Source of the DNA: Hyphomicrobiales bacterium
Lineage (GTDB): Bacteria > Pseudomonadota > Alphaproteobacteria > Rhizobiales > Beijerinckiaceae
Assembly: GCA_027483505.1 (NCBI GenBank)
Contig: JAIXUP010000009.1
Coordinates: 1 to 64,000 of the forward strand
Length of the DNA stretch: 64,000 nucleotides
Direction of reading: 5' to 3'
This document shows positions 1-64,000 of this stretch, in pieces. Both the position numbers and the translations under genes were made by a program. The notes below the pieces were generated by a model. It did not search any database, was not told the DNA's origin, and was given only the letters and a program-made list of their open reading frames with translations. The first letter of the stretch is position 1. The number at the start of each line of letters is the position of its first letter.

Positions 1-668
1 ATCGCGGTGAACTCGTCGGCGAAGGTTTCGAGCCGGCCTTTGGCCTTGGCGGCGTCAGCCCGCAGCTCGTTGTAGGCGATCACGGCGGGAATGGCGGCGA
101 ACAGGCCGATGGCGGTGGCCAGCAGCGCCTCGGCGATGCCAGGCGCGACCACGGCGAGGGAGGTATTCTTGGAGACGGCGATGGCCTGGAAGGCGGTCAT
201 GATGCCCCAGACCGTGCCGAACAGACCGATGAACGGCGAAGACGAGCCGATGGTGGCGAGGATCAGCAGCTTCTTTTCGAGGCGCTCGCTCTCGCGCTGG
301 ATGGTGACGTCCACCACGCGGTCGATGCGCTGGGCAAGGCTGGCGACCGAGCGGCCGCCATTCTCGAAGGAGCGCTTCCACTCGCGCATCGCCGCGACAA
401 AGACGGCCGACATGTCGGTGACCGGCTTGTTGGCGAGGCTGCGGTAGAGCTCGTCCAGCGACTGGCCCGACCAGAAGGTCTCCTCGAAACGGTCCATGGC
501 GGCCTGGCTGCGGCGGAACAGCAGCGTCTTGTCGACGATGATGGCCCAGCACCAAACCGAAGCGACAATCAGCCCGATCATCACAAGCTTCACCACGAGG
601 TGCGCATGCATGAACAATGTCCAGAAGGACATGTCGATCGGGGCCTGTGCAATCTCGACGGGTGTCAT
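1..668 (-). CDS. tolQ: TolQ, Tol-Pal proton channel subunit (3' end cut by window edge)
   Basis: Inner-membrane proton-channel subunit of the Tol-Pal system (MotA/TolQ/ExbB family), which with TolR energises outer-membrane constriction at division. About 222 codons are visible and the C-terminus lies outside the window. A first membrane segment lies near residues 20-45, followed by the cytoplasmic stretch RSQAAMDRFEETFWSG. The conserved pair of helices contains FIGLFGTVWGIM and LLATAIGLFAAIPA, the TolQ/ExbB signature. The ATG at 668 follows AGGACAGGACAAG, a good ribosome-binding region. It is the last visible gene of the minus-strand run ruvC-ruvA-ruvB-ybgC-glycosylase-tolQ. Family assignment is firm; TolQ rather than ExbB is chosen from the ybgC/ruv neighbourhood. 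Confidence 0.93.
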   Translation of the reverse strand, partial: MTPVEIAQAPIDMSFWTLFMHAHLVVKLVMIGLIVASVWCWAIIVDKTLLFRRSQAAMDRFEETFWSGQSLDELYRSLANKPVTDMSAVFVAAMREWKRSFENGGRSVASLAQRIDRVVDVTIQRESERLEKKLLILATIGSSSPFIGLFGTVWGIMTAFQAIAVSKNTSLAVVAPGIAEALLATAIGLFAAIPAVIAYNELRADAAKAKGRLETFADEFTA

Positions 669-920
669 CTTGTCCTGTCCTTGAACCGCGATCCTTGCGG
701 GACTTGAGCATGCGCCGCGACGCACGCCCAAGGCGGCAACCTGGTTTCTCGATGCCGGGAAATGTTCCCAGACCATCTCGCGCCTGATTCCGGCGAAAGA
801 AGGGCGCAAAAGCTGGTCCGGAACATGGTTTTCCCGTGTTCAAGGCAAGTTAAGCCCTCAATAGGGTTAATGTCCGGTTAGGATTGCGTGCAGCGCAGCA
901 TGGTGCGGCCGCAATCCCCG

Positions 921-950
921 CATCCTTTGACGGGCTCAGGATGAGGATCG
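921..950. repeat. Short dispersed palindromic repeat, copy 1
   Basis: Hairpin-forming element with arms CATCCT and AGGATG around an 11-base loop, followed by AGGATCG. A related copy lies at 29194-29230. It sits in the 296-base gap (669-964) between the glycosylase gene and tolQ. The rest of that gap holds no convincing gene and probably carries a tolQ promoter; an imperfect inverted repeat TTAAGCCC-TCAATA-GGGTTAA is also visible near 848-866. Confidence 0.5.
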
Positions 951-964
951 TGGGCAAGCCTTGG

Positions 965-2194
965 TCAATCCTGCCCCATCTCATGTCCCAGCGCGGTCGC
1001 GAGATCGCCCCTCGGCGCGACCGCGATGCGCTCCAGCCCGAGCCAATGGGCCATGAGCCGCAGCTCCGCAGCCAGCGGCTCCAGCGTCTGGCCTGTATCG
1101 CTGTCCGGCTCGCTGTGGGTCGCCAGCACCAGCAGGACGCCCGCCTGGCGGTCGGCCTTCAGGTCGACCCGCGCCATCACCCGTTCGCCGAGCATGAAGG
1201 GCAGGACATAGTAGCCATGGGTCCGCTTCGCCGCAGGCGTGTAGATTTCCAGCCTGATGCGGGCGCCGAAGAGCGCCTCGGTCCGCTCGCGCTGCCAGAT
1301 CAGCGGATCGAACGGCGCCAACAGCGCCTGCGCCTCGATGCGGCGCGGGGCCCGCGCCTGATGCCAGAGATAGGCTGGTCTGGCCCAGCCTTGGACGGCC
1401 ACGGGCAGAAGTTCGCCGGTCTCGACCAGTTCGGCGACCCTGGCCTTGCTGTCCGCTGGATCGAGGCGGAAATAGTCTCGCAGGCATGGCTCCGTTCCGA
1501 CGCCGTGGGCCGCCGCCGAGATGCGCATCAGTTCGCGCTGGGCGTCGGCTTCCGGCGGCGTCGGGGCCGCCAGCACCGGCTTCGGCAACACGCGCTCGGT
1601 CAGGTCGTAGATGCGCTCGAACGCACCGCGCCGGGTCGCGGTGGTTATCTCTCCGGCCCAGAACAGCCATTCGAGCGCCATCTTGCCCTCGGACCAGCCC
1701 CACCAGCCGCCCTCGCCCTTGCGGTGGACGGACAGCTCGGAGGCGGCGATCTGACCTCGCGCCGCAACTTCGCGCCGGACCGCTTCGATGAACCCGGCCC
1801 TCTCGCGTCCGAATCGGGCAAGGCCGCCATAGATCCCGGTTCCGGCCGCCGCCCGCGCCATGCGCCAGCGGAACAGCGGCTGCATCTCCACCGGCAGATA
1901 GGACGCCTCATGGCCCCAGTATTCGAACAGCTTGCGTCGCCGTCCGTCGTAGGCGAGCGCGTCAAGATCGGCGGTGGCATAGGCTCCCAGCCGCGAGAAG
2001 CCCGGCAGGGTGTGGGCGCGTGCGATGATGTTGACGCTGTCGATCTGAAGCACACCCAAGCGCTGTACCAGCCTTGCCAGCTCCTGCCGGCTCGAAGGTT
2101 CGCGCCCGCGGGGCTTCCCGAAACCCTGCGCGGCCAGCGCAATGCGCCGCGCCTCGCTCAGGGAAAGGGTGTTCGAACCCGGCTTCAGCCCCAT
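965..2194 (-). CDS. Winged-helix DNA glycosylase, YcaQ/AlkX-like (HTH_42 family)
   Basis: A 409-residue protein of the HTH_42 (YcaQ/AlkX/AlkZ) family, DNA glycosylases that unhook interstrand crosslinks or excise bulky alkylated bases. The family's catalytic Q-x-D/Q motif is visible as LQIDSVN, with Q50 and D52; this is the QxD form of the YcaQ/AlkX branch rather than the QxQ of AlkZ. The LFEYWGHEASYLP segment and the C-terminal APFDPLIWQRERTEALF block are also typical. The gene starts 7 bases after the ybgC stop and precedes tolQ, so it appears inserted in the ruv-ybgC-tol transcription unit. Exact substrate is inferred from the family only. Confidence 0.88.
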   Translation of the reverse strand: MGLKPGSNTLSLSEARRIALAAQGFGKPRGREPSSRQELARLVQRLGVLQIDSVNIIARAHTLPGFSRLGAYATADLDALAYDGRRRKLFEYWGHEASYLPVEMQPLFRWRMARAAAGTGIYGGLARFGRERAGFIEAVRREVAARGQIAASELSVHRKGEGGWWGWSEGKMALEWLFWAGEITTATRRGAFERIYDLTERVLPKPVLAAPTPPEADAQRELMRISAAAHGVGTEPCLRDYFRLDPADSKARVAELVETGELLPVAVQGWARPAYLWHQARAPRRIEAQALLAPFDPLIWQRERTEALFGARIRLEIYTPAAKRTHGYYVLPFMLGERVMARVDLKADRQAGVLLVLATHSEPDSDTGQTLEPLAAELRLMAHWLGLERIAVAPRGDLATALGHEMGQD

Positions 2195-2201
2195 CGCGCG
2201 C

Positions 2202-2606
2202 TCATGCCGCGTCGAGCCTGAGCCGCTTGCGCAGGGCCTCGGGAATGCGCCGCGCCTTGCCGCCGCCGACGCATGCGACCTTTACCTCGGCCGTCACGAG
2301 CACCTCCCCGCTGCGCAGCACGCGCTGGCTGAGTTCCATCGTCGCGCCGCGGGCGATGGTCGGCCTGGTCTCGACGACCAGTTCGTCATCCATGAGGGCG
2401 GGCTTCAGCCAGTCGATGCCCATGCTGCGGACGGCGAAGGCCAGCGGCACGTCGCCGTCAAACAGTTCGCGCTGCTCCACACCGAGGGAGCGGATCAGCT
2501 CCGTGCGCCCGCGTTCAAGAAAGCGCAGATAGGAGGCATGGTAGACCACCCCGGAGAAGTCGGTGTCCTCGTAGTAGACGCGGATGGGGAGGAGGTGGGG
2601 GGTCAA
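2202..2606 (-). CDS. ybgC: YbgC, Tol-Pal-associated acyl-CoA thioesterase
   Basis: A 134-residue hot-dog-fold thioesterase of the YbgC/4-hydroxybenzoyl-CoA thioesterase family, cytoplasmic and encoded with tol-pal genes in most proteobacteria. The catalytic signature [13 protein letters not shown] is at residues 11-23. The only start before this motif is a TTG at 2606 that overlaps the ruvB stop as TTGA, implying translational coupling to ruvB. In E. coli ybgC is directly followed by tolQ; here a DNA glycosylase gene intervenes. Length and motif agree with the family. Confidence 0.93.
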
Positions 2607-3652
2607 GGCTCCCCCTCGTCCCCGAACAGCCCGAACTGCGCGCTTTCGCGTCGGGGCTCGGGCAGCCCCAGATGCCGGAAGGCGGCGACGGTGAGCAGCC
2701 GCCCGCGCGGGGTGCGCTGCAGGAAGCCCTGCTGCAGCAGGAAGGGTTCGATGATGTCCTCGATGGCGTCGCGGGGTTCGGACAGCGCCGCGGCGATGGT
2801 CTCGATGCCGACGGGACCGCCGGCGAACTTCTCCGCGACCATCAGCAGGTAGCGCCGGTCCATCACGTCAAGGCCGATGGCATCGACGTCGAGCAGGCGC
2901 AGGGCCTTGTCAGCGACCGGACGGGTGATCTTCTCGGCGCCGTCGACGATGGCGAAGTCGCGGACGCGACGCAGCAGCCGCCCGGCGATGCGGGGCGTGC
3001 CGCGCGAGCGCTTCGCCAGCTCGTTGGCTCCGTCCTCGCTCATGCCGATGCCCATCACGCGTGCGCCACGCGCCACGATCTTCTCCAGCTCCTCCACCGA
3101 GTAGAAGTTGAGGCGGATCGGAATGCCGAAGCGGTCGCGCAGCGGCGTGGTCAGAAGCCCGGCGCGTGTGGTCGCCCCGACCAGCGTGAATTTCGGCAGG
3201 TCGATCTTCACCGACCGGGCAGAGGGGCCTTCGCCGATGATGAGGTCAAGCTGGTAGTCCTCCATCGCCGGATAGAGGATTTCCTCCACCGCCGGGTTGA
3301 GGCGGTGGATCTCATCGATGAAGAGCACGTCGCGTTCTTCGAGATTGGTGAGTTGAGCCGCCAGATCGCCCGCCTTGGCGATGACCGGGCCGGAGGTGGA
3401 GCGGAAATTGACGCCCATCTCGCGGGCCACGATTTGCGCCAGCGTCGTTTTGCCAAGGCCGGGCGGGCCGACGAACAGCACGTGGTCGAGGGCGTCGCCG
3501 CGCGTTTTCGCCGCCTGGATGAAGACCTTGAGGTTGTCCTGCGCTTGCTGCTGGCCGATGAATTCGCCGAGCTGGAGCGGACGGATCGACTGGTCGATGT
3601 CATCCTCGCGCTTGGCGGAGTTGAGCAGGCCGGGGCGTTTGTTGTCGCTCAT
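2603..3652 (-). CDS. ruvB: RuvB, Holliday junction branch-migration ATPase
   Basis: AAA+ motor that with RuvA drives Holliday junction branch migration. The 349-residue length is normal. Walker [10 protein letters not shown] lies near residues 62-70, Walker B LFIDEIH near 110, sensor-1 region LVGATTRAG near 160, and the C-terminal winged helix ends in FLQRTPRGR. It is separated from the upstream ruvA by about 255 bases, unusually wide for this operon, and overlaps ybgC downstream by four bases. Confidence 0.97.
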
Positions 3653-3907
3653 CAGCGCTGTTTGGCCCGAATTGCAGCCTTGCGCAAGCGAGGCCTGAGC
3701 GGGCTAGAGGTCCATGTCCAGCTCGAGCATCTCACGGCAGGCGATGCGCGCGTCCGCCGTCCCCGCCGACAGCAAGGTCAATTCGGTCGTCCGGTGCGCG
3801 GCCCGCGATCGCAACGGCGTCATCGTCCCGCTGGCCGATGCCCATCTGGCGGGCAGTATCATGGTCGGCAGATGGCCCGGCGGTGATTGCCGGTCTGGGC
3901 TGGGCGT

Positions 3908-4525
3908 TCATTTCGCCAGCTCCTTCAACCCTTGCCGGATCAACTGTCCGGCTTCCGCGCCGTCTCCGAGCGCCTTCATGGCTGCGGCGATGGCCGATTG
4001 GGCCTGTGCCTGAGGATATCCCAGATTGACCAGCGCGGAGACCGCATCGCTGACCGGGCGCGGCGCCGCCTTCGCGTCGAGCGCTCCGGACAGCTGCGCC
4101 AGACCAGGATCGACCATCCCGAATGCGGGCGCCTTATCCTTCAGTTCAGCGCAGATGCGTTGCGCGAGCTTGGGGCCAACGCCGTTCGCGCGTGCAATCT
4201 GCGCCTTGTCACCGGTCGCGATGGCCGTGGCCAGGTCGCCGGGATCGAAGATCGACTGGAGAGCGAGGGCCACTTTCGCGCCGACGCCCTGAACGCTCTG
4301 CAACACTCTGAACCAGTTCTGCTCCGCTTCGCTCCTGAAGCCGAACAACCGGATTGCGTCCTCGCGGACCTGGGTTTCGATCCAGAGCGAGGCCGCTTCG
4401 CCCGCCTGGGGCAGCGCCTGCAGTGTTCTGGATGAGCAGAACACCACGTAGCCCACACCGTGAACGTCGACGATGACATAGTCCTCGCCGTAGACATCGA
4501 TAGTGCCCTTGAGCCTGCCGATCAT
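3908..4525 (-). CDS. ruvA: RuvA, Holliday junction DNA-binding protein
   Basis: Tetrameric junction-recognition subunit of the RuvAB complex. The N-terminal OB-fold begins [16 protein letters not shown]. The helix-hairpin-helix motifs include [11 protein letters not shown] and [11 protein letters not shown], and the C-terminal domain III binds RuvB. The start is placed at the ATG at 4525, giving the family-standard MIGRLKG and preceded by TTGGGTGA; an upstream in-frame TTG at 4537 is less likely. It lies 51 bases after ruvC. The 255-base spacer to ruvB (3653-3907) contains only short unrecognised reading frames. Confidence 0.96.
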
Positions 4526-4576
4526 GAAATCACCCAATATGAACTGCCGGGACTTTGAATGTTATACCTGACCGCG

Positions 4577-5086
4577 TCACGGTAAGCTGCGCTGCAATCG
4601 TGCAAGGTGCCCCCGGTGCTGGGCGTGCGTGATGGCTATTGCAAGGGCGTCTGCGGCATCTTCTGTCTTTGCATCTGATTTTGGCAGCAGAATCTTGACC
4701 ATGGCCGAGACCTGTCGCTTGTCGGCATGTCCGGTGCCGACCACGGTTTTCTTGACCAGATTGGCCGCATATTCCGCCACTTCAAGCCCTGCCAATGCCG
4801 GCACCAGCAAGGCCACGCCGCGGGCATGGCCAAGCTTCAGGGTCGCCTGCGCATCCTTGTTGACGAAAGTCTCCTCGACAGCCACCTCGTCGGGCTCATG
4901 CTCGGTCAGAACCTGGCTCAGGCCGTCATGGAGCTGGCGCAGGCGCTCCGCCGTCGACAGCTTGTCGCTGCTCAGCACGGTGCCGCAGGCCACGAACGAG
5001 AGCCGGGTGCCCTCCTGCACGATGAGTCCCCAGCCCGTCTTGCGCAGGCCGGGGTCAATCCCGAGGATGCGAATCGGTTTGGCCAT
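4577..5086 (-). CDS. ruvC: RuvC, Holliday junction resolvase
   Basis: Endonuclease that resolves Holliday junctions (RNase H fold, Mg2+ dependent). The 169-residue protein has the catalytic acidic residues in place: D11 in [14 protein letters not shown]71/E72 in [13 protein letters not shown] and the aspartate pair in TEDAADALA (D143/D146). It is the first gene of the minus-strand ruvCAB run; its promoter must lie in the 62-base gap shared with the divergent TauE/SafE gene at 5149. Confidence 0.96.
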
Positions 5087-5148
5087 GGTCCAGTTCTAGA
5101 AGGGCGGTCCGGCTTGCGTCGCCTGCTTTGCGCAGGCATGCACATAAA

Positions 5149-5931
5149 ATGACACTGTTCGAAGCAATCGCCGGCGCCATTCGGTTCGATGCGGCGCTGG
5201 CCGTGCTGGCGGGTGCCGCGTTCCTCGGCGGCTTGGTGCGTGGCTTCACCGGCTTCGGCTTTGCCATGATCTTCATGCCGATCGCCGGGCTTGTCGTGCC
5301 GCTGCCGTTGGCATCCGCACTGATCTGGGCGCTTGACGCGCCCTTCGCGCTGCCGCTGGCGGCCCGGTCGCTGCGAAAGGCGCAATGGCGCGAGGTCATT
5401 CCGCTGCTGATCGGCGCCACGCTGCTGCTGCCGGTGGGCATCTGGCTGCTCTTGTCCGTGCCGCAACTGGCGATGCGCTGGCTGATCGCCGGCCTGATCC
5501 TGGCGGCCGTCATCGCCATGGTCACGGGGTGGCGCTGGAAAGGGCGGCCGGGCGTACCCTTGTCGCTTGGCGTCGGCGGCCTGTCCGGGCTCGGCGCCGG
5601 CCTTGCGCAACTGGGCGGCATGCCGCTCGCGATCTTCTGGCTCAGCGCCCAGAACAAGTCAGCCGAGCAGATGCGGCATGATCTGGTGACCTACTTCGCC
5701 TGCGCCACAGTGATCTCGGCGATCCTGTTGAGCTGGAACGGCATCCTGACCTGGGCCTCGCTGACGGTGGCGCTGCCGCTGCTTGTGCCCTACGGGACCG
5801 GCGTGCTGATCGGAACGAAGAGCTATGGCCTCGCCAGCGAGCGGACATTCCGCCGCATCGCCTATGCCGTGATCATGCTGTCAGCGCTGATCAGCCTGCC
5901 GCTCTGGGACGGCGTGCTGGGCCGGGGCTGA
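5149..5931 (+). CDS. Sulfite exporter TauE/SafE-family membrane protein
   Basis: A polytopic membrane protein of about 260 residues in the TauE/SafE (DUF81) family, implicated in export of sulfite, sulfoacetate or other organic anions. The N-terminal half has the family glycine-rich segment GGLVRGFTGFGFAMIF, and a second repeat begins near GVGGLSGLGAGLAQLGG. At least seven hydrophobic segments are apparent. The ATG at 5149 is preferred over an in-frame TTG at 5128. The stop abuts the stop of the convergent yebC gene with no base between them. Substrate is unknown; a sox cluster elsewhere in the window is not close enough to imply a link. Confidence 0.85.
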   Translation: MTLFEAIAGAIRFDAALAVLAGAAFLGGLVRGFTGFGFAMIFMPIAGLVVPLPLASALIWALDAPFALPLAARSLRKAQWREVIPLLIGATLLLPVGIWLLLSVPQLAMRWLIAGLILAAVIAMVTGWRWKGRPGVPLSLGVGGLSGLGAGLAQLGGMPLAIFWLSAQNKSAEQMRHDLVTYFACATVISAILLSWNGILTWASLTVALPLLVPYGTGVLIGTKSYGLASERTFRRIAYAVIMLSALISLPLWDGVLGRG

Positions 5932-6678
5932 TCAGGTGGTCAACCGGGCCATCACCTCGTCGGACACCTCGAAGTTGGAGAAGATGTTCTGCACGTCGTC
6001 ATCATTCTCCATGGTGTCGAGCAGCTTCAGCATCGATTGCGCCTTGTCCTCGTCGAGCATCACCATGTTCTGCGGCTTCCACACCGCCTTGGCCGTGTTC
6101 GGTGGCCCCAGGATGGCTTCCAGCGCTTTCGACACCTCGGACAGGTCCGAGAAGGCGCAGGTGATGGTGTGGCCGTTCTCATCCGACTGCACGTCATCGG
6201 CGCCGGCCTCAATGGCCGCCTCCATCACTTTGTCGGCGTCGCCGACCGTGGCGGGATAGGCGATCTCGCCGACCCGGTCGAACATGAAAGTGGCCGAACC
6301 GGTTGCACCAAGTTCGCCGCCCGCCTTGGTGAAATAGGAGCGCACATTGGCGCCGGTGCGGTTTCGGTTGTCGGTCAGAGCCTCGACGATCATCATGACG
6401 CCGCCCGGGCCGCGACCCTCGTAACGCACTTCGTCATAGGTTTCGCCGTCATTGCCCGCGGCCTTCTTGATGGCCCGCTCGATGTTGTCCTTGGGCATGT
6501 TCTCGGCGCGTGCGGCGATCACGGCCATACGCAGGCGCGGGTTCATGGCCGGGTCCGGCAGACCGAGCTTGGCCGCCACGGTGATTTCGCGCGCCAGCTT
6601 GCCGAAGAGCTTGGAGCGCATCGCGTCCTGCTTGCCCTTGCGGTGCATGATGTTCTTGAACTGTGAATGCCCGGCCAC
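5932..6678 (-). CDS. YebC/TACO1-family translation or transcription regulator
   Basis: A 248-residue YebC/PmpR/TACO1 protein. The family N-terminus is evident as [19 protein letters not shown], followed by [12 protein letters not shown] and [13 protein letters not shown]. Members of this family have been described as DNA-binding regulators and as factors that relieve ribosome stalling on proline stretches; which role applies here cannot be read from sequence. The start is GTG at 6678, preceded by a strong GGAGG. In many alphaproteobacteria yebC lies next to ruvCAB, as it does here, although the TauE/SafE gene intervenes. Confidence 0.94.
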
Positions 6679-6810
6679 CTGAGCCTCCGTCCTGTCAAAA
6701 GGTGTCCGTCGCCAGAAACCGGCGCTGCGAACTGCCCGAAATCGATTTGGCCCGGCTTATCACAAAGCTTTCGCGCTTGAGAAGCAGGCAGGCAGGGGTG
6801 GTGACACGTT

Positions 6811-7470
6811 CTAGGCGACAACCATCTTCGTGAGGGCCAGAATGCCCAGCCAGGCAATGCCGCCGACAACAACGAAGGTGTAGGTCAATCCGGCGGCAGC
6901 GATGGTTGCTCCGATGATCAGAACGACCCCATCTTCTGCCATGACCGCAAGCGCGATCAGGACCGTCGCAATCGCCACCGGAAAATTCGTTCCGGGAAAT
7001 GGGATGATGATCGAGATCGAGCATAGCAGGGTAAACAGTCCGACAGCGCGGTCCATCCGGTTCGAGAACAGGACTGTCAGGCGCGGCTTCAGGATCGCCT
7101 CAATCCGGCGCAGGCGCGGTTCCACCGCGTTCACGATGCGGACCAGCGTTGTCCGCCGTATGCCGCGACGTTCGATGGCGGGGGGCAGCCAGGGTGTCGG
7201 GCGCCCGACCAGCATCTGGTAGCCGATGAGAAAGAGCGGGATGCCGAAGATTTCGCCAATGCCGGGCGAGGGCACGAGGTTCGGCAGGCTGAACAGGATC
7301 ATCAGCAGCCCGTAGCCGCGCTCGCCGAAGGCATCCATCATCTGGCGGACCGTCACCGCCTCGCCGGTCGCATTGTCGGCGATGGCGCGCAGGATATCGC
7401 TGGCGCGGGCATGCTCGAAGGCGGGGTCGCTGTGCAAGACCGGGTGCTCGGCCGGCGGTTCGCCACTCAT
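6811..7470 (-). CDS. ExoD-family exopolysaccharide synthesis membrane protein
   Basis: A 219-residue integral membrane protein of the ExoD family, named from a Sinorhizobium gene affecting exopolysaccharide production and alkali tolerance; the molecular function is unknown. The family core GYGLLMILFSLPNLVPSPG, with its FGIPLFLIGYQMLVGRPTPWLP continuation, is near residues 50-95, and the conserved polar loop RLRRIEAILKPRL follows. Three or four hydrophobic segments occupy the C-terminal half. The gene starts two bases after the stop of the phosphoesterase at 7473, so the two probably share a transcript. Confidence 0.88.
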   Translation of the reverse strand: MSGEPPAEHPVLHSDPAFEHARASDILRAIADNATGEAVTVRQMMDAFGERGYGLLMILFSLPNLVPSPGIGEIFGIPLFLIGYQMLVGRPTPWLPPAIERRGIRRTTLVRIVNAVEPRLRRIEAILKPRLTVLFSNRMDRAVGLFTLLCSISIIIPFPGTNFPVAIATVLIALAVMAEDGVVLIIGATIAAAGLTYTFVVVGGIAWLGILALTKMVVA

Positions 7471-7472
7471 GC

Positions 7473-8297
7473 TCAGGTCTCCCAGAAGGCCGGCTTCTGT
7501 TCGACGAGATGGGGCCCTATCCGGACCGGCGAGACATGGAGCGCCAGCCCGCTGCGGTCATCGATCTCCACGGCCACACCGCAGAGGGTGCCGTCGCCGC
7601 CCGCAGTCTCCCAGCGCTGCAGCGGGGTCTTCTGGATCATGCGCCGGATCGGCTCGTGCCGGTCAAAGCCGATGACAGACTGATAGTCGCCGCACATGCC
7701 GGCATCGGTCTGGAAGGCGCTGCCGCCCGGCAGGATGCGGGTGTCCGCGGTCGGCACATGGGTGTGGGTGCCGACGGTAAGCGAAACGCGACCGTCGAAA
7801 TTCCAGCCGAAGGCCTGCTTCTCGGAGGTCGCCTCGGCATGGATGTCGAGCACGATGGCATCGACAACCTCGCGCAGCGGGGCCTGGGCGATGGCCTCCT
7901 CGACGGCGCGGAAGGGGTCGTCGAGCGGCTCCATCTCGATCCGCCCCATGACGTTGATCACCAGCACGCGCTGGCCTTTCGCCGTCTCCACCATGGCGGC
8001 GCCCCGCCCCGGCGTGCCCGGCGGGTAATTGGCGGGCCGCACCAGCCTGTGCTGGCGTTCGATGAAGACCAGCGCCTCGCGCTGGTCCCAGGCATGGTTG
8101 CCCAGCGTGACCGCGTCGGCGCCCGCGTCGATGATTTCCTGGCAGATGGCTTCGGTGATGCCGAAGCCGCCGGCGGCATTCTCGCCATTGACCACCACGC
8201 AGTCGAGGCCCCAGCGCTGGCGCAGATGCGGCAGCCGTTCGGACACGGCGACCCTGCCCGCGCGCCCGACGACATCACCCAGAAACAACAGACGCAT
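7473..8297 (-). CDS. YmdB-type metallophosphoesterase (TIGR00282 family)
   Basis: A calcineurin-like metallophosphoesterase of the YmdB/TIGR00282 family, whose Bacillus member hydrolyses 2',3'-cyclic nucleotides. Metal-binding motifs are visible in order: MRLLFLGDVVGRAGR, VVVNGENAAGGFG, TLGNHAWDQ, and VGTHTHVPTADTRILPGG near residue 190. The start at 8297 gives the usual MRLLFLGD; an in-frame ATG four codons upstream (8309) is possible. It ends three bases before exoD and follows the 5-FTHF cyclo-ligase gene by about 66 bases, suggesting one minus-strand unit downstream of 6S RNA. Confidence 0.92.
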   Translation of the reverse strand: MRLLFLGDVVGRAGRVAVSERLPHLRQRWGLDCVVVNGENAAGGFGITEAICQEIIDAGADAVTLGNHAWDQREALVFIERQHRLVRPANYPPGTPGRGAAMVETAKGQRVLVINVMGRIEMEPLDDPFRAVEEAIAQAPLREVVDAIVLDIHAEATSEKQAFGWNFDGRVSLTVGTHTHVPTADTRILPGGSAFQTDAGMCGDYQSVIGFDRHEPIRRMIQKTPLQRWETAGGDGTLCGVAVEIDDRSGLALHVSPVRIGPHLVEQKPAFWET

Positions 8298-8363
8298 GAT
8301 GCTCGACATTGTGCGCGGCGTGGAGTTCCGACTTGTGCCGGAAAACGCGCAAAGGTCAACGCG

Positions 8364-8966
8364 TCAGCTCTTGCGGCGATCCGGAATCGTGATGCCGCGC
8401 TCGGTTGCGACGGCGTAGAGGCTCTGGTCATGCGGCTCAGCCGGCACCTCGGCGATCTCCTGCGCGGCATAGGCAAGGCCGATGGCGAGGAGCGGGCCTT
8501 GCGCCGTGAGCGTGGCGATGGCCCGGTCATAGTGGCCCTTGCCATAGCCGAGGCGGTGGCAGCGCCGGTCAAAGGCCAGAAGCGGCACGATCAGGGCCGT
8601 GGGCTGGACGACAGGCGCGCTTTCAAGGGGGATCAGCGTGCCAAAGCCGCCCGGCATGATCGGCTCCCAGGGGGTCCAGCTCCGGAAGGCGATCTCGCGG
8701 CCATCGCCGTCTGCGCGCCGGACCATCGCGGGCAGGGCCAGCGCGATGCCACGCTCCTTCAGCGCCACCATCAGCGGCCTGGGGTCGGCCTCGGAGCGCA
8801 TCGGCCAGTAGGCCGCCAGCGTGCCGCCGAACCCGTCCAGCAGCCCGGAGGCCAGCAGGTTCTCGGTGAGCTGCTGGTCCCATTCGAGCCGGTCGTCGAT
8901 CTCGAGCGCGTCACGGCGTTTCGCTGCCTCGCTGCGCAGCCCAGCCTTCAGCGCAACAAGGGTCAT
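8364..8966 (-). CDS. 5-formyltetrahydrofolate cyclo-ligase
   Basis: Converts 5-formyl-THF to 5,10-methenyl-THF with ATP (YgfA/MTHFS family). The characteristic substrate and nucleotide region LIVPLLAFDRRCHRLGYGKGHYDR lies near residues 125-148, and LAAYWPMRSEADPRPL contains the conserved basic and acidic residues. The start is set at ATG 8966 (MTLVALKAG), which gives a normal length of about 200 residues; an extended reading frame to 9035 would run into the 6S RNA 3' region. In many proteobacteria this gene lies immediately downstream of 6S RNA and is co-transcribed with it, the arrangement seen here. Confidence 0.93.
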   Translation of the reverse strand: MTLVALKAGLRSEAAKRRDALEIDDRLEWDQQLTENLLASGLLDGFGGTLAAYWPMRSEADPRPLMVALKERGIALALPAMVRRADGDGREIAFRSWTPWEPIMPGGFGTLIPLESAPVVQPTALIVPLLAFDRRCHRLGYGKGHYDRAIATLTAQGPLLAIGLAYAAQEIAEVPAEPHDQSLYAVATERGITIPDRRKS

Positions 8967-9019
8967 GAAAGAAGCCTCGGGCAGACGGAACAGTGCGGAG
9001 CCACCATGGCCGTTGGGTT

Positions 9020-9152
9020 TTCGATCCCGGGACACCTACAATGTAGGTGGGCGCCGTTTGTCCTGGTCCACGGACCAGGTCAGGAACAGCTCCCGGACGG
9101 ATCAATAAGGGCCCGGGGATACATTTCCCTGACGAACCGGGCAGCCCCGCCT
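9020..9152 (-). ncRNA. ssrS: 6S RNA (SsrS), regulator of RNA polymerase
   Basis: The minus strand immediately upstream of the 5-formyl-THF cyclo-ligase gene can fold into a 6S-like rod. A closing stem pairs GGGCTGCC (around 9141-9148) with GGCGCCC (around 9050-9056). An internal helix pairs GTCAGG with CCTGAC. An open bubble separates this from a helix pairing CCCGG with CCGGG. A perfect CCTGGTCC/GGACCAGG inverted repeat and a CACCTAC/GTAGGTG hairpin lie toward the 3' side. Synteny with the cyclo-ligase gene is the classic 6S context. A promoter-like TTCACA-17-TACATA is positioned to start transcription near 9150. The 3' end is uncertain by some tens of bases. Confidence 0.78.
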
Positions 9153-9156
9153 CCCC

Positions 9157-9185
9157 TATGTAGAAGCTCGCTGCCTGACTGTGAA
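9157..9185 (-). promoter_or_regulatory. Probable promoter of 6S RNA
   Basis: On the minus strand TTCACA (9180-9185) and TACATA (9157-9162) are separated by 17 bases, a sigma-70-like arrangement that would begin transcription near 9150, at the base of the predicted 6S closing stem. No experimental support is visible in sequence. Confidence 0.5.
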
Positions 9186-9204
9186 GGGACAATGCCCGAG
9201 CGGC

Positions 9205-10392
9205 CTACAATCGATGCTCCAGCGCGGTCATGACGCCGCGCAGTTCCGCCAGCCCCTTCAGTCGTCCGATGCCGGTGTAGCCCGGCGTCACCGTCTTGCC
9301 GAGATCGTCGAGCATGCGGTGGCCGTGGTCGGGGCGCATCACGATCTTGTCTGTCACCGGTCGCTGCCGGTTCTCCTTCAGAAGCGCCGCCAGCACCGCG
9401 ACCATGTCGACATCGCCGTCGAGATGGTCGGCCTCATGGAAAGACAGCCCATCCGTGTCGCGTTTCGTCGCGCGCAGATGGGCAAAGCCGACGCGAGGGC
9501 CGAAATGCGCCGCCATGGCCGGCAGGTCATTGTCCGGTCTCACACCGAGCGAACCGGTGCAGAAGCACATGCCGTTGGCGGGGCTGGGCACGGCGTCAAA
9601 CAGGGCCTGGTAGTCAGCTGCCGTCGACGCCACGCGCGGCAGGCCGAACAACGGGCGCGGCGGATCGTCCGGGTGAAGGGTCAAGCGAACGCCAAGGCTT
9701 TCGGCCACGGGCGTGACGATGCCGAGAAACTCGATCAGGTGCTGGCGGAGCTGGGCGGCGCCGATGCCGCGATACAGCGCCAGTCGTTCACGGAAGGCCG
9801 GAATCGTCAACGGTTCCGTCGTCGAGCCGGGCAGGGCGGAGGCGATCACCTTGATCAGGTAGGCGATGTCGTCGGGGCCCATGGCTTCATGGAGCGCGCG
9901 GGCCCTGGCGCGGGTGCCGGCGTCGAAATCATTCTCTGCGCCGGGCCGTTCGAGGATGTGCAGCTCGAAGGCGGCGAAGCGGTCGTTGTCGAAGCGCAGC
10001 GCCGTGGCGCCCGTCGGCAGCGGCCAGTCGAGATCGGTGCGCGCCCAATCCACGACCGGCATGAAATTGTAGCAGATGATCTTGATGTCGTTGGCGGCGA
10101 CGGCCTTCAGGCTTTCCACCCAGGCATCGATCGAGCGCGTCGCGCGCGCGCCGAGGCGTTTGACGTCGTCCGGGATCGGAATGCTCTCGACCACGGTCCA
10201 GGCGAGCGGCGTGCGGCCTGCCGGTGCGGTCTCGATCAGGGCCTTGCGCTCGGCCACCGCGCTGCGCGTCCAGGCTTCGCCGATCGACACATCATGCAGC
10301 GCGCTGACGATCTCGCGCGCCCCGGCTTGCCGGATGTCGTCAAGCGACACCGGATCTTTGGGTCCGAACCAGCGCCAGCCCTGAATCAGCAT
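9205..10392 (-). CDS. uxuA: Mannonate dehydratase UxuA
   Basis: Dehydrates D-mannonate to 2-keto-3-deoxy-D-gluconate (KDG), the last step of the glucuronate branch. The protein of about 395 residues starts MLIQGWRWFGP at ATG 10392, preceded by TGAGGA; upstream in-frame codons are ignored. Family metal-site signatures include TLHPDDPP, GMCFCTGSLG with its cysteine ligand, VGFAHLR and MRPDHGHRM near the C-terminus. It starts 10 bases after the stop of the GntR regulator gene and runs divergently from uxaC-kduI-kduD. 6S RNA follows on the same strand. Confidence 0.95.
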   Translation of the reverse strand: MLIQGWRWFGPKDPVSLDDIRQAGAREIVSALHDVSIGEAWTRSAVAERKALIETAPAGRTPLAWTVVESIPIPDDVKRLGARATRSIDAWVESLKAVAANDIKIICYNFMPVVDWARTDLDWPLPTGATALRFDNDRFAAFELHILERPGAENDFDAGTRARARALHEAMGPDDIAYLIKVIASALPGSTTEPLTIPAFRERLALYRGIGAAQLRQHLIEFLGIVTPVAESLGVRLTLHPDDPPRPLFGLPRVASTAADYQALFDAVPSPANGMCFCTGSLGVRPDNDLPAMAAHFGPRVGFAHLRATKRDTDGLSFHEADHLDGDVDMVAVLAALLKENRQRPVTDKIVMRPDHGHRMLDDLGKTVTPGYTGIGRLKGLAELRGVMTALEHRL

Positions 10393-10402
10393 GGGATTTT
10401 CC

Positions 10403-11161
10403 TCATATGAAATAGCCGGGATAGTCCTGGCGCATCTTCGCGACATCCGGGACCAGCGCGGAGAGATGGCGCTTCATCGCGGCGAGCGCCATCGTCTCGT
10501 CGCGCGCCCTCAGGGCCTGCATGACCTCGCGATGTTCGCCGATGGCCATCAGCATTCGGCCCGGAATGGGCAGGGTGAGCAAGCGGCAACGGTCGATCTG
10601 GGCCTTCGCCGCCTGCACGACACGCCAGAGGCCGCGATGACCGCTGACTTCGGCCAGGGTTTCGTGAAACGCCTCGTCAGCCGCGTGGAAGCCCGTGCGG
10701 TCATCAATGGAGGCCATCGCATACTGGCGGGCGATCACCGCGTCGAGACGGTCCAGATCCTCATCCGAGGCCTTCGCGACGGTGAGCGACACGGCCGCCG
10801 CTTCGAGAGCCTGCCGCACGACAACGGCCTCCGGGAGCGCATCGACCGGGATGCGGCCAACGATCGTTCCGGACTGCGGGAAAATCTCCACCAGCCCTTC
10901 CTCCGAGAGACGGATCAGCGCTTCACGGACGGGCGTGCGGCTGACGCCGAACTGTTCCGTCAGCAGCTTCTCGATCAGCGGTGCACCAGGGGGCAGCGAC
11001 AGATCGAGAATGGAGCGGCGCAACGTGGCCATGATGGCTGTCGCAGCGGTGGCGCGCTGCTGCCCCAGCCCGGGATGGGCCGGGACGCCGCGCGCCAGCG
11101 GGCGCCGCTCCCGGTCCGGAGGCGCGTCGTCGGATGCCGGCTTCTGGCGCGCGATGGCCAT
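10403..11161 (-). CDS. GntR-family regulator, FCD (FadR-type) domain, hexuronate regulon
   Basis: A 252-residue regulator with an N-terminal winged helix near residues 40-105 (LTEQFGVSRTPVREALIRLSEEG) and an all-helical FCD effector domain. The conserved FCD metal and ligand positions are present around ADEAFHETLAEVSGH and the histidine of GEHREVMQAL. An unusually long, arginine- and proline-rich leader of about 35 residues precedes the HTH. It lies upstream of uxuA on the same strand and divergent from uxaC, so it is the likely local repressor responding to a hexuronate or an intermediate (compare UxuR/ExuR). The effector is inferred from context. Confidence 0.9.
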   Translation of the reverse strand: MAIARQKPASDDAPPDRERRPLARGVPAHPGLGQQRATAATAIMATLRRSILDLSLPPGAPLIEKLLTEQFGVSRTPVREALIRLSEEGLVEIFPQSGTIVGRIPVDALPEAVVVRQALEAAAVSLTVAKASDEDLDRLDAVIARQYAMASIDDRTGFHAADEAFHETLAEVSGHRGLWRVVQAAKAQIDRCRLLTLPIPGRMLMAIGEHREVMQALRARDETMALAAMKRHLSALVPDVAKMRQDYPGYFI

Positions 11162-11210
11162 TATCCCCCGCTCTGCCGCTGTGATTCAAGGCTTGCTCAT
11201 AGCATGGCAA

Positions 11211-11237
11211 TTGACATACTAGTATATTAGAATACAA
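11211..11237. promoter_or_regulatory. Promoter and candidate GntR operator between regulator and uxaC
   Basis: In the 148-base divergent intergenic region, TTGACA (11211-11216) is followed after 16 bases by TACAAA, a plausible promoter for uxaC. A perfect 10-base palindrome ATACTAGTAT at 11216-11225 overlaps the -35 end and spacer, where a repressor would block RNA polymerase. FCD-type GntR proteins bind short palindromes of this size. Assignment to the adjacent regulator is inference. Confidence 0.5.
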
Positions 11238-11309
11238 ACAAGATCAAGAGATCGGGCCTCCAGAGCCCGTCACGGCAGGAACGCATCACAGGCGAGGACA
11301 AGGCGGACG

Positions 11310-12713
11310 ATGGCCCTTCATCCGGACAGGCTCTTTCCGGCCGATGAAACGCAGCGCGGCATCGCACGGCGGCTGTATGCGGCGGTGCGCGACCTGCCGA
11401 TCGTCAGCCCGCACGGTCACACCGACCCGGCCTGGTATGCCCTCAATGAGGCCTTCCCCGACCCCGCCGCCCTGTTCGTCAAGCCCGACCACTATGTGTT
11501 TCGCATGCTGTATTCGCAGGGTGTGGCGCTCGAGCAGCTGGGCGTGCCGCGCGCCGATGGCGGGCCCGTCGAAACCGATCCACGCGCGATCTGGCGCCGT
11601 TTCGCGGCGCACTGGCATCTGTTTCGCGGCACGCCGACGAAGATGTGGTTCGAGCATGCTCTGGAGGACATCTTTGGCGTGACCGAGGTCCTTGCCCCGG
11701 GCAATGCCGACCGTCTCTACGATGTGATCGCCGGGGCTCTCGCGACGCCGGCCCTGCGCCCGAGGGCGCTGTATGAGCGGTTCAGGATCAAGGCGATCTC
11801 GACGACCGACGGCGCGCTCGACGACCTTGCCCATCACGACACCATCCGTGCTTCCGGATGGGCGGGGCGCGTGCTGCCATGCTACCGGCCGGACGCAGTT
11901 GTCGACCCGGAGTTCGACGGCTTCCGCGCCAATGTGGCGGCGCTTGGCGCGCTGACAGGCGAGGACACGTCAAGCTGGTCGGGCTATCTGGCGGCTCACC
12001 GCAAGCGCCGCGCCCACTTCATCGCGCGCGGCGCGACCGCTTCCGACCATGGCCACGCCACCGCCCGGACAATGAACCTGTCCAGGGCCGAGGCCGAGGC
12101 GTTGTTCGCCACAGTCACGACCGGCACGCCGACCCCGGCGGAGTGCGACGCCTTCCGCGGGCAGATGATCACCGAGTTCGCGCGCATGAGCCTCGATGAC
12201 GGTCTTGTGCTGCAGCTTCACCCCGGCTCGTTCCGCAACCACAGCGACATGCTGTTCCGCCGCTTCGGGCGCGACAAGGGAGCGGACATTCCGACGCCGA
12301 CTGATTACGTCCGTGCGCTCAAGCCGCTGCTCGACGCTGTCGGCCATGAGGCCGGACTCACCATCATCCTGTTCACGCTCGACGAGACGGCCTACAGCCG
12401 CGAACTGGCTCCGCTGGCCGGGGTCTATCCGGCGCTGAAGCTCGGCCCAGCCTGGTGGTTCTTCGATGCGCCGGAAGGCATGCGCCGCTTCCGCGAACTG
12501 ACCACGGAGACGGCCGGTTTCGCCAACACCGTCGGGTTCAACGACGACACGCGCGCCTATCTCTCGATTCCGGCACGCCACGACATGGCGCGCCGCTGCG
12601 ATTGCGCCTTTCTCAGCCGCCTTGTGGCCGAACACCGGCTTTCCGAGGATGACGCGCACGACATCGCCATCGACCTTGCCATCCGACTTGCAGAAAAGGC
12701 GTACAGGCTATGA
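11310..12713 (+). CDS. uxaC: Glucuronate (uronate) isomerase UxaC
   Basis: Isomerises D-glucuronate to D-fructuronate and D-galacturonate to D-tagaturonate. The 467-residue protein belongs to the amidohydrolase-fold UxaC family; the N-terminal metal-binding motif SPHGHTDPAWY is near residue 35, and QLHPGSFRNHSD and GPAWWFFDAPEGM are typical C-terminal blocks. It is the first gene of the plus-strand catabolic operon and overlaps kduI by four bases (ATGA). The product fructuronate is the substrate of UxuB encoded at the end of the same operon. Confidence 0.95.
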   Translation: MALHPDRLFPADETQRGIARRLYAAVRDLPIVSPHGHTDPAWYALNEAFPDPAALFVKPDHYVFRMLYSQGVALEQLGVPRADGGPVETDPRAIWRRFAAHWHLFRGTPTKMWFEHALEDIFGVTEVLAPGNADRLYDVIAGALATPALRPRALYERFRIKAISTTDGALDDLAHHDTIRASGWAGRVLPCYRPDAVVDPEFDGFRANVAALGALTGEDTSSWSGYLAAHRKRRAHFIARGATASDHGHATARTMNLSRAEAEALFATVTTGTPTPAECDAFRGQMITEFARMSLDDGLVLQLHPGSFRNHSDMLFRRFGRDKGADIPTPTDYVRALKPLLDAVGHEAGLTIILFTLDETAYSRELAPLAGVYPALKLGPAWWFFDAPEGMRRFRELTTETAGFANTVGFNDDTRAYLSIPARHDMARRCDCAFLSRLVAEHRLSEDDAHDIAIDLAIRLAEKAYRL

Positions 12714-13549
12714 TGCCCATCGACATGAGGCAGGCGGCCCATCCGCGCGACGTCAGGCACTATGACACCGCTGCGTTGCGCCGCGATTTCCTGATCGAGT
12801 CGCTGTTTTCCACCGGCTCGATCCATCTGACCTACAGCCATTACGAGCGCATGATCGTCGGCGGCGTCGTGCCGGTGATGGCGGACATCGCGCTGCCGGC
12901 CTACCGGCCAACGGGGACGCCGTTCTTCCTCGCCCGCCGCGAACTTGGCGTGTTCAACATCGGCGGCCCTGGACGCGTCACGGTCGACGGCACCGCCTAT
13001 GACATGGGCCGGCTCGATGCGCTCTATGTCGGCGTCGGCAGCCATGATGTCCACTTCACCAGCAAGGAGCCGTCGAAGCCCGCTCGCTTCTATCTCCTCA
13101 GCACGCCGGCCCATCGTCCCGCCAAGAACCAGAGGATCACGCATGCGGACGCCCGCAAGCTCCAGATGGGCGCGGCCGAGACAGCCAACACGCGCACCAT
13201 CTGCCAATATCTGATGCCGGATATGTGCGGCACGAACCAGCTCGTGATGGGGCTGACCATGCTGGCGCCCGGAGCCGTCTGGAACACCATGCCGGCCCAT
13301 ACCCATGACCGGCGCTCGGAAGCCTATCTGTACTTCGATCTGGCCCCCACCGCCCGGGTCTTGCACCTGATGGGCGAGCCGGCGGAGACACGCCATCTGG
13401 TGGTCGCCAACGAGCAGGCCATCCTGTCGCCGAACTGGTCGATCCACAGCGGCTGCGGCACTTCAAACTACAGCTTCATCTGGGGCATGGGCGGCGACAA
13501 TGTCGAGTACACCGACATGGACCCGGCACCGATGGAGATGCTGCGATGA
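12710..13549 (+). CDS. kduI: 5-dehydro-4-deoxy-D-glucuronate isomerase KduI
   Basis: Cupin-fold isomerase that converts 5-keto-4-deoxyuronate (from unsaturated uronates released by pectate or glycosaminoglycan lyases) to 2,5-diketo-3-deoxygluconate. It has 279 residues. The zinc-binding segment PAHTHDRRSEAYLYF contributes two histidines and a glutamate, and the final ligand is in WSIHSGCGTSNYSFIWG. It starts ATGATG overlapping the uxaC stop and overlaps kduD by four bases, so the three genes are translationally coupled. Confidence 0.95.
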   Translation: MMPIDMRQAAHPRDVRHYDTAALRRDFLIESLFSTGSIHLTYSHYERMIVGGVVPVMADIALPAYRPTGTPFFLARRELGVFNIGGPGRVTVDGTAYDMGRLDALYVGVGSHDVHFTSKEPSKPARFYLLSTPAHRPAKNQRITHADARKLQMGAAETANTRTICQYLMPDMCGTNQLVMGLTMLAPGAVWNTMPAHTHDRRSEAYLYFDLAPTARVLHLMGEPAETRHLVVANEQAILSPNWSIHSGCGTSNYSFIWGMGGDNVEYTDMDPAPMEMLR

Positions 13550-14313
13550 CGCAGGCGGCGTCGCCGTTCAGCCTCGCCGGAGCGAGAGCCCTCGTCACCG
13601 GCGCCAACACCGGCATCGGGCAGGGCATTGCGGTCGCTCTGGCCGGCGCGGGCGCGGAAGTGCTCGCGGTCGGCCGATCGCCGATGGACGAAACGGCAGC
13701 ATTGATCATGGCGGCGGGCGGCGCCTGCCATGCGATCCGCTGCGATCTCGCGGACAGCGCAGCGCGTGCGCAGTTGATCAGTGACGCCGTGGCGCGCTTT
13801 GGCCCGCTGGACATCCTCGTCAACAATGCGGGCATCATCCGGCGGGCGGATGCGCTCGACTTCACCGAGCAGGACTGGGATGACGTGATGGACGTCAACC
13901 TGAAAGCGGCGTTCTTCCTGGCCCAGGCCTTCGCGCGTCAGGCGCTCGAGGCGAAGCGGCCTGGGAAGATCATCAACATCGCCTCGATGCTGTCCTTCCA
14001 GGGCGGCATCCGCGTTGCGTCCTACACGGCGAGCAAGGGTGGCGTGGCCGGCATTACGAGGCTGCTGGCCTGCGAATGGGCCGCGAAGGGAATCAACGTC
14101 AACGCCATCGCGCCTGGCTACATCGTCAGCAACAACACCGAGGCGCTGCGCGCCGACCCGGACCGCTCCTCGGCGATCCTGGCGCGCATCCCCGCCGCAG
14201 GCTGGGGCGCGCCCGACGATATCGGCGGCGCGGCCGTGTTTCTCGCCAGTCCGGCGGCGCGCTATGTCCACGGCGCGATCCTTCCGGTCGATGGCGGCTG
14301 GCTGGCGAGGTGA
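13546..14313 (+). CDS. kduD: 2-deoxy-D-gluconate 3-dehydrogenase / 2-dehydro-3-deoxygluconate 5-dehydrogenase KduD
   Basis: Short-chain dehydrogenase that reduces 2,5-diketo-3-deoxygluconate to KDG with NAD(P)H. The 255-residue protein has the cofactor motif VTGANTGIGQG near residue 17, the structural VNNAGI near 95, the catalytic serine in NIASMLSFQG and the YTASK catalytic Tyr-Lys near 160. The C-terminus GAILPVDGGWLAR is typical. It overlaps kduI by four bases and the downstream cupin gene by one. Confidence 0.93.
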   Translation: MTQAASPFSLAGARALVTGANTGIGQGIAVALAGAGAEVLAVGRSPMDETAALIMAAGGACHAIRCDLADSAARAQLISDAVARFGPLDILVNNAGIIRRADALDFTEQDWDDVMDVNLKAAFFLAQAFARQALEAKRPGKIINIASMLSFQGGIRVASYTASKGGVAGITRLLACEWAAKGINVNAIAPGYIVSNNTEALRADPDRSSAILARIPAAGWGAPDDIGGAAVFLASPAARYVHGAILPVDGGWLAR

Positions 14314-14669
14314 TGCGGATGGCACAGGCTGCAAACACCAAGGGCGCACCCTTTGTCGCTTCCGCCGACGTTCCCTGGCAGGTCGTCGGCGATGGCGTGC
14401 GCCGGAAGATATTGTCCCATGCGGACGGCATCATGATCGTGCATGTCGCCTTCGAGGCGGGCGCGATCGGAGCGGAACACAACCACCCCCATCTGCAGTG
14501 CACGCTCGTGGAGAGCGGCGTGTTCGACGTCACCATCGGGGGTGAAACGCGCCGGCTCGTCGCCGGCGACACCTTCTTCGTGCCGACCATGGTGCTCCAC
14601 GGCGTCGTCGCCGTGGAAGCCGGCCGGCTCGTGGACAGCTTCACGCCCATGCGGGAAGATTTCATCTGA
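14313..14669 (+). CDS. Small cupin protein, KdgF-like (unsaturated uronate ring-opening)
   Basis: A 118-residue single-domain cupin. Cupin motif 1 is visible as EHNHPHLQCTLVESG (two histidines, glutamine and glutamate as metal ligands) and motif 2 as GDTFFVPTMVLHGV. KdgF proteins of this size and motif catalyse conversion of pectin- and alginate-derived 4,5-unsaturated monouronates to linear ketonised forms, which KduI then uses; placement directly after kduI-kduD fits that role. The start ATG at 14313 overlaps the kduD stop (TGATG); ATG 14319 is an alternative. Function is inferred from fold and context. Confidence 0.8.
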   Translation: MRMAQAANTKGAPFVASADVPWQVVGDGVRRKILSHADGIMIVHVAFEAGAIGAEHNHPHLQCTLVESGVFDVTIGGETRRLVAGDTFFVPTMVLHGVVAVEAGRLVDSFTPMREDFI

Positions 14670-14708
14670 CACCAACGACGCCCGGACCAGAGCCGGGGCA
14701 AAGCCCAA

Positions 14709-14722
14709 CCCCCGACAGGGGG
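14709..14722 (+). other. Small hairpin before TRAP substrate-binding gene
   Basis: CCCCC-GACA-GGGGG lies in the 74-base gap between the cupin gene and dctP, just ahead of the AAGGAGAGG ribosome-binding region. It may protect or set the 5' end of a processed mRNA encoding the abundant binding protein. Confidence 0.35.
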
Positions 14723-14743
14723 ACCACAAGGAGAGGAAACACC

Positions 14744-15721
14744 ATGACGACACGACGCCTGTTTTCCCTGATCGCGGCGGCTGCGGCCCTCGCCATCGGC
14801 ACCGCCTCGGCCAGCGCCCAGACCCTGCGCTCGACCGACATTCATCCCACCGACTACCCGACCGTCGAGGCCGTGCGGCATATGGGCACGCTGATGGAGC
14901 AGCGCACCAATGGCCGGCTGAAGATCCAGGTTTTCCATTCCGGCCAGCTCGGCAACGAGAAGGACACGATCGAGCAGACGCGCTTTGGCGTGATCGACAT
15001 CAACCGCATCAACATGGCCCCGTTCAACAACCTGATCCCGGCCACCAATGTGCCCTCGCTGCCCTTCATCTTCCGGTCGGTCGCGCACATGCGCACGGTC
15101 ATGGATGGCCCGATCGGCGACAGCATCCTCAAGGAATTCGAGAAGCACGATCTCGTCGGCCTCGCCTTCTACGATTCCGGCTCGCGCTCGTTCTACAACT
15201 CCAAGCGCCCGATCAACACGCCCGCCGATATGCGCGGGATGAAGATTCGCGTGCAGCAGTCGGACATGTTCGTCGCGCTCGTGTCCGCGCTCGGCGCCAA
15301 CGCCACCCCGATGGCCTTCGGCGAAGTCTACTCGGCTCTCCAGACCGGCGTGATCGACGGCGCGGAGAACAACTGGCCTTCGTTCGAATCGACCAAGCAT
15401 TTCGAGGTCTCGAAGTTCTATTCGATGACCGAGCACTCGCTGTCGCCCGAAGTGCTGGTCATGTCCAAGCGCAGCTTCGACAGGCTCTCGGCCGCCGACC
15501 AGGCGATCGTCCGCGCCGCGGCAAAGGAGTCCGTCGCCAAGATGCGCGAGCTCTGGGATGCGCGCGAGAAGGCCTCCGAGGCCAAGGTGCGGGCCGGCGG
15601 CGCTGTGATCAACACGCTCGAGAAGCAGCCCTTCATCGATGCGATGAAGCCTGTCTACGACCGTTTCGTCACCGATCCTGCCCTCAAGGATCTTGTGGCC
15701 CGCATTCAGGCCGTGAAGTGA
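14744..15721 (+). CDS. TRAP transporter substrate-binding protein (DctP family)
   Basis: Periplasmic binding protein of 325 residues for a tripartite ATP-independent transporter. A clear signal peptide spans residues 1-26 with cleavage after SASAQ. Family signatures include QLGNEKDTIEQTRFG, the ligand-contact arginine region MKIRVQQSDMFVALV, and GEVYSALQTGVIDGAENNW. It sits between the kdu genes and uxuB, so a uronate or oligouronate ligand is likely. A perfect hairpin follows the stop, before the permease genes. A good ribosome-binding site (AAGGAGAGG) precedes the ATG. Confidence 0.93.
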   Translation: MTTRRLFSLIAAAAALAIGTASASAQTLRSTDIHPTDYPTVEAVRHMGTLMEQRTNGRLKIQVFHSGQLGNEKDTIEQTRFGVIDINRINMAPFNNLIPATNVPSLPFIFRSVAHMRTVMDGPIGDSILKEFEKHDLVGLAFYDSGSRSFYNSKRPINTPADMRGMKIRVQQSDMFVALVSALGANATPMAFGEVYSALQTGVIDGAENNWPSFESTKHFEVSKFYSMTEHSLSPEVLVMSKRSFDRLSAADQAIVRAAAKESVAKMRELWDAREKASEAKVRAGGAVINTLEKQPFIDAMKPVYDRFVTDPALKDLVARIQAVK

Positions 15722-15737
15722 TCTGAACATTTGCCAA

Positions 15738-15761
15738 GGCAGCCCCGGCTCCGGGGCTGCC
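15738..15761 (+). terminator. Intercistronic hairpin / attenuator after dctP-type gene
   Basis: Perfect 9-base arms GGCAGCCCC and GGGGCTGCC with a 6-base loop, followed by GTTTCCCC. It lies 17 bases after the binding-protein stop and before the permease genes. Such hairpins commonly cause partial termination or protect the upstream mRNA, giving more binding protein than permease. Confidence 0.6.
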
Positions 15762-15797
15762 GTTTCCCCTGACCGGCGTTGCGCCGAGGAGTGTTCC

Positions 15798-16331
15798 ATG
15801 ACCGGTTTCGTCCGGCTTCTGTCGTGGCTTGCGGCCCGGCTCAGTCTCGTCTCGTTGCTTGCCGCCGGCGTTGGGCTGATCGCCATGACGGTCATCGTCG
15901 CCTGGACCGTGTTCGGCCGCTATGTGCTCAATGCGACGCCAACCTGGGGCGAGCCCGTCTCCCTGTTCCTGATGCTCTGGTTCATCCTCCTCGGAGGCTC
16001 GGTCGGGGTGCGCGAACTGGACCATATGGGGTTCGACATCGGCCTGCATTACGCGCGGGGAGCGTGGAAATCGGCGCTGGTGATCACCAATGAGGTTCTG
16101 GTCACGATCTTCGGCATCGCCATGGTCTGGTACGGCACGGAACTGGCCGCCAAGGTCTGGAGCGACCGGCTGCCGATGATCGGCATTTCAAAAGGCTGGG
16201 ACTATGTGCCGATCGTCGCCGGCGGCGTGCTGATCACCCTGTTTTCAATCGAGAAACTTCTGCTGTTTCTCACCAGCCAGAAGCCCGTGCCGATGCCGCT
16301 GCGCGCGTCCGGCCACGCCGGGGAGGCCTGA
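15798..16331 (+). CDS. TRAP transporter small permease (DctQ family)
   Basis: A 177-residue membrane subunit with four predicted helices. The DctQ signature WTVFGRYVLNATPTWGEP follows the first helix, then FLMLWFILLGGSVGVRELDHMGFD. It pairs with the large permease gene that begins four bases after its stop, and accepts substrate from the binding protein encoded upstream. No unusual features are seen. Confidence 0.92.
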   Translation: MTGFVRLLSWLAARLSLVSLLAAGVGLIAMTVIVAWTVFGRYVLNATPTWGEPVSLFLMLWFILLGGSVGVRELDHMGFDIGLHYARGAWKSALVITNEVLVTIFGIAMVWYGTELAAKVWSDRLPMIGISKGWDYVPIVAGGVLITLFSIEKLLLFLTSQKPVPMPLRASGHAGEA

Positions 16332-16334
16332 GCC

Positions 16335-17615
16335 ATGGAGATCACCATCCTCTTTGCCTCCTTCACCCTGCTCCTGCTCATGGGCGTGCCGGTGGCGTTC
16401 TGTCTCGGCCTCTCCTCGCTGGCGACCGTGCTTTACATGGGAATTCCGCCCGTGGTCGTCTTCCAGCAATTGTCGACCGGGATGAACGCCTTCGCCATGC
16501 TGGCGATCCCGTTCTTCATCTATTCGGGTGACCTGATGATCCGGGGCGGCATCGCCGACCGCCTGATCCAGTTCGCCTCGTCGCTGGTCGGCCACCTGCG
16601 CGGCGGTCTGGGCCAGGTCAACGTCATCACCTGCACCCTGTTCGGCGGCATTTCCGGCTCGGCGGTTGCCGACGCGTCGGCGGTCGGCGGCATCATGATC
16701 CCGCAGATGGTCAAGCGCGGCTATGCTCCGGATTACGCGGTCAACGTCACCGCCAATGCGGCGATCATCGCACTGCTGATCCCGCCATCCCACAACATGA
16801 TCATCTATTCGCTGTCGGCAGGCGGAACGATCTCGATCGCCGACCTGTTCACGGCCGGGGTCATCCCGGGCTTGATGCTGTGCGGGTCCCTCATGATCGC
16901 CGCGTGGGCCGTGGCCGTGAAGCGCGGGTACCCTGCGGAAGTGTTCCCCGGCTTCCTCGCCGTGGCCCGCTTTTTCGTTGCGGCGCTTCCGGGCATCCTG
17001 CTGATCGGCATCATCTTCGGCGGCGTCAGGTCAGGCGTTTTCACCGCGACCGAGAGTTCGTGCGTGGCCGTTGTCTATGCGCTCCTCGTGACCGTGTTCG
17101 TCTACCGCGAACTCAATTTCGAGGCCTTCGTGCAGGCGACGCTCGGCGCCGTCAGGACCACGGCGATGGTGCTCCTCGTCATCGGCGCGGCCAGTTCCTT
17201 CGGTTGGCTGATGGCCTTCCTGCAGGTGCCGACGGCGACGATCAACATGATGAACTCGATCTCCGACAATCCCATCATGATCCTGCTGCTGATCAACGTG
17301 ATCCTGCTGGTTCTGGGCACCTTCATGGACATGGCGCCGATGATCATCATCTGCACGCCGATCTTCCTGCCGGTGGTCAAGGCGATCGGGGTCGATCCCG
17401 TGCATTTCGGCGTCATCCTGATCCTGAACGCCGGCATCGGGCTGAACACGCCGCCGGTCGGCTCGGTGCAGTTCGTCGCCTGCGCCATCGGCAAGGTCTC
17501 GATCAGCGAAAGCATGCGCACGATCTGGCCCTTCTATGGGGCAAGCCTCGCCGTGCTGCTGCTGGTCACCTATGTGCCGGCCTTCTCGCTTTGGCTGCCT
17601 GGCGTGTTCAAATGA
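16335..17615 (+). CDS. TRAP transporter large permease (DctM family)
   Basis: A 426-residue ion-coupled transport subunit with about twelve hydrophobic segments. DctM landmarks include VPVAFCLGLSS, MNAFAMLAIPFFIYSGDLM, CTLFGGISGSAVADASAVGG and the second-half LNAGIGLNTPPVGSVQFV. Sodium or proton coupling cannot be decided here. The gene overlaps uxuB by four bases (ATGA), tying transport to catabolism. Confidence 0.95.
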   Translation: MEITILFASFTLLLLMGVPVAFCLGLSSLATVLYMGIPPVVVFQQLSTGMNAFAMLAIPFFIYSGDLMIRGGIADRLIQFASSLVGHLRGGLGQVNVITCTLFGGISGSAVADASAVGGIMIPQMVKRGYAPDYAVNVTANAAIIALLIPPSHNMIIYSLSAGGTISIADLFTAGVIPGLMLCGSLMIAAWAVAVKRGYPAEVFPGFLAVARFFVAALPGILLIGIIFGGVRSGVFTATESSCVAVVYALLVTVFVYRELNFEAFVQATLGAVRTTAMVLLVIGAASSFGWLMAFLQVPTATINMMNSISDNPIMILLLINVILLVLGTFMDMAPMIIICTPIFLPVVKAIGVDPVHFGVILILNAGIGLNTPPVGSVQFVACAIGKVSISESMRTIWPFYGASLAVLLLVTYVPAFSLWLPGVFK

Positions 17616-19066
17616 AGCGTCTGGGCCTTGCCAGCATCGAGGCATTGCCGGTCGGGGTCGTGCGCCCGGACGCGCGTGCGCTGGCTGCCAAACCGGGGAT
17701 CGTGCATCTGGGCATTGGTGCGTTTCACCGCGCCCATCAGGCGGCTGTGACTGAGGCCGCCGTTTTGGCGGGCGGCGGGGATTGGGGAATCATCGCGGCC
17801 AGCCTGCGCAGCCCGGACACACGGGACGCGCTGATGCCGCAGGACGGGCTCTACACGCTGGCGGTACGCGACGCCTCCGGCGAGCGCCTTCAGGTCATCG
17901 GCGTGATCCGGGACGTGCTGGTCGGCCCCGAGGATCCAGGGCGGCTGGTCGCCGCGATGGCCGATCCCGCCATCCGGATCGTGTCGCTGACCGTCACCGA
18001 AAAGGGCTACTGCCATGACCCGGCGACGGGAACGCTCGACGAGCGCCATCCCGACATCGTGCACGATCTCGCCCATCCGGAGGCGCCGCGCTCCGCGCCC
18101 GGCTATATCATCGCCGCGCTGAGGCGCCGGCGCATGGCCGGAGTTGCGCCGTTCACGGTGCTGTGCTGCGACAACCTGCCCTCGAACGGACGCACCGTGC
18201 ACCGTGTGCTGACCCGCATGGCGGAAGTGATCGATCCCGATTTTGGCCGCTTCGTCGCCAGCGAGGTGTCCTGCCCGTCGACCATGGTCGATCGCATCGT
18301 GCCGGCGACAAGCGACGAAGACCGGGCGCGGGTCTCGGCGTCGCTCGGTCTTGCCGATGCCTGGCCGGTGATGACGGAGCCCTTCACGCAATGGGTGATC
18401 GAGGACCGGTTCCCGCTGGGGCGTCCGCGTTGGGAGGCGGGCGGCGCGCAGTTCGTCAGCGATGTGGCGCCGTTCGAGCTTATGAAGCTCAGGATGCTCA
18501 ACGGCGCGCATTCGAGCCTCGCCTATCTCGGGACGCTGGCCGGGCTTAGCTATGTCGCCGACGCCGCCACAGACCCGGCCTTCGTCCGGTTTCTGTCAGG
18601 CCTGTGGGGTGAGATCGCCCCGACCCTGCCGAGCGGGGCAGGGCTGGCGCCGTCAGATTATGCCGCAAACCTGCTCGATCGGTTTCGCAATCCGGCCTTG
18701 AAGCACCGGCTGATCCAGATCGCCATGGATGGTTCGCAGAAGGTGCCGCAGCGGCTGCTTGGCACCTTGCGGCAGCGCAGCGCTACTGGTCAGTCCTGGT
18801 CCCACCTGGCCTTCGCCGTTGCCGGCTTCCTTCGTTTCATGACCGGGTCCGGCGAGAAAGGCGAGGCGCTCGACATCCGTGATCCGATGGCGGCGGTCTT
18901 TGCCGCTGCCACCAAAGGCGACAACCAAACCGCGCGGGCGCTGCTCGGCCTTGCCGCAGTCTTCGGCGATCTTGCTGCCGACGAGGCTGTGTCAGGGGCG
19001 ATCTGCGCGGCGTTCGAGCGGATCAACCGGCTCGGCGTGCGGGCGGCGATGGCCGAACTGGCCTGA
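17612..19066 (+). CDS. uxuB: Mannitol dehydrogenase-family fructuronate reductase UxuB
   Basis: NAD-dependent polyol dehydrogenase family enzyme of 484 residues, here most likely reducing D-fructuronate to D-mannonate, the substrate of UxuA. Family blocks are HLGIGAFHRAHQ near residue 32, TVTEKGYCHD, CCDNLPSNG near 180, and the catalytic KLRMLNGAHSSLAYLG near 290 with Lys, Asn and His. The start ATG at 17612 overlaps the TRAP permease stop; the same frame is open further upstream but that is a shadow of the permease gene. Context chooses fructuronate over tagaturonate or mannitol. Confidence 0.9.
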   Translation: MKRLGLASIEALPVGVVRPDARALAAKPGIVHLGIGAFHRAHQAAVTEAAVLAGGGDWGIIAASLRSPDTRDALMPQDGLYTLAVRDASGERLQVIGVIRDVLVGPEDPGRLVAAMADPAIRIVSLTVTEKGYCHDPATGTLDERHPDIVHDLAHPEAPRSAPGYIIAALRRRRMAGVAPFTVLCCDNLPSNGRTVHRVLTRMAEVIDPDFGRFVASEVSCPSTMVDRIVPATSDEDRARVSASLGLADAWPVMTEPFTQWVIEDRFPLGRPRWEAGGAQFVSDVAPFELMKLRMLNGAHSSLAYLGTLAGLSYVADAATDPAFVRFLSGLWGEIAPTLPSGAGLAPSDYAANLLDRFRNPALKHRLIQIAMDGSQKVPQRLLGTLRQRSATGQSWSHLAFAVAGFLRFMTGSGEKGEALDIRDPMAAVFAAATKGDNQTARALLGLAAVFGDLAADEAVSGAICAAFERINRLGVRAAMAELA

Positions 19067-19072
19067 AGCGGC

Positions 19073-20302
19073 TCACCCGACCGGGCGCTCGTCCGCGATC
19101 ACCTTGCCGTCTTTCGGCAGCGCGCCGAGCGGGACGAGCTCGACATGGCCCTTGAGCTTTGTCACGCTCTGGAGAGAGGCTGTCAGCGCGTCGATGAAGC
19201 CCGCCGGCTCGTCGTAGAGCTCGGCCTGCAGGGTCATCACGTCCAGTTCGTTGGCGCGGGTGATCACCAGGCGCAGCTTGGCGATCTGCTGATGGCGGCG
19301 GGCAATCTCGGCGACCTGCTCGGGGCGGACGAACATGCCCTTGATCTTGGCGGTCTGGTCGGCGCGGCCCATCCAGCCCTTGATGCGCATGTTGGTCCGG
19401 CCGCAACTGCTGTGCCCTGGCATGAAGGCAGACAGATCGCCCAATGCCAGCCGGATCAGCGGATGGGCCGGATCGAGGCTGGTGATCACGATCTCGCCGA
19501 CTTCGCCCTCGGCCACCGGATCGCCTGTGCCGGGCGTGACGATTTCCACGATGATGTTCTCGTTGATCATCAGGCCGGATCGCGCCGGGGTTTCATAGGC
19601 GATCACGCCGATGTCGGCGGTGGCATAGGCCTGATAGGCGTCGATGCCTGCATCCCTGACCCAGGCCTGCAGCGAGGGCGGAAAGGCGGCGCCGGAGACA
19701 ACGGCCTTGTCGAAACTGACCGGTTTTCCGGCCGCGCGACCGGCCTCGACAAGGATCTTGAGGAAATCCGGTGTGCCGGCATAGGCCTTGGGCTGAAAGG
19801 CCGCGATCAGGTCGAGTTGCTTTTCGCTGTCGCCGGGGCCGGCCGGAATCACGGCGCAACCAGCGGCGCGCGCGCCTGAGTCAAAGATGAAGCCACCGGG
19901 CGTCATGTGATAGCTGAAGGTGTTCAGCACCACGTCGCCGCTGCGCAGGCCAGCCGCAAAGCAGGCCCGGCCCGCTCCCCAGGGATCGGGCTTCGCCGCC
20001 TCGGGCTCGAAGATCGGTCCCGGTGAGGTGAACAGACGGCCGAAAGCGCCCGGCTTGCCGGGCACGAAACCGCCAAAGGGCGGGGCGGCCTTGTGCAGCG
20101 CCGGCAGATCGGACTTGCGCAGCACCGGCAGACCGGCGAGGGCCCTGCGTGACTTGATGTCATGCGGGTCGATCCCCTTGAGGCGCTCGGCATAGGCCGG
20201 GGCCGTCATGGCCGCCGCGAGCACCTGCTCCAGCCGGCCCAGCAACTCGGCCTCGCGCGCCTCGGGCGGGCGCGTCTCCAGCGTATCGAAATGAACGGCC
20301 AT
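19073..20302 (-). CDS. Phenylacetate-CoA ligase-like AMP-forming ligase
   Basis: A protein of about 409 residues of the PaaK-like branch of the adenylate-forming superfamily; would activate a carboxylic acid to its CoA thioester. Visible blocks are AGTPDFLKIL, AYQAYATADIGVIAYET (adenine-binding region), GEIVITSLDPAHPLIRLALGD and the C-terminal MGRADQTAKIKGMFVRPEQV. The glycine-rich SSGTTGKPT phosphate loop of classic PaaK is replaced by FTSPGPIFEPE. The start is ATG 20302, after AGGGGACTGTC. It ends seven bases from the convergent uxuB stop. Substrate is not known; nearby liv-type transporter and indolepyruvate oxidoreductase genes suggest an aromatic or related acid. Confidence 0.82.
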   Translation of the reverse strand: MAVHFDTLETRPPEAREAELLGRLEQVLAAAMTAPAYAERLKGIDPHDIKSRRALAGLPVLRKSDLPALHKAAPPFGGFVPGKPGAFGRLFTSPGPIFEPEAAKPDPWGAGRACFAAGLRSGDVVLNTFSYHMTPGGFIFDSGARAAGCAVIPAGPGDSEKQLDLIAAFQPKAYAGTPDFLKILVEAGRAAGKPVSFDKAVVSGAAFPPSLQAWVRDAGIDAYQAYATADIGVIAYETPARSGLMINENIIVEIVTPGTGDPVAEGEVGEIVITSLDPAHPLIRLALGDLSAFMPGHSSCGRTNMRIKGWMGRADQTAKIKGMFVRPEQVAEIARRHQQIAKLRLVITRANELDVMTLQAELYDEPAGFIDALTASLQSVTKLKGHVELVPLGALPKDGKVIADERPVG

Positions 20303-20328
20303 GACAGTCCCCTGTGCCCTTGCGGGTT

Positions 20329-21018
20329 CTAGAAGCGAATTATCCTGAACCAGCGCATCACGTCGAGCAAGGTCGCAAGCGCGGACGCGACATAGGTCCA
20401 CGCCGCCGCCTTCAGCACATGACGTGCAGCGGGCAGGTCTTCCTCCGACAAATAGCGCCTTTCCTCGAGGATCGGCAGGGCTTTTCGGAAGCTGGCATCA
20501 TACTCAATCGGCAGCGTCACCAGGTGCACCGCGACCCGGACAAGCAGCAGCACGACCCCGAGCGCAATCTGAACGGCGAGCAGGACGGGGGCCTTGACCA
20601 GAAAGGCCAGCACCGGCGCGCTGAGCAGCAGCACCGTGCCGATCTTGTCGATCCAGATCACCCGTCCCACCACCGCCATGCGGCGCATGAAGCCCGGCTC
20701 CTCGCGGGCATGCTGGATGGCGTGGCTGACCTCGTGGGTCGCCACCGCCACCGCCGCGATGGATTTGCCATTGAGGAAGCCCGGCGTCAGCCTCACTGTC
20801 CGGGTCTCGGGATCATAGTGATCCCCGGCCTCGGTCTCCTCGATGGCGACGCTCTCCAGTCCTGCCTCGTCGAGCAGGTGCCGCGCCAGTTCACCACCCG
20901 TGCCGGGTAGGTCTTCGCGTTCGATGCTGTGCTTCCTGAGCGCCCATTGCACCCAGAACTGCGGGCCGAAGATGAGAAGGAGCAGCGCGAGAACGCCAAG
21001 GCCGATGATGATGGGCAT
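20329..21018 (-). CDS. YugP-like zinc metallopeptidase, membrane anchored
   Basis: About 229 residues of the YugP/neutral zinc metallopeptidase family (DUF2265-like). An N-terminal membrane anchor IIIGLGVLALLLLIFG is followed by a cytosol- or periplasm-facing peptidase domain with the HExxH motif in VATHEVSHAIQH near residue 100, then two or three further hydrophobic segments and the family C-terminus DASFRKALPILEERRYL. The start is ATG 21018 (MPIIIGLG). The role of the family is unknown. It is followed after 26 bases by the PaaK-like gene. Confidence 0.88.
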   Translation of the reverse strand: MPIIIGLGVLALLLLIFGPQFWVQWALRKHSIEREDLPGTGGELARHLLDEAGLESVAIEETEAGDHYDPETRTVRLTPGFLNGKSIAAVAVATHEVSHAIQHAREEPGFMRRMAVVGRVIWIDKIGTVLLLSAPVLAFLVKAPVLLAVQIALGVVLLLVRVAVHLVTLPIEYDASFRKALPILEERRYLSEEDLPAARHVLKAAAWTYVASALATLLDVMRWFRIIRF

Positions 21019-21049
21019 GGGTCGAAACTGGCGTGCCGGGCTGTCATGA

Positions 21050-21451
21050 TCAAGGGTGCAGCGCCTGCACAAAGGCCGCGCTGTCGGGAAACACCTCATA
21101 GGCGGCAACCCGGCCATCCCTGAAGGTGAACAGGTTCGCCGCGCGCAGGTGAAGCTCCTGCCCGGTCGCGCGCACCCGCCAGTGCCCCTTGAGCACGAGC
21201 AGTGCCTTGTCTTCCGTGATCAAGCGCTCGATCGGCTCCACGCTCAGCACCTCAAGCGCAGCGCCGACCTTGCCGAAAAAGGCCAGCGCGGCCGCCACAC
21301 CATGGTGCTCGCCAGCCCAGGGGACCAGGTCCGCAGGGCCGTTCCAGCGCACGACAACATCCGGCGCGGCAACCTCGCGGAACGCCGCCATGTCGCCGGC
21401 CTTGAGGGCGGCATACCAGCGGGCAAGGATGTCATCAGTCGGGCTGCTCAT
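21050..21451 (-). CDS. SnoaL-like / NTF2-fold protein
   Basis: A 133-residue single-domain protein with the SnoaL-like pattern: an N-terminal helix (DDILARWYAALKAGDMAAF), APDVVVRWNGP, and paired strands ending HLRAANLFTFRDGRVAAYEVF. Members are enzymes or ligand-binding proteins of diverse function, so none is assigned. It lies 31 bases upstream of the zinc peptidase gene on the same strand. A weak CCGCC/GGCGG hairpin lies in the 118-base gap between it and livF. Confidence 0.75.
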   Translation of the reverse strand: MSSPTDDILARWYAALKAGDMAAFREVAAPDVVVRWNGPADLVPWAGEHHGVAAALAFFGKVGAALEVLSVEPIERLITEDKALLVLKGHWRVRATGQELHLRAANLFTFRDGRVAAYEVFPDSAAFVQALHP

Positions 21452-21569
21452 GTGGCCTCGGTGTCATCACCGCTCTTGTGGTGGTGATCGCTGCGTGAAA
21501 GCTGCCGCGTGTTTCAGACGGAGATGTCCGCCACAAGGGCGGCCATGACACTGGACACCGCTCGTCTGC

Positions 21570-22409
21570 TCACGCTAGCCAGCGCTTGCGGCGCTTGTAG
21601 CTTTTCACGTCGCGGAAGGATTTCTTCGCGCCTTCCGACACGCCGAGGTAGAATTCCTTGACGTCCTCGTTCTCGCGCAGGGACTTGGCCTCGCCATCCA
21701 TGACAATGCGGCCCGTTTCCATGATGTAGCCATAGGTCGCGTATTTCAGCGCCATGTTGGTGTTCTGCTCGGCCACGAGGAACGACACGCCCTCGTCGCG
21801 GTTGAGGCGTTGCACGATTTCGAAGATTTCGGCCACGATCTGGGGCGCAAGACCCATGGAGGGCTCGTCGAGCAGGATCATCTTGGGCTTCGACATCATG
21901 GCGCGGCCGACGGCGCACATCTGCTGCTCGCCGCCCGAGGTGTAGCCTGCCACCGAGGTGCGGCGCTGCCTCAGGCGCGGGAAAATGTCATAGATCTTCT
22001 CAAGATCGCGCTTGATCGCGGCATTGCCGTCGCGGCGCGTGAAGGCTCCGGTCATCAGGTTTTCTTCGATGGTCAGATGGGCGAAGCAATGCCGGCCCTC
22101 CATCACCTGGATGCAGCCGCGCCTGACAAGATCATTCGGGCTCAGCGTATCGACGCGCGTGCCCTCGAACTCGATCGAGCCCTTGGTGACTTCACCGCGC
22201 TCGGCCTTGAGCAGGTTGGAAATGGCTTTCAACGTGGTCGTCTTGCCCGCGCCGTTCGCGCCGAGGATGGCGACGATGCCGCCGCGCGGAACCGTCAGCG
22301 ACACGCCCTTCAGCACCAGGATCACATGGTCATAGATGACCTCGATGTTGTTGACCGACAGGACGGTGTCGGTAGCGGGCTGGGTGCTGGCAGCGGCTGT
22401 GGCGGACAT
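21570..22409 (-). CDS. livF: Branched-chain amino acid-type ABC transporter ATPase (LivF family)
   Basis: A 279-residue ATPase subunit of a HAAT-family importer. Walker A is GANGAGKTTT near residue 50, the ABC signature is SGGEQQMCAVGRAM, and Walker B is MILLDEPSMGL. It is longer than typical LivF (about 235) with a C-terminal extension after ENEDVKEFYLG, rich in basic residues (SFRDVKSYKRRKRW); LivF copies of this length occur in clusters that also carry a FadD-like gene, as here. It follows the binding-protein gene on the minus strand, separated by a long inverted repeat. Confidence 0.92.
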   Translation of the reverse strand: MSATAAASTQPATDTVLSVNNIEVIYDHVILVLKGVSLTVPRGGIVAILGANGAGKTTTLKAISNLLKAERGEVTKGSIEFEGTRVDTLSPNDLVRRGCIQVMEGRHCFAHLTIEENLMTGAFTRRDGNAAIKRDLEKIYDIFPRLRQRRTSVAGYTSGGEQQMCAVGRAMMSKPKMILLDEPSMGLAPQIVAEIFEIVQRLNRDEGVSFLVAEQNTNMALKYATYGYIMETGRIVMDGEAKSLRENEDVKEFYLGVSEGAKKSFRDVKSYKRRKRWLA

Positions 22410-22422
22410 GGGGACTCCGGCA

Positions 22423-22493
22423 GTAGGCGGTCGGCAATAGGCAGTCGGTGGAGCGGGCCAGCCTGAAACGACTGCCCGCTGCCGACTGCCTAC
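22423..22493. repeat. Long imperfect inverted repeat between binding-protein gene and livF
   Basis: Two 25-base arms (22423-22447 and 22469-22493) match at 21 of 25 positions when one is reverse complemented, with a 21-base loop. Core words are GTAGGC, GTCGGCA and GGCAGTCG. It begins within 10 bases of the binding-protein stop on the minus strand. It could be a REP-like element, a partial terminator or an mRNA-stabilising structure; no T-run follows. Confidence 0.75.
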
Positions 22494-22502
22494 GCCCTCA
22501 AC

Positions 22503-23828
22503 TCACGAGTTGTTCTGGCAGGCTTCCGTGCGTGCTGGCCAGCCGGCGTTCGACGTGGCGAAAGCCTTGGCGGCTTCTTCCAGCAGCGGACGGACCTGCT
22601 CCTTCTGCGGCTGGATGTCAGCCGAAAGGCGCTTCCAGGCCTTGCCGTCCCACTCCATCACATAGACTGCAGACTGGCTGTTGTGATCCGAGCAGGTCAC
22701 GCGGAACGGAGAGGCGAAGCCCGGCGCGCCGGCAGCGGCCCACTTGGCTTCGGTCATGTTCAGCGCTTCCAGGCCGCGGCGCATGTCTTCGCCGTTGATC
22801 ACCTTCTTGCCGGTGATCGCCTGCGCGTTCTTGATCGCCTCAGCGATGATGATCGCCTGATAGACGCCGCGGTTGTAGAGGTTCTCGCCGACCTTCTCCT
22901 TGGCCGAGAGCGACTGGCCCCGGTCCACGACATGCTTGATGATGTCCTGGATGACCGGGAAGTTCGCGCCGGTCTGGTGCCAGTTCAGCGCGCGGTAGCC
23001 CCTGCCTGCGTCGCCTGCGGGGCGCGCGTCGTCGTCGCCGCCAGCCCACCACACGCCAACCAGACGGTTGACCGGGAAGCCGCCACGGGCCGCCTCACGC
23101 ACGGCTGTCGGATTCATCGCGCCCCAGCCCTGGTTGTAGACCCAGTCGGTACGGTCGCGGCGGATGGTCAGCCAGACCGAGGACTGGTTCTGCATTTCGG
23201 CGGGAGCCACAGGATAGAGCTTCAGGTTGAAGCCATGCTGCTTGGCGAGCGCTTCCAGAATTGGAATCGGCTCCTTGCCGAAAGGCGCATCAAGATGCAG
23301 CAGGCCGATGGTCTTGCCACGAAGTTTGTCGAAGCCGCCTTCCTGCTGGGCCACATGCTGGATGAAGGCGTTGGCGCCATCCCAGTAGGTGATCGGCATG
23401 TTGAAAACCCACGGAAAGACATCGCCGACGGCCGAGGCCGACAGGCCGTAGCCCATCGAAAAGATCGGGATCTTGTCGATATGCGCGCGCGGGATCGCGG
23501 CGAGCGTCGCGCCCGTGGACCACGGCACGTACAGGATGGTGTTCTTCGCCTTGCCCTGCTCGTAGCACTCCACCGAGCGGCGGGTGTCATAGGCGGTTTC
23601 GCACTCCTCGAAGTTGATGCGGACGCCGCCAATGCCGCCATCGCGGTTGTTGAGCATGGTGAAATAATCGCGCGTGCCATCGCCGACCGGGATGCCGGAG
23701 CCCGAGAAGGCGCCCGTACGGTAGGTGTTGTGCACGAAGTTAATCGCGTCCTGCGCCTGTGCGGCGAAGCCTGCCGTCAGGACGCTTGCGGCGACCGTCG
23801 CGCCGAGTGCCAGTTTCTTGAACATCAT
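22503..23828 (-). CDS. ABC transporter substrate-binding protein (branched-chain amino acid type)
   Basis: Periplasmic type I binding protein of about 441 residues with a signal peptide MMFKKLALGATVAASVLTAGFAAQA. The ligand domain contains GDGTRDYFTMLNNRDGGIGGVRINFEECETAYDT split over the first lobe, typical of HAAT proteins found with FadD-like genes. The start is set at ATG 23828, 10 bases after GGAGG; a further upstream in-frame GTG would include the ribosome-binding site. It lies between livM and livF, flanked by a hairpin on each side. Ligand is unknown. Confidence 0.9.
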   Translation of the reverse strand: MMFKKLALGATVAASVLTAGFAAQAQDAINFVHNTYRTGAFSGSGIPVGDGTRDYFTMLNNRDGGIGGVRINFEECETAYDTRRSVECYEQGKAKNTILYVPWSTGATLAAIPRAHIDKIPIFSMGYGLSASAVGDVFPWVFNMPITYWDGANAFIQHVAQQEGGFDKLRGKTIGLLHLDAPFGKEPIPILEALAKQHGFNLKLYPVAPAEMQNQSSVWLTIRRDRTDWVYNQGWGAMNPTAVREAARGGFPVNRLVGVWWAGGDDDARPAGDAGRGYRALNWHQTGANFPVIQDIIKHVVDRGQSLSAKEKVGENLYNRGVYQAIIIAEAIKNAQAITGKKVINGEDMRRGLEALNMTEAKWAAAGAPGFASPFRVTCSDHNSQSAVYVMEWDGKAWKRLSADIQPQKEQVRPLLEEAAKAFATSNAGWPARTEACQNNS

Positions 23829-23862
23829 GGGTGTCGTTCCTCCGTTCACCGTGTTCGCGTTG

Positions 23863-23886
23863 CATCCGGAGTTGATCTCCGGGATG
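23863..23886 (-). other. Hairpin between livM and the binding-protein gene
   Basis: CATCC-C-GGAG / CTCC-GGATG (minus strand) with a five-base loop and one bulge, in the 79-base gap downstream of livM. No T-run follows, so it is more likely an mRNA processing or stability element than a terminator. Confidence 0.4.
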
Positions 23887-23907
23887 GTCGTTGCTGTGGG
23901 CTGGTCC

Positions 23908-24984
23908 CTAATAGGGGAAGGGCCAGACCCTCAGTTTCTGCTTCATGATCTGCCAGAGACGGGCAAGGCCGTGGGGCTCCACGATCAGAAGGTAGATGGT
24001 CAATGCGCCGATGATCATCAGCACGATCTTCTCGGCGGTTGCGCCGGTGATGGCGATGCCGATGGCTGGCGCCCCAAACTTGAGGATGGTCGGCAAGGCC
24101 ACGATGAAGGCGGTGCCGAAGAACGAGCCGATCATCGAGCCCGTGCCGCCGATGATCACGGCAAACAGGATCAGGAACGAAAGCCGGATGGCGAACTCGG
24201 TGCCGGCTTCAGCCCCGCCGAGATACAGAAAGACGAACAGCGCGCCCGAGACGCCGCAGAAGAACGAGGATACGGCGAAGGCCAGCAGCTTGGCGTTGAG
24301 CAGCTTGATGCCCATCAGTTCCGCCGCGATGTCCATGTCGCGCACCGCCATCCAGGAGCGACCAATGCGGCCATGCACCAGATTGGAGGCGAGCCAGGTC
24401 ATGCCGATGACGAAGCCGAGGCAGATGAGGTACTTCACCTCAAGCTCTGCCGTCGGCCCGGTGATCGGAACGCCGAACAGGGTGCGCAAGGGCACCTCGA
24501 TCGCGCCGGACGGGTTGTAGTTGAACAGCCACGGAATACGCACGAAGGCCCATTGCAGGAAAAACTGCGCGGCCAGCGTCGCCACCGCCAGATAAAGCCC
24601 CTTGATGCGCAAGGAGGGCAGGCCAAAGAAAACGCCGACCGCCGCTGCGAAGAAGCCGGAGGCGAAGATCCAGATGATGATGTTCACCTCGGGAAACAGC
24701 GTCGTCAGCTTGTAGCAGGCATAGGCGCCCACCCCCATGAAGCCGGCTGAACCGAGCGAAATCAGGCCGGTGTAGCCGGTCAGGATGTTGAGGCCGATCA
24801 CGGCCACCGACAGCGCCAGGAAGGGCAGCAGGATTGTCTTGAGGACAAAGTCGCTGGCCACGAAAGGCAGGATCAGCGCGATGGCGATGATGATGGCAAT
24901 GCCGATGCGGTCCTGCCGGATCGGAAAGATCGCCATGTCATCGGCGTAGTTGGTCTTGAACTGGCCGGTTTCGCGATAGAACAC
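23908..24984 (-). CDS. livM: Branched-chain amino acid-type ABC permease (LivM family)
   Basis: A 358-residue permease with about ten hydrophobic segments. Family landmarks are LNILTGYTGLISLGSAGFMGVGAY near residue 70, LRIKGLYLAVATLAAQF, the EAA-like loop GRSWMAVRDMDIAAELMGI and FAVIIGGTGSMIGSFFGTAFI. It lies 15 bases after livH and would form the membrane core with it. An N-terminal extension of about 30 residues precedes the first helix. Confidence 0.94.
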   Translation of the reverse strand: MFYRETGQFKTNYADDMAIFPIRQDRIGIAIIIAIALILPFVASDFVLKTILLPFLALSVAVIGLNILTGYTGLISLGSAGFMGVGAYACYKLTTLFPEVNIIIWIFASGFFAAAVGVFFGLPSLRIKGLYLAVATLAAQFFLQWAFVRIPWLFNYNPSGAIEVPLRTLFGVPITGPTAELEVKYLICLGFVIGMTWLASNLVHGRIGRSWMAVRDMDIAAELMGIKLLNAKLLAFAVSSFFCGVSGALFVFLYLGGAEAGTEFAIRLSFLILFAVIIGGTGSMIGSFFGTAFIVALPTILKFGAPAIGIAITGATAEKIVLMIIGALTIYLLIVEPHGLARLWQIMKQKLRVWPFPY

Positions 24985-24999
24985 GTGTGATTTCTCCGG

Positions 25000-26121
25000 T
25001 CAGATACGTTCGATGATCTTCTCGCCGAACAGGCCTTGCGGCCGGAACAGCAGGAAGCCAAGCGCGATGACATAGGCGAGCCATGTCTCGATGCCGCCGC
25101 CGAACAGCGGGCCCCAATAGCCTTCGCCCATCTTCTCGCCGATACCGATGATGAGCCCGCCGACGATGGCGCCAGGCACCGAGGTGAAACCGCCGAGGAT
25201 CAGCACCGGCAGCGCCTTCAGCGCGATGATCTCCAGCGCGAACGACACATCCGAGCGCGCGCCCCACATGATGCCGGTGACCAGCGCCACGACGCCGGCG
25301 GTGAACCAGACGATCACCCAGATCTGGTTGAGCGAGATGCCGACCGACAGAGCCGCCTTGTGGCTGTCCGCCACGGCGCGCAGGGCGCGGCCGATGCGGG
25401 TGTACTGGAAGAAGAAGGCGAGGCCCGCGATCATGACCGAGGCGATCACCGCAGCTGCCACATCAAGATGCTGGATGTTGACGCGCCCGCCGAGGATGTT
25501 GAACTGCGTCTGGCCGACGGGAAGGCCGAGCTGCGCCGTGATCATCACCTTCGGGTTGCCGCCGAAGATGTATTCGCCGAAGCCGATCAGGAAATAGGTG
25601 AGCCCGACCGTGGCCATCAGCATGATGATCTCGTTCTGGTTGACGAGTGGCCTCAGCACGATGCGCTCGACCAGCCAGGCCAGCACGAACATCGTGGCGA
25701 TCGCGATGATCAGCGCAAGGATCGCCACCACCGTGCCCGGCGGCAGACCCATGCGCTGGGTCATGATCTCGTACGAGCCGACCAGCGTCAGCGCCGAGAA
25801 CACCACCATGATGCCCTGGGCGAAATTGAACACGCCGGACGCCTTGAAGATCAGCACGAAGCCCAGCGCGATCAGCGCATAGAGCACCCCCGCGACAAGG
25901 CCCTCCCACAGGGTCTGCACCAGAAGATCGGGCAGGTCCCACATGTCGATGAACGGCGCGGCCAGCACCTTGTGGCCGATCGAGCCCTTGGGCATCGCGC
26001 CGCTCTGGACCAGCACGACGATGGCGATCGCGATCGCGCCAAAGATCCCGAGCACTTTCAGCGTCGCCATCAGGGCGGGCGACAGCAGCGGCTTGGGTGC
26101 GGAAGAGGTGACGGCTGACAT
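25000..26121 (-). CDS. livH: Branched-chain amino acid-type ABC permease (LivH family)
   Basis: A 373-residue permease with landmarks GVLYALIALGFVLIFKASGVFNFAQG near residues 80-105, RIGRALRAVADSHKAALSVGI (EAA loop) and LILGGFTSVPGAIVGGLIIGIGE. The N-terminal 70 residues carry an extra helix compared with E. coli LivH, a feature common in FadD-associated clusters. It is 12 bases downstream of livG and pairs with LivM. Confidence 0.94.
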   Translation of the reverse strand: MSAVTSSAPKPLLSPALMATLKVLGIFGAIAIAIVVLVQSGAMPKGSIGHKVLAAPFIDMWDLPDLLVQTLWEGLVAGVLYALIALGFVLIFKASGVFNFAQGIMVVFSALTLVGSYEIMTQRMGLPPGTVVAILALIIAIATMFVLAWLVERIVLRPLVNQNEIIMLMATVGLTYFLIGFGEYIFGGNPKVMITAQLGLPVGQTQFNILGGRVNIQHLDVAAAVIASVMIAGLAFFFQYTRIGRALRAVADSHKAALSVGISLNQIWVIVWFTAGVVALVTGIMWGARSDVSFALEIIALKALPVLILGGFTSVPGAIVGGLIIGIGEKMGEGYWGPLFGGGIETWLAYVIALGFLLFRPQGLFGEKIIERI

Positions 26122-26133
26122 CCTGCGATCCCC

Positions 26134-26949
26134 CTAGTGCGCGACGCCGAGATAGGCGTCGATGACCTTCTGGTCGGCCTTGACCACGTCCGGCGTGCCG
26201 TCCGCGATCTTGCGGCCATATTCGAGCACGACGACACGGTCGGACAGGTCCATCACCACGCCCATGTCATGCTCGATCAGGGCGATCGTGGTGCCGAAGG
26301 TCTGGTTCACGTCGAGGATGAAGCGGCACATGTCCTCCTTTTCCTCGAGGTTCATGCCGGCCATCGGCTCGTCGAGCAGCAGGAGTTCCGGTTCCATGGC
26401 GAGCGCCCGGCCAAGCTCGACGCGCTTTTGCAGGCCATAGGGCAGCTTGCCGACCGGGATCTTGCGGATGGCCTGGATTTCCAGAAAGTCGATGATGTCC
26501 TCGACCTTGCGGCGGTGCTCGATTTCCTCGCGCATCGCAGGCCCATGGCGCAGGAGTTGCCAGAACAGGCCGACATTCATCTTCAGCGTGCGCCCGGTCA
26601 TGATGTTGTCGAGCGTGGTCATGCCCTTGAACAGCGCCACATTCTGGAAGGTACGGGCAATGCCGGAGGACGCCGCCTCGTGCGGACGCACCTTCTGGCG
26701 GCGCACGCCCTTGTAGGTGATGTGGCCTTCCTGCGGGAAGTAGAAGCCGTTGATGCAGTTCAGCATCGAGGTCTTGCCGGCCCCGTTTGGCCCGATGATG
26801 GCGCGCACCTCGCCCTTCAGGATGTCGAAGGACACGTCCGAGATCGCCTTGACGCCGCCGAAGCGCAGCGACACGTTTTCGACGCTCAGCAGCACCTCGC
26901 CCTTGGCGATGCCGGTCGTGGCGGTGTTGGGGGAGACATGCAGCATCAC
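26134..26949 (-). CDS. livG: Branched-chain amino acid-type ABC transporter ATPase (LivG family)
   Basis: A 271-residue ATPase with Walker A GPNGAGKTSMLN near residue 56, LivG-type signature LPYGLQKRVELGRAL and Walker B LLLLDEPMAGM, plus the LivG-specific insertion near GMTTLDNIMTGR. The gene overlaps the upstream acyl-CoA synthetase gene by four bases (ATGA), so ligand activation and import are translationally coupled. Confidence 0.94.
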   Translation of the reverse strand: MMLHVSPNTATTGIAKGEVLLSVENVSLRFGGVKAISDVSFDILKGEVRAIIGPNGAGKTSMLNCINGFYFPQEGHITYKGVRRQKVRPHEAASSGIARTFQNVALFKGMTTLDNIMTGRTLKMNVGLFWQLLRHGPAMREEIEHRRKVEDIIDFLEIQAIRKIPVGKLPYGLQKRVELGRALAMEPELLLLDEPMAGMNLEEKEDMCRFILDVNQTFGTTIALIEHDMGVVMDLSDRVVVLEYGRKIADGTPDVVKADQKVIDAYLGVAH

Positions 26950-28919
26950 GCGGCCTTTCCGGTAGTGGCCGCGAACACCTTCGCATCCTTGACCTTGACG
27001 CGGGCCGAGATCACGCCCTTGCGGCCATCCTCGAAGGTCACTTCGGTGGAGATGTCGGCCTCGGTGGAGCCATCATAGAGCGCCTTGACCAGCGGCGCAT
27101 AGCGCTCGCCGACAAAGCCGCGCCTGACCTTCTGGGTGCGGGTGAGTTCGCCATCGTCGGCGTCGAGTTCCTTGTGCAGGATCAGGAAACGCTTGATCTG
27201 TGCCGCCGCCATCATCGGCTCGGCGGCGAGCAGCGCGTTCACCTCGTCCACATGGCCCGCGATAATCCCATAAACATCCGCGTGCCCGGCGAGTTCCTGA
27301 TAGGAACCATAGATCACGTTGTTGCGTTCGGCCCAGTTGCCCACGGCGGTCAGATCGATGTTGATGAACACCGAGACGAAATCCTCGCCCTGGCCGAACG
27401 CCACCACTTCCTTGATGTTGGGATAGAATTTCAGCCGGTTCTCGATGTATTTCGGCGCGAAAAGGTCACCGGACTTGAGCTTGCTGACGTCCTTGGCCCG
27501 GTCGATGATCTTGAGATGCCCGGTGCCGACCTCGAAGAAGCCGGCGTCGCCGGTGCGCACAAAGCCGTCCGGAGTCATCGTCTCGGCGGTCTTCTCGGCA
27601 TCCTTGTAGTAGCCGATGAACTGGCCGGGAGACTTGTAAAGCACCTCGCCGGTGCTCTCCTCGATGCGGATGTCGACATTGGGCGAGGCTGGCCCCACCG
27701 TGTCTGCCCTGATCTGGCCATCCGGCTGAGCGGTGACATAAAGGAACGCTTCGGTCTGCCCGTAAAGCTGCTTGAGGTTCATGCCGAGCGAGCGGTAGAA
27801 CGAGAACAGTTCAGGGCCGATGGCCTCGCCGGCGGTGTAGGCCGTGCGGATCTTGGAAAAGCCCAGCGCGTTCTTCAGCGGCGCATAGACCAGAAGGTTG
27901 CCAAGCCCATAGGACAGGCGCGCGCCAAGCGGCACCTCCTGCCCGTTGAGGATTTTCTCGCCCCATTGCTTCGCCACCGCGATGTAGTGGTGGAACATCT
28001 TCTTCTTGAGCCCGCTGGCGTCCTCCATGCGGATCATCACGCGGGTCAGCAGGTTCTCGAACACGCGCGGCGGGGCAAAGTAGAAGGTCGGCCCGATCTC
28101 CTTGAGATCATTCTGCGCCGTGTCGGCGCTTTCGGGACAGGCCGTACAGAAGCCGGCCACCAATCCCTGCGCGAAATTGAGATAGTGGTCGCCCACCCAG
28201 GCCAGCGGCAGATAGGCCAGCACCTCGTCATTGTCGCTGAGATTGTCGAACCTGACCGTGTCCGTCGCGGCCGCGATCGAGCGGCCCGCAGACAGCATCA
28301 CGCCCTTTGAGCGGCCTGTGGTGCCGGAGGTGTAGAGGATGATCGAAAGGTCGTCGCCATGGCCGGCATCGATTTCGGCATCCAGCGCCTTGCCGACATC
28401 GCTGCCCTCCGAAAGCTGCACGCGGCCCTGCGCGATCACCGCCGCGATCGGGTGCAGGTGGGTATGGTCATAGTCGCGCAGGCCGCGGCCCCAGTCATAG
28501 AGCATGGTCTTGAGCCGCGGCACGCGCTCGGCGACGGAGAGCAGCTTGTCGACCTGCTCCTGGTCCTGCACGGCGGCGAAGCTGACCTCCGCATGGTCGA
28601 GCACATAGGCAAGCTCGTCGGCAATGGCGTCAGAATAGACCGGCACCGGCACGGCGCCGATCATCTGCGCCGCCATCATCGACCAGTAAAGCTTGGGGCG
28701 GTTGGCGCCCACGATGGCGATCTTGTCGCCGCGCTTCAGCCCGAGGTTCTGCAGCCCGACAGCATAGGCGCGCACATGGTCGTAGACCTCCGCCCAGGTC
28801 CAGGACTGCCAGATGCCGAGATCCTTGTGGCGGAAAGCGGTCTTGGGGCCTCGCGCCTCGGCATTGCGCCGGAGCAGCTTGGGAAAGGTGTCCAATTGTG
28901 CGGTCGCAGCCTGAGCCAA
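26946..28919 (-). CDS. Long-chain acyl-CoA synthetase-like AMP-forming ligase (FadD15 type)
   Basis: A 657-residue adenylate-forming acyl-CoA synthetase. The AMP-binding motif is IILYTSGTTGRSKGVM near residue 195, the second core motif includes LKQLYGQTEAFLYVT near 390, and GFVRTGDAGFFEVGTGHLKIIDRAKD contains the conserved aspartate and arginine hinge. It is the first gene of the minus-strand livG-livH-livM-SBP-livF operon and follows a strong GGGAGGACGG ribosome-binding site. The cluster suggests import followed by CoA activation of a hydrophobic carboxylate; the exact substrate is unknown. Confidence 0.9.
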   Translation of the reverse strand: MAQAATAQLDTFPKLLRRNAEARGPKTAFRHKDLGIWQSWTWAEVYDHVRAYAVGLQNLGLKRGDKIAIVGANRPKLYWSMMAAQMIGAVPVPVYSDAIADELAYVLDHAEVSFAAVQDQEQVDKLLSVAERVPRLKTMLYDWGRGLRDYDHTHLHPIAAVIAQGRVQLSEGSDVGKALDAEIDAGHGDDLSIILYTSGTTGRSKGVMLSAGRSIAAATDTVRFDNLSDNDEVLAYLPLAWVGDHYLNFAQGLVAGFCTACPESADTAQNDLKEIGPTFYFAPPRVFENLLTRVMIRMEDASGLKKKMFHHYIAVAKQWGEKILNGQEVPLGARLSYGLGNLLVYAPLKNALGFSKIRTAYTAGEAIGPELFSFYRSLGMNLKQLYGQTEAFLYVTAQPDGQIRADTVGPASPNVDIRIEESTGEVLYKSPGQFIGYYKDAEKTAETMTPDGFVRTGDAGFFEVGTGHLKIIDRAKDVSKLKSGDLFAPKYIENRLKFYPNIKEVVAFGQGEDFVSVFINIDLTAVGNWAERNNVIYGSYQELAGHADVYGIIAGHVDEVNALLAAEPMMAAAQIKRFLILHKELDADDGELTRTQKVRRGFVGERYAPLVKALYDGSTEADISTEVTFEDGRKGVISARVKVKDAKVFAATTGKAA

Positions 28920-29286
28920 CGTCCGTCCTCCCTCGTGTTTCCTGCCGGCTATGCTGCCGGCTTGTCGCCTGAGGCGTTCTTGTTGGTCTCATGTGAAACC
29001 ATTTGGCCGAGGGTCAAGCCCCGACATCGGGAAACATACTGACAAGCGCGTGGGGAGCAAGCCTAGACTTTGTGCGCAAATGCCCGGATGCGGCCCGACG
29101 GCGTGCGACATGATGCGCGCAAATGGGATACGGACGTGCCTTTTCTGGTCGTCATCCTCCGCTGAGGGCGGTATTTCCCGGTCTGCCAGCGAACGATCCT
29201 TATCCTGAGCCAGCCGAAGGATGAGGATCGGGATGCAGCGGGATCAAAAGGTTGCGCTGCAGCTTGTGACCGCCGCACCTGCGCCC
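28920..29286. other. Intergenic region upstream of acyl-CoA synthetase operon
   Basis: This 367-base gap holds no convincing gene. It contains a GCCGGC-TATGCT-GCCGGC hairpin near 28945-28962, a weak minus-strand promoter candidate (TTGACC near 29015 for the synthetase-liv operon) and a dispersed palindromic repeat at 29194-29230 close to the end of the indolepyruvate oxidoreductase gene. Confidence 0.5.
29194..29230. repeat. Short dispersed palindromic repeat, copy 2
   Basis: CGATCCTTATCCT and AGGATGAGGATCG form 13-base arms (one mismatch) around an 11-base loop. The loop and arms resemble the element at 921-950 in inverse orientation: both have an 11-base loop with 8 of 11 bases alike. It could form a transcription-ending or REP-like structure downstream of the indolepyruvate oxidoreductase gene. 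Confidence 0.55.
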
Positions 29287-32200
29287 CTACTCCGCTGCTT
29301 CGGCCACCGGCACTGCGCCTTCGCCGGCCCTGAAGCGTGCCAGCAGGGCGGCTTGTTCCGCCCTGGCCTGCGTCAGGTGCCGTTCCTTGATATGGCCGAA
29401 GCCGCGGATCTTCTCCGGGATCGAGGCCAGCGCCACTGCCAGCGCGAGATTGTCCGCAGTCAGCCTGGCCAGCAGTTCCTCAACGAGCGCGATGTAGTCG
29501 GCAATCAGTTGGCGCTCGGTCTTGCGCTCGTGGCTGTAGCCGAAGAGGTCGAAAGCGGTGCCGCGCAGGCCCTTGAGCCTGGCCAGCACCCTGAACGCGC
29601 TCATCATCCACGGCCCGAACGTCATCTTGCGCGGCTCGCCGGTGACAGGATCGGGCTTTGCCAACAGCGGCGGGGCGAGATGGAAGCGAAAACGCATCGC
29701 TTCGCCCTGGAACGTGGCCGCGACCTGCTTGAGGAAGGCGCCGTCGGTGTAGAGCCGGGCCACCTCGTACTCGTCCTTGTAGGCCATCAGCTTGAAGCCA
29801 TACCGTGCGACGGCTTGCGCAAGGGCGGTCGAGCCGGGTTTGGCCAGCCCTTCAGCGAAGCGGACCTTCTCGACCAGCGCGCGATAGCGTTCCGCATAGG
29901 CGGCATTCTGGTAGCCGGTCAGGTGCTCCACCCGCCGCGCGATGATCTCATCGAGCGACTGCGAGATATGCCGCGCGGCCGTCGGGGCCTTCGCCTGACC
30001 GAGGAAGGCAGCGAGAGCAGACGGATCGTGCGCGGCGCGGCGTCCAAGCGCAAAGGCCTGCAGGTTCATCTTCACCGCTTCGCCGTTCAGTTCGATCGCG
30101 CGCTCCAGCGAGGCGCGTGACAGCGGCAGGCGACCCAGTTGCCATGCATAGCCCATGATGAACATGTTGGCGGCGATGGCGTTGCCGAGAAGCCCCATGG
30201 CAGCGCCGGTGGCATCGATGAAGTGCGCGTGATCACGCCCAGCGGCAGACAGCACCGCTCGCTTGATACGCTCGCTCGGCAGCGAGAAATCCGCGTTGCG
30301 GGTGAAATCGCCGGGGAGGAATTCGGCAGTGTTGCAGAGCACGGTCGTGTCGTCCTTGCGGATGGCGGCCAGAACCTTCTTCGAGCCGGTCACGATCAGG
30401 TCGCAGCCGAGCACGAGGTCCGCCTGTCCGGCCGCCACGCGGATGGCGTGGATATCGGCCGGGGTCGGCGCAAGCCGCACATGGCTGAACACCGCGCCGC
30501 CTTTTTGCGCGAGGCCGGCCATGTCGATCATGCCGCAGCCCTTGCCCTCCAGATGCGCGGCCATGCCGAGGATGGCGCCGATGGTGACGACGCCGGTGCC
30601 GCCGACACCCGTGACGATGATGGCGTAGTTCTGGGTCAAGGCCGGCACGGCGGGTTCCGGCAGCGGGCTGTCGCCAAGACCGCCGGCATTGCCCTTCGGC
30701 ACATCGGCCTTCTTTGGCTGGGCACCCTCGACCGTCACGAAGGACGGGCAAAAGCCGCCCACGCAGGAGAAATCCTTGTTGCAGTTCGACTGGTCGATCT
30801 GGCGCTTCCTGCCGAACTCGGTCTCCAGCGGCTGCACCGAAACGCAGTTCGACTTGACGCCGCAATCGCCGCAGCCTTCGCAGACCAACTCGTTGATGAT
30901 CACGCGCTTGTCGGGATCGGGATAGTCACCGCGCTTGCGGCGGCGTCGCTTCTCGGTGGCGCAGGTCTGGTCATAGAGCAGCAGCGACACGCCCGGCACG
31001 GTGGCCAATTCGCGCTGCACGCCTTCGAGATCATCGCGGTGGTTGAAGGTCGTGCCCGCCGGCCATTGGATGCCTGACGGATACTTGTCCGGTTCGTCCG
31101 AGACGACCGCAATCCGCGTCACGCCCTCGGCGGCGACCTGCTGCGCCATCTGCCAGGGCTTCAACCCGCCCTCGGCCGCCTGTCCGCCGGTCATGGCGAC
31201 GGCGTCATTGTAGAGCAGCTTGTAGGTGACGTTGACGCCCGACGCGACCGCCCAGCGGATCGCCAGCGAGCCGGAGTGCGTGTAGGTGCCGTCGCCCAGG
31301 TTCTGGAAGACATGGCCACGCGTCGAGAACGCGGCCTCGCCGATCCAGTTCGCGCCTTCACCGCCCATCTGGGTGAAGCCGTCCGTCTCACGGTCCATCC
31401 ACTGCACCATGTAGTGGCAGCCGATGCCGGCATAGGCACGCATGCCTTCCGGTACCACGGTGGAGGAATTGTGCGGGCAGCCCGAGCAGAAATAGGGTGT
31501 GCGTTTGGCATGCTCCTGTACGTCGGCGATCTTGCCCTGCACCGCCCTGATGCTCTCAAGGCGCGCGGCGAGATCATTGTCGCGATGGTAGCCGAGCAGG
31601 CGCGCGCCGAGCGCAATCGCGATGTCGTTTGGATCAAGCGCGCCGTGGACCGGAAAGAGCCATTCGCCCGTCTCGTCGCGCTTGCCGATCACGACGGGCT
31701 GGTGCTTCGAGCCATAGAGTTCTTCCCGTACCTGCACCTCGATCAGCGAGCGCTTCTCCTCAACCACCATGATCAGATCGAGGCCGGCGGCGAATTCTTC
31801 CAGCACATCGCGTCCGATCGGCCAGGGGCAGCCGATCTTGAGCAGGCGAAGGCCGAGATTGTTGGCCTTGACCTCATCGATGCCGAGGTCGTCCATGGCC
31901 TGGCGCACGTCGAGATAGGATTTCCCGACCGTGATGATGCCGATCTTCGGCGCCTTGCCGCCCGAGGTGATCGTCTGGTTGAGGCTGTTTGCCTTGAGAT
32001 AGGCGAGGATCGCGGCGCGCTTGTGGGTGTGCAGCCGCTTTTCCTGTTCAAGGAAGTCATCCGGCGAACGGATCGACAGCCCGCCCGGCGGCATCTCGAA
32101 ATCCGGAATGACGATCTTCACGCGGGTAGGGGAGCCATCGACGGATGAGGTCGATTCGACGTTGTCCTTGACGCATTTCAGCCCGACCCAGACCGAGGCG

Positions 32201-32811
32201 AAGCGCGACAGCGCGATGGCGTGCAGGCCGTAATCGAGAATTTCCTGTACGCCCGCCGGGTTCAGCACCGGCATCATCCGGTCGACGAAGACGAACTCGG
32301 TCTGGTGGGCGTTGGTCGAGCTTTCGGCTGTGTGGTCATCGCCCATCAGGGCAATGACGCCGCCATGCTTGGAGGTGCCGGCCATGTTGGCGTGGCGGAA
32401 GACATCGCCGGAACGGTCAACGCCCGGACCCTTGCCGTACCAGAGCGCGAAGACCCCGTCATACTTGCCTTCGCCGCGCATCTCGGCCTGCTGCGTGCCC
32501 CAGACGGCGGTGGCGGCCAGGTCTTCGTTGAGACCTGGCTGGAAGACGATGTTGTGTGCTTTGAGCACCTTGCCGGCGCGCAGCAACTGGGTGTCGAGGC
32601 CGCCCAGCGGCGAGCCGCGATAGCCCGAAACGAAGCCCGCAGTGTTGAGCCCCGCCTGTTCGTCGCGCAGCTTCTGGGTCAGCAGAAAACGCGCGATGGC
32701 CTGGGTTCCGGTCAGGAAAACGCGTGACTTGCCAAGGTCATACTTGTCATCGAGCGACACGGCGGTGGCCGCAGGCTCAGGGCCGGCCGGGGCTGCCATC
32801 TTGTCCACCAT
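29287..32811 (-). CDS. Indolepyruvate ferredoxin oxidoreductase, single-chain fusion
   Basis: A fused alpha-gamma-type 2-oxoacid:acceptor oxidoreductase of about 1174 residues, expected to convert arylpyruvates such as indolepyruvate to aryl-acetyl-CoA. In order: a pyrimidine-binding region beginning FLTGTQAIARFLL and GYRGSPLGGLDTQL; a thiamine-diphosphate region with CSGCPHNSSTVVPEG and NLGDGTYTHSGSLAIRWA; a cysteine-rich iron-sulfur region CEGCGDCGVKSNCVS with SCVGGFCPSF; and a gamma-type domain with TGVGGTGVVTIGAILG. The start is ATG 32811, after GGGAGGTTCGG. A perfect 27-base palindrome lies upstream at 32889-32915. It is monocistronic as far as can be seen. Confidence 0.93.
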   Translation of the reverse strand: MVDKMAAPAGPEPAATAVSLDDKYDLGKSRVFLTGTQAIARFLLTQKLRDEQAGLNTAGFVSGYRGSPLGGLDTQLLRAGKVLKAHNIVFQPGLNEDLAATAVWGTQQAEMRGEGKYDGVFALWYGKGPGVDRSGDVFRHANMAGTSKHGGVIALMGDDHTAESSTNAHQTEFVFVDRMMPVLNPAGVQEILDYGLHAIALSRFASVWVGLKCVKDNVESTSSVDGSPTRVKIVIPDFEMPPGGLSIRSPDDFLEQEKRLHTHKRAAILAYLKANSLNQTITSGGKAPKIGIITVGKSYLDVRQAMDDLGIDEVKANNLGLRLLKIGCPWPIGRDVLEEFAAGLDLIMVVEEKRSLIEVQVREELYGSKHQPVVIGKRDETGEWLFPVHGALDPNDIAIALGARLLGYHRDNDLAARLESIRAVQGKIADVQEHAKRTPYFCSGCPHNSSTVVPEGMRAYAGIGCHYMVQWMDRETDGFTQMGGEGANWIGEAAFSTRGHVFQNLGDGTYTHSGSLAIRWAVASGVNVTYKLLYNDAVAMTGGQAAEGGLKPWQMAQQVAAEGVTRIAVVSDEPDKYPSGIQWPAGTTFNHRDDLEGVQRELATVPGVSLLLYDQTCATEKRRRRKRGDYPDPDKRVIINELVCEGCGDCGVKSNCVSVQPLETEFGRKRQIDQSNCNKDFSCVGGFCPSFVTVEGAQPKKADVPKGNAGGLGDSPLPEPAVPALTQNYAIIVTGVGGTGVVTIGAILGMAAHLEGKGCGMIDMAGLAQKGGAVFSHVRLAPTPADIHAIRVAAGQADLVLGCDLIVTGSKKVLAAIRKDDTTVLCNTAEFLPGDFTRNADFSLPSERIKRAVLSAAGRDHAHFIDATGAAMGLLGNAIAANMFIMGYAWQLGRLPLSRASLERAIELNGEAVKMNLQAFALGRRAAHDPSALAAFLGQAKAPTAARHISQSLDEIIARRVEHLTGYQNAAYAERYRALVEKVRFAEGLAKPGSTALAQAVARYGFKLMAYKDEYEVARLYTDGAFLKQVAATFQGEAMRFRFHLAPPLLAKPDPVTGEPRKMTFGPWMMSAFRVLARLKGLRGTAFDLFGYSHERKTERQLIADYIALVEELLARLTADNLALAVALASIPEKIRGFGHIKERHLTQARAEQAALLARFRAGEGAVPVAEAAE

Positions 32812-32888
32812 CCGAACCTCCCGCGTGACCTGTTTTTCAGGATCATATGCCGCGTCTGCGGACAGGGTAAGCCCGTTCACGGCCTGTT

Positions 32889-32915
32889 ATTTATGTCAGT
32901 AATGCTGACATAAAT
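32889..32915. promoter_or_regulatory. Perfect 27-base palindrome, candidate operator of the indolepyruvate oxidoreductase gene
   Basis: Arms ATTTATGTCAG and CTGACATAAAT (11 bases each, no mismatch) flank a five-base centre TAATG, 78 bases upstream of the ATG at 32811. The AT-rich character contrasts with the surrounding high-GC DNA. Size and symmetry fit a dimeric repressor such as a TetR-family protein; no regulator gene is adjacent. Confidence 0.65.
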
Positions 32916-32956
32916 GCAAGGGCGCGTCAATCGCCTGCCAGGGGGCGAAACGCTGT

Positions 32957-32980
32957 CCCCGGCCCATCTCGGGGCCGGGG
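32957..32980 (-). terminator. Hairpin terminator downstream of clpB
   Basis: Perfect 9-base GC-rich arms CCCCGGCCC and GGGCCGGGG with a six-base loop, 20 bases after the clpB stop on the minus strand. A long T-run is absent (ACAGCGTTTCG follows), as in many high-GC genomes, so termination efficiency is uncertain. Confidence 0.6.
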
Positions 32981-32999
32981 CAATGTCAGCCTCGCGGCC

Positions 33000-35618
<2,619 letters not shown>

Positions 35619-35719
35619 TGTCGTCACCTCTTGCCCGCAAGCCCTGTCACCCCTGATGGCTGTGAAGGCTGCTGCCTGTTGTGGCTTGGGGTCCCGGCTG
35701 GCGACCCTGCCCACATGAC

Positions 35720-35748
35720 ATGTAGGAGCGGCGTGTCAGGAGCGTAAG
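35720..35748 (-). promoter_or_regulatory. Weak RpoH-like promoter candidate for clpB
   Basis: On the minus strand CTTA is followed after about 18 bases by CCTACAT, resembling the alphaproteobacterial heat-shock sigma consensus (CTTG, about 17 bases, CYTATNT) with mismatches. Position, about 100 bases upstream of the clpB start, is reasonable. No better candidate was found. Confidence 0.28.
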
Positions 35749-35807
35749 GGGTTGCCATATCGGCGTCGATGAACTTCCCTGATTTCGGTTAAGCGACGGA
35801 GGCTGGC

Positions 35808-36119
35808 GTGGCGACAAAGCGGCAACAGGCGGCGAGCAAGGCCCTGCGCAGCCTGGCGCCTCTGATTCCGATGTCGGACGCACAGGACATTCTGGCCAAG
35901 GCCGGCGGTCCGGGCCTGCGGGAGCTGACGCCCAACGCCGCCGTCTGGCTGGCCCTGACCAGCCATGTGCGGCACCGTTTCACGGACTATGACCACCTGC
36001 TGCGCGAAGGCTATGACCGCGACGCGGCCCGCTTCTTCGTCGTCGAGGAAACCGAACGCCAGCTCGCGGCGTGGGGCTGCACCCGCCCGCTCGTCGACGT
36101 TGACGACGAAGCAGGCTAG
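35808..36119 (+). CDS. DUF2293 domain-containing small protein
   Basis: A 103-residue conserved protein of unknown function. The recognised DUF2293 core is VRHRFTDYDHLLREGYDRDAARFFVVEET split across residues 60-88, preceded by a basic N-terminus (ATKRQQAASKALRSL). The start is GTG 35808, eight bases after GGAGG. It is divergent from clpB and lies 27 bases upstream of the MOSC-domain gene; no function can be assigned from context. Confidence 0.8.
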   Translation: MATKRQQAASKALRSLAPLIPMSDAQDILAKAGGPGLRELTPNAAVWLALTSHVRHRFTDYDHLLREGYDRDAARFFVVEETERQLAAWGCTRPLVDVDDEAG

Positions 36120-36146
36120 ATCACGCCGCCGGTTCTGGAGTCCGTC

Positions 36147-36938
36147 ATGCGCATTGCCGCCCTCTATCGCTACCCGCTCAAGGGGTTTTCACCCGAACGC
36201 CTGCCGCGCGTGACCCTTGAAGCCGGCGAATACTTCCCGGCAGACCGTATCTTCGCCATCGAGAATGGCGATGCCGGGTTTGACCCGGCCGCACCGGTGC
36301 ATCAGGCGAAGATCAAGTTCCTGATGCTGATGAAGAATGACGAGATCGCGCGCCTGTCGACGCGATTTGATGACGACACCGGTGAATTGTCGATCCGGCA
36401 CGAAGGCCGTGAGGTGGTTCGGGGCAACGTCGCGACGGAGCAGGGCAGGGCCGCGATCACGGATTTCCTGACCACGTATCTGAGCCCTGACGCGATGCGC
36501 GGGCCCCTGAGATTGCTGACTGCGCCAGCGGGATTTCGCTTCACCGATTCGCGCAGCGGCTTTCTCTCGCTGATCAACGCAGCCAGCCTTGCCGAACTGG
36601 AAGACAGGCTCGGGGCTCCGGTCGATCCGTTGCGGTTCCGGGGCAATATCCTGATCGAGGGGCTGAAGCCGTGGGAGGAATTTGCGCTGGTTGGCAGGGT
36701 GCTGGAGGGGCCGTCAGGCCTGCGCCTCAGGGTTACAAAGCGTATCGACCGCTGCGCGGCGACCGCCGTCGATCCGCAGACAGGCCTGCGCGACCTGCCC
36801 GTGGTCCGGACACTGATGGCGGCCTATGGGCACATTGATTGCGGGGTGTATGCTGAAATCATCGGCGCAGGCAGCCTTGCCGAAGGTCATCGCCTGCGCG
36901 CGATTGATGTGGAGGAGCGCGAACCCCTGGGTCTCTGA
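36147..36938 (+). CDS. MOSC domain-containing protein
   Basis: A 263-residue protein with an N-terminal beta-barrel (MRIAALYRYPLKGFSPERLPRVTLEAGEYFP spans its first strands) and a C-terminal MOSC domain, the sulfur-carrier-like fold found in molybdenum cofactor sulfurases and mARC/YiiM-type proteins. Conserved MOSC features are FRGNILIEGLKPWEE, and KRIDRCAATAVDPQTG with the conserved cysteine near residue 207. It may act on molybdenum enzymes lacking a sulfurase, but this is inference. Confidence 0.85.
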   Translation: MRIAALYRYPLKGFSPERLPRVTLEAGEYFPADRIFAIENGDAGFDPAAPVHQAKIKFLMLMKNDEIARLSTRFDDDTGELSIRHEGREVVRGNVATEQGRAAITDFLTTYLSPDAMRGPLRLLTAPAGFRFTDSRSGFLSLINAASLAELEDRLGAPVDPLRFRGNILIEGLKPWEEFALVGRVLEGPSGLRLRVTKRIDRCAATAVDPQTGLRDLPVVRTLMAAYGHIDCGVYAEIIGAGSLAEGHRLRAIDVEEREPLGL

Positions 36939-36949
36939 CCCAAAGACGA

Positions 36950-36972
36950 TCAGGCCCCGTGAAGGGGCCTGA
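36950..36972. terminator. Bidirectional terminator hairpin between MOSC and DUF4167 genes
   Basis: Perfect 9-base arms TCAGGCCCC and GGGGCCTGA with a five-base GTGAA loop, located 12 bases from each of the two convergent stop codons. The symmetric placement suggests termination in both directions. Confidence 0.7.
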
Positions 36973-36983
36973 CCTGGTGCCTG

Positions 36984-38150
36984 TCACTCGGCCGCGGGCT
37001 CCGCGACCACATCGTCCCGCTTCTTGGGCGGCCGGCCGCGCTTTTTCGGAGCCGGCGGCGCTGCATCGTCAGACACCGCCGCTGGAACCGGTCTCACAGC
37101 AGGTTCTGCCGGAACGGTGCGGACGGGCGCTGTCAGGAATGCAGGCAAGGCAGCAGCGTCCGGCGAAGCATCGACCTCATGACGGGGGGCGCGTTCCTCG
37201 CGCGGCCTCTCGTCCCTCGGCCTGTCGTCCCTGAAGCGTTCCTCGCGCGGCTTTTCATCCCTCGGGCGATCTTCCCGCGGGCGGTCATCCCTCGGACGAT
37301 CATCACGCGGGCGTTCGTCCCTCGGGCGATCATCCCTCGGGCGCTCGAAGCGACGATCGCTCCGGTCATTGCGGTCCCGGAAGGGACGATCCTCACGCGG
37401 GCGATCATCGCGCGGGCGGTCATCACGGGGGCGATCATCACGGGGGCGATCATCCCTTGGACGATCATCCCTTGGACGATCATCCCTTGGACGATCATCC
37501 CTTGGACGGTCATCCCTCGGGCGATCATCTCTCGGGCGATCATCCCTGGGCCTGTCGTCACGCGGGCGGTCGTTCTGGTAGCGCTCGCCCTGTGGGCGGT
37601 CGAAGCGCTGATCGTTCCGGTCACGGTTGCGATCGTTGCGGTCGAACCGCCTCGGCTGCTGGCCGCGATCCTGCCCGCGCTCCTGGCTGCGATCCTGGCC
37701 GCGATCGCCATCCTCGGCATCATCATCGCCGCCTTCGCTTTCGGCACGCGTGCCTGGCTGCGGCGCTGCCGCGGGATCGGTGACGTCGTCGCCGTCCTCG
37801 TCATCCTCGTCGTTCTGGTCATCCTGGCTGAACGGGCGCTGAGGCCTGTAATTCTCACCGAACTGCGCCCGCATCGCCTCATGCGCGCCCAGCACGATGC
37901 GCACATAATGCTCCGCATGCTGGTAGTAGCTCTCGGCCGCGACCGGATCGCCGCTGGACTGCGCGTCGCGCGCCAGCTGCATGTATTTCTCCGCGATGGT
38001 CTGCGCATTGCCGCGCACCTTCACGTCCGGCCCGTTCGACTCGAACGACCGCGTCAGCGGATTGGGAGTCTTGTTGCCGTTGTTGTTGTTGCCGCCGCCG
38101 CCATTGTTGCGGTTGCGGCCTCGCATGCGCCTGTTCTGGCCTGGTCTCAT
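36984..38150 (-). CDS. DUF4167 protein with DRPRD minisatellite repeats
   Basis: About 388 residues. The N-terminus is basic and Asn/Gly-rich (MRPGQNRRMRGRNRNN), followed by the DUF4167 helical region NAQTIAEKYMQLARDAQSSGD and AAESYYQHAEHYVRI near residues 45-80, then an acidic linker. A long low-complexity tract of about a dozen consecutive DRPRD/E units and a second, more diverged block make up most of the rest, ending in a basic APKKRGRPPKKRDD tail like an AT-hook. It is probably a nucleic-acid- or RNA-binding protein by composition only. The start at 38150 matches the family; the frame stays open upstream to 38498. Confidence 0.85.
   Translation of the reverse strand: MRPGQNRRMRGRNRNNGGGGNNNNGNKTPNPLTRSFESNGPDVKVRGNAQTIAEKYMQLARDAQSSGDPVAAESYYQHAEHYVRIVLGAHEAMRAQFGENYRPQRPFSQDDQNDEDDEDGDDVTDPAAAPQPGTRAESEGGDDDAEDGDRGQDRSQERGQDRGQQPRRFDRNDRNRDRNDQRFDRPQGERYQNDRPRDDRPRDDRPRDDRPRDDRPRDDRPRDDRPRDDRPRDDRPRDDRPRDDRPRDDRPREDRPFRDRNDRSDRRFERPRDDRPRDERPRDDRPRDDRPREDRPRDEKPREERFRDDRPRDERPREERAPRHEVDASPDAAALPAFLTAPVRTVPAEPAVRPVPAAVSDDAAPPAPKKRGRPPKKRDDVVAEPAAE
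37388..37570 (-). repeat. 15-base tandem repeat inside the DUF4167 gene
   Basis: About twelve head-to-tail 15-base units encode DRPRD. Three to four consecutive units near 37455-37505 are identical at the nucleotide level (CCTTGGACGATCATC on the plus strand), while others differ at third positions, indicating recent expansion within an older array. A second, degenerate set of related units lies at about 37199-37345. Confidence 0.85.
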
Positions 38151-38539
38151 CGAGAATATCTCTTGATCGGCAATGGCAGCCAGGTGCTTGCATGACAACA
38201 TGTGGTCCCCGCGGCGGGCTGCCTCGCCTTTGGGGTCAACAAGCGTTGGACGGGCTGCATCAGCGCAGCGGTCTCGCCGTTTGAGAACATCACACGTTGG
38301 TTCCAGTGGCAGCCGGTCAGGCCGCCCGCGCCTCACGATCCGCCTGCGCGGACCACTCTGGCAATGTCGCTTTTGGTGCGCCTGCTTGACCTGTCCCGGA
38401 GGCCCGCCCCCCACTCGACGGGTTCCAATCAACCGTCTCGGACTGCTGTCAGCCCGATGCGCAGAAGGTGGAATACAGTTTTTAGGCTGCCGCGCCAAGC
38501 AAAATCAGTTGTCCGCCCACAGCGTGCCCGCGCCGCGCC
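38151..38539. other. Long intergenic / 5' leader region of the DUF4167 gene
   Basis: This 389-base gap lies between prmC (ends 38540) and the DUF4167 gene. The minus strand is open in frame with the DUF4167 gene for 116 codons, but that extension has no family similarity I recognise and no evident start signal. Promoter-like TTGACC words occur near 38240 on the minus strand. It may be a long 5' untranslated leader; no defined RNA was recognised. Confidence 0.4.
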
Positions 38540-39400
38540 TCACGGCCACAGTCCGACAGCGCGGACATGGCCGCCCAGATCGACACGGCTGGAGTGTCCG
38601 GCCAGGCCCGCGCCTGCGGCAAGATCTCGAACCGCCCGGTGCTGGCCGGCGCCGATTTCGAGCACTGCGACGCCGCCCGGCGCAAGCAGGCGCGGCAAGG
38701 CAGGGATGATCCGGCGATAGGGCTCAAGCCCGTCGGGCCCGCCATCGAGCGCGCGCAGCGGATCATGCTCGCGAACCTCCCGCGCCAGCCCTGCGATTTC
38801 ATCGGCCGCGATGTAGGGCGGGTTCGATACGATCAGATCGAAAGGGCCGGAGAGGCCTTCTGTCCACGACCCCTGCCGGAACGTGGCCCGCTCCACAACG
38901 CCATTGTCCGACGCATTGCGGGAAGCCGTCGCGACCGCATCCGCACTGATGTCGATGCCGAGGCCAATCGCGCCGGGCCACTCAGTGAGCAGCGCCACCA
39001 GCAGGCAGCCCGTCCCGGTTCCGAGATCGAGGATTCGTGGCGCCGCAATCCCACGCTGATGCATGAGGCTGATCGCTGCCTCGATGACGGTTTCGCTGTC
39101 CGGCCTTGGCTCAAGTGTGTCCGGCGACAGGTGAAAGCGCAGCCCCCAGAAATCGCGCCAGCCGAGCAAGCGCGCCATCGGCACGCCCTTGAGCCGCTTC
39201 ACGACCATCGCTTCCAGGTCATGCCATTCGGCCGCGCCGAGCGGCTCCGATGGACGTGTCAACAGTTCCAGCTGGCTCAGCCCGGTGACATGCTGCAGCA
39301 TCAGGCGCGCATCGGCCTCGGGGCTGTCGACGCCGCCCTCGCGCAGGCGGCGCAACACAAGGCCGGCGGCCTCGGCGCGCGTGACGGCCTTCGCCACCAT
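38540..39400 (-). CDS. prmC: PrmC, release factor glutamine N5-methyltransferase
   Basis: Methylates the glutamine of the GGQ motif in peptide chain release factors, using S-adenosylmethionine. The 286-residue protein has SAM motif I DLGTGTGCLLVAL near residue 120 and the catalytic NPPY motif in VSNPPYIAADE near 188. The start ATG at 39400 overlaps the prfA stop by one base (TGATG), so enzyme and substrate genes are translationally coupled, the usual bacterial arrangement. Confidence 0.95.
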   Translation of the reverse strand: MVAKAVTRAEAAGLVLRRLREGGVDSPEADARLMLQHVTGLSQLELLTRPSEPLGAAEWHDLEAMVVKRLKGVPMARLLGWRDFWGLRFHLSPDTLEPRPDSETVIEAAISLMHQRGIAAPRILDLGTGTGCLLVALLTEWPGAIGLGIDISADAVATASRNASDNGVVERATFRQGSWTEGLSGPFDLIVSNPPYIAADEIAGLAREVREHDPLRALDGGPDGLEPYRRIIPALPRLLAPGGVAVLEIGAGQHRAVRDLAAGAGLAGHSSRVDLGGHVRAVGLWP

Positions 39401-40488
39401 CAGGCGGCGGCCTGCTGTTCGGCAAGCAACTCGGCCTGGCGCGCTGCGCTGAGCGCGTCCAGCATCTCGCCCAGAACCAGCCCCTGCATCATCTCGTCAA
39501 GTTTGTAGAGCGTCAGCCCGATGCGGTGGTCGGTGACGCGGCCTTGCGGGAAGTTATAGGTGCGGATGCGCTCTGAGCGGTCGCCCGTGCCGACCTGGCT
39601 GCGCCGGTCGGCGGCGCGCGCGGCGTCCGCGCGGACCCGTTCGGCGTCGAACAGGCGGGCCTTCAGCAGCGCCATGCCGCGCGCCTTGTTCTTGTGCTGC
39701 GAGCGCTCATCCTGGACCAGGACCACGATGCCGCTGGGGATGTGGGTGATCCGGACCGCTGATTCGGTCTTGTTGACATGCTGGCCGCCGGCGCCTTGCG
39801 AACGCATCGTGTCGATGCGCAGGTCTGTCTCGTTGATGGCGATGTCGACGTCCTCGGCCAGCGGCAGCACGGCGACGGTTGCCGCCGAGGTATGGATCCG
39901 GCCCGACGCTTCGGTGTCCGGAACGCGCTGGACACGGTGCACGCCCGATTCGTAGCGCAGTCGCCCGTAGACGCCCTGGCCGGAAATCTCGGCGATGATT
40001 TCCTTGAAGCCGCCCATCGCGCCCTCGCTTTGCGACAGGATGTCGACCGACCAGCCCTGATCCTGCGCGTAGCGTGCGTACATGCGGAACAGGTCTCCGG
40101 CGAACAGCGCGGCCTCGTCGCCTCCGGTGCCGGCGCGCACCTCAAGGATCGCGCCGCGTGCGTCGGCGGCGTCCTTTGGCAGCAGCGCCAGCATGATGGC
40201 GCGCTCATGGGTTTCGCTGGCGTCAAGGCTGGCGCGGAGGTCGTCCTGCGCGAGCTGGCGGAACTCCGAATCGGAGTGCGGGTCGTCGATGATCGCGCGC
40301 GCTTCCGCGATGGCGGCCTCGGCCGCGCGCCAGGCCTTGATGGCGCTGACCACTGGTTCGAGCTCGGACAATTCCTTGGAGAGCGCGACCAGCGTGGCGC
40401 CGTCAGGGTTGGCTGCCAGCATGTCCCCGGCGATCTGGTGGCGCGCCAGAATCGCGTCGAGGCGGTGCTGCGGAAGGTTGAGTGACAT
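39400..40488 (-). CDS. prfA: PrfA, peptide chain release factor 1
   Basis: Recognises UAA/UAG stop codons. The 362-residue protein has the codon-recognition tripeptide context [18 protein letters not shown] and the catalytic GGQ in [17 protein letters not shown] near residue 240. It lies 54 bases downstream of ptsP and one base overlaps prmC. Nothing unusual is visible. Confidence 0.97.
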
Positions 40489-40542
40489 GGCTGTCTCGGG
40501 GCGAAGGGGACGCAGGCAGGCGAGGCGAGGGGGCCTGCGTCG

Positions 40543-42810
40543 CTAAACCGGCACGTCATGCTCGCTGGCAAAGGCCTTCAGCGCACCGCGCAAGGTCGCC
40601 ACACCGCTCACATTGGCGAGCAGGGTTTCAAGCTGCTTCCGCGCCGCTGCGGCGTTGAGCTTGAGCGCCATCGCCTTCACCGGTCCGACGGACGAAGCCG
40701 TCATCGAGAAGGAGCGGAAACCCAGCGCGATCAGGGCGAGCGCCTCAAGCGGCTTGCCGCCCATCTCGCCGCAGACCGTCACCGGGCACTGGGCGCGCTC
40801 GCCGGCGTCGGCCACGCACTTCAGGGCGCGCAAGGAGCCAGCGCACAGAGGATCAAAGCGGTCGGCGACGAGGCGGTTCTCGCGGTCGGCGGCGAACAGG
40901 AACTGCAGCAGGTCGTTCGAGCCAACCGAGAGAAAGTCCGCCTCGCGGGCGATCTCGTCGATCTCGAACAGCAGGGACGGCACTTCCACCATCACGCCGA
41001 GCGCTAGGCTGGCGGGGCGGTCGCGGTCGTGGCGGTCGATATGGGCCAACTCGCGATGGACGATGTTGCGGGCGCGGATGAACTCGTCGACGGTCGCCAC
41101 CATCGGAAACATGATCTTCAGATCACGTCCCGCGCCGGCCCTCAGCAGCGCGCGGAGCTGCGAGCGCAGCAGGCCGGGGCGATCGAGCCCGATGCGGATG
41201 GCGCGCCAGCCGAGGGCGGGGTTCTCCTCCTCGACGCGTTGCATATAGGGCAGAACCTTGTCACCGCCGATGTCGAGGGTGCGGAAGGTCACGGGCCTGT
41301 CGCCGACCGCATCGAGCGCGGCCTTGTAGAGTTGCTGCTGCTCCGCCGTGGTCGGCATGCGCGAGGCGACCATGAACTGGAGCTCGGTGCGGAACAGGCC
41401 GATCCCGGTGGCGCCGGTTTCGGCGAGATGCGGCAGATCGACCAGAAGCCCGGCGTTCAGCTTGAGGTCGATGGCTTCGCCGTCGCGGGTGACGGCGGGG
41501 ATGTCGCGGAGCTTGCGGTACTGCTCCTGCCGGCGGGCGCGCAGCCGCGCCTTTTCCTTGTAGACGTTCTCGACATCCGGCTGCGGCCTTATCTGCACCT
41601 CGCCGGTCTGGCCGTCGACAATGACCGCGTCGCCCTGTTCGACGAGCGCCGTGATGTTCTCGATCTCGCTGACGGCCGGAATGCCGAGGGCGCGCGCCAC
41701 GATGGCGACGTGGCTGGTGGCGCCGCCCTCCTCCAGAATGAGGCCGCGCAGGCGGCCGCGGTCATAGTCGAGCAGGGCGGCCGGCCCCATCGAGCGGGCG
41801 ACGATGATCGCGTTCTCGGGCAACTGGTCGCGGGCGATGGTGAGGTCGGCGCCGACCAGGATGTGCAGAAGGCGGTTGGCCAGATCCTCAAGATCATGCA
41901 GCCGTTCCCGGAGGTACGGATCGGTCTGGCGCAGCATGCGGGCGCGCGTGTCCGACTGCACCCGTTCGACGGCGGCTTCCGCCGTGAGGCCCGACAGCAC
42001 CGCCTCGCGCATGCGCCGGAGCCAGCCCTGATCATGGGCGAACATGCGGAAGGTCTCGAGGACTTCCTTGTGTTCGCCGCCATGGGAGACATCTCCACGG
42101 GCGATCAACTCGTCGATGGTCTTGCGCAACTGGCCGATGGCCGCCTCAAGGCGCTTGATTTCTGCTTCGGGGCTTTCGGCGATCAGGTTCTTGATCACCA
42201 CGCGCGGCTCGTGGAGCACGACATGCCCGAGCCCGACGCCTTCGGCCAGTGACACACCCCTGGCGTGCTTCGGCCCGGTGAAGCCGCCGCCCTGCCCGGA
42301 GGCCGTCAGCGACTGCATGCCGCCCTGGGCGATCAGCTCGGCGAGCACCATCGAGACGGTCTGCAGCGCCTCCATTTCCTCTTCGGAGTATTTGCGCGTC
42401 GCCGTGTTCTGCACGACCAGAACGCCGAGCGTGGCGCCGGCGCGCAGGATGGGAACGCCCAGGAAGGAGCGGTAGATTTCCTCGCCGGTTTCCGGCCGAT
42501 AGGAGAAGGCCGGGTGCGCCTGCGCGTCCGACAGCGCCAGCGCCTCCGCTTCCTTCGCGATCAGGCCGACGAGGCCCTCGCCGGCCTTCATGGTGGTGAG
42601 ATGCACAGCCTCGCGGTTGAGGCCTTCGGTGGCGAACAGTTCGAGCGCCTTGTCGTCGCGCTGCACGTAGATCGAACACACCTCCGCCACCATGTTGGAG
42701 GCGATCAGGATGACGATCCGGTCGAGCTTGTCCTGCGGGCTTGTCGGCTGGGCCATCACCTCGCGGAGGCGGCGCAGCAGCACGCGCGGTCCTCCAAAGG
42801 CTTGCGGCAT
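40543..42810 (-). CDS. ptsP: PtsP, nitrogen PTS enzyme I (EI-Ntr)
   Basis: Phosphoenolpyruvate-protein phosphotransferase that starts the PTS-Ntr phosphorelay to NPr and EIIA-Ntr. The 755-residue protein begins with a GAF domain (about 20-165, including DDKALELFATEGLNREAVHL), then the EI N-terminal domain with the phosphorylated histidine in GGATSHVAIVARALG near residue 365, and a C-terminal PEP-binding barrel with GATGIGLFRTELQFM, LDIGGDKVLPY and VCGEMGGKPLEA. In alphaproteobacteria the GAF domain has been linked to glutamine sensing. Its placement upstream of prfA-prmC is typical. Confidence 0.95.
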   Translation of the reverse strand: MPQAFGGPRVLLRRLREVMAQPTSPQDKLDRIVILIASNMVAEVCSIYVQRDDKALELFATEGLNREAVHLTTMKAGEGLVGLIAKEAEALALSDAQAHPAFSYRPETGEEIYRSFLGVPILRAGATLGVLVVQNTATRKYSEEEMEALQTVSMVLAELIAQGGMQSLTASGQGGGFTGPKHARGVSLAEGVGLGHVVLHEPRVVIKNLIAESPEAEIKRLEAAIGQLRKTIDELIARGDVSHGGEHKEVLETFRMFAHDQGWLRRMREAVLSGLTAEAAVERVQSDTRARMLRQTDPYLRERLHDLEDLANRLLHILVGADLTIARDQLPENAIIVARSMGPAALLDYDRGRLRGLILEEGGATSHVAIVARALGIPAVSEIENITALVEQGDAVIVDGQTGEVQIRPQPDVENVYKEKARLRARRQEQYRKLRDIPAVTRDGEAIDLKLNAGLLVDLPHLAETGATGIGLFRTELQFMVASRMPTTAEQQQLYKAALDAVGDRPVTFRTLDIGGDKVLPYMQRVEEENPALGWRAIRIGLDRPGLLRSQLRALLRAGAGRDLKIMFPMVATVDEFIRARNIVHRELAHIDRHDRDRPASLALGVMVEVPSLLFEIDEIAREADFLSVGSNDLLQFLFAADRENRLVADRFDPLCAGSLRALKCVADAGERAQCPVTVCGEMGGKPLEALALIALGFRSFSMTASSVGPVKAMALKLNAAAARKQLETLLANVSGVATLRGALKAFASEHDVPV

Positions 42811-42921
42811 CAGCGACCTCTCCCGCGTTCAGGTTTCACCCGGCATCATGATGGACGCCGCCAGCGATTCTGCCACGCGCTCATTGCCGCCTTCTAACTG
42901 CCTCGCGCTCGTTTGGGCAAG

Positions 42922-42941
42922 GCCGATGCATTGTCATCGGC
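42922..42941 (-). terminator. Hairpin downstream of the methyltransferase gene
   Basis: Perfect 7-base arms GCCGATG and CATCGGC around CATTGT, starting five bases after the stop at 42946 on the minus strand and lying before ptsP. No T-run follows. A partial terminator is plausible. The remaining bases up to ptsP (42811-42921) hold no gene. Confidence 0.45.
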
Positions 42942-42945
42942 TCCG

Positions 42946-43857
42946 TCAGCCCCCGGCCTTGTCGCCAGCCTTGAGTTCAATGGTCTTAAGGGCGTCGGCC
43001 AGCCGGGTCTTGGCCGAGCCAGGTCTCAGCGGCTGCTGCTGGCTTTCATGCGGGGCCCAGCCCGAAAGCCAGATCATCTCGAAGCTGGCGCGCACCTTGC
43101 CGTCAGGGTCGGCGAAGGCCGCCGCATAGATGTCGAGCGCCCGCATGAGCGTCGTGCGGCGCAGCGGCGTCCGGCGCCTGGCCCGGAGCGCATTGGTCAG
43201 CCCCATGGCCCTGAGATCGGCCAGCAAGGACAGCGGATGGCCGTAGCGCACCGTGACCGCCTCGACATCCGTGACCGGCAGGGCGAATCCGGCCCGCTGC
43301 AGCAGGCCGCCAAGCTCACGTACATCGGCGAAGGGAGCGACCCTCGGCGAGACCCCACCGTCCCGTTCGCTTTCGGCCTGGACAAGTGCCTGCCTGAGTT
43401 CGTTCAGCGTCGCACCGCCAAGCAGGCAACCGATGAACAGGCCGTCCGGCGCCAGTGAGCGCCGGATCTGGATCAGCGTGCCGGGCAGGTCGTTGACAGA
43501 TTGCAGGGCGAGCAGCGAGGTGACCAGATTGAGTGACTGGTCCGCGAAGGGCAACCTCTCCTCGTCTGCGACGAGACTCGCTCGCGGCGAGACATCGGCG
43601 GGCGCTGCCCAGATTGCCCTATCCGTGCCTGCACGACGCCGGAGCACATCGACGGCGGCGTCCGTGGCCGTGCCGAGGTCGAGCGCCACCGGAAAGGGGC
43701 GCGTGATCGCGCCGAGGCGGTCATCGAGATCCTCGGCGGCCCGGCGCAGCAGGAAGTCCGCAAAGCCAGCGCGTGTCGCGCGCTGCAATCTTGCCCGGAC
43801 CAACTTGCGGTCAAACAATTCCACGGTCTGGGGCACGGCTTTCGGTTGTCCTGTCAT
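42946..43857 (-). CDS. BioC/NDUFAF5-like SAM-dependent methyltransferase
   Basis: About 303 residues, class I methyltransferase fold, resembling the BioC/NDUFAF5 group by FDRKLVRARLQRA at the N-terminus and ALDLGTATDAAVDVL in place of a canonical glycine-rich motif I near residue 65. The post-I segment ADEERLPFADQSLNLVTSLLALQSVNDLPG and RRSLAPDGLFIGCLLGG are typical. The start is ATG 43857 after AAGGACCC. It is divergent from comF. Whether it methylates malonyl-ACP or acts in respiratory complex I assembly (hydroxylase-type NDUFAF5 activity) cannot be decided. Confidence 0.82.
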   Translation of the reverse strand: MTGQPKAVPQTVELFDRKLVRARLQRATRAGFADFLLRRAAEDLDDRLGAITRPFPVALDLGTATDAAVDVLRRRAGTDRAIWAAPADVSPRASLVADEERLPFADQSLNLVTSLLALQSVNDLPGTLIQIRRSLAPDGLFIGCLLGGATLNELRQALVQAESERDGGVSPRVAPFADVRELGGLLQRAGFALPVTDVEAVTVRYGHPLSLLADLRAMGLTNALRARRRTPLRRTTLMRALDIYAAAFADPDGKVRASFEMIWLSGWAPHESQQQPLRPGSAKTRLADALKTIELKAGDKAGG

Positions 43858-43923
43858 GGGTCCTTGCGTCAGCCATCGGGAAGACGCCTCGCAATCGTGG
43901 CCCGGCGACCTATACTCGATAGC

Positions 43924-44730
43924 ATGGCGCTGGCGAGAGACACAGACGAGGCGAAAGTGGAGGCCGGCCGGCTGCAACGCTGGCTGCAGGCGGCCCGCGC
44001 CATGCCAGGAGCAGCAGCGCGGCACATGGTTGGGCTGGTCTATCCGCCGACCTGCGCCGCCTGCTCGGCCGCCACGGGTGAGCCGCACGGGCTTTGCGCG
44101 ACCTGCTGGGGATCGCTCAGCTTCATCTCGCGCCCCTATTGCGAAAGGCTCGGCACGCCCTTCGCCCTCGACCTCGGCGGGGCGCTGATCTCGCCGGCCG
44201 CGATGGCCGATCCGCCGGTGTTCGAGCGGGCGCGGGCCGTCGCGGGCTATGACGACACGGCGCGGACCCTTGTGCACAAACTCAAGTATGGCGACCGGAT
44301 GGAGCTGGCCGTCACCATGGGCGGCATGATGCTGCTGGCGGGCCGCGAACTGCTCGCGGAGGCGGACCTGATCGTGCCCGTCCCGCTGCACCGGTTCCGG
44401 TTGTGGCGGCGCCGGTTCAACCAGGCGGCGGCGCTGGCGCAAGTGATCGGCGGGCGGGCGGGGATCACGGTCGACTGCGATGCCCTGAGGCGGGTGAAGC
44501 GCACCCGGCCGCAGGTCGGTCTCAGCCGCAACGAGCGCGCCGAGAACCTGCAGGGCGCCTTGCGGGTGGCCGACGGCGCCCGGCCACGGCTGGAGGGAAA
44601 GCGCGTCCTTCTGATCGACGATGTCCTGACAACCGGATCGACGGCCAATGCCTCGGCCCGGGCGCTGCTGCGGGGAGGGGCGAAAGCCGTGGACCTGCTC
44701 GTGTTCACGCGCGTCATCCCTGGAGCCTGA
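43924..44730 (+). CDS. ComF-family phosphoribosyltransferase-like protein
   Basis: A 268-residue ComF/GntX-type protein with an N-terminal zinc-ribbon (CAACSAATGEPHGLCATCW) and a C-terminal phosphoribosyltransferase domain carrying the PRPP motif VLLIDDVLTTGSTA near residue 225. The central blocks LVHKLKYGDRMEL and VPLHRFRLWRRRFNQA are family-specific. ComF proteins are linked to DNA uptake during natural transformation. The start is ATG 43924; the frame is open upstream but would overlap the divergent methyltransferase start. Confidence 0.9.
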   Translation: MALARDTDEAKVEAGRLQRWLQAARAMPGAAARHMVGLVYPPTCAACSAATGEPHGLCATCWGSLSFISRPYCERLGTPFALDLGGALISPAAMADPPVFERARAVAGYDDTARTLVHKLKYGDRMELAVTMGGMMLLAGRELLAEADLIVPVPLHRFRLWRRRFNQAAALAQVIGGRAGITVDCDALRRVKRTRPQVGLSRNERAENLQGALRVADGARPRLEGKRVLLIDDVLTTGSTANASARALLRGGAKAVDLLVFTRVIPGA

Positions 44731-44800
44731 ACCGGGACGGCGCCTGACCCTTGAGGACCGGATCGGCAAACCCAATATGATGGACTTACGGAGTCGACGC

Positions 44801-45055
44801 ATGACGGCAGTGACCATCTACACGAAATCCTGGTGCCCCTACTGCGCGGCGGCGAAGGAATTGCTGACCGCCAAGAAGGTGTCTTTCACCGAGATCGAGA
44901 TCACCGGCAAAGCCGACCTGCGCGACGAGATGATGCGCCGCTCGGGCCGCGCCACTGTTCCGCAGATCTTCATCGGGGGGAGCCATGTCGGCGGCTGCGA
45001 CGATCTGTACGCCCTCGACCGGAGCGGCGGGCTCGACGCCATGCTGGCGGCCTGA
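44801..45055 (+). CDS. grxC: Glutaredoxin 3 (GrxC)
   Basis: An 84-residue dithiol glutaredoxin that reduces protein disulfides with glutathione. The active site is WCPYC at residues 11-15, and the glutathione-binding TVPQIFIGG and GGCDDLYAL follow. The ATG at 44801 is preceded by GGAG. It lies 70 bases after comF and 10 bases before the DUF1178 gene, an order common in Hyphomicrobiales. Confidence 0.95.
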   Translation: MTAVTIYTKSWCPYCAAAKELLTAKKVSFTEIEITGKADLRDEMMRRSGRATVPQIFIGGSHVGGCDDLYALDRSGGLDAMLAA

Positions 45056-45065
45056 GGCGAGGCGG

Positions 45066-45566
45066 ATGATCCGCTTTGCGCTGACCTGTGATGCCGGTCA
45101 CGGCTTCGAAAGCTGGTTCCGCGACAACGCCTCATTTGACGGGCAGGTGGCGGGGGGACTTGTCGAATGTCCGGTCTGCGGGTCTGTGAAGATTGGCAAG
45201 GCCATCATGGCTCCCCATGTGGCGCGCACGGACCGCACCGGCAGGATCAAGGCGGCGGAGACGGCCGTCGATCCAGCGCCGAAGCGCGCCCTGGCGCCCG
45301 CCGCAGCGACCGGCAGCCAGGACATCACCAACCAGCCGCTCACCGACAAGGCCTTGCGCGATCTGGTTCGGGCCTGGCGCCAGCATGTCCTCGAGACCAC
45401 CGATCCGGTGGGCGACCGCTTTGCCGACGAGGCGCTCAAGATGCATCATGGCGAAATCGAGCACAGGCCGATCCATGGCAGCGCGACGATCGAGGATGCG
45501 CGCATGCTGATCGAGGAAGGGGTCGGCTTCCAGCCGTTGCCGATCCTGCCTGACGACCGGAACTGA
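45066..45566 (+). CDS. DUF1178-family protein
   Basis: A 166-residue conserved protein of unknown function. The N-terminus MIRFALTCDAGHGFESWFR and CPVCGSVKIGKAIMAP supply cysteines arranged like a small zinc ribbon, and the C-terminal DEALKMHHGEIEHRPIHGSAT block is the strongest family signature. It starts 10 bases after grxC, and ends 20 bases before the convergent dppF-like stop, with a small GCCTG/CAGGC hairpin at 45571-45584 between them. Confidence 0.88.
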   Translation: MIRFALTCDAGHGFESWFRDNASFDGQVAGGLVECPVCGSVKIGKAIMAPHVARTDRTGRIKAAETAVDPAPKRALAPAAATGSQDITNQPLTDKALRDLVRAWRQHVLETTDPVGDRFADEALKMHHGEIEHRPIHGSATIEDARMLIEEGVGFQPLPILPDDRN

Positions 45567-45586
45567 GCAGGCCTGGGCGCAGGCGC

Positions 45587-46359
<773 letters not shown>

Positions 46360-46363
<4 letters not shown>

Positions 46364-47325
46364 GGAGCCGGGTTCCAGCAGGCGGCGGTGGGGCCATGTC
46401 CCGTGACAGTGAGTTGCGGACGTTCGGACACGCACCGCGCGATGGCGGCAGGACAACGTTCGGCGAAACTGCAGCCATCGCCGCGCGCGCCGGGCGGCGG
46501 CACCATGCCGGGAATCGACGGCAGGCGCCTGCCGGGCTGGTTGCGCGCCGGGATCGTGTCGAGCAGTGCACGCGTATAGCGGTGGCGGGGTGACGCAAAC
46601 AGCGCCTTGACCGCGCCGTGTTCGACAATGCGGCCGGCATACATGACATGGGCGCGTTCGCAGACCTCGGCGACGACCCCGAGATCATGGGTGATCAACA
46701 GGCAGGCCATGCCCATGTCGCGGCGCAGACGGTTGATGAGGTCAAGCACCTGCGCCTGCACGGTCACATCGAGCGCCGTGGTCGGCTCGTCGGCGATCAG
46801 CAGCTTCGGCTCGCAGGCGATGGCCGAGGCGATCATGGCGCGTTGGCGCTGGCCACCGGACAACTGGTGCGGGAAGCGATCCACGGTGCGGTCAGGATGG
46901 GGGATGCCGACCAGATCGAGCAGTTCCACCGCACGGCGCCGCGCCGCCGCGCGCCCGAGCCCGCGGTGGATCAACAGCGGCTCCGCGATCTGGTCGCCCA
47001 CGGTGAAGACCGGGTTCAGCGAGGTCATCGGCTCCTGAAAGATCATGCCGATGTCGCGACCGCGCAGCCGGCACATCTCGGATTGAGACAGGCTGGCGAG
47101 ATCGAGCCCGCCGAACCGGATATGGCCGCCGGCGATACGGATCGGCGGCTCAGGCAGGAGGCGCATGACAGAAAGCGCCGTCACGCTCTTGCCACAACCG
47201 GACTCGCCCACGAGGCCGACCATCTCGCCCGGCCCGATGGCCAGCGAGACATCCGCCACCAATGGCAGGCCAGCCACGTGCAGCGACAGTCCCTCGATCG
47301 ACAGGACAGGCGCCGCTTCGGTCAT
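46360..47325 (-). CDS. Peptide-type ABC transporter ATPase (DppD/OppD family)
   Basis: A 321-residue nucleotide-binding subunit with Walker A GESGCGKSVTAL near residue 43, signature LSGGQRQRAMIASAI, Walker B LLIADEPTTALD, and the oligopeptide-transporter C-terminal cysteine segment GDGCSFAERCPAAIARC. The start ATG 47325 overlaps the anmK stop (ATGA), so the kinase and transporter ATPases form one coupled unit on the minus strand, divergent from the binding protein and permease genes. Confidence 0.9.
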
Positions 47326-48431
47326 GCGGCCTGCCAGAGACGCCCGCCGGGCATGGGGTGGGGGACGCCGGTGGTCGTCGGCAAGCTGAGCGGCAGGCCG
47401 CGCGTCGAACGGGCTGCGAGATATCCGAAGCATTCGGCTTCGAGATGATCGCCGTTCCAGCCCACCGCCTCGACCGGCTCGACCGGCACGCCCAGGCGGC
47501 GCCGCAGGCCCTCCATGAAGGTCTGGTTATGCCGTCCGCCCCCGGTGACCAGCCAGCGCCGCGGCCGTGACGGCACCTGGTGGAGGGCCGCGACGGTCGC
47601 CTCGATGGTGAAGGCGGCCAAAGTGGCGACGGCGTCGGCGTCGGCCAGCGCCTCGACGATTTTCGCACGGGCATGAAAATCGTTGCGGTCCAGCGATTTC
47701 GGGGCCGCCATGGCGAAGAAGGGGTTGTCCATCAGACGGGCCAGAACAGCGGCGTCGACGGCGCCGGAGTGGGCGATTCTGCCGCCGTCATCGTAGCGCT
47801 GGCCAAAGCGGCGCATGACGATGTCGTCGATCATGGCCGAGGCGGGCCCGGTGTCGAAGGCGATGATCGTGCCGCCATCGATATAGGTCACGTTGCCGAC
47901 GCCGCCGAGGTTGAGCACCATCAGCGGCTGGGCCATGCCGACGGCGAGGGCGGCGTGGTATAGCGGCGCAAAGGGCGCGCCATGGCCGCCGCTGGCGACA
48001 TCGGCCATGCGGAAGTGATCGACCACGGCGATGCCGAGGCGGGCTGCAAGGGCCTGGCCCCGCCCGAGCTGGCGGGTGAACCGGCGCTCGGGACGATGGT
48101 AGATGGTTTGGCCGTGCAGCCCGATCAGGTCGATGCTGCCGGCGTCGAGACCCCGCGCCGCCATGAAGGCCGCGATGGCGTCGCCGAATGCGGCGGTGAC
48201 CATGTCCTCCAGTTCATCGAGCGGTTCATGCTCGGCGCGCGACGGGTCTTTCAGGAAATCCAGCAGGCGGGCACGCAGGGCCGGGGGGTAGTCGAAGGTC
48301 TCGCCGGCGCGGGGGCGCACGAGCATCTCGCCATCCGTCTCGATCCATGCCACATCAATGCCATCCATCGAGGTGCCGCTGATTGCGCCAAGGGTGGAGA
48401 AGGGTCCCGATAGGGTGCCGGATTGCGCCAT
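47322..48431 (-). CDS. anmK: Anhydro-N-acetylmuramic acid kinase AnmK
   Basis: Cleaves and phosphorylates 1,6-anhydro-MurNAc to MurNAc-6-phosphate in cell-wall recycling. The 369-residue protein shows the N-terminal GTSMDGIDVAWIETDG, LIGLHGQTIYHRPE near residue 105, NLGGVGNVTYI, FDTGPASAMID and TGGGRHNQTFMEGL, all AnmK signatures with the catalytic aspartate in the DTGP region. It is the first gene of the minus-strand anmK-dppD-dppF unit. A shared intergenic region with a TGGTAT element separates it from the divergent binding-protein gene. Confidence 0.96.
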   Translation of the reverse strand: MAQSGTLSGPFSTLGAISGTSMDGIDVAWIETDGEMLVRPRAGETFDYPPALRARLLDFLKDPSRAEHEPLDELEDMVTAAFGDAIAAFMAARGLDAGSIDLIGLHGQTIYHRPERRFTRQLGRGQALAARLGIAVVDHFRMADVASGGHGAPFAPLYHAALAVGMAQPLMVLNLGGVGNVTYIDGGTIIAFDTGPASAMIDDIVMRRFGQRYDDGGRIAHSGAVDAAVLARLMDNPFFAMAAPKSLDRNDFHARAKIVEALADADAVATLAAFTIEATVAALHQVPSRPRRWLVTGGGRHNQTFMEGLRRRLGVPVEPVEAVGWNGDHLEAECFGYLAARSTRGLPLSLPTTTGVPHPMPGGRLWQAA

Positions 48432-48454
48432 GACAGGCTGTCCTGTTGCGGGAT

Positions 48455-48486
48455 TTGTTGCAATTGGTATTCTAGAGGACTACATA
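48455..48486. promoter_or_regulatory. Divergent promoter region with TGGTAT element (anmK / binding protein)
   Basis: TTGGTATTC at 48464-48472 recurs, as ATTGGTATTC or its complement, in the two other intergenic regions of this locus. It lies between TTGCAA (48458-48463) and TACATA (48481-48486), spaced by 17 bases, a plausible plus-strand promoter. A GntR/UTRA regulator encoded at 53392-54150 is the obvious candidate binder. Confidence 0.45.
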
Positions 48487-48561
48487 GGCTAAGACCACAT
48501 GGGGTGCAACAGAGGGCCCGGAAAGCGGCCCGTGTTGACCCGTTCGATCCTGGGGAGGGTC

Positions 48562-50097
48562 ATGATGAGCAAGTCTTCCGGCAACGCCGCCTTCGGCACA
48601 TCCGCGCTCGCCGCAGCGCTCCTCGCCAGCGCCATGGCGCTTTCGCCCGCAACCGCCCGGGCGCAGGTGCTCCAGGCTGCCGTCGACGCCTCGCCCGCCG
48701 GTCTTGATCCGCATCTGATCACCGCCTTCACCTCGTTCCAGATCGTCAACGGCACGATCTATGAGGGCCTGACGACGATCGACAAGGATCTTCGCATCGT
48801 TCCCGGCCTCGCCCAGAGCTGGACGATCGCGCCCGACGGCAAGACGTACACATTCAAGCTCGTGCCCGGCGCGACCTTCCATGACGGCTCGCCGGTCGAG
48901 GCCGCCGATGTGGTGGCCAGCATCAACCGGGTGTTGTCGAAGGACATTGCCTCGCCGCTGGCCAGCCGTCTCGCGGCGGTCGACAAGGCCACGGCGAGCG
49001 ACGCCTCAACCGTCACCATCGCCATGAAGGAGGCCTCCGCGCCGTTTCTGACCGCGCTCGCCTCGATCGCGATCGTCCCGCGCGCCTTCGAAACCAACAA
49101 GGACGGCCTGCAGCGCCAGCCGGTCGGCACCGGCCCGTTCCGCTTCAAGGAATGGCAGCCGAACGGCTTCATCGAACTGTCGAAGCATGCCGGTTACTGG
49201 AACAAGGCGCAGCCGAAGCTGGACGGCGTCAGATTCAACATCATTCCGGAGTCCGCGACTCGTCAGGTCGGCCTGTCGAGCGGCCAGTACGCCATGCTGC
49301 CAAACATCGACGCGGCCACGGCGCTGCAATTGCGCGGTCGTCCCGGCGTCAAGCTCGCCGAAACGATGGAGCTGGCCTACACGCTGGTCGGCATGAACAC
49401 CTCGAAGGCGCCGTTCGACAATCCGAAGGTGCGCGAGGCGCTGAACTACGCGCTCAACCGCGGCGAGATCGTGCAGGCCGCGCTGTTCGGCGCCGGGGTT
49501 CCGGGCGGGCCGCTGTCGCCGGCCCTGAAGGATTGGGCGGTCAGCACGTCGAGCTTCCCTTGCTTTACCCATTCCGCCGCCAAAGCGCAGGATCTGCTGA
49601 AGGAAGCTGGCGTCACAACGCCGGTGGCCGTGACGCTGCTGGTGCTGCCGCGGCAGGACATCCGCGACATCGCGCAGGTGGTGCAGGCGCAGCTCAACAA
49701 GGCCGGCTTCAAGGCCGAACTGCGCATCCCGGAGCTCGGCCAGTTCGTGCAGGACTGGCGCAACTCGAACTTCGACGCCTTCGTCTCGACCAATGCCGGG
49801 TCGGTTGATCCGGACGATTATTTCTTCCGCACCTTCCGCACCGGCGGCTCGACCAACGTGTTCAAGTATTCGAATCCGGCGGTCGACGCGCTGCTCGACA
49901 GCGCCCGCGTCGACCTCAACCAGGCCGGACGCAAGGCGGCCTATGACCGTGTGCAGAACCTTCTGGCTTGCGACGGGCCTGCCGCCTTCATGACCTATGG
50001 CCAGCTCTTCACGGCCAGCCGGCAGAACGTCACCGGCTTCGACATCATCGCGAACCGCTCGCTGATGTCGCTGGCAGACACCACGCTGGCGCGCTGA
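48562..50097 (+). CDS. Peptide-type ABC transporter substrate-binding protein
   Basis: A family-5 extracellular solute-binding protein of about 511 residues with a signal peptide ending SPATARAQ. Diagnostic blocks are ASPAGLDPHLITAFTSF, NGTIYEGLTTIDKDL, GPFRFKEWQPNGFIELSKHAGYW and LNYALNRGEIVQAALFG. The start is ATG 48562 or the next codon, directly after GGGGAGGGTC. It is followed by dppB- and dppC-like permeases. The amino-sugar setting suggests a muropeptide, anhydro-muropeptide or chitooligosaccharide ligand rather than ordinary peptides. Confidence 0.92.
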   Translation: MMSKSSGNAAFGTSALAAALLASAMALSPATARAQVLQAAVDASPAGLDPHLITAFTSFQIVNGTIYEGLTTIDKDLRIVPGLAQSWTIAPDGKTYTFKLVPGATFHDGSPVEAADVVASINRVLSKDIASPLASRLAAVDKATASDASTVTIAMKEASAPFLTALASIAIVPRAFETNKDGLQRQPVGTGPFRFKEWQPNGFIELSKHAGYWNKAQPKLDGVRFNIIPESATRQVGLSSGQYAMLPNIDAATALQLRGRPGVKLAETMELAYTLVGMNTSKAPFDNPKVREALNYALNRGEIVQAALFGAGVPGGPLSPALKDWAVSTSSFPCFTHSAAKAQDLLKEAGVTTPVAVTLLVLPRQDIRDIAQVVQAQLNKAGFKAELRIPELGQFVQDWRNSNFDAFVSTNAGSVDPDDYFFRTFRTGGSTNVFKYSNPAVDALLDSARVDLNQAGRKAAYDRVQNLLACDGPAAFMTYGQLFTASRQNVTGFDIIANRSLMSLADTTLAR

Positions 50098-50129
50098 ACC
50101 GCCGGCGCCTGCAACCCGGCTATACCCGC

Positions 50130-51074
50130 ATGCGCTTTCTGCGGACGCGCCTGATCGATCTTGTGCTGGTGATGGTCGGCGTCTCGATCCTCACCTTCCT
50201 GATGATCAGGCTGATTCCGGGCGACGCAGTGGCCATCATGCTCGGCGCGAACACGGAGGTCACCGCCGACCGCGTCGCCGAGTTGCGCGGCCGGCTCGGC
50301 CTCGACCAGCCGATCTGGGTTCAGTACCTCAGCTGGATCGGCGGCGTGCTCGGCGGCGATCTCGGCGTCTCGATCTGGACGAGGCGTCCGGTGCTCGACG
50401 AGATCATCGGCCATGTCTGGCCGACCCTGCAACTGACCGTGCTCGCCCTAGCGATCGGGGCCGGACTGGCCGTGCCCCTCGGGGTGCTGATGGCCAGGCT
50501 GCGCGGGCGCGGCTGGGATGTCGGGCTCCAGATCGGCTCCGTGATGGGGCTGACCATTCCCTCCTTCTGGCTTGGGATCATGCTGATCCTGGCGCTCACG
50601 GTCCTCGCGCCGGAATGGCAGGTGCTGGGCTATGTGCCGTTCTCGCAGGACCCGGTTGGCAACATCCAGCGGCTGATCCTGCCGGCCTTCGCGCTGGCGC
50701 TGCCGATCCTCGCCAATCTGGCGCGTCTGGTGCGATCGGCCATGCTGGACGCGCTTCAGCAGGACTACATCCGCTCGGCGCGGGCGCGCGGCGCCTCCGA
50801 GGCGTCGATCCTGTTCAAGCATGCGCTGCGCAACGCGCTGATTCCGTTCGTGACGAGCGTCGGCATCATGACCGGCTATCTGCTCGGCGGCGCCATCGTG
50901 GTGGAACAGGTTTTCGCGATTCCCGGACTTGGGCGGCTTATTCTGGGCGCCATCGCGGAACGCAACTATCCCTTGGTGCAGGCCACGATCCTGGTGGTGA
51001 CCTTCACCTTCGTGATGGTCAATTTCGCCGTCGATCTGCTCTACGCCCTGATTGATCCGAGGGTCCGGACATGA
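50130..51074 (+). CDS. Peptide-type ABC permease (DppB family)
   Basis: A 314-residue permease with an N-terminal helix (LIDLVLVMVGVSILTFLMIRLIPGD spans it), the large periplasmic loop typical of DppB, and about six helices in all. The EAA-type loop is QDYIRSARARGASEASI near residue 215, and the conserved end is NYPLVQATILVVTFTFVMVNFAVDLLYALIDPR. The ATG at 50130 lies 32 bases after the binding-protein stop; a good GGAGG is not obvious. It overlaps the next permease gene by four bases. Confidence 0.93.
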   Translation: MRFLRTRLIDLVLVMVGVSILTFLMIRLIPGDAVAIMLGANTEVTADRVAELRGRLGLDQPIWVQYLSWIGGVLGGDLGVSIWTRRPVLDEIIGHVWPTLQLTVLALAIGAGLAVPLGVLMARLRGRGWDVGLQIGSVMGLTIPSFWLGIMLILALTVLAPEWQVLGYVPFSQDPVGNIQRLILPAFALALPILANLARLVRSAMLDALQQDYIRSARARGASEASILFKHALRNALIPFVTSVGIMTGYLLGGAIVVEQVFAIPGLGRLILGAIAERNYPLVQATILVVTFTFVMVNFAVDLLYALIDPRVRT

Positions 51075-51910
51075 GCGCGGCGGTTCAGACCGCACCTGTG
51101 CGCAGGCCGGTATCCAGGCTGGTGATGGTCTCCGCCATGGCCGTGCTCATCCTGTGCCTGCTGGCGCTTCTGGCCCCGCTGATCGCGCCCTATGACCCTC
51201 TGGCGCAAAGCGTCCTTGCTCGGCTGAGGGGGCCCAGCGCGGCGCACTGGCTCGGCACCGACCAGTTCGGCCGTGACCTGCTGTCGCGCATCCTGCACGG
51301 CATGCGAGCCTCGCTCGGCATCGCCGCGGGCGCGGTCGGCGTGGCCCTGCTGGTGGGCGGCACGCTCGGGCTGGTGGCCGCCTACTACCGTGGCTGGACC
51401 GAGCGCATCGTCATGCGGCTGATGGACGTGATCTTCGCCTTTCCGGTCATGCTGCTGGCGATCGGGATCATCGCCATGCTCGGTCCGGGCTCCGGGCCGA
51501 CGGCGATCGCGATCGCGGTTGTCTACACGCCGATCTTCGCGCGCCTGCTGCGTGGCCCGGCCTTGGTCATCACCAACTCCGACTATGTGGCCGGCGCGAA
51601 AGCCATCGGCGCATCGGACGCCCGCATCATCTTCAGCCATGTGCTGCCCAATCTCGCCAGCGTCATCCTGGTGCAGACCAGTCTGCTGCTGTCCGCCGCA
51701 ATCCTTGTCGAGGCCTCGCTCTCCTTCCTTGGCCTCGGCACGCAGCCGCCGACGCCCTCGCTCGGCATGATGCTGTCCGAGGGGCGCAATGTGCTTCTGT
51801 TGTCCCCGTGGGCGGCCGTCTTCTCCGGGATTGCGATCCTGATCATCGCCTTTGCGCTCAACCTGCTCGGCGACGTGCTGCGCGATGCGCTCGATCCCCG
51901 ACTGAAATGA
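51071..51910 (+). CDS. Peptide-type ABC permease (DppC family)
   Basis: A 279-residue partner permease. The conserved block HWLGTDQFGRDLLSRILHGMRASL is near residues 58-80, the EAA loop SDYVAGAKAIGASDARI near 175, and the end SPWAAVFSGIAILIIAFALNLLGDVLRDALDPR is typical. It overlaps both dppB-like and GNAT genes by four bases (ATGA), consistent with one plus-strand operon. Confidence 0.93.
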   Translation: MSAAVQTAPVRRPVSRLVMVSAMAVLILCLLALLAPLIAPYDPLAQSVLARLRGPSAAHWLGTDQFGRDLLSRILHGMRASLGIAAGAVGVALLVGGTLGLVAAYYRGWTERIVMRLMDVIFAFPVMLLAIGIIAMLGPGSGPTAIAIAVVYTPIFARLLRGPALVITNSDYVAGAKAIGASDARIIFSHVLPNLASVILVQTSLLLSAAILVEASLSFLGLGTQPPTPSLGMMLSEGRNVLLLSPWAAVFSGIAILIIAFALNLLGDVLRDALDPRLK

Positions 51911-52377
51911 GCCCACGGCGGATCTCTGTCCGGATGGCGCGGGCCGAGGATGTGCCGGCGCTCGCGGCGCTGGCGGCGGACAGCTACCGTTTCGGCTTCG
52001 TTGGCATTCTCGATGAGACCCAGTTCGCCGCCCGTGATCAAGCCCACTTTCAGCAGCGTTTCGCGACCGAGTGGCCGTTCGTGGCGCTTGCGGAGGATGG
52101 CGACGGGCGCTGCCGCGGCTTCGTCGAGGTGCGGAGCGGGACGCTCGACATGTTGTTCGTCAGCCCTGACGCGGTGGGGACAGGCTGCGCTGTGGCGCTG
52201 CTGCGGCAGGGCGAGGCCATGGGAGCGGTGTTGCTTGAATGCTTCGCCGCCAACGCAAGGGCCCGCAGGTTCTATGAACGGGAGGGCTGGCGCCTCGTCA
52301 GCCATCATGAACGGGATTTCGCCGGACAGGCCATGCGCTTCGTCCGCTATGAGCGGCCGGTCACAGCGTCCGCGTGA
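51907..52377 (+). CDS. GNAT-family N-acetyltransferase
   Basis: A 156-residue GNAT protein. The pattern fits: ISVRMARAEDVPALAALA at the N-terminus, LDMLFVSPDAVGTGCAVALL carrying a degenerate Q/RxxGxG/A acetyl-CoA segment, and LECFAANARARRFYEREGW near the C-terminus. The start ATG overlaps the dppC-like stop, so it is part of the transporter operon and may acetylate an imported amino compound such as an amino sugar; this is inference. Its last 17 bases overlap the convergent SIS-domain gene. Confidence 0.82.
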   Translation: MSPRRISVRMARAEDVPALAALAADSYRFGFVGILDETQFAARDQAHFQQRFATEWPFVALAEDGDGRCRGFVEVRSGTLDMLFVSPDAVGTGCAVALLRQGEAMGAVLLECFAANARARRFYEREGWRLVSHHERDFAGQAMRFVRYERPVTASA

Positions 52378-53395
52378 CCTTGCTCAAATGGGGCGGGTGG
52401 TCCGGATCAAGGCCCTTGGCCCGTGCGGCTGCCTCGATCAGCCGGTAGGCCGGAGCAAGCATCGCAATGGCATCCGTCACCGGATCATCATCGCCGATCC
52501 AGGGCAGATCGCCAGAACGGCCGCCACAGACAAAGACGGGAACCCCGTCGCCCCGGAGGCGGGTCACGAGGTTGTCCACATCCATGCCGGTCCGGTCGTA
52601 AAGGCGGATGGCCAGCACGGGCGTCTGGGACGACAGCGCGGCGCGGGGGCCATGCAGCAGTTCGGCGGCGCTGTAGCCGAGCGCCGGAATCCGCAGCACC
52701 TCGGTCAGTTTGAGCGCGATCTCCCGTGCCGGCGCCAGGCCGAAGCCACGCCCGGTGATGCAGGCAGACGGTGCTTTCGCCAGGGCCGGCGCCAATGCTG
52801 TCCAGTCACAGGCATGCGCGAGATCAAGGCGGGCGGGCAGGCGCTCCAGCGCGGTCATCAACTCCGCATCGCCAGAGAGCCCGGCCACCAGCAGTGCGCC
52901 AGCCATCATTGAGGACGTCACCGATTTCGTCGCCGCGACCGCGCGTTCCGCCCCGGCCAGCAGCGGCAGGATATGGTCGGCGGCATTGGCCAGTGGCGAG
53001 TCTTCGGCATTGACCAGCGCGATGGTCTGCGCGCCTGCCGTCCGGGCCATGCGCGTGGCCGCGATGATGTCAGGACTGGCACCGGACTGCGAAATCACGA
53101 TGAACAGCGCGCCGTCGAGCTTCAGCGGACGCTGCAAGGCGGTGATCACAGACGGAGCCGTCATCGAAACCGGCAGCCCGAGCCGGGTTTCGATCAGATA
53201 GCGCAGGTGAACGCCGGCATGCCCGGAACTGCCGCGCCCGCAGATCACCGCCACTCGGGCACGGCCGGTATCAAGCCGACCGGCGAGGGCGTGGATCGCC
53301 GGGCGGCTGGCCAGCAGCCGCGCCGCCGCCTCGCCGCAGGTCGCTGCCTCCCGCGCCATGGCGCTGGTCACGGGCGCTGCCGGCGTCCCGGTCAT
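52361..53395 (-). CDS. Double-SIS sugar isomerase/deaminase (GlmS isomerase-like, NagB-II type)
   Basis: A 344-residue protein equivalent to the isomerase half of GlmS without the glutaminase domain. Two SIS domains carry CGRGSSGHAG and VISQSGASPDIIAA in the first, and GRGFGLAPAREIALKL and AELLHGP in the second, ending in the GlmS-like DPDHPPHLSKVT. Such proteins act as glucosamine-6-phosphate deaminases (NagB-II) or related isomerases. With nagA, murQ and a kinase nearby, release of ammonia and fructose-6-phosphate from GlcN-6-P is the best guess. It overlaps the GntR regulator gene by four bases. Confidence 0.88.
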   Translation of the reverse strand: MTGTPAAPVTSAMAREAATCGEAAARLLASRPAIHALAGRLDTGRARVAVICGRGSSGHAGVHLRYLIETRLGLPVSMTAPSVITALQRPLKLDGALFIVISQSGASPDIIAATRMARTAGAQTIALVNAEDSPLANAADHILPLLAGAERAVAATKSVTSSMMAGALLVAGLSGDAELMTALERLPARLDLAHACDWTALAPALAKAPSACITGRGFGLAPAREIALKLTEVLRIPALGYSAAELLHGPRAALSSQTPVLAIRLYDRTGMDVDNLVTRLRGDGVPVFVCGGRSGDLPWIGDDDPVTDAIAMLAPAYRLIEAAARAKGLDPDHPPHLSKVTRTL

Positions 53396-54150
53396 GGCTG
53401 GCGGCCCACCTCCTGCCGCAACTCCCTCACTTCGGTGATGAAGTCATAGCGGTCGCCGCGATAGGCAGAGCGGGTAAACTCGACCGGCGTGCCATTGGCG
53501 AGAAAGCCGCGGCGTTCGATGCGCAGGATCGCCGCGCCCACCGGCACCGAGAGCAGGCGCGCCTCGGCGGTGGTTGCAAGCGAGGCCTGCAGGCGCTGAA
53601 GGCCGCGGACAGGGCGGGCTTCGCGCAGGTCCAGCGCGGCGTAGAGCGAATCCTGCACATCATCCACCGATCCGAGAAACTGGGCCGGCACGACCGCGCG
53701 CTCGATGGCCAGGGGCTCGCCGTCCGCCATGCGGACGCGGGCGAAGCGCAGCACCGGCTGGTCGATGGACAGGGCCAGCGTCATGGCCTCGTCGGGCGTC
53801 GGCAGGCCGGCGCTCCGGTCCAGCCAGTGCGAGCCGGGCGTGAGGCCCCGGTTGCGCATGTCGGCGGAAAAGCCGGCCAGAAGGGCTGCGGGCTGCTCGA
53901 TGCGCGGCGCGATATAGGTGCCGGAGCCATGGCGGCGCGACAGCAGCCCCTCGCGCAGCAGCGTCTCGATGGCGCGCCGCACCGTGACGCGCGAGATTCC
54001 GACCGCGTCGCTGAGTTCGCGTTCCGAGGGCAGGGCCTCGCCGGTGCGGATGCCGCCATCCCTGATCTGGTTGCGGATCATGTCGGCGAGCTGCAGATAA
54101 AGCGGCGTGGCGCTGAGGCTGCTGAGCTGCTCCTTGACGATGGTGAGCAT
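53392..54150 (-). CDS. GntR/HutC-family regulator with UTRA domain, amino-sugar regulon
   Basis: A 252-residue regulator with an N-terminal winged helix (LADMIRNQIRDGGIRTGEALPSERELSDAVGISRVTVRRAI spans the DNA-binding part; key words are GEALPSERELS and SRVTVRRAI) and a C-terminal UTRA domain with LRFARVRMADGEPLAIERAVVP and SAYRGDRYDF. HutC-type regulators of this kind (NagR/DasR-like) sense GlcNAc-6-P or GlcN-6-P. It lies between the SIS and murQ genes, overlapping both, so it autoregulates with them. The ATACCA/TGGTAT elements of the locus are candidate operators. Confidence 0.9.
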   Translation of the reverse strand: MLTIVKEQLSSLSATPLYLQLADMIRNQIRDGGIRTGEALPSERELSDAVGISRVTVRRAIETLLREGLLSRRHGSGTYIAPRIEQPAALLAGFSADMRNRGLTPGSHWLDRSAGLPTPDEAMTLALSIDQPVLRFARVRMADGEPLAIERAVVPAQFLGSVDDVQDSLYAALDLREARPVRGLQRLQASLATTAEARLLSVPVGAAILRIERRGFLANGTPVEFTRSAYRGDRYDFITEVRELRQEVGRQP

Positions 54151-55046
54151 CAGGCGCTCTCCCCGACCGGAAGGCTGGCCAGCGCAACGCGCAGATTGTC
54201 GCCGCTGCCCGCGAGGATCGTCTCCGCATCGGCAAGGCTGTAGCCGAGCACGACCAGTGTCGCGAGCTTGATGTTGTCGCCTGTGCTGTCGAGCGCGGCG
54301 GCGGCCTCGATCTGCCCGCAGCCGGAGATGCGCGCCACCATCGCTTCCGCCCGCCGCCTCAGCTTGGCGTTGGAGACCTGCATGTTGACCATCATGCCGC
54401 GATAGACACGGCCCAGACGCAGCATGATGCCGCTGGATATCAGGTTCAGCACCACTTTCTGCGCCGTGCCGGCCTTCATCCTGGTCGAGCCTGCGATCAA
54501 CTCGCTGCCGGTGATGATCTCGATGCCGTGCCGTGCCCTGGCTGTGAGCGGCGCTCCGGCATTGTTGGACATGCCGATGGTCAGCGCTCCGCGTTCGCCG
54601 GCCCGTTCGATGGCGGCCACCGTGAACGGCGTCGAGCCGCTGGCCGCAACGCCGATGACGACGTCGCCGGGGCCGATGTCAGCCAGATCCATCTGGCGCG
54701 CGCCGTCCTCCGCATCATCCTCGGCGCCCTCGACGCTTGCGACGAGCGCGCCAAGCCCGCCAGCCATGGCGAAGACAAGGCGGCTCTGGGGCCAGTCGAA
54801 GGTCGGCGGCAGTTCCGCGCCATCCTGCACCGCGACGCGCCCGGAAGTGCCGGCCCCGACATAGACGAGGCGTCCGCCCTGCCTCAACCGCTCGGCGGCG
54901 TCGGCGACGGCCGACGTGATCGCTGGCAGCGCGGCATGCACCGCCGCCACTGCGGCCATCTGGCCATCCCACATGCCCTCGAGCGCGCTGGACAGGGGCC
55001 AGGCGTCAAGGTCGGCGAAGCGCGGATCAACATCTTCGGTTGCCAT
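54150..55046 (-). CDS. murQ: N-acetylmuramic acid 6-phosphate etherase MurQ
   Basis: Removes D-lactate from MurNAc-6-P to give GlcNAc-6-P. The 298-residue protein has a SIS domain with GAGTSGRVAVQDGAELPPTF near residue 65, VIGVAASGSTPFTVAA near 130 and AGSTRMKAGTAQKVVLNLIS near 205, the MurQ signature. It follows nagK- and murA-like genes on the same strand after a 129-base gap holding TGGTA/TACCA elements. One base overlaps the GntR start. Confidence 0.95.
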   Translation of the reverse strand: MATEDVDPRFADLDAWPLSSALEGMWDGQMAAVAAVHAALPAITSAVADAAERLRQGGRLVYVGAGTSGRVAVQDGAELPPTFDWPQSRLVFAMAGGLGALVASVEGAEDDAEDGARQMDLADIGPGDVVIGVAASGSTPFTVAAIERAGERGALTIGMSNNAGAPLTARARHGIEIITGSELIAGSTRMKAGTAQKVVLNLISSGIMLRLGRVYRGMMVNMQVSNAKLRRRAEAMVARISGCGQIEAAAALDSTGDNIKLATLVVLGYSLADAETILAGSGDNLRVALASLPVGESA

Positions 55047-55130
55047 GACGGCGTGCCTGCCTGACGATCATCTGGCGCAAGGGCCGGCGCGGAGATCGCA
55101 TCCCCGCAATCCGGCAGCCTGCGCGGAATT

Positions 55131-55176
55131 TGGTAGATACCAGTTAAAGGCCTTTTGGCCGAAAGGGAATACCAAT
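55131..55176. promoter_or_regulatory. Candidate GntR operators upstream of murQ
   Basis: TGGTAGATACCA (55131-55142) is a near-perfect palindrome with 5-base arms TGGTA/TACCA. AATACCAAT follows at 55168-55176, close to the kinase stop. A small GGCC-TTTT-GGCC hairpin lies between them (55149-55160). The elements lie 85 or more bases upstream of murQ and match those near anmK and nagA. Confidence 0.5.
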
Positions 55177-56072
55177 CACGCCGTGCCCGGCTGATTTGGC
55201 GCTGCGCGGCGGGCGAGGATCAGCGCCCCCGAAACAGCATCGCCATCGGCCGGACGCAGCCTGCGCCGCACATCAGGGGATAGCCAGGGCTCGATGGCGC
55301 TCGACAGCCCGCCGAGCAGCGCGACCTTGGGCGCCCCTTCGTCGAACAGGCCGCGCACCAGCGCGTCGATCTGCTCAGCGGCCTGCTGGACGATCCGGCG
55401 CGCGGTTGCGTCGCCCTGGTCGGCATGGCGCATGACCATCGGGGCGAGGGTGGCGTAATCGGTGGCGCTGGCGCGGTCCATCCAGCCGATGATCTCGAAC
55501 GGATCATGGTTGAAGCGCTGCATCACCTCCGTGAGCAGCGCGGTCGGCGGCAGGCGGCCATCATGGGCGCGCAGGGCGAGGCGGACGGCCTGCAGGCCCA
55601 GATCGGCGCCGCTGCCCTCGTCGGAGACCGGAAAGCCATAGCCGCCGATGCGGAGGTCGCGCCCCCCGACCCTGCCGATCCCGATCGAACCTGTGCCGGC
55701 GATGACGATGGCGCCGTCCTCGCCTGAATGTGCGCCGAAGCAGGCTGCCAGCGCATCGCTGATGAAGCTGATCGAGGCGAACGGATGGGGCTGCCGCGCC
55801 AGCGCGTCCAACGCTCCCTTGCGGCCGACGCCAGCCAGCCCGATACCGGCATGCAAGGTGACCCGCGACGGATCGATCCCGGCCTCGGCCATCGCTGCGC
55901 TGGCGGCGGTCATGATCGAGGCGAAGGCGGCGTCGATGCCGAGGCGGGTGGTGGCCGGTCCGGACAGGCCCTGCCCGATCACCTCGCCGGTCCCGGTTTC
56001 GATGCGGGCGCGGCAGCCGGTTCCGCCGCCATCGACGCCCAGGAAGCAGACGCGCCCTGCCGCCATGCGCAT
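55176..56072 (-). CDS. N-acetylglucosamine kinase-like BadF/BadG-type ATPase
   Basis: A 298-residue sugar kinase of the ASKHA superfamily, BadF/BadG/BcrA group, resembling eukaryotic-type N-acetylglucosamine kinase. The phosphate-1 motif is GVDGGGTGCRARIET near residue 10, the adenosine region includes AIVIAGTGSIGIGRV near 105, and GGYGFPVSDEGSGADLG follows. It would phosphorylate GlcNAc to GlcNAc-6-P. The start ATG at 56072 overlaps the murA stop by one base (TGATG). MurNAc phosphorylation is an alternative. Confidence 0.87.
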   Translation of the reverse strand: MRMAAGRVCFLGVDGGGTGCRARIETGTGEVIGQGLSGPATTRLGIDAAFASIMTAASAAMAEAGIDPSRVTLHAGIGLAGVGRKGALDALARQPHPFASISFISDALAACFGAHSGEDGAIVIAGTGSIGIGRVGGRDLRIGGYGFPVSDEGSGADLGLQAVRLALRAHDGRLPPTALLTEVMQRFNHDPFEIIGWMDRASATDYATLAPMVMRHADQGDATARRIVQQAAEQIDALVRGLFDEGAPKVALLGGLSSAIEPWLSPDVRRRLRPADGDAVSGALILARRAAPNQPGTA

Positions 56073-57334
56073 CAGTCCTTCAGCCGTTCGATCAGTGCGC
56101 CGCAACGCCTGAGCTTGAGATCAAGCTGCTCATAGCCGCGATCGAGGTGATAGACCCGGTTGATGATGGTCTCACCCTCGGCAGCCAGTGCCGCCAGCAC
56201 GAGGCAGACGGAGGCCCTGAGGTCGGTCGCCATCACCTGCGCGCCGCGCAGGGGTGCGCCGCCCCGGACCAGCGCCGAGGTTCCCTGCAAGGTGATGTTG
56301 GCCCCCAGCCGCATCAGTTCCGGCGCGTGCATGAAGCGGTTCTCGAAGACCGTTTCACGGATCATCGATGCCCCTTCGGCGCGGCACATCAGGGCCATGA
56401 ACTGGGCCTGCAGGTCGGTCGGAAAGCCGGGATAGGGTTCGGTGATGATGTCGACGCCGCGCAGCGGTCCGGAGGCCGAGACCATCAGGCCGCGATCGCC
56501 GGGCCAGATGCTGACGCCGACCGCCTCGAGCACCTGGGCGATGGCGGAGAGGTGTTCGAGCCTTGCATGGGTGAGCTCCAGCGTGCCGCCTGTGATGGCG
56601 GCGGCTATGGCGTAGGTGCCGGCCTCGATGCGGTCCGGAATCACCTCATGGCGCGCGGTCTTCCAGTGCGTGCCGCCGGCGATGAGCAGGCGGTGTGAGC
56701 CGGCGCCCTCGATGCGGGCGCCCATGCCGATCAGGCAGGCGGCGAGATCGACCACTTCCGGCTCGCGTGCTGCGTTGACGATTTCCGTTTCGCCCGCCGC
56801 CATGGTCGCGGCCATCATGGCTGTCTCGGTGGCGCCGACGGAGGGCGAGCCGAAGACGATGCGTGCACCCTTCAGCCCGCCCGGCGCCTCGCCGACGATC
56901 ATGCCGCCCTCGATGTCGATCGTCGCGCCGAGGCTGGCGAGCGCCTTCAGATGCAGGTCGACCGGCCGCGCGCCGATGGCGCAGCCGCCCGGCAGCGAGA
57001 CCCGCGCCCGGCCGAACCGGCCCATGACCGGGCCGAGCAGGAGAACCGTGGCCCTCATGCGCCGGACGGTATCGTAGCCGGTCTCGACCGGGTCGGCCCG
57101 GCCCGCATCGAGGGTGACGGCATGATCCGAGAGCCGCGTGACGGCAACCCCATGGCGGGCGACAACATCAAGCATGGTCGCGATGTCGGTGACGGCCGGC
57201 AGGTTGGTCAACGTCAGGGGCTGGGGGCTGAGGATCGCAGCGGCGATCTGCGGCAGGCTGGCGTTCTTGGCGCCCGCGATGGCGACCGAGCCGTTGAGCG
57301 CCCGACCTCCTGTGATCTTCAGTCTGTCCATCAT
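56072..57334 (-). CDS. murA: MurA, UDP-N-acetylglucosamine 1-carboxyvinyltransferase
   Basis: Adds enolpyruvate to UDP-GlcNAc, the first committed step of peptidoglycan synthesis. About 420 residues. Active-site elements are intact: AGAKNASLPQI (catalytic Lys-Asn) near residue 20, LPGGCAIGARPVDLH with the catalytic, fosfomycin-sensitive cysteine near 115, and EPYPGFPTDLQAQ with the conserved aspartate near 305. The start is ATG 57334 or 57331 after AGAGGCGG. It is unusual to find murA within an amino-sugar catabolic unit; it might be a second copy. Confidence 0.95.
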   Translation of the reverse strand: MMDRLKITGGRALNGSVAIAGAKNASLPQIAAAILSPQPLTLTNLPAVTDIATMLDVVARHGVAVTRLSDHAVTLDAGRADPVETGYDTVRRMRATVLLLGPVMGRFGRARVSLPGGCAIGARPVDLHLKALASLGATIDIEGGMIVGEAPGGLKGARIVFGSPSVGATETAMMAATMAAGETEIVNAAREPEVVDLAACLIGMGARIEGAGSHRLLIAGGTHWKTARHEVIPDRIEAGTYAIAAAITGGTLELTHARLEHLSAIAQVLEAVGVSIWPGDRGLMVSASGPLRGVDIITEPYPGFPTDLQAQFMALMCRAEGASMIRETVFENRFMHAPELMRLGANITLQGTSALVRGGAPLRGAQVMATDLRASVCLVLAALAAEGETIINRVYHLDRGYEQLDLKLRRCGALIERLKD

Positions 57335-57366
57335 CCGCCTCTGCGGCTGGCCAAGCTTGACGGGCG

Positions 57367-57412
57367 ATACCAGTGTTGCGTCTGGTCTTGTAAATGGCTT
57401 TATAGTGGTATT
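57367..57412. promoter_or_regulatory. Divergent murA / nagA control region with ATACCA and TGGTAT elements
   Basis: ATACCAG (57367-57373) and GTGGTATTG (57405-57413) form an inverted pair about 33 bases apart in the 193-base divergent region between murA and nagA. They match the words found upstream of murQ and anmK. TTGTAA and related AT-rich words around 57388-57404 could serve as promoter elements. Confidence 0.45.
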
Positions 57413-57527
57413 GTCAAGAACGGGTCCGGCAGGGTGCCAGCGCGCGATGTGAGGGCGCCCCGAACGCCGCCCTTTGTTTGTTCCCGCCCATGGCAGGCGC
57501 CCGCCGCCTGCCGAATCAGGTTGCGTC

Positions 57528-58703
57528 ATGGAAGCCGAAGCCATTCCGCTGCGCGCGCTGCTCGCGCCCCGCCTGTTCGACGGGCAGGGTTGGCGCGGGC
57601 CGACCCTGCTTCACATCGCCGGCGGGTGCATCGCGGCACTGGAGCCTGCGCCCCGCCACGCGCCCGACGATTGCCTGATGCTGCCAGACGACGCGTTGCT
57701 TGCCCCGGGCTTCATTGACATCCAGGTCAATGGCGGCGGCGACGCGCTGCTCAATGACAGCCCGGATGAGCAGACGATCGCGCGCATGGCGCAGGCGCAC
57801 CGGCGTTTCGGGACGACCGGACTGCTGCCCACATTGATCACCGACGTTTCCGGCAAGATGGCTGATCTTCTGGCCGCGGCGGATGCGGGGCTTTCGGTTC
57901 CCGGCGTGCTGGGCTTCCATCTTGAAGGGCCATTCCTCAATCCCGCCCGCAAGGGCATCCATCCGGCGGCCTTCATGCGAAGGCCGGATGCGGCCGATCT
58001 GGCCTTGCTCGCACGGTTCGGCCGGCTCGGGCGCTCGCTGGTGACGCTGGCGCCGGAAATGATGCCGCCCGGGGCGGTCAAGGCGCTGGCAGAGGCCGGT
58101 TTGGCGCTCAGCGCAGGGCATTCGGAGGCGACCGCAGCCGAGGTCGACGCCGCGATCGGGGCGGGGCTGTCGGGCGTCACCCACCTGTTCAACGCGATGT
58201 CGCAGATCACGCCGCGCGAGCCCGGGCTGGTCGGCATGGCGCTCGCCGATGGGCGTCTGATGGCAAGCATCATCTGCGACGGGCTGCATGTCGCGCCGCT
58301 CAATCTGAGGCTGGCGTACAGGCTGATGGGGCGCGACCGGCTGATGCTGGTAAGCGACGCCATGCCGACGGTCGGCGGCGCAACGGGGACCTTTTCATTG
58401 CAGGGCCGCGTCATCTGCCTTGAAGGAGGACGGTTGACCGGTCCGGACGGGACGCTGGCGGGCGCGCATCTGGGCATGATCGAAGCTGTCCGCAATGCGG
58501 TGACCATGATGGGATGCCCGCTTGACGACGCTCTGGTGATGGCGTCCGGCACGCCGGCGCGCTTTCTCGGGCTCGACCGGCAGCACGGCCGGATCGCGCA
58601 AGGATTCGCCGCCGATCTCGTCGCGCTGCGGGGCGAACGGCTCATCGTGTCGGGCACCTGCATCGCGGGTCAGTGGCTGACGCACCGGCCGCCTGACCGG
58701 TGA
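57528..58703 (+). CDS. nagA: N-acetylglucosamine-6-phosphate deacetylase NagA
   Basis: Deacetylates GlcNAc-6-P to GlcN-6-P. The 391-residue amidohydrolase has LAPGFIDIQVNGGG near residue 60, FHLEGPFLNPARKGIH with a metal-binding glutamate near 130, GHSEATAAEV with a metal histidine near 195, THLFNAMSQI near 215 and LVSDAMPTVGG with the catalytic aspartate near 272. The start is ATG 57528 (MEAEAIPLRAL); a TTG further upstream in frame is less likely. It is the only plus-strand gene between murA and the molybdenum hydroxylase genes. Confidence 0.94.
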   Translation: MEAEAIPLRALLAPRLFDGQGWRGPTLLHIAGGCIAALEPAPRHAPDDCLMLPDDALLAPGFIDIQVNGGGDALLNDSPDEQTIARMAQAHRRFGTTGLLPTLITDVSGKMADLLAAADAGLSVPGVLGFHLEGPFLNPARKGIHPAAFMRRPDAADLALLARFGRLGRSLVTLAPEMMPPGAVKALAEAGLALSAGHSEATAAEVDAAIGAGLSGVTHLFNAMSQITPREPGLVGMALADGRLMASIICDGLHVAPLNLRLAYRLMGRDRLMLVSDAMPTVGGATGTFSLQGRVICLEGGRLTGPDGTLAGAHLGMIEAVRNAVTMMGCPLDDALVMASGTPARFLGLDRQHGRIAQGFAADLVALRGERLIVSGTCIAGQWLTHRPPDR

Positions 58704-58806
58704 TCGCCGCAATGTGAACCGCAGATGATTTTGTGGCCTTGAATGTTGACGGCTGACTGTGATCGTCTGACAGTTGAAACAGACAACAATGGTGGGGAGG
58801 CGACGC

Positions 58807-59265
58807 GTGGCAAAGCTCAATGTGAATGGTGCGGTGATGGAGGTCACGGCGCATCCCGACACACCTCTGCTCTGGGTCCTGCGTGAACAGATCGGGCTGA
58901 CGGGAACCAAGTATGGTTGCGGGGTCGCCCAGTGCGGAGCCTGCACGGTCCATATCGACGGGCAGGCCGTCCGGGCCTGCTCCCTGCCGCTGAGCGCCGT
59001 CAACGACAGCCAGAAGATCGTCACCATCGAGGGGCTCTCGCCCAATGGCATGCATCCGGTGCAGGTCGCCTGGCGCGAACTCGACGTGCCGCAGTGCGGC
59101 TACTGCCAGTCCGGCATGATCATGGCCGCAGCGGCGCTGCTGGCCGAGAAGAAGAATCCGACTGACGCGGACATCGACGCAGCCATGACCAACATCTGTC
59201 GCTGCGGGACCTACAACCGCGTGCGGGCCGGCATCAAGCAAGCCGCCCAGACACGCCAGGGCTGA
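58807..59265 (+). CDS. Molybdenum hydroxylase small subunit, (2Fe-2S)-binding (IorA-like)
   Basis: A 152-residue electron-transfer subunit of the xanthine dehydrogenase/isoquinoline 1-oxidoreductase family. The N-terminal plant-type [2Fe-2S] site is [17 protein letters not shown] near residue 40, with its fourth cysteine in VRACSLP, and the second, helical cluster uses [10 protein letters not shown] near 100 and [11 protein letters not shown] near 135. The start is GTG 58807, seven bases after GGGGAGG. It is followed after 11 bases by the catalytic subunit gene. No FAD subunit gene is present, as in IorAB and aldehyde dehydrogenase types. Confidence 0.92.
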
Positions 59266-59276
59266 GGAGCATCATC

Positions 59277-61472
59277 ATGACGCTGCACGATGTCACCCCG
59301 CCCGCCACCCGGCCCTCGCGCCGGACGCTTCTGAAGGGCGCCGCCGCCGGCCTTGTGGTCGGCTTTCACCTTCCGGCCTCCAAGGCCCTCGCCCAGGGAG
59401 CGGCCCCGGCCCCATCCACGCCGGAGATCAATGCCTGGGTCGTGATCCGGCCTGACGACACGGTTGTCCTGCGCATGGCGCGGTCCGAAATGGGGCAGGG
59501 CACCCGCACCGGCCTCGCACAGTTGATTGCGGAGGAGCTTCACTGCGACTGGTCCAGGATCGTGACCGAGTACGTCACGCCCGGGCAATCGCTGGCCCGC
59601 AACCGGGCCTGGGGCAATTTCCAGACCGCAGGCAGCCAGGGCATCCGCCAGAGCCAGGACTATGTGCGGCGCGGCGGGGCGACCGCCCGGATCATGCTGA
59701 TCAACGCCGCCGCCGCCCAGTGGCAGGCCACGCCGGAGCATTGCGTGGCGAAGGACGGCGTGATCACCCACACCCCGACCGGCCGCACATTGCGTTATGG
59801 TCAGGTTGCGGAGGCGGCCAGCAAGCAGCTTGTGCCCCAGACCGTCGCGCTGAAGGATCCGTCGGCATGGACGGTGATCGGAACCTCCAGGCCAAGGCTC
59901 GACACCGCTGACAAGACGACCGGCAAGCTCATCTATGGTTCGGACCTGAAAATGCCGGGCATGCTGCTGGCAGCGGTCCAGCAGTGCCCTGTCTTCGGCG
60001 GCAAGGTGAAATCCTTCGACGCCGCCAAGGTCAAGGACATGCCGGGCGTCAGGCATGTGCTGCAGGCAGGCGACAACACGGTCTGTGTCGTCGGCGATAC
60101 CTGGTGGCAGGCCAAGACGGCGCTCGATGCGCTGCCGGTAGAATGGGATTATGGCCCGAACCGCACCGTCTCATCCGAGACGATCGCGGCGATGCTGCGC
60201 GAAGGCCTCAATGCGTCCGAAGCCTTTGTTGGCAACACGCAGGGTGACGCCAAGGCCGCGATCGCCGGGGCTGCCCGCAAGGTCGAGGCGACCTATGGCT
60301 ATCCGTTCCAGAACCACGCGCCGATGGAGCCGATGAACGCCACGGTGGTGTGGACGCCGACGCGCTGCGATGTCTGGTGTCCGACGCAGAACGGGGAGGC
60401 AGCGCTCGCCGCCGCCGCCGCCGCCGCCGGCCTGCCGCAGACCGCCTGCGACGTGCATCGCGTCGATCTGGGCGGCGGATTCGGTCGCCGCACCACGCAT
60501 GACTGGCTGACCCAGGCCGTGCTGATCGCCAAGCAGGTTCCCGGCGTGCCGATCAAGATGCTGTGGTCGCGCGAAGAAGACATGGTGCAGGGCCGCTATC
60601 ATCCGGTGACCATGTGCAAGATGTCGGCCGGGCTTGATGCGCAAGGCAACCTGACCGGGCTGCACATGCGTATTTCCGGCCAGTCGATCCTGTCCTATGT
60701 TTTCCCGAACGCGCTCCAGAACGGGCGCGATCCGGTCACGTTCCAGGGACTCAATCCGACCGGCGCGGAAGGCCAGTTCGGCTACACCATCCCGAACCTG
60801 CTGATCGACCATGCGATGCGCAACACCCATGTGCCGCCGCATTTCTGGCGCGGGGTGAACAACAACCAGAACGCCATCTATGTCGAGTGCTTCATGGATG
60901 AGCTGGCGCATGCTGCGGGCCAGGACCCCCTGGCATTCCGCCGCAAGCTGATGGCCAATCATCCCAAGCATCTGGCCGTTCTGAATGCGGTGGCCGAGCG
61001 GATCGGCTGGGACAAGCCGGCGCCGGCGGGCGTGTTCCGCGGGCTGGCCCAGCAGATGGGCTTCGGCTCCTACGTCGCTGCGGCGGCGGAGGTCTCCGTC
61101 GATGCCGCCGGCAAGCTGAAGATGCACCGGATCGTCGCGGCGACGGATTGCGGCGTGGCCGTCAACCCGCGCCAGATCGAGATGCAGGTGGAAGGCTCGT
61201 TCTCCTACGGGCTCTCGGCGCTGCTCTACGGGGAATGCACGGTGAAGGACGGCGCCATCGTCGAGACCAATTTCGACACCTACAACGTCCTGAGGATCGA
61301 CGAGATGCCGAAGGTCGAGACGATCGTGATGCCGTCCGGCGGGTTCTGGGGCGGGGTGGGCGAACCGACGATCATGGTCGCCGCTCCCGCCGTCCTGAAC
61401 GCGATCTTCGCCGCCACCGGCAAGCGCATCCGGCAGGTCCCGATCAAGGATCAGGACCTGAAGCGGGCTTGA
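59277..61472 (+). CDS. Molybdopterin-binding catalytic subunit (IorB-like), Tat-exported
   Basis: A 731-residue large subunit of the isoquinoline 1-oxidoreductase/aldehyde dehydrogenase type. The N-terminal twin-arginine signal SRRTLLKGAAAGLVVG followed by KALAQ indicates periplasmic location. Molybdopterin-binding and active-site blocks include ARSEMGQGTRTGLAQLIAEEL near residue 70, VDLGGGFGRRTTHDW near 400, HFWRGVNNNQNAIYVECF near 520 and a C-terminal GGFWGGVGEPTIMVAAPAV, whose glutamate is the conserved catalytic one. Its stop overlaps the soxX TTG start as TTGA, indicating a common transcript. Substrate is unknown. Confidence 0.93.
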   Translation: MTLHDVTPPATRPSRRTLLKGAAAGLVVGFHLPASKALAQGAAPAPSTPEINAWVVIRPDDTVVLRMARSEMGQGTRTGLAQLIAEELHCDWSRIVTEYVTPGQSLARNRAWGNFQTAGSQGIRQSQDYVRRGGATARIMLINAAAAQWQATPEHCVAKDGVITHTPTGRTLRYGQVAEAASKQLVPQTVALKDPSAWTVIGTSRPRLDTADKTTGKLIYGSDLKMPGMLLAAVQQCPVFGGKVKSFDAAKVKDMPGVRHVLQAGDNTVCVVGDTWWQAKTALDALPVEWDYGPNRTVSSETIAAMLREGLNASEAFVGNTQGDAKAAIAGAARKVEATYGYPFQNHAPMEPMNATVVWTPTRCDVWCPTQNGEAALAAAAAAAGLPQTACDVHRVDLGGGFGRRTTHDWLTQAVLIAKQVPGVPIKMLWSREEDMVQGRYHPVTMCKMSAGLDAQGNLTGLHMRISGQSILSYVFPNALQNGRDPVTFQGLNPTGAEGQFGYTIPNLLIDHAMRNTHVPPHFWRGVNNNQNAIYVECFMDELAHAAGQDPLAFRRKLMANHPKHLAVLNAVAERIGWDKPAPAGVFRGLAQQMGFGSYVAAAAEVSVDAAGKLKMHRIVAATDCGVAVNPRQIEMQVEGSFSYGLSALLYGECTVKDGAIVETNFDTYNVLRIDEMPKVETIVMPSGGFWGGVGEPTIMVAAPAVLNAIFAATGKRIRQVPIKDQDLKRA

Positions 61473-61918
61473 CGGTCCGTCGGCACGCGCCGCTTGTCGC
61501 GGCCTGCCTCCTGGCGTTGGCTCCGGCCGGCGCCAGCGAGGTTGTCCCGTTCCAGGCGGCAGGCGACGCCATCGAGCAGCCGCTGCGCGCGTTGTCGGGG
61601 AATGCCGCGCGCGGAGCCCAGGTGGTCAAGAACCGCGAGACGGGCAACTGCCTGATCTGCCATGCGATTCCCGACCGGACGGAGCGTTTTCAGGGGGAGA
61701 TCGGGCCGCCGCTGGCCGGCGTCGGGCTGAGGCTGACGGAAGGCCAGATTCGGCTCAGGCTGGTTGATCCGACGCAGGTGAACCCACGGGCGATCATGCC
61801 CGCCTATCACCGTGTTTCGGGCCTGACCAATGTGGATACGCGCTATGCGGGGAGGCCCGTTCTGGGCGCACAGGAGATCGAGGACGTGGTGGCCTATCTG
61901 GCGAGCCTGAAGGAGTGA
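61469..61918 (+). CDS. soxX: SoxX, sulfur-oxidation c-type cytochrome
   Basis: Mono-heme subunit of the SoxXA cytochrome that joins thiosulfate or another sulfur compound to SoxYZ. The 149-residue precursor has a short signal peptide (TVRRHAPLVAACLLALAPAGAS), the heme motif CLICH in ETGNCLICHAIPD near residue 60, and the family end QEIEDVVAYLASLKE. The candidate distal methionine is in PRAIMPAYH. A TTG at 61469, overlapping the iorB stop, is the only start that leaves a complete signal peptide. The gene belongs to one operon with soxY, soxZ and soxA. Confidence 0.88.
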   Translation: MTVRRHAPLVAACLLALAPAGASEVVPFQAAGDAIEQPLRALSGNAARGAQVVKNRETGNCLICHAIPDRTERFQGEIGPPLAGVGLRLTEGQIRLRLVDPTQVNPRAIMPAYHRVSGLTNVDTRYAGRPVLGAQEIEDVVAYLASLKE

Positions 61919-61921
61919 CCC

Positions 61922-62407
61922 ATGGCTGACAAGGCCCCAACCCGGCGCATGGTGGCGGCAGGGCTTGCTGTCATGCCCTTCGCCGTGCAGGCGCAACCGA
62001 TGGCGAGCGCGGCGGCGGACGTGAACCGGTCGAGCTCGTCAGAAAACTTCGCGGAGGCCGAGCGCGCCCTGCTGGCCGGGCGCACGCCGATCGCCGCCGG
62101 GATCACGCTCGACGTGCCGAAACTGTCGGAGAACGGCAACTCCGTCGATGTGCTGATCAACGTCGACAGCGCCATGACACGCGAGGATCATGTCCGGGCG
62201 ATCCATATCCTCTCCGAGCAGAACCCGTTTCCGCGCGTGGCGACCTTCACCCTGTCTGCGCGGGCCGGACGGGCCGAGGTGGCCACGCGAATCCGGCTCG
62301 CCACCACCCAGAATATCGTCGTCCTGGCCGAGACCAGCCGCGGCGCGATCCATCGGGCCGAGCAGGAGGTGATCGTGATCCTGGGCGCCTGCGTGGACGG
62401 AGGTTGA
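61922..62407 (+). CDS. soxY: SoxY, thiosulfate carrier protein (atypical C-terminal arm)
   Basis: Periplasmic carrier that covalently binds sulfur intermediates on a C-terminal cysteine. The 161-residue precursor has a signal sequence through AVQAQPMAS and conserved core words NGNSVDVLINVDSAMT, IHILSEQNPFPRVATF and RLATTQNIVVLAET. The carrier arm ends VILGACVDGG, so the usual GGCGG is replaced by GACVDGG, with the cysteine at residue 158 followed by four residues instead of two. A strong GAAGGAG precedes the ATG. Translational spacing to soxX is three bases. Confidence 0.9.
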   Translation: MADKAPTRRMVAAGLAVMPFAVQAQPMASAAADVNRSSSSENFAEAERALLAGRTPIAAGITLDVPKLSENGNSVDVLINVDSAMTREDHVRAIHILSEQNPFPRVATFTLSARAGRAEVATRIRLATTQNIVVLAETSRGAIHRAEQEVIVILGACVDGG

Positions 62408-62410
62408 GCG

Positions 62411-62734
62411 ATGGCTGACATCACCGCCCGCGTGACCATGCCGACGAGCGCCCGCAAGGGCGAGATCATCGAGATCAAGGTTCTCGCACGCCACACGATG
62501 GACCGGGCCGTTGACGCGCCGGGCCTGAAGCCAAGTCCGCGCCGGATCATCCACAGCTTCCGGGCGTCCTATGCGGGCGAGGAGATTTTCCGGATGGCGC
62601 TGTCGTCCGGCATCGCCTCCAATCCCTTCATCAGTTTCACGACCGTTGCGACCGAAACCGGCGTGATCTCGTTCGAATGGCTTGAGGATGGCGGGGCCGT
62701 CTACAGCCGCGCGGCGACTCTCGTGGTGACATGA
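62411..62734 (+). CDS. soxZ: SoxZ, SoxY partner protein
   Basis: A 107-residue immunoglobulin-like protein without a signal peptide, which binds SoxY and is exported with it. Core words are ARVTMPTSARKGEIIEIKVLARH, RIIHSFRASYAGEEIFRM and ISFEWLEDGGAVYSR. The start ATG at 62411 follows GGAGG. It overlaps soxA by four bases (ATGA). Confidence 0.93.
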   Translation: MADITARVTMPTSARKGEIIEIKVLARHTMDRAVDAPGLKPSPRRIIHSFRASYAGEEIFRMALSSGIASNPFISFTTVATETGVISFEWLEDGGAVYSRAATLVVT

Positions 62735-63483
62735 GGGTCGGCGCGGCGCTGCTGGCTTGCTGCTGGGTTGTCACGGCCCTTGCGGGCGATGTGCGCGCGC
62801 CGCGCTCCTTCCTGTCGCCGGAACTGCAGGCTTTGCAGGACGACCCGGCGCGACATCCGGGCTGGCTCTGGGTCGAGCAGGGCGAAGCGCTGTGGCGGGC
62901 CGCGCCGCCCGATTCTGGCAAGCAGGCCTGTGCGGGCTGCCATGGCGACATCGCCAGCATGTCCGGCGTCGCGGCACGCTATCCGGCTGTCGCCTCTGAC
63001 GGCGCCTTGCTCAATCTCGAACTCAGGATCGAACGCTGCAGGGCTGAACAGCAGGGAGCGTCCGCCTTCGGCTACGAGAGCGAGGCGCTGCTGTCGCTCA
63101 CAGCCGCGATCGCGGCGCGTTCACGCGGGCAGCCCGTCAACGTCCGGGTCGACGGCCCCGCGGCCGCCAGGTTGGCTGACGGCAGGCGCCTCTACAGCCT
63201 GCGTCAGGGCCAGCTCAACCTGTCCTGCCAGCAGTGCCATGAAGAGAATGTCGGCAAGCGCCTGCGCGGCGATGTCATCTCCCATGGCCTCGGCACAGGC
63301 TACCCGGCCTACCGGCTCGAATGGAACGGGGTCGGTTCACTGCACCGGCGCCTGCGGGCCTGTTCGCTCGGCGTGCGCGCGGTCCAGGCGCCGTTCGGCT
63401 CGCCTGACTATCTGGCGCTGGAGCTCTTCCTGGCCGACAAGGCGCGCGGACTGGCGGTTGAGGCTCCGGGCATCCGGCGCTGA
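62731..63483 (+). CDS. soxA: SoxA, diheme cytochrome c subunit of SoxXA
   Basis: A 250-residue diheme SoxA precursor with a signal peptide ending around LAGDVRA. The two heme motifs are CAGCHGD near residue 69 and CQQCHEEN near 168, and the active-site cysteine is in RRLRACSLGVRA near 212, where a persulfide forms the heme ligand and catalytic centre. It is the last gene of the iorA-iorB-soxXYZA block; its stop lies 18 bases before the convergent tail-fibre-like gene. No soxB or soxCD follows within the window. Confidence 0.93.
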   Translation: MRVGAALLACCWVVTALAGDVRAPRSFLSPELQALQDDPARHPGWLWVEQGEALWRAAPPDSGKQACAGCHGDIASMSGVAARYPAVASDGALLNLELRIERCRAEQQGASAFGYESEALLSLTAAIAARSRGQPVNVRVDGPAAARLADGRRLYSLRQGQLNLSCQQCHEENVGKRLRGDVISHGLGTGYPAYRLEWNGVGSLHRRLRACSLGVRAVQAPFGSPDYLALELFLADKARGLAVEAPGIRR

Positions 63484-63501
63484 GGTCGCCCGAAGGTCTT
63501 G

Positions 63502-64000
63502 TCAAAGCCGCGTGCCGCCGAAGCCTGTTGCTGCTGCTCCGATCGTGCAGGCTGCAGGGCTTGCAAGCACCAGTTCCACTGTGTCGCCCTGGCTGAGCGG
63601 CAGGATCGCCGAGACCGCTATGCTGTCGGTTGCGCCCGCACCGATGCTGCGTGCCGCGATGTTGCCGGACGGCGCGCCATTGCGGCTGCATGCGAGTTGC
63701 ACGGTGGCGGCGGTGCCGGCCATCGTGACCTGGACCTGCGCGGTGAACAGGTAACTGCCAGCGCGCGGCGCCGTGTAGGCGCAGCTTCCCGTGCTGTAGG
63801 CGGCGGATGCGATCCTTGCGACGGTGAGCGCCGTCAGTTTGGTCCATCCCGCGCCGCCCGGCACGCTCTGGCTGGCTCCAGCCTGACAGTCGAAGACGTG
63901 GGCCTCGATGGCGCTGTCGACATAGGCCTTGGTGGCGATCCCTGCTGCGGCGGTCGGTGCTGCGGCAACAGTGGCGAGCCCCGTCGTCCGGTCGACCCGC
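63502..64000 (-). CDS. Tail-fibre-like protein with C1q/jelly-roll-type C-terminal domain (5' end outside window)
   Basis: The C-terminal 165 residues of a longer gene that enters from the right edge. The visible part begins RVDRTTGLATVAAAP and GIATKAYVDSAIEAHVFD, words typical of phage tail-fibre and structural proteins. It then continues into a small beta-rich domain (KLTALTVARIASAAYST, SYLFTAQVQVTM, LSQGDTVELVLA) resembling C1q-like folds. A shorter reading from GTG 63864 is an artefact of the window end. It could belong to a prophage or a gene transfer agent. Confidence 0.65.
   Translation of the reverse strand, partial: RVDRTTGLATVAAAPTAAAGIATKAYVDSAIEAHVFDCQAGASQSVPGGAGWTKLTALTVARIASAAYSTGSCAYTAPRAGSYLFTAQVQVTMAGTAATVQLACSRNGAPSGNIAARSIGAGATDSIAVSAILPLSQGDTVELVLASPAACTIGAAATGFGGTRL

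Follow-up and report, generated by a model that had tools for sequence, protein, structure and literature searches.

Six genes on the plus strand of the window (the whole stretch of DNA that was analysed, 64,000 nucleotides in length) encode the two subunits of a molybdenum hydroxylase followed by four Sox proteins, as follows:

58807..59265, plus strand: iorA-type [2Fe-2S] subunit, 152 aa, GTG start; PF01799 at 97.2 bits and PF00111 at 34.9 bits (Fer2/Fer2_2)
59277..61472, plus strand: iorB-type molybdenum hydroxylase catalytic subunit, 731 aa, ATG start, TGA at 61470-61472; MoCoBD_1 and MoCoBD_2
61469..61918, plus strand: soxX, c-type cytochrome, TTG start overlapping the iorB stop (TTGA); TIGR04485 at 77.9 bits (cut-off 61)
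61922..62407, plus strand: soxY of the AACIE-arm type, C-terminal arm ILGACVDGG; PF13501 at 105.1 bits (cut-off 28.4)
62411..62734, plus strand: soxZ; PF08770 at 60.8 bits (cut-off 25), TIGR04490 at 56.9 bits, under the cut-off of 76
62731..63483, plus strand: soxA, ATGA overlap with soxZ; TIGR04484 at 197.6 bits (cut-off 110)

Both the MoCo-binding domains and the [2Fe-2S] partner of a xanthine-oxidase-family hydroxylase are thus present in the window, and the catalytic subunit carries an N-terminal twin-arginine signal, SRRTLLKG, in line with the Tat export predicted for it in an earlier note on this DNA. That note had also described a translational coupling of iorB to soxX and a close packing of soxXYZA, and both are seen in the reading frames: the TTG at 61469 overlaps the TGA at 61470-61472, soxX ends at 61918 and soxY begins at 61922, soxY ends at 62407 and soxZ begins at 62411, and soxZ and soxA share an ATGA overlap. 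Neither a promoter-like nor a terminator-like match was returned for the iorB/soxX junction (61440-61480), where the earlier note would have taken such a signal as evidence against the coupling; the scan of 58500-63800 gave one promoter-like match (62163) and one minus-strand terminator-like match (59172). A conventional sox operon next door, raised as a second objection, was not found either, the window Sox proteins having no match between 80 and 140 kb of contig C81.

The source genome comprises 3.9 Mb and is 99.93% complete. The SoxB and SoxC models have cut-offs of 550 and 420 bits, and the best matches in this genome reach 132.6 and 167.5 bits, respectively; the absence of a SoxB or SoxC over cut-off therefore extends from the window to the whole source genome. 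The only other SoxY of this genome is encoded on contig C87, and its fccB is located elsewhere than the window cassette. The original label, ‘soxXYZA without soxB/soxCD’, undersells a locus type that has a rebuilt SoxY arm and in which fccAB often joins as a third partner.

Gene order and distribution of the cassette

The iorA-iorB-(fccAB)-soxXYZA unit was found in Alphaproteobacteria, Betaproteobacteria and one Rokubacteria MAG, and also on plasmids. When the 146 linked loci were collapsed by identical IorB C-termini, 136 non-identical loci remained, 125 of which possess all six genes in the order iorA-iorB-soxX-soxY-soxZ-soxA, with five more having iorA off the locus. The joint iorAB-soxXYZA unit put forward in the earlier note is accordingly real and conserved, and its remaining objection, a linkage missing from close relatives, falls away since relatives carry it. 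The gene for the flavocytochrome c sulfide dehydrogenase subunit FccB is present at 72 of the 136 loci and absent from 64, and no other neighbour cluster recurs at more than 11 of the 80 named loci. In the cassette survey SoxA was not found at L190 and L194, nor SoxX at L250 and L251; L259 and L300, two rows from Sinorhizobium plasmids, are nearly the same going by their annotation. That the window genes represent the breakpoint of an ordinary sox operon is ruled out by the recurrence of the unit, taken together with the lack of a SoxB over cut-off in the genome and of other sox genes next door.

In the family set (149 genomes), an IorB-clade gene is present in 39 genomes, 27 of which encode SoxY within 2.5 kb downstream; a further 11 are sox-less, while in the last, G069 (L295), the contig ends 2.0 kb downstream of iorB. 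SoxB over cut-off is missing in 19 of these 27 cassette genomes. The order set (297 genomes) contains IorB in 32 genomes, linked to Sox in 27 of them. Linkage to SoxY was also seen at 73 of the 80 named loci, the remaining seven being cut off by the end of a contig (soxX is still visible in two of them); as these loci are the top hits of a profile built from sox-linked IorBs, the resulting 73/73 decidable loci are biased towards linkage, and the counts for family, order and class are fairer. In the class sample, all 20 genomes with a SoxY above the TIGR04487 cut-off carry an IorB-clade gene, and IorB is also found without Sox. Since in this sample the SoxY type over cut-off came with an IorB every time and IorB also occurs without it, the pattern suggests, at the level of gene content, that Sox serves the hydroxylase. 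The earlier joint-function reading, in which the hydroxylase would oxidise a sulfur-containing or aldehydic substrate and hand electrons or a product to Sox, stands as regards a conserved joint unit, but the asymmetry rather suggests this one-sided relationship. In the family set, G025, G053 and G127 encode the SoxY type either on short contigs or right where a contig begins, with no IorB match at E 1e-100 among the seven candidates scored per genome.

A quick tree of IorB, computed with no bootstrap from 45 linked rows (42 random ones plus the window, L250 and L251), 16 sox-less rows and 8 paralogues, shows seven changes of the linked label and several branches without Sox. Eight loci, taken as duplicates of other sets, were omitted from it, L247 was labelled sox-less despite its soxX and soxA, and L252 (G238) was likewise labelled sox-less, yet its genome holds fccAB-soxXYZA on another contig. 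IorB distances correlate with those of each Sox protein (r 0.585-0.628, 0/999 permutations in each case; 70 linked loci, 69 of them random). The window cassette is nearer to the Phreatobacter and Roseomonas copies than to that of Bosea, the likely genus, and the cassette seems to move as a unit. Our proposal, which we consider as likely to be right as wrong, is that the six window genes constitute a transferable cassette in its compact form, made up of a periplasmic IorAB and its own sulfur-handling partner; the sulfur exchange set out below is part of this proposal.

The SoxY arm and the hydroxylase

The window SoxY, whose arm reads GACVDGG, scores 102.9 bits against the true SoxY model (under its cut-off of 125) and higher, 123.6 bits, against TIGR04487, ‘SoxY-related AACIE arm’ (under its cut-off of 172), and solved SoxY chains match it at E 7.4e-15. 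The cassette SoxYs of L261 and L265 reach 212-213 bits against TIGR04487, above the cut-off, and that of the Roseomonas plasmid cassette 155.2 bits, under it; the window and Roseomonas plasmid proteins end in CVDGG or CVETG. An A-C-x-[DE] arm in place of GGCGG, a criterion representing our interpretation of the TIGR04487 name and of the arm alignment, is present in the window SoxY. Among the 136 cassette loci the arm begins [AGPS]-A-C in every case, x-[DE] follows in 135, and GGCGG occurs in none. By its sequence, cassette SoxY is a distinct type with a rebuilt sulfur-carrying arm, and because that arm is never GGCGG the cassette does not look like thiosulfate oxidation minus parts.

Compared with the Sox thiosulfate system, the cassette shares homologues of SoxX, SoxA and SoxZ and retains the invariant SoxY arm cysteine, as well as the two haem motifs and the C-terminal cysteine of SoxA. 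In the window SoxA these are two CxxCH motifs and an R-A-C terminus; among cassette SoxAs, two haem motifs are present in 133 of 134 and a C-terminal R-x-C in 130 of 134. It differs in that the source genome has neither SoxB nor SoxC over cut-off, in its [AGPS]AC-x-[DE] arm, and in being joined to a xanthine-oxidase-family enzyme.

The closest solved chain to the window IorB is 8gy3_C, the ‘large subunit of aldehyde dehydrogenase’ (E 1.8e-80). Like the IorAB isoquinoline 1-oxidoreductase and the 8gy3-type aldehyde dehydrogenase, the window enzyme pairs a [2Fe-2S] subunit with a twin-arginine catalytic subunit, but its IorB belongs to a clade of its own that shares no more than 46% identity with the nearest paralogues of the family set, and the enzyme is linked to Sox. 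Residues E351, W524, R525, V527 and E696 do not vary across 130 linked and 29 sox-less IorBs, a comparison that leaves out rows of up to 650 aa as well as L250, L251 and L255 and takes L247 as sox-less. E696, which lies in GVGEP near the C-terminus and is presumably the catalytic glutamate, is also invariant in the 8 paralogue rows. Immediately ahead of the invariant WRGV loop, position 523 holds F in 129 of the 130 linked proteins and in 16 of the 29 sox-less ones. Given that linked and sox-less IorBs share their active-site residues, the hydroxylase seems not to need Sox for its chemistry.

Enzymes of the xanthine oxidase family need a Mo=S ligand. None of the 146 linked loci has a gene for XdhC, the Moco sulfurase, within 2.5 kb of iorB, as against five of the 28 sox-less ones. 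L063 and L264, among these five, look like one plasmid of Methylosinus trichosporium OB3b, and L063, L064, L067 and L069 form one clade on the IorB tree. At L265 a cytochrome c, XdhC and a MobA-like transferase are added to the same gene run as the Sox set, and mutual exclusion of Sox and XdhC is therefore not claimed. The idea of Sox as a substitute for XdhC was demoted on these grounds, L265 having both in one run and the XdhC-adjacent loci being partly kin. XdhC is also present elsewhere in the source genome, so that a donor of sulfur in the periplasm is not an absolute requirement; to our knowledge, no periplasmic cofactor sulfuration has been described.

Possible roles of Sox beside the hydroxylase

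We infer an exchange of sulfur between the SoxY arm and IorAB. SoxXA would oxidatively attach sulfur, in the form of sulfide, FccAB-made sulfane or a small thiol and not of thiosulfate, to the SoxY cysteine, and the charged arm would enter the substrate funnel of IorB, in place of SoxB or SoxCD. The bound sulfur could be part of the substrate, with IorB oxidising an adjacent carbon, which is possible if on the unlikely side, or it could be handed on to rebuild the Mo=S ligand of IorB, which we regard as unlikely; electrons would be removed by FccAB and the Sox cytochromes. Sox would thereby be recast as a sulfur carrier, the SoxXA-charged AACxE arm of SoxYZ reaching the hydroxylase active site so as to present an organosulfur substrate or re-install periplasmic Mo=S, a tentative reading that falls a little short of being probable. 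A SoxY-borne mechanism gives no explanation for L247, where iorAB-soxX-soxA is kept and soxY and soxZ were not seen.

Alternatively, IorAB may degrade a free organosulfur molecule while FccAB and SoxXA-SoxYZ catch the freed sulfide or thiol, with IorB and SoxY never in contact; this corresponds to the idea of the earlier note at its simplest. The presence of fccB within 8 kb of iorB at 75 of 146 linked and none of 28 sox-less loci agrees with such a division of labour, as does the identity of linked and sox-less IorBs in their active-site residues. We nevertheless consider it distinctly unlikely, as no catabolic neighbour for sulfur or carbon is widely shared among the loci, the cassette holds no known step for clearing sulfur off SoxY, and methanethiol oxidase SBP56, examined as one candidate source of sulfide and aldehyde, is missing here and occurs in 2 of the 27 cassette genomes of the family set (17/149 overall). 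A partnership with methanethiol oxidase, which yields formaldehyde and sulfide, was rejected, SBP56 being without a match in the source genome and in 25 of those 27 genomes.

The carrier reading also competes with a purely electronic one. Three-subunit aldehyde dehydrogenases have a cytochrome c subunit of their own, and beside the window iorAB there is no such gene apart from soxX and soxA; IorAB might then pass its electrons to SoxX and SoxA (and FccA), SoxYZ being minor or carried along. L247, with its iorAB-soxX-soxA, would fit, and a cytochrome c gene lies beside iorAB at 6 of 28 sox-less and 5 of 146 linked loci (Agrobacterium Q15/94, whose annotated cytochrome c also lies by iorAB, was missed by the automated count), which reads as if the Sox cytochromes had merely replaced it. 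However, a pure relay would not require the SoxY cysteine (136/136) or the C-terminal R-x-C of SoxA (130/134), and L265 encodes a separate cytochrome c plus the whole Sox set, making this proposal more doubtful again. Finally, chance hitchhiking of two unrelated functions on one mobile stretch, although in keeping with a cassette that seems to move whole, occurs on plasmids and in the window is closer to Phreatobacter and Roseomonas than to Bosea, is very improbable in view of the six-gene order at 125/136 loci with nothing else constant around it and of IorB accompanying the SoxY type over cut-off in 20/20 class genomes.

A linkage of this kind was noted in 2013 for the second sox cluster of Starkeya novella, soxX2Y2Z2A2F2 with Snov_1975/1976 (PMC3797975). 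As far as the part of that paper drawn on here describes it, the cluster lacks soxB/CD and places soxX, Y, Z and A in one operon together with genes for a flavocytochrome and for a molybdenum enzyme of the xanthine oxidase family; its expression was very low on glucose, methanol and thiosulfate, and no function was assigned. Its authors interpreted the low expression as hinting at a lack of functional significance, with other growth conditions left open (PMC3797975). Judged from this description, it appears to be the same cassette in a longer form; that account concerns one organism, whereas the cassette is surveyed here over 136 non-identical loci. A role for IorAB as a SoxCD stand-in in thiosulfate oxidation is unlikely, because SoxB, which would have to release the sulfate, is missing over cut-off and the arm differs from GGCGG, and it is further weakened by the scant expression of the S. 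novella cluster with thiosulfate, as reported in the same portion of PMC3797975. For SAR324, fcc flanked by SoxY and SoxZ is described in the available part of PMC4782131, with an isoquinoline 1-oxidoreductase reported separately; the corresponding portions of PMC2864759, PMC11767975 and PMC11582611 contain no statement of an IorAB-Sox linkage.

‘Incomplete sox operons’ in heterotrophs are easily taken for broken or partial thiosulfate oxidation. The present data suggest that one large class of them is neither, having a SoxY arm of its own and a constant enzyme partner. This cassette would be miscounted wherever a metagenome survey infers thiosulfate oxidation from the presence of soxX, Y, Z or A alone. 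It also offers a direct experimental entry to the role of SoxYZ-like carriers beside dehydrogenases, with Starkeya novella as a cultured organism in which the cassette is already described. To the extent that gene content is a guide, this compact set, which occurs in numerous bacteria of soil and water, suggests that Sox is used for something other than burning thiosulfate.

The cassette of the window and its source genome

The earlier note proposed that molybdenum hydroxylase genes run directly into soxXYZA in the window, and this arrangement was borne out by open reading frames (ORFs), overlaps and family models, which define the following genes:

58807-59265, plus strand: iorA (ORF and family models)
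59277-61472, plus strand: iorB (ORF and family models)
61469-61918, plus strand: soxX (ORF and family models)
61922-62407, plus strand: soxY (Pfam cut-off passed, NCBIfam model below cut-off)
62411-62734, plus strand: soxZ (Pfam cut-off passed, NCBIfam model below cut-off)
62731-63483, plus strand: soxA (ORF and family models)

SoxY and SoxZ are the only two of the six proteins to miss their NCBIfam cut-offs. The iorB gene overlaps soxX by TTGA and soxZ overlaps soxA by ATGA, the remaining intergenic gaps among the sox genes being three bases each, while a consensus scan of the junction between iorB and soxX returned neither a promoter nor a terminator match. A gene for a DUF2793 protein (PF10983; minus strand, 63502-64000, continuing to C81:64587 on the same contig) is convergent with soxA. 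Upstream of the cassette, the genes at 53392-58703 resemble an amino-sugar/cell-wall recycling group and presumably encode a GntR regulator and MurQ-like, BadF/GlcNAc-kinase-like, MurA-like and NagA-like proteins.

The absence of SoxB and SoxC, claimed for the window, extends to the whole source genome, a 3.9 Mb draft that is 99.93% complete: nothing exceeds the cut-off for either SoxB (TIGR04486; best 132.6 bits versus 550, on contig C57) or SoxC (TIGR04555; best 167.5 versus 420). Two XdhC-type genes are present, both on contigs other than that of the window. The genome also possesses a second SoxB-less module, fccA-fccB-soxY-soxZ, on contig C87 (L057, C87:123001-143000, about 10184-13590). 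This module adjoins a YeeE/YedE-type sulfur transporter gene, the arm of its SoxY reads VSVGGCAT, and the surrounding 20-kb stretch contains nothing that matches soxX or soxA. Similar soxYZ pairs with GGC-x-T arms occur at four other loci (L016, L022, L025 and L026), with soxX and soxA unmatched within these short loci.

Spread, composition and history of the cassette

A search of 149 genomes of the family with SoxY and IorB from the window found an IorB of at least 59% identity in 39, of which 27 carry soxY at most 2.5 kb downstream of iorB, 11 do not and one has too short a contig, confirming that the linkage holds among relatives. Of the 27 linked genomes, eight have a SoxB above its cut-off at some place in the genome and 19 have none above it. 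Among the 297 genomes searched for the order, 27 of the 32 bearing IorB are linked. A profile built from 16 sox-linked IorBs was also applied, and the best 80 of the named bacterial loci listed include Bosea, Phreatobacter, Roseomonas and kin, Microvirga, Methylobacterium, Bradyrhizobium, Skermanella, Mesorhizobium, Polaromonas, Duganella, Pseudoduganella, Ramlibacter and others, as well as two Rokubacteria MAGs (one linked, one cut off). In this sample, which is skewed towards linkage since the profile came from sox-linked IorBs, soxY lies downstream in 73 of 80 loci and the other seven stop at a contig edge. Plasmid-borne cassettes occur in Roseomonas marmotae, Methylobacterium sp. NMS14P and Neorhizobium galegae.

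All sets together yielded 146 linked loci, 136 of them non-identical. The order iorA-iorB-soxX-soxY-soxZ-soxA is found in 125 of these 136, with iorA outside the fetched locus in five more; soxZ and/or soxA went undetected at L162, L190 and L194, and L250, L251 and L255 are of a divergent type. The latter represent a deeper second linkage type (L102/L255, G159:C53; L250, G234:C77; L251, G515:C100), with IorB of ~50% identity and soxY coming immediately after it, the order at L102/L255 being iorB-soxY-soxZ-soxA-soxX. The fccB gene, which encodes a flavocytochrome c sulfide dehydrogenase flavoprotein (PF21706, PF09242), is present in 72 of the 136 loci. In 53 of these it separates iorB from soxX; the others have it downstream, on the same strand (12) or the opposite one (six), or upstream (one). 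A gene for a small CxxCH protein usually precedes it, and the full form therefore comprises eight genes. No other recurrent neighbours were found, the commonest neighbour cluster, which resembles a generic ABC transporter ATPase, occurring in 11 of 80 loci.

Across 70 sampled loci, IorB distances correlate with those of SoxX, SoxY, SoxZ and SoxA (r 0.585-0.628, reached by none of 999 permutations each), correlations that are also fed by shared ancestry of the hosts. The nearest sampled relative of the window in all five genes is a Lake Pavin Hyphomicrobiales MAG, followed among the sampled loci by Phreatobacter-type or Roseomonas-type loci, not Bosea, and this Roseomonas affinity points to transfer of the cassette as a unit.

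The linkage itself is not new, since a further sox cluster of Starkeya novella, soxX2Y2Z2A2F2, has been reported to lack soxB and soxCD and to share an operon with a molybdenum enzyme of the xanthine oxidase family (Kappler and colleagues 2013, PMC3797975). Expression of this second cluster was very low on glucose, methanol and thiosulfate, and the authors saw no functional significance under those conditions, leaving others open. Searches of the open-access literature turned up nothing on how widely the cassette is spread, on the signature of its SoxY arm, on its one-way dependence on IorB, or on a mechanism.

The SoxY arm and its probable dependence on IorB

All 136 non-identical cassette SoxYs carry [AGPS]-A-C in the arm, and none carries GGCGG. 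The next two positions read x-[D/E] in 135, all but L255, which is of the divergent type. In ordinary Sox, the SoxY arm fits SoxB and SoxCD. The haem motif of SoxX is present in 134 of 134 proteins, while SoxA has two CxxCH motifs in 133 of 134 and its C-terminal R-x-C cysteine in 130 of 134. Because these motifs are conserved and GGCGG is absent, the loading chemistry at SoxA and SoxY appears to be kept, while the arm has been replaced. The cassette SoxY forms a separate type, which NCBIfam names 'SoxY-related AACIE arm protein' (TIGR04487), a name that the Methylobacterium plasmid copy carries in its annotation; the window SoxY and a Roseomonas relative form a side branch under the cut-off, with arms ending CVDGG or CVETG. 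Anionic thiosulfate would be disfavoured by the acidic side chain that stands two positions beyond the arm cysteine.

SoxY exceeds the TIGR04487 cut-off in 20 of 385 class genomes, and all 20 possess an IorB-clade gene (adjacent in 17, split by contig ends in two, on separate contigs in one, G238), while IorB without Sox is common, a pattern suggesting that Sox works in the service of the hydroxylase. In three family genomes with this type of SoxY (G025, G053 and G127), no IorB was matched at E 1e-100, perhaps through assembly loss or a limit on scored candidates. In a quick IorB tree, sox-less copies are spread over several clades and the linked label changes seven times, every change being forced by well-supported branches. 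Residues E351, W524, R525, V527 and E696 of IorB are identical in 130 linked and 29 sox-less rows, whereas F523 is kept in 129 of 130 linked versus 16 of 29 sox-less rows. Of the near-invariant positions, this is the one most relaxed in sox-less copies, and it immediately precedes the invariant WRGV loop, which we take, from xanthine oxidase, to line the substrate pocket. Genome G148 combines a sox-linked iorAB on C45 with a sox-less copy of the same clade on C26 (L066), a natural pair for separating the two roles.

A possible sulfur-carrier partnership

The explanation that we favour, at about even chances, is a sulfur-carrier partnership of SoxXA-SoxYZ with IorB. SoxXA would load the AACxE arm of SoxYZ with sulfur, probably derived from sulfide or in the form of a small thiol, and the loaded arm would work at the IorB active site. 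Tentatively, the arm may deliver a carrier-bound substrate to IorB or, at only slightly lower odds, renew the Mo=S ligand. In-vitro resulfuration with sulfide is known for the enzyme family of IorB.

At L265 (G803:C33:132001-150000, 4652-12957), one closely spaced, single-strand run reads cytochrome c-iorA-iorB-fccA-fccB-soxX-soxY-soxZ-soxA-XdhC-MobA-like transferase, with soxA overlapping xdhC, an arrangement that links Sox with genes for maturation of the hydroxylase cofactor. The two genes preceding this run resemble, by sequence, a two-component system. Among sox-less copies, that of Agrobacterium Q15/94 has genes for cytochrome c, XdhC and an NTP transferase after iorAB, that of Methylosinus OB3b faces nucleotidyltransferase and XdhC genes, and in Sinorhizobium a cytochrome c gene precedes iorAB.

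No single locus speaks more strongly against a mechanism based on SoxY than L247 (G214:C1:2346001-2366000, 8848-12909), which reads iorA-iorB-soxX-soxA, with no match to soxY or soxZ at the locus and with the haem motifs and C-terminal cysteine of SoxA retained. Simple disposal of sulfide released by IorAB activity is an unlikely alternative, and a pure electron relay, in which the Sox cytochromes take IorAB electrons, is slightly less probable. Set against the thiosulfate-oxidising Sox system, the cassette is Sox-like, but it does not look like one that oxidises thiosulfate.
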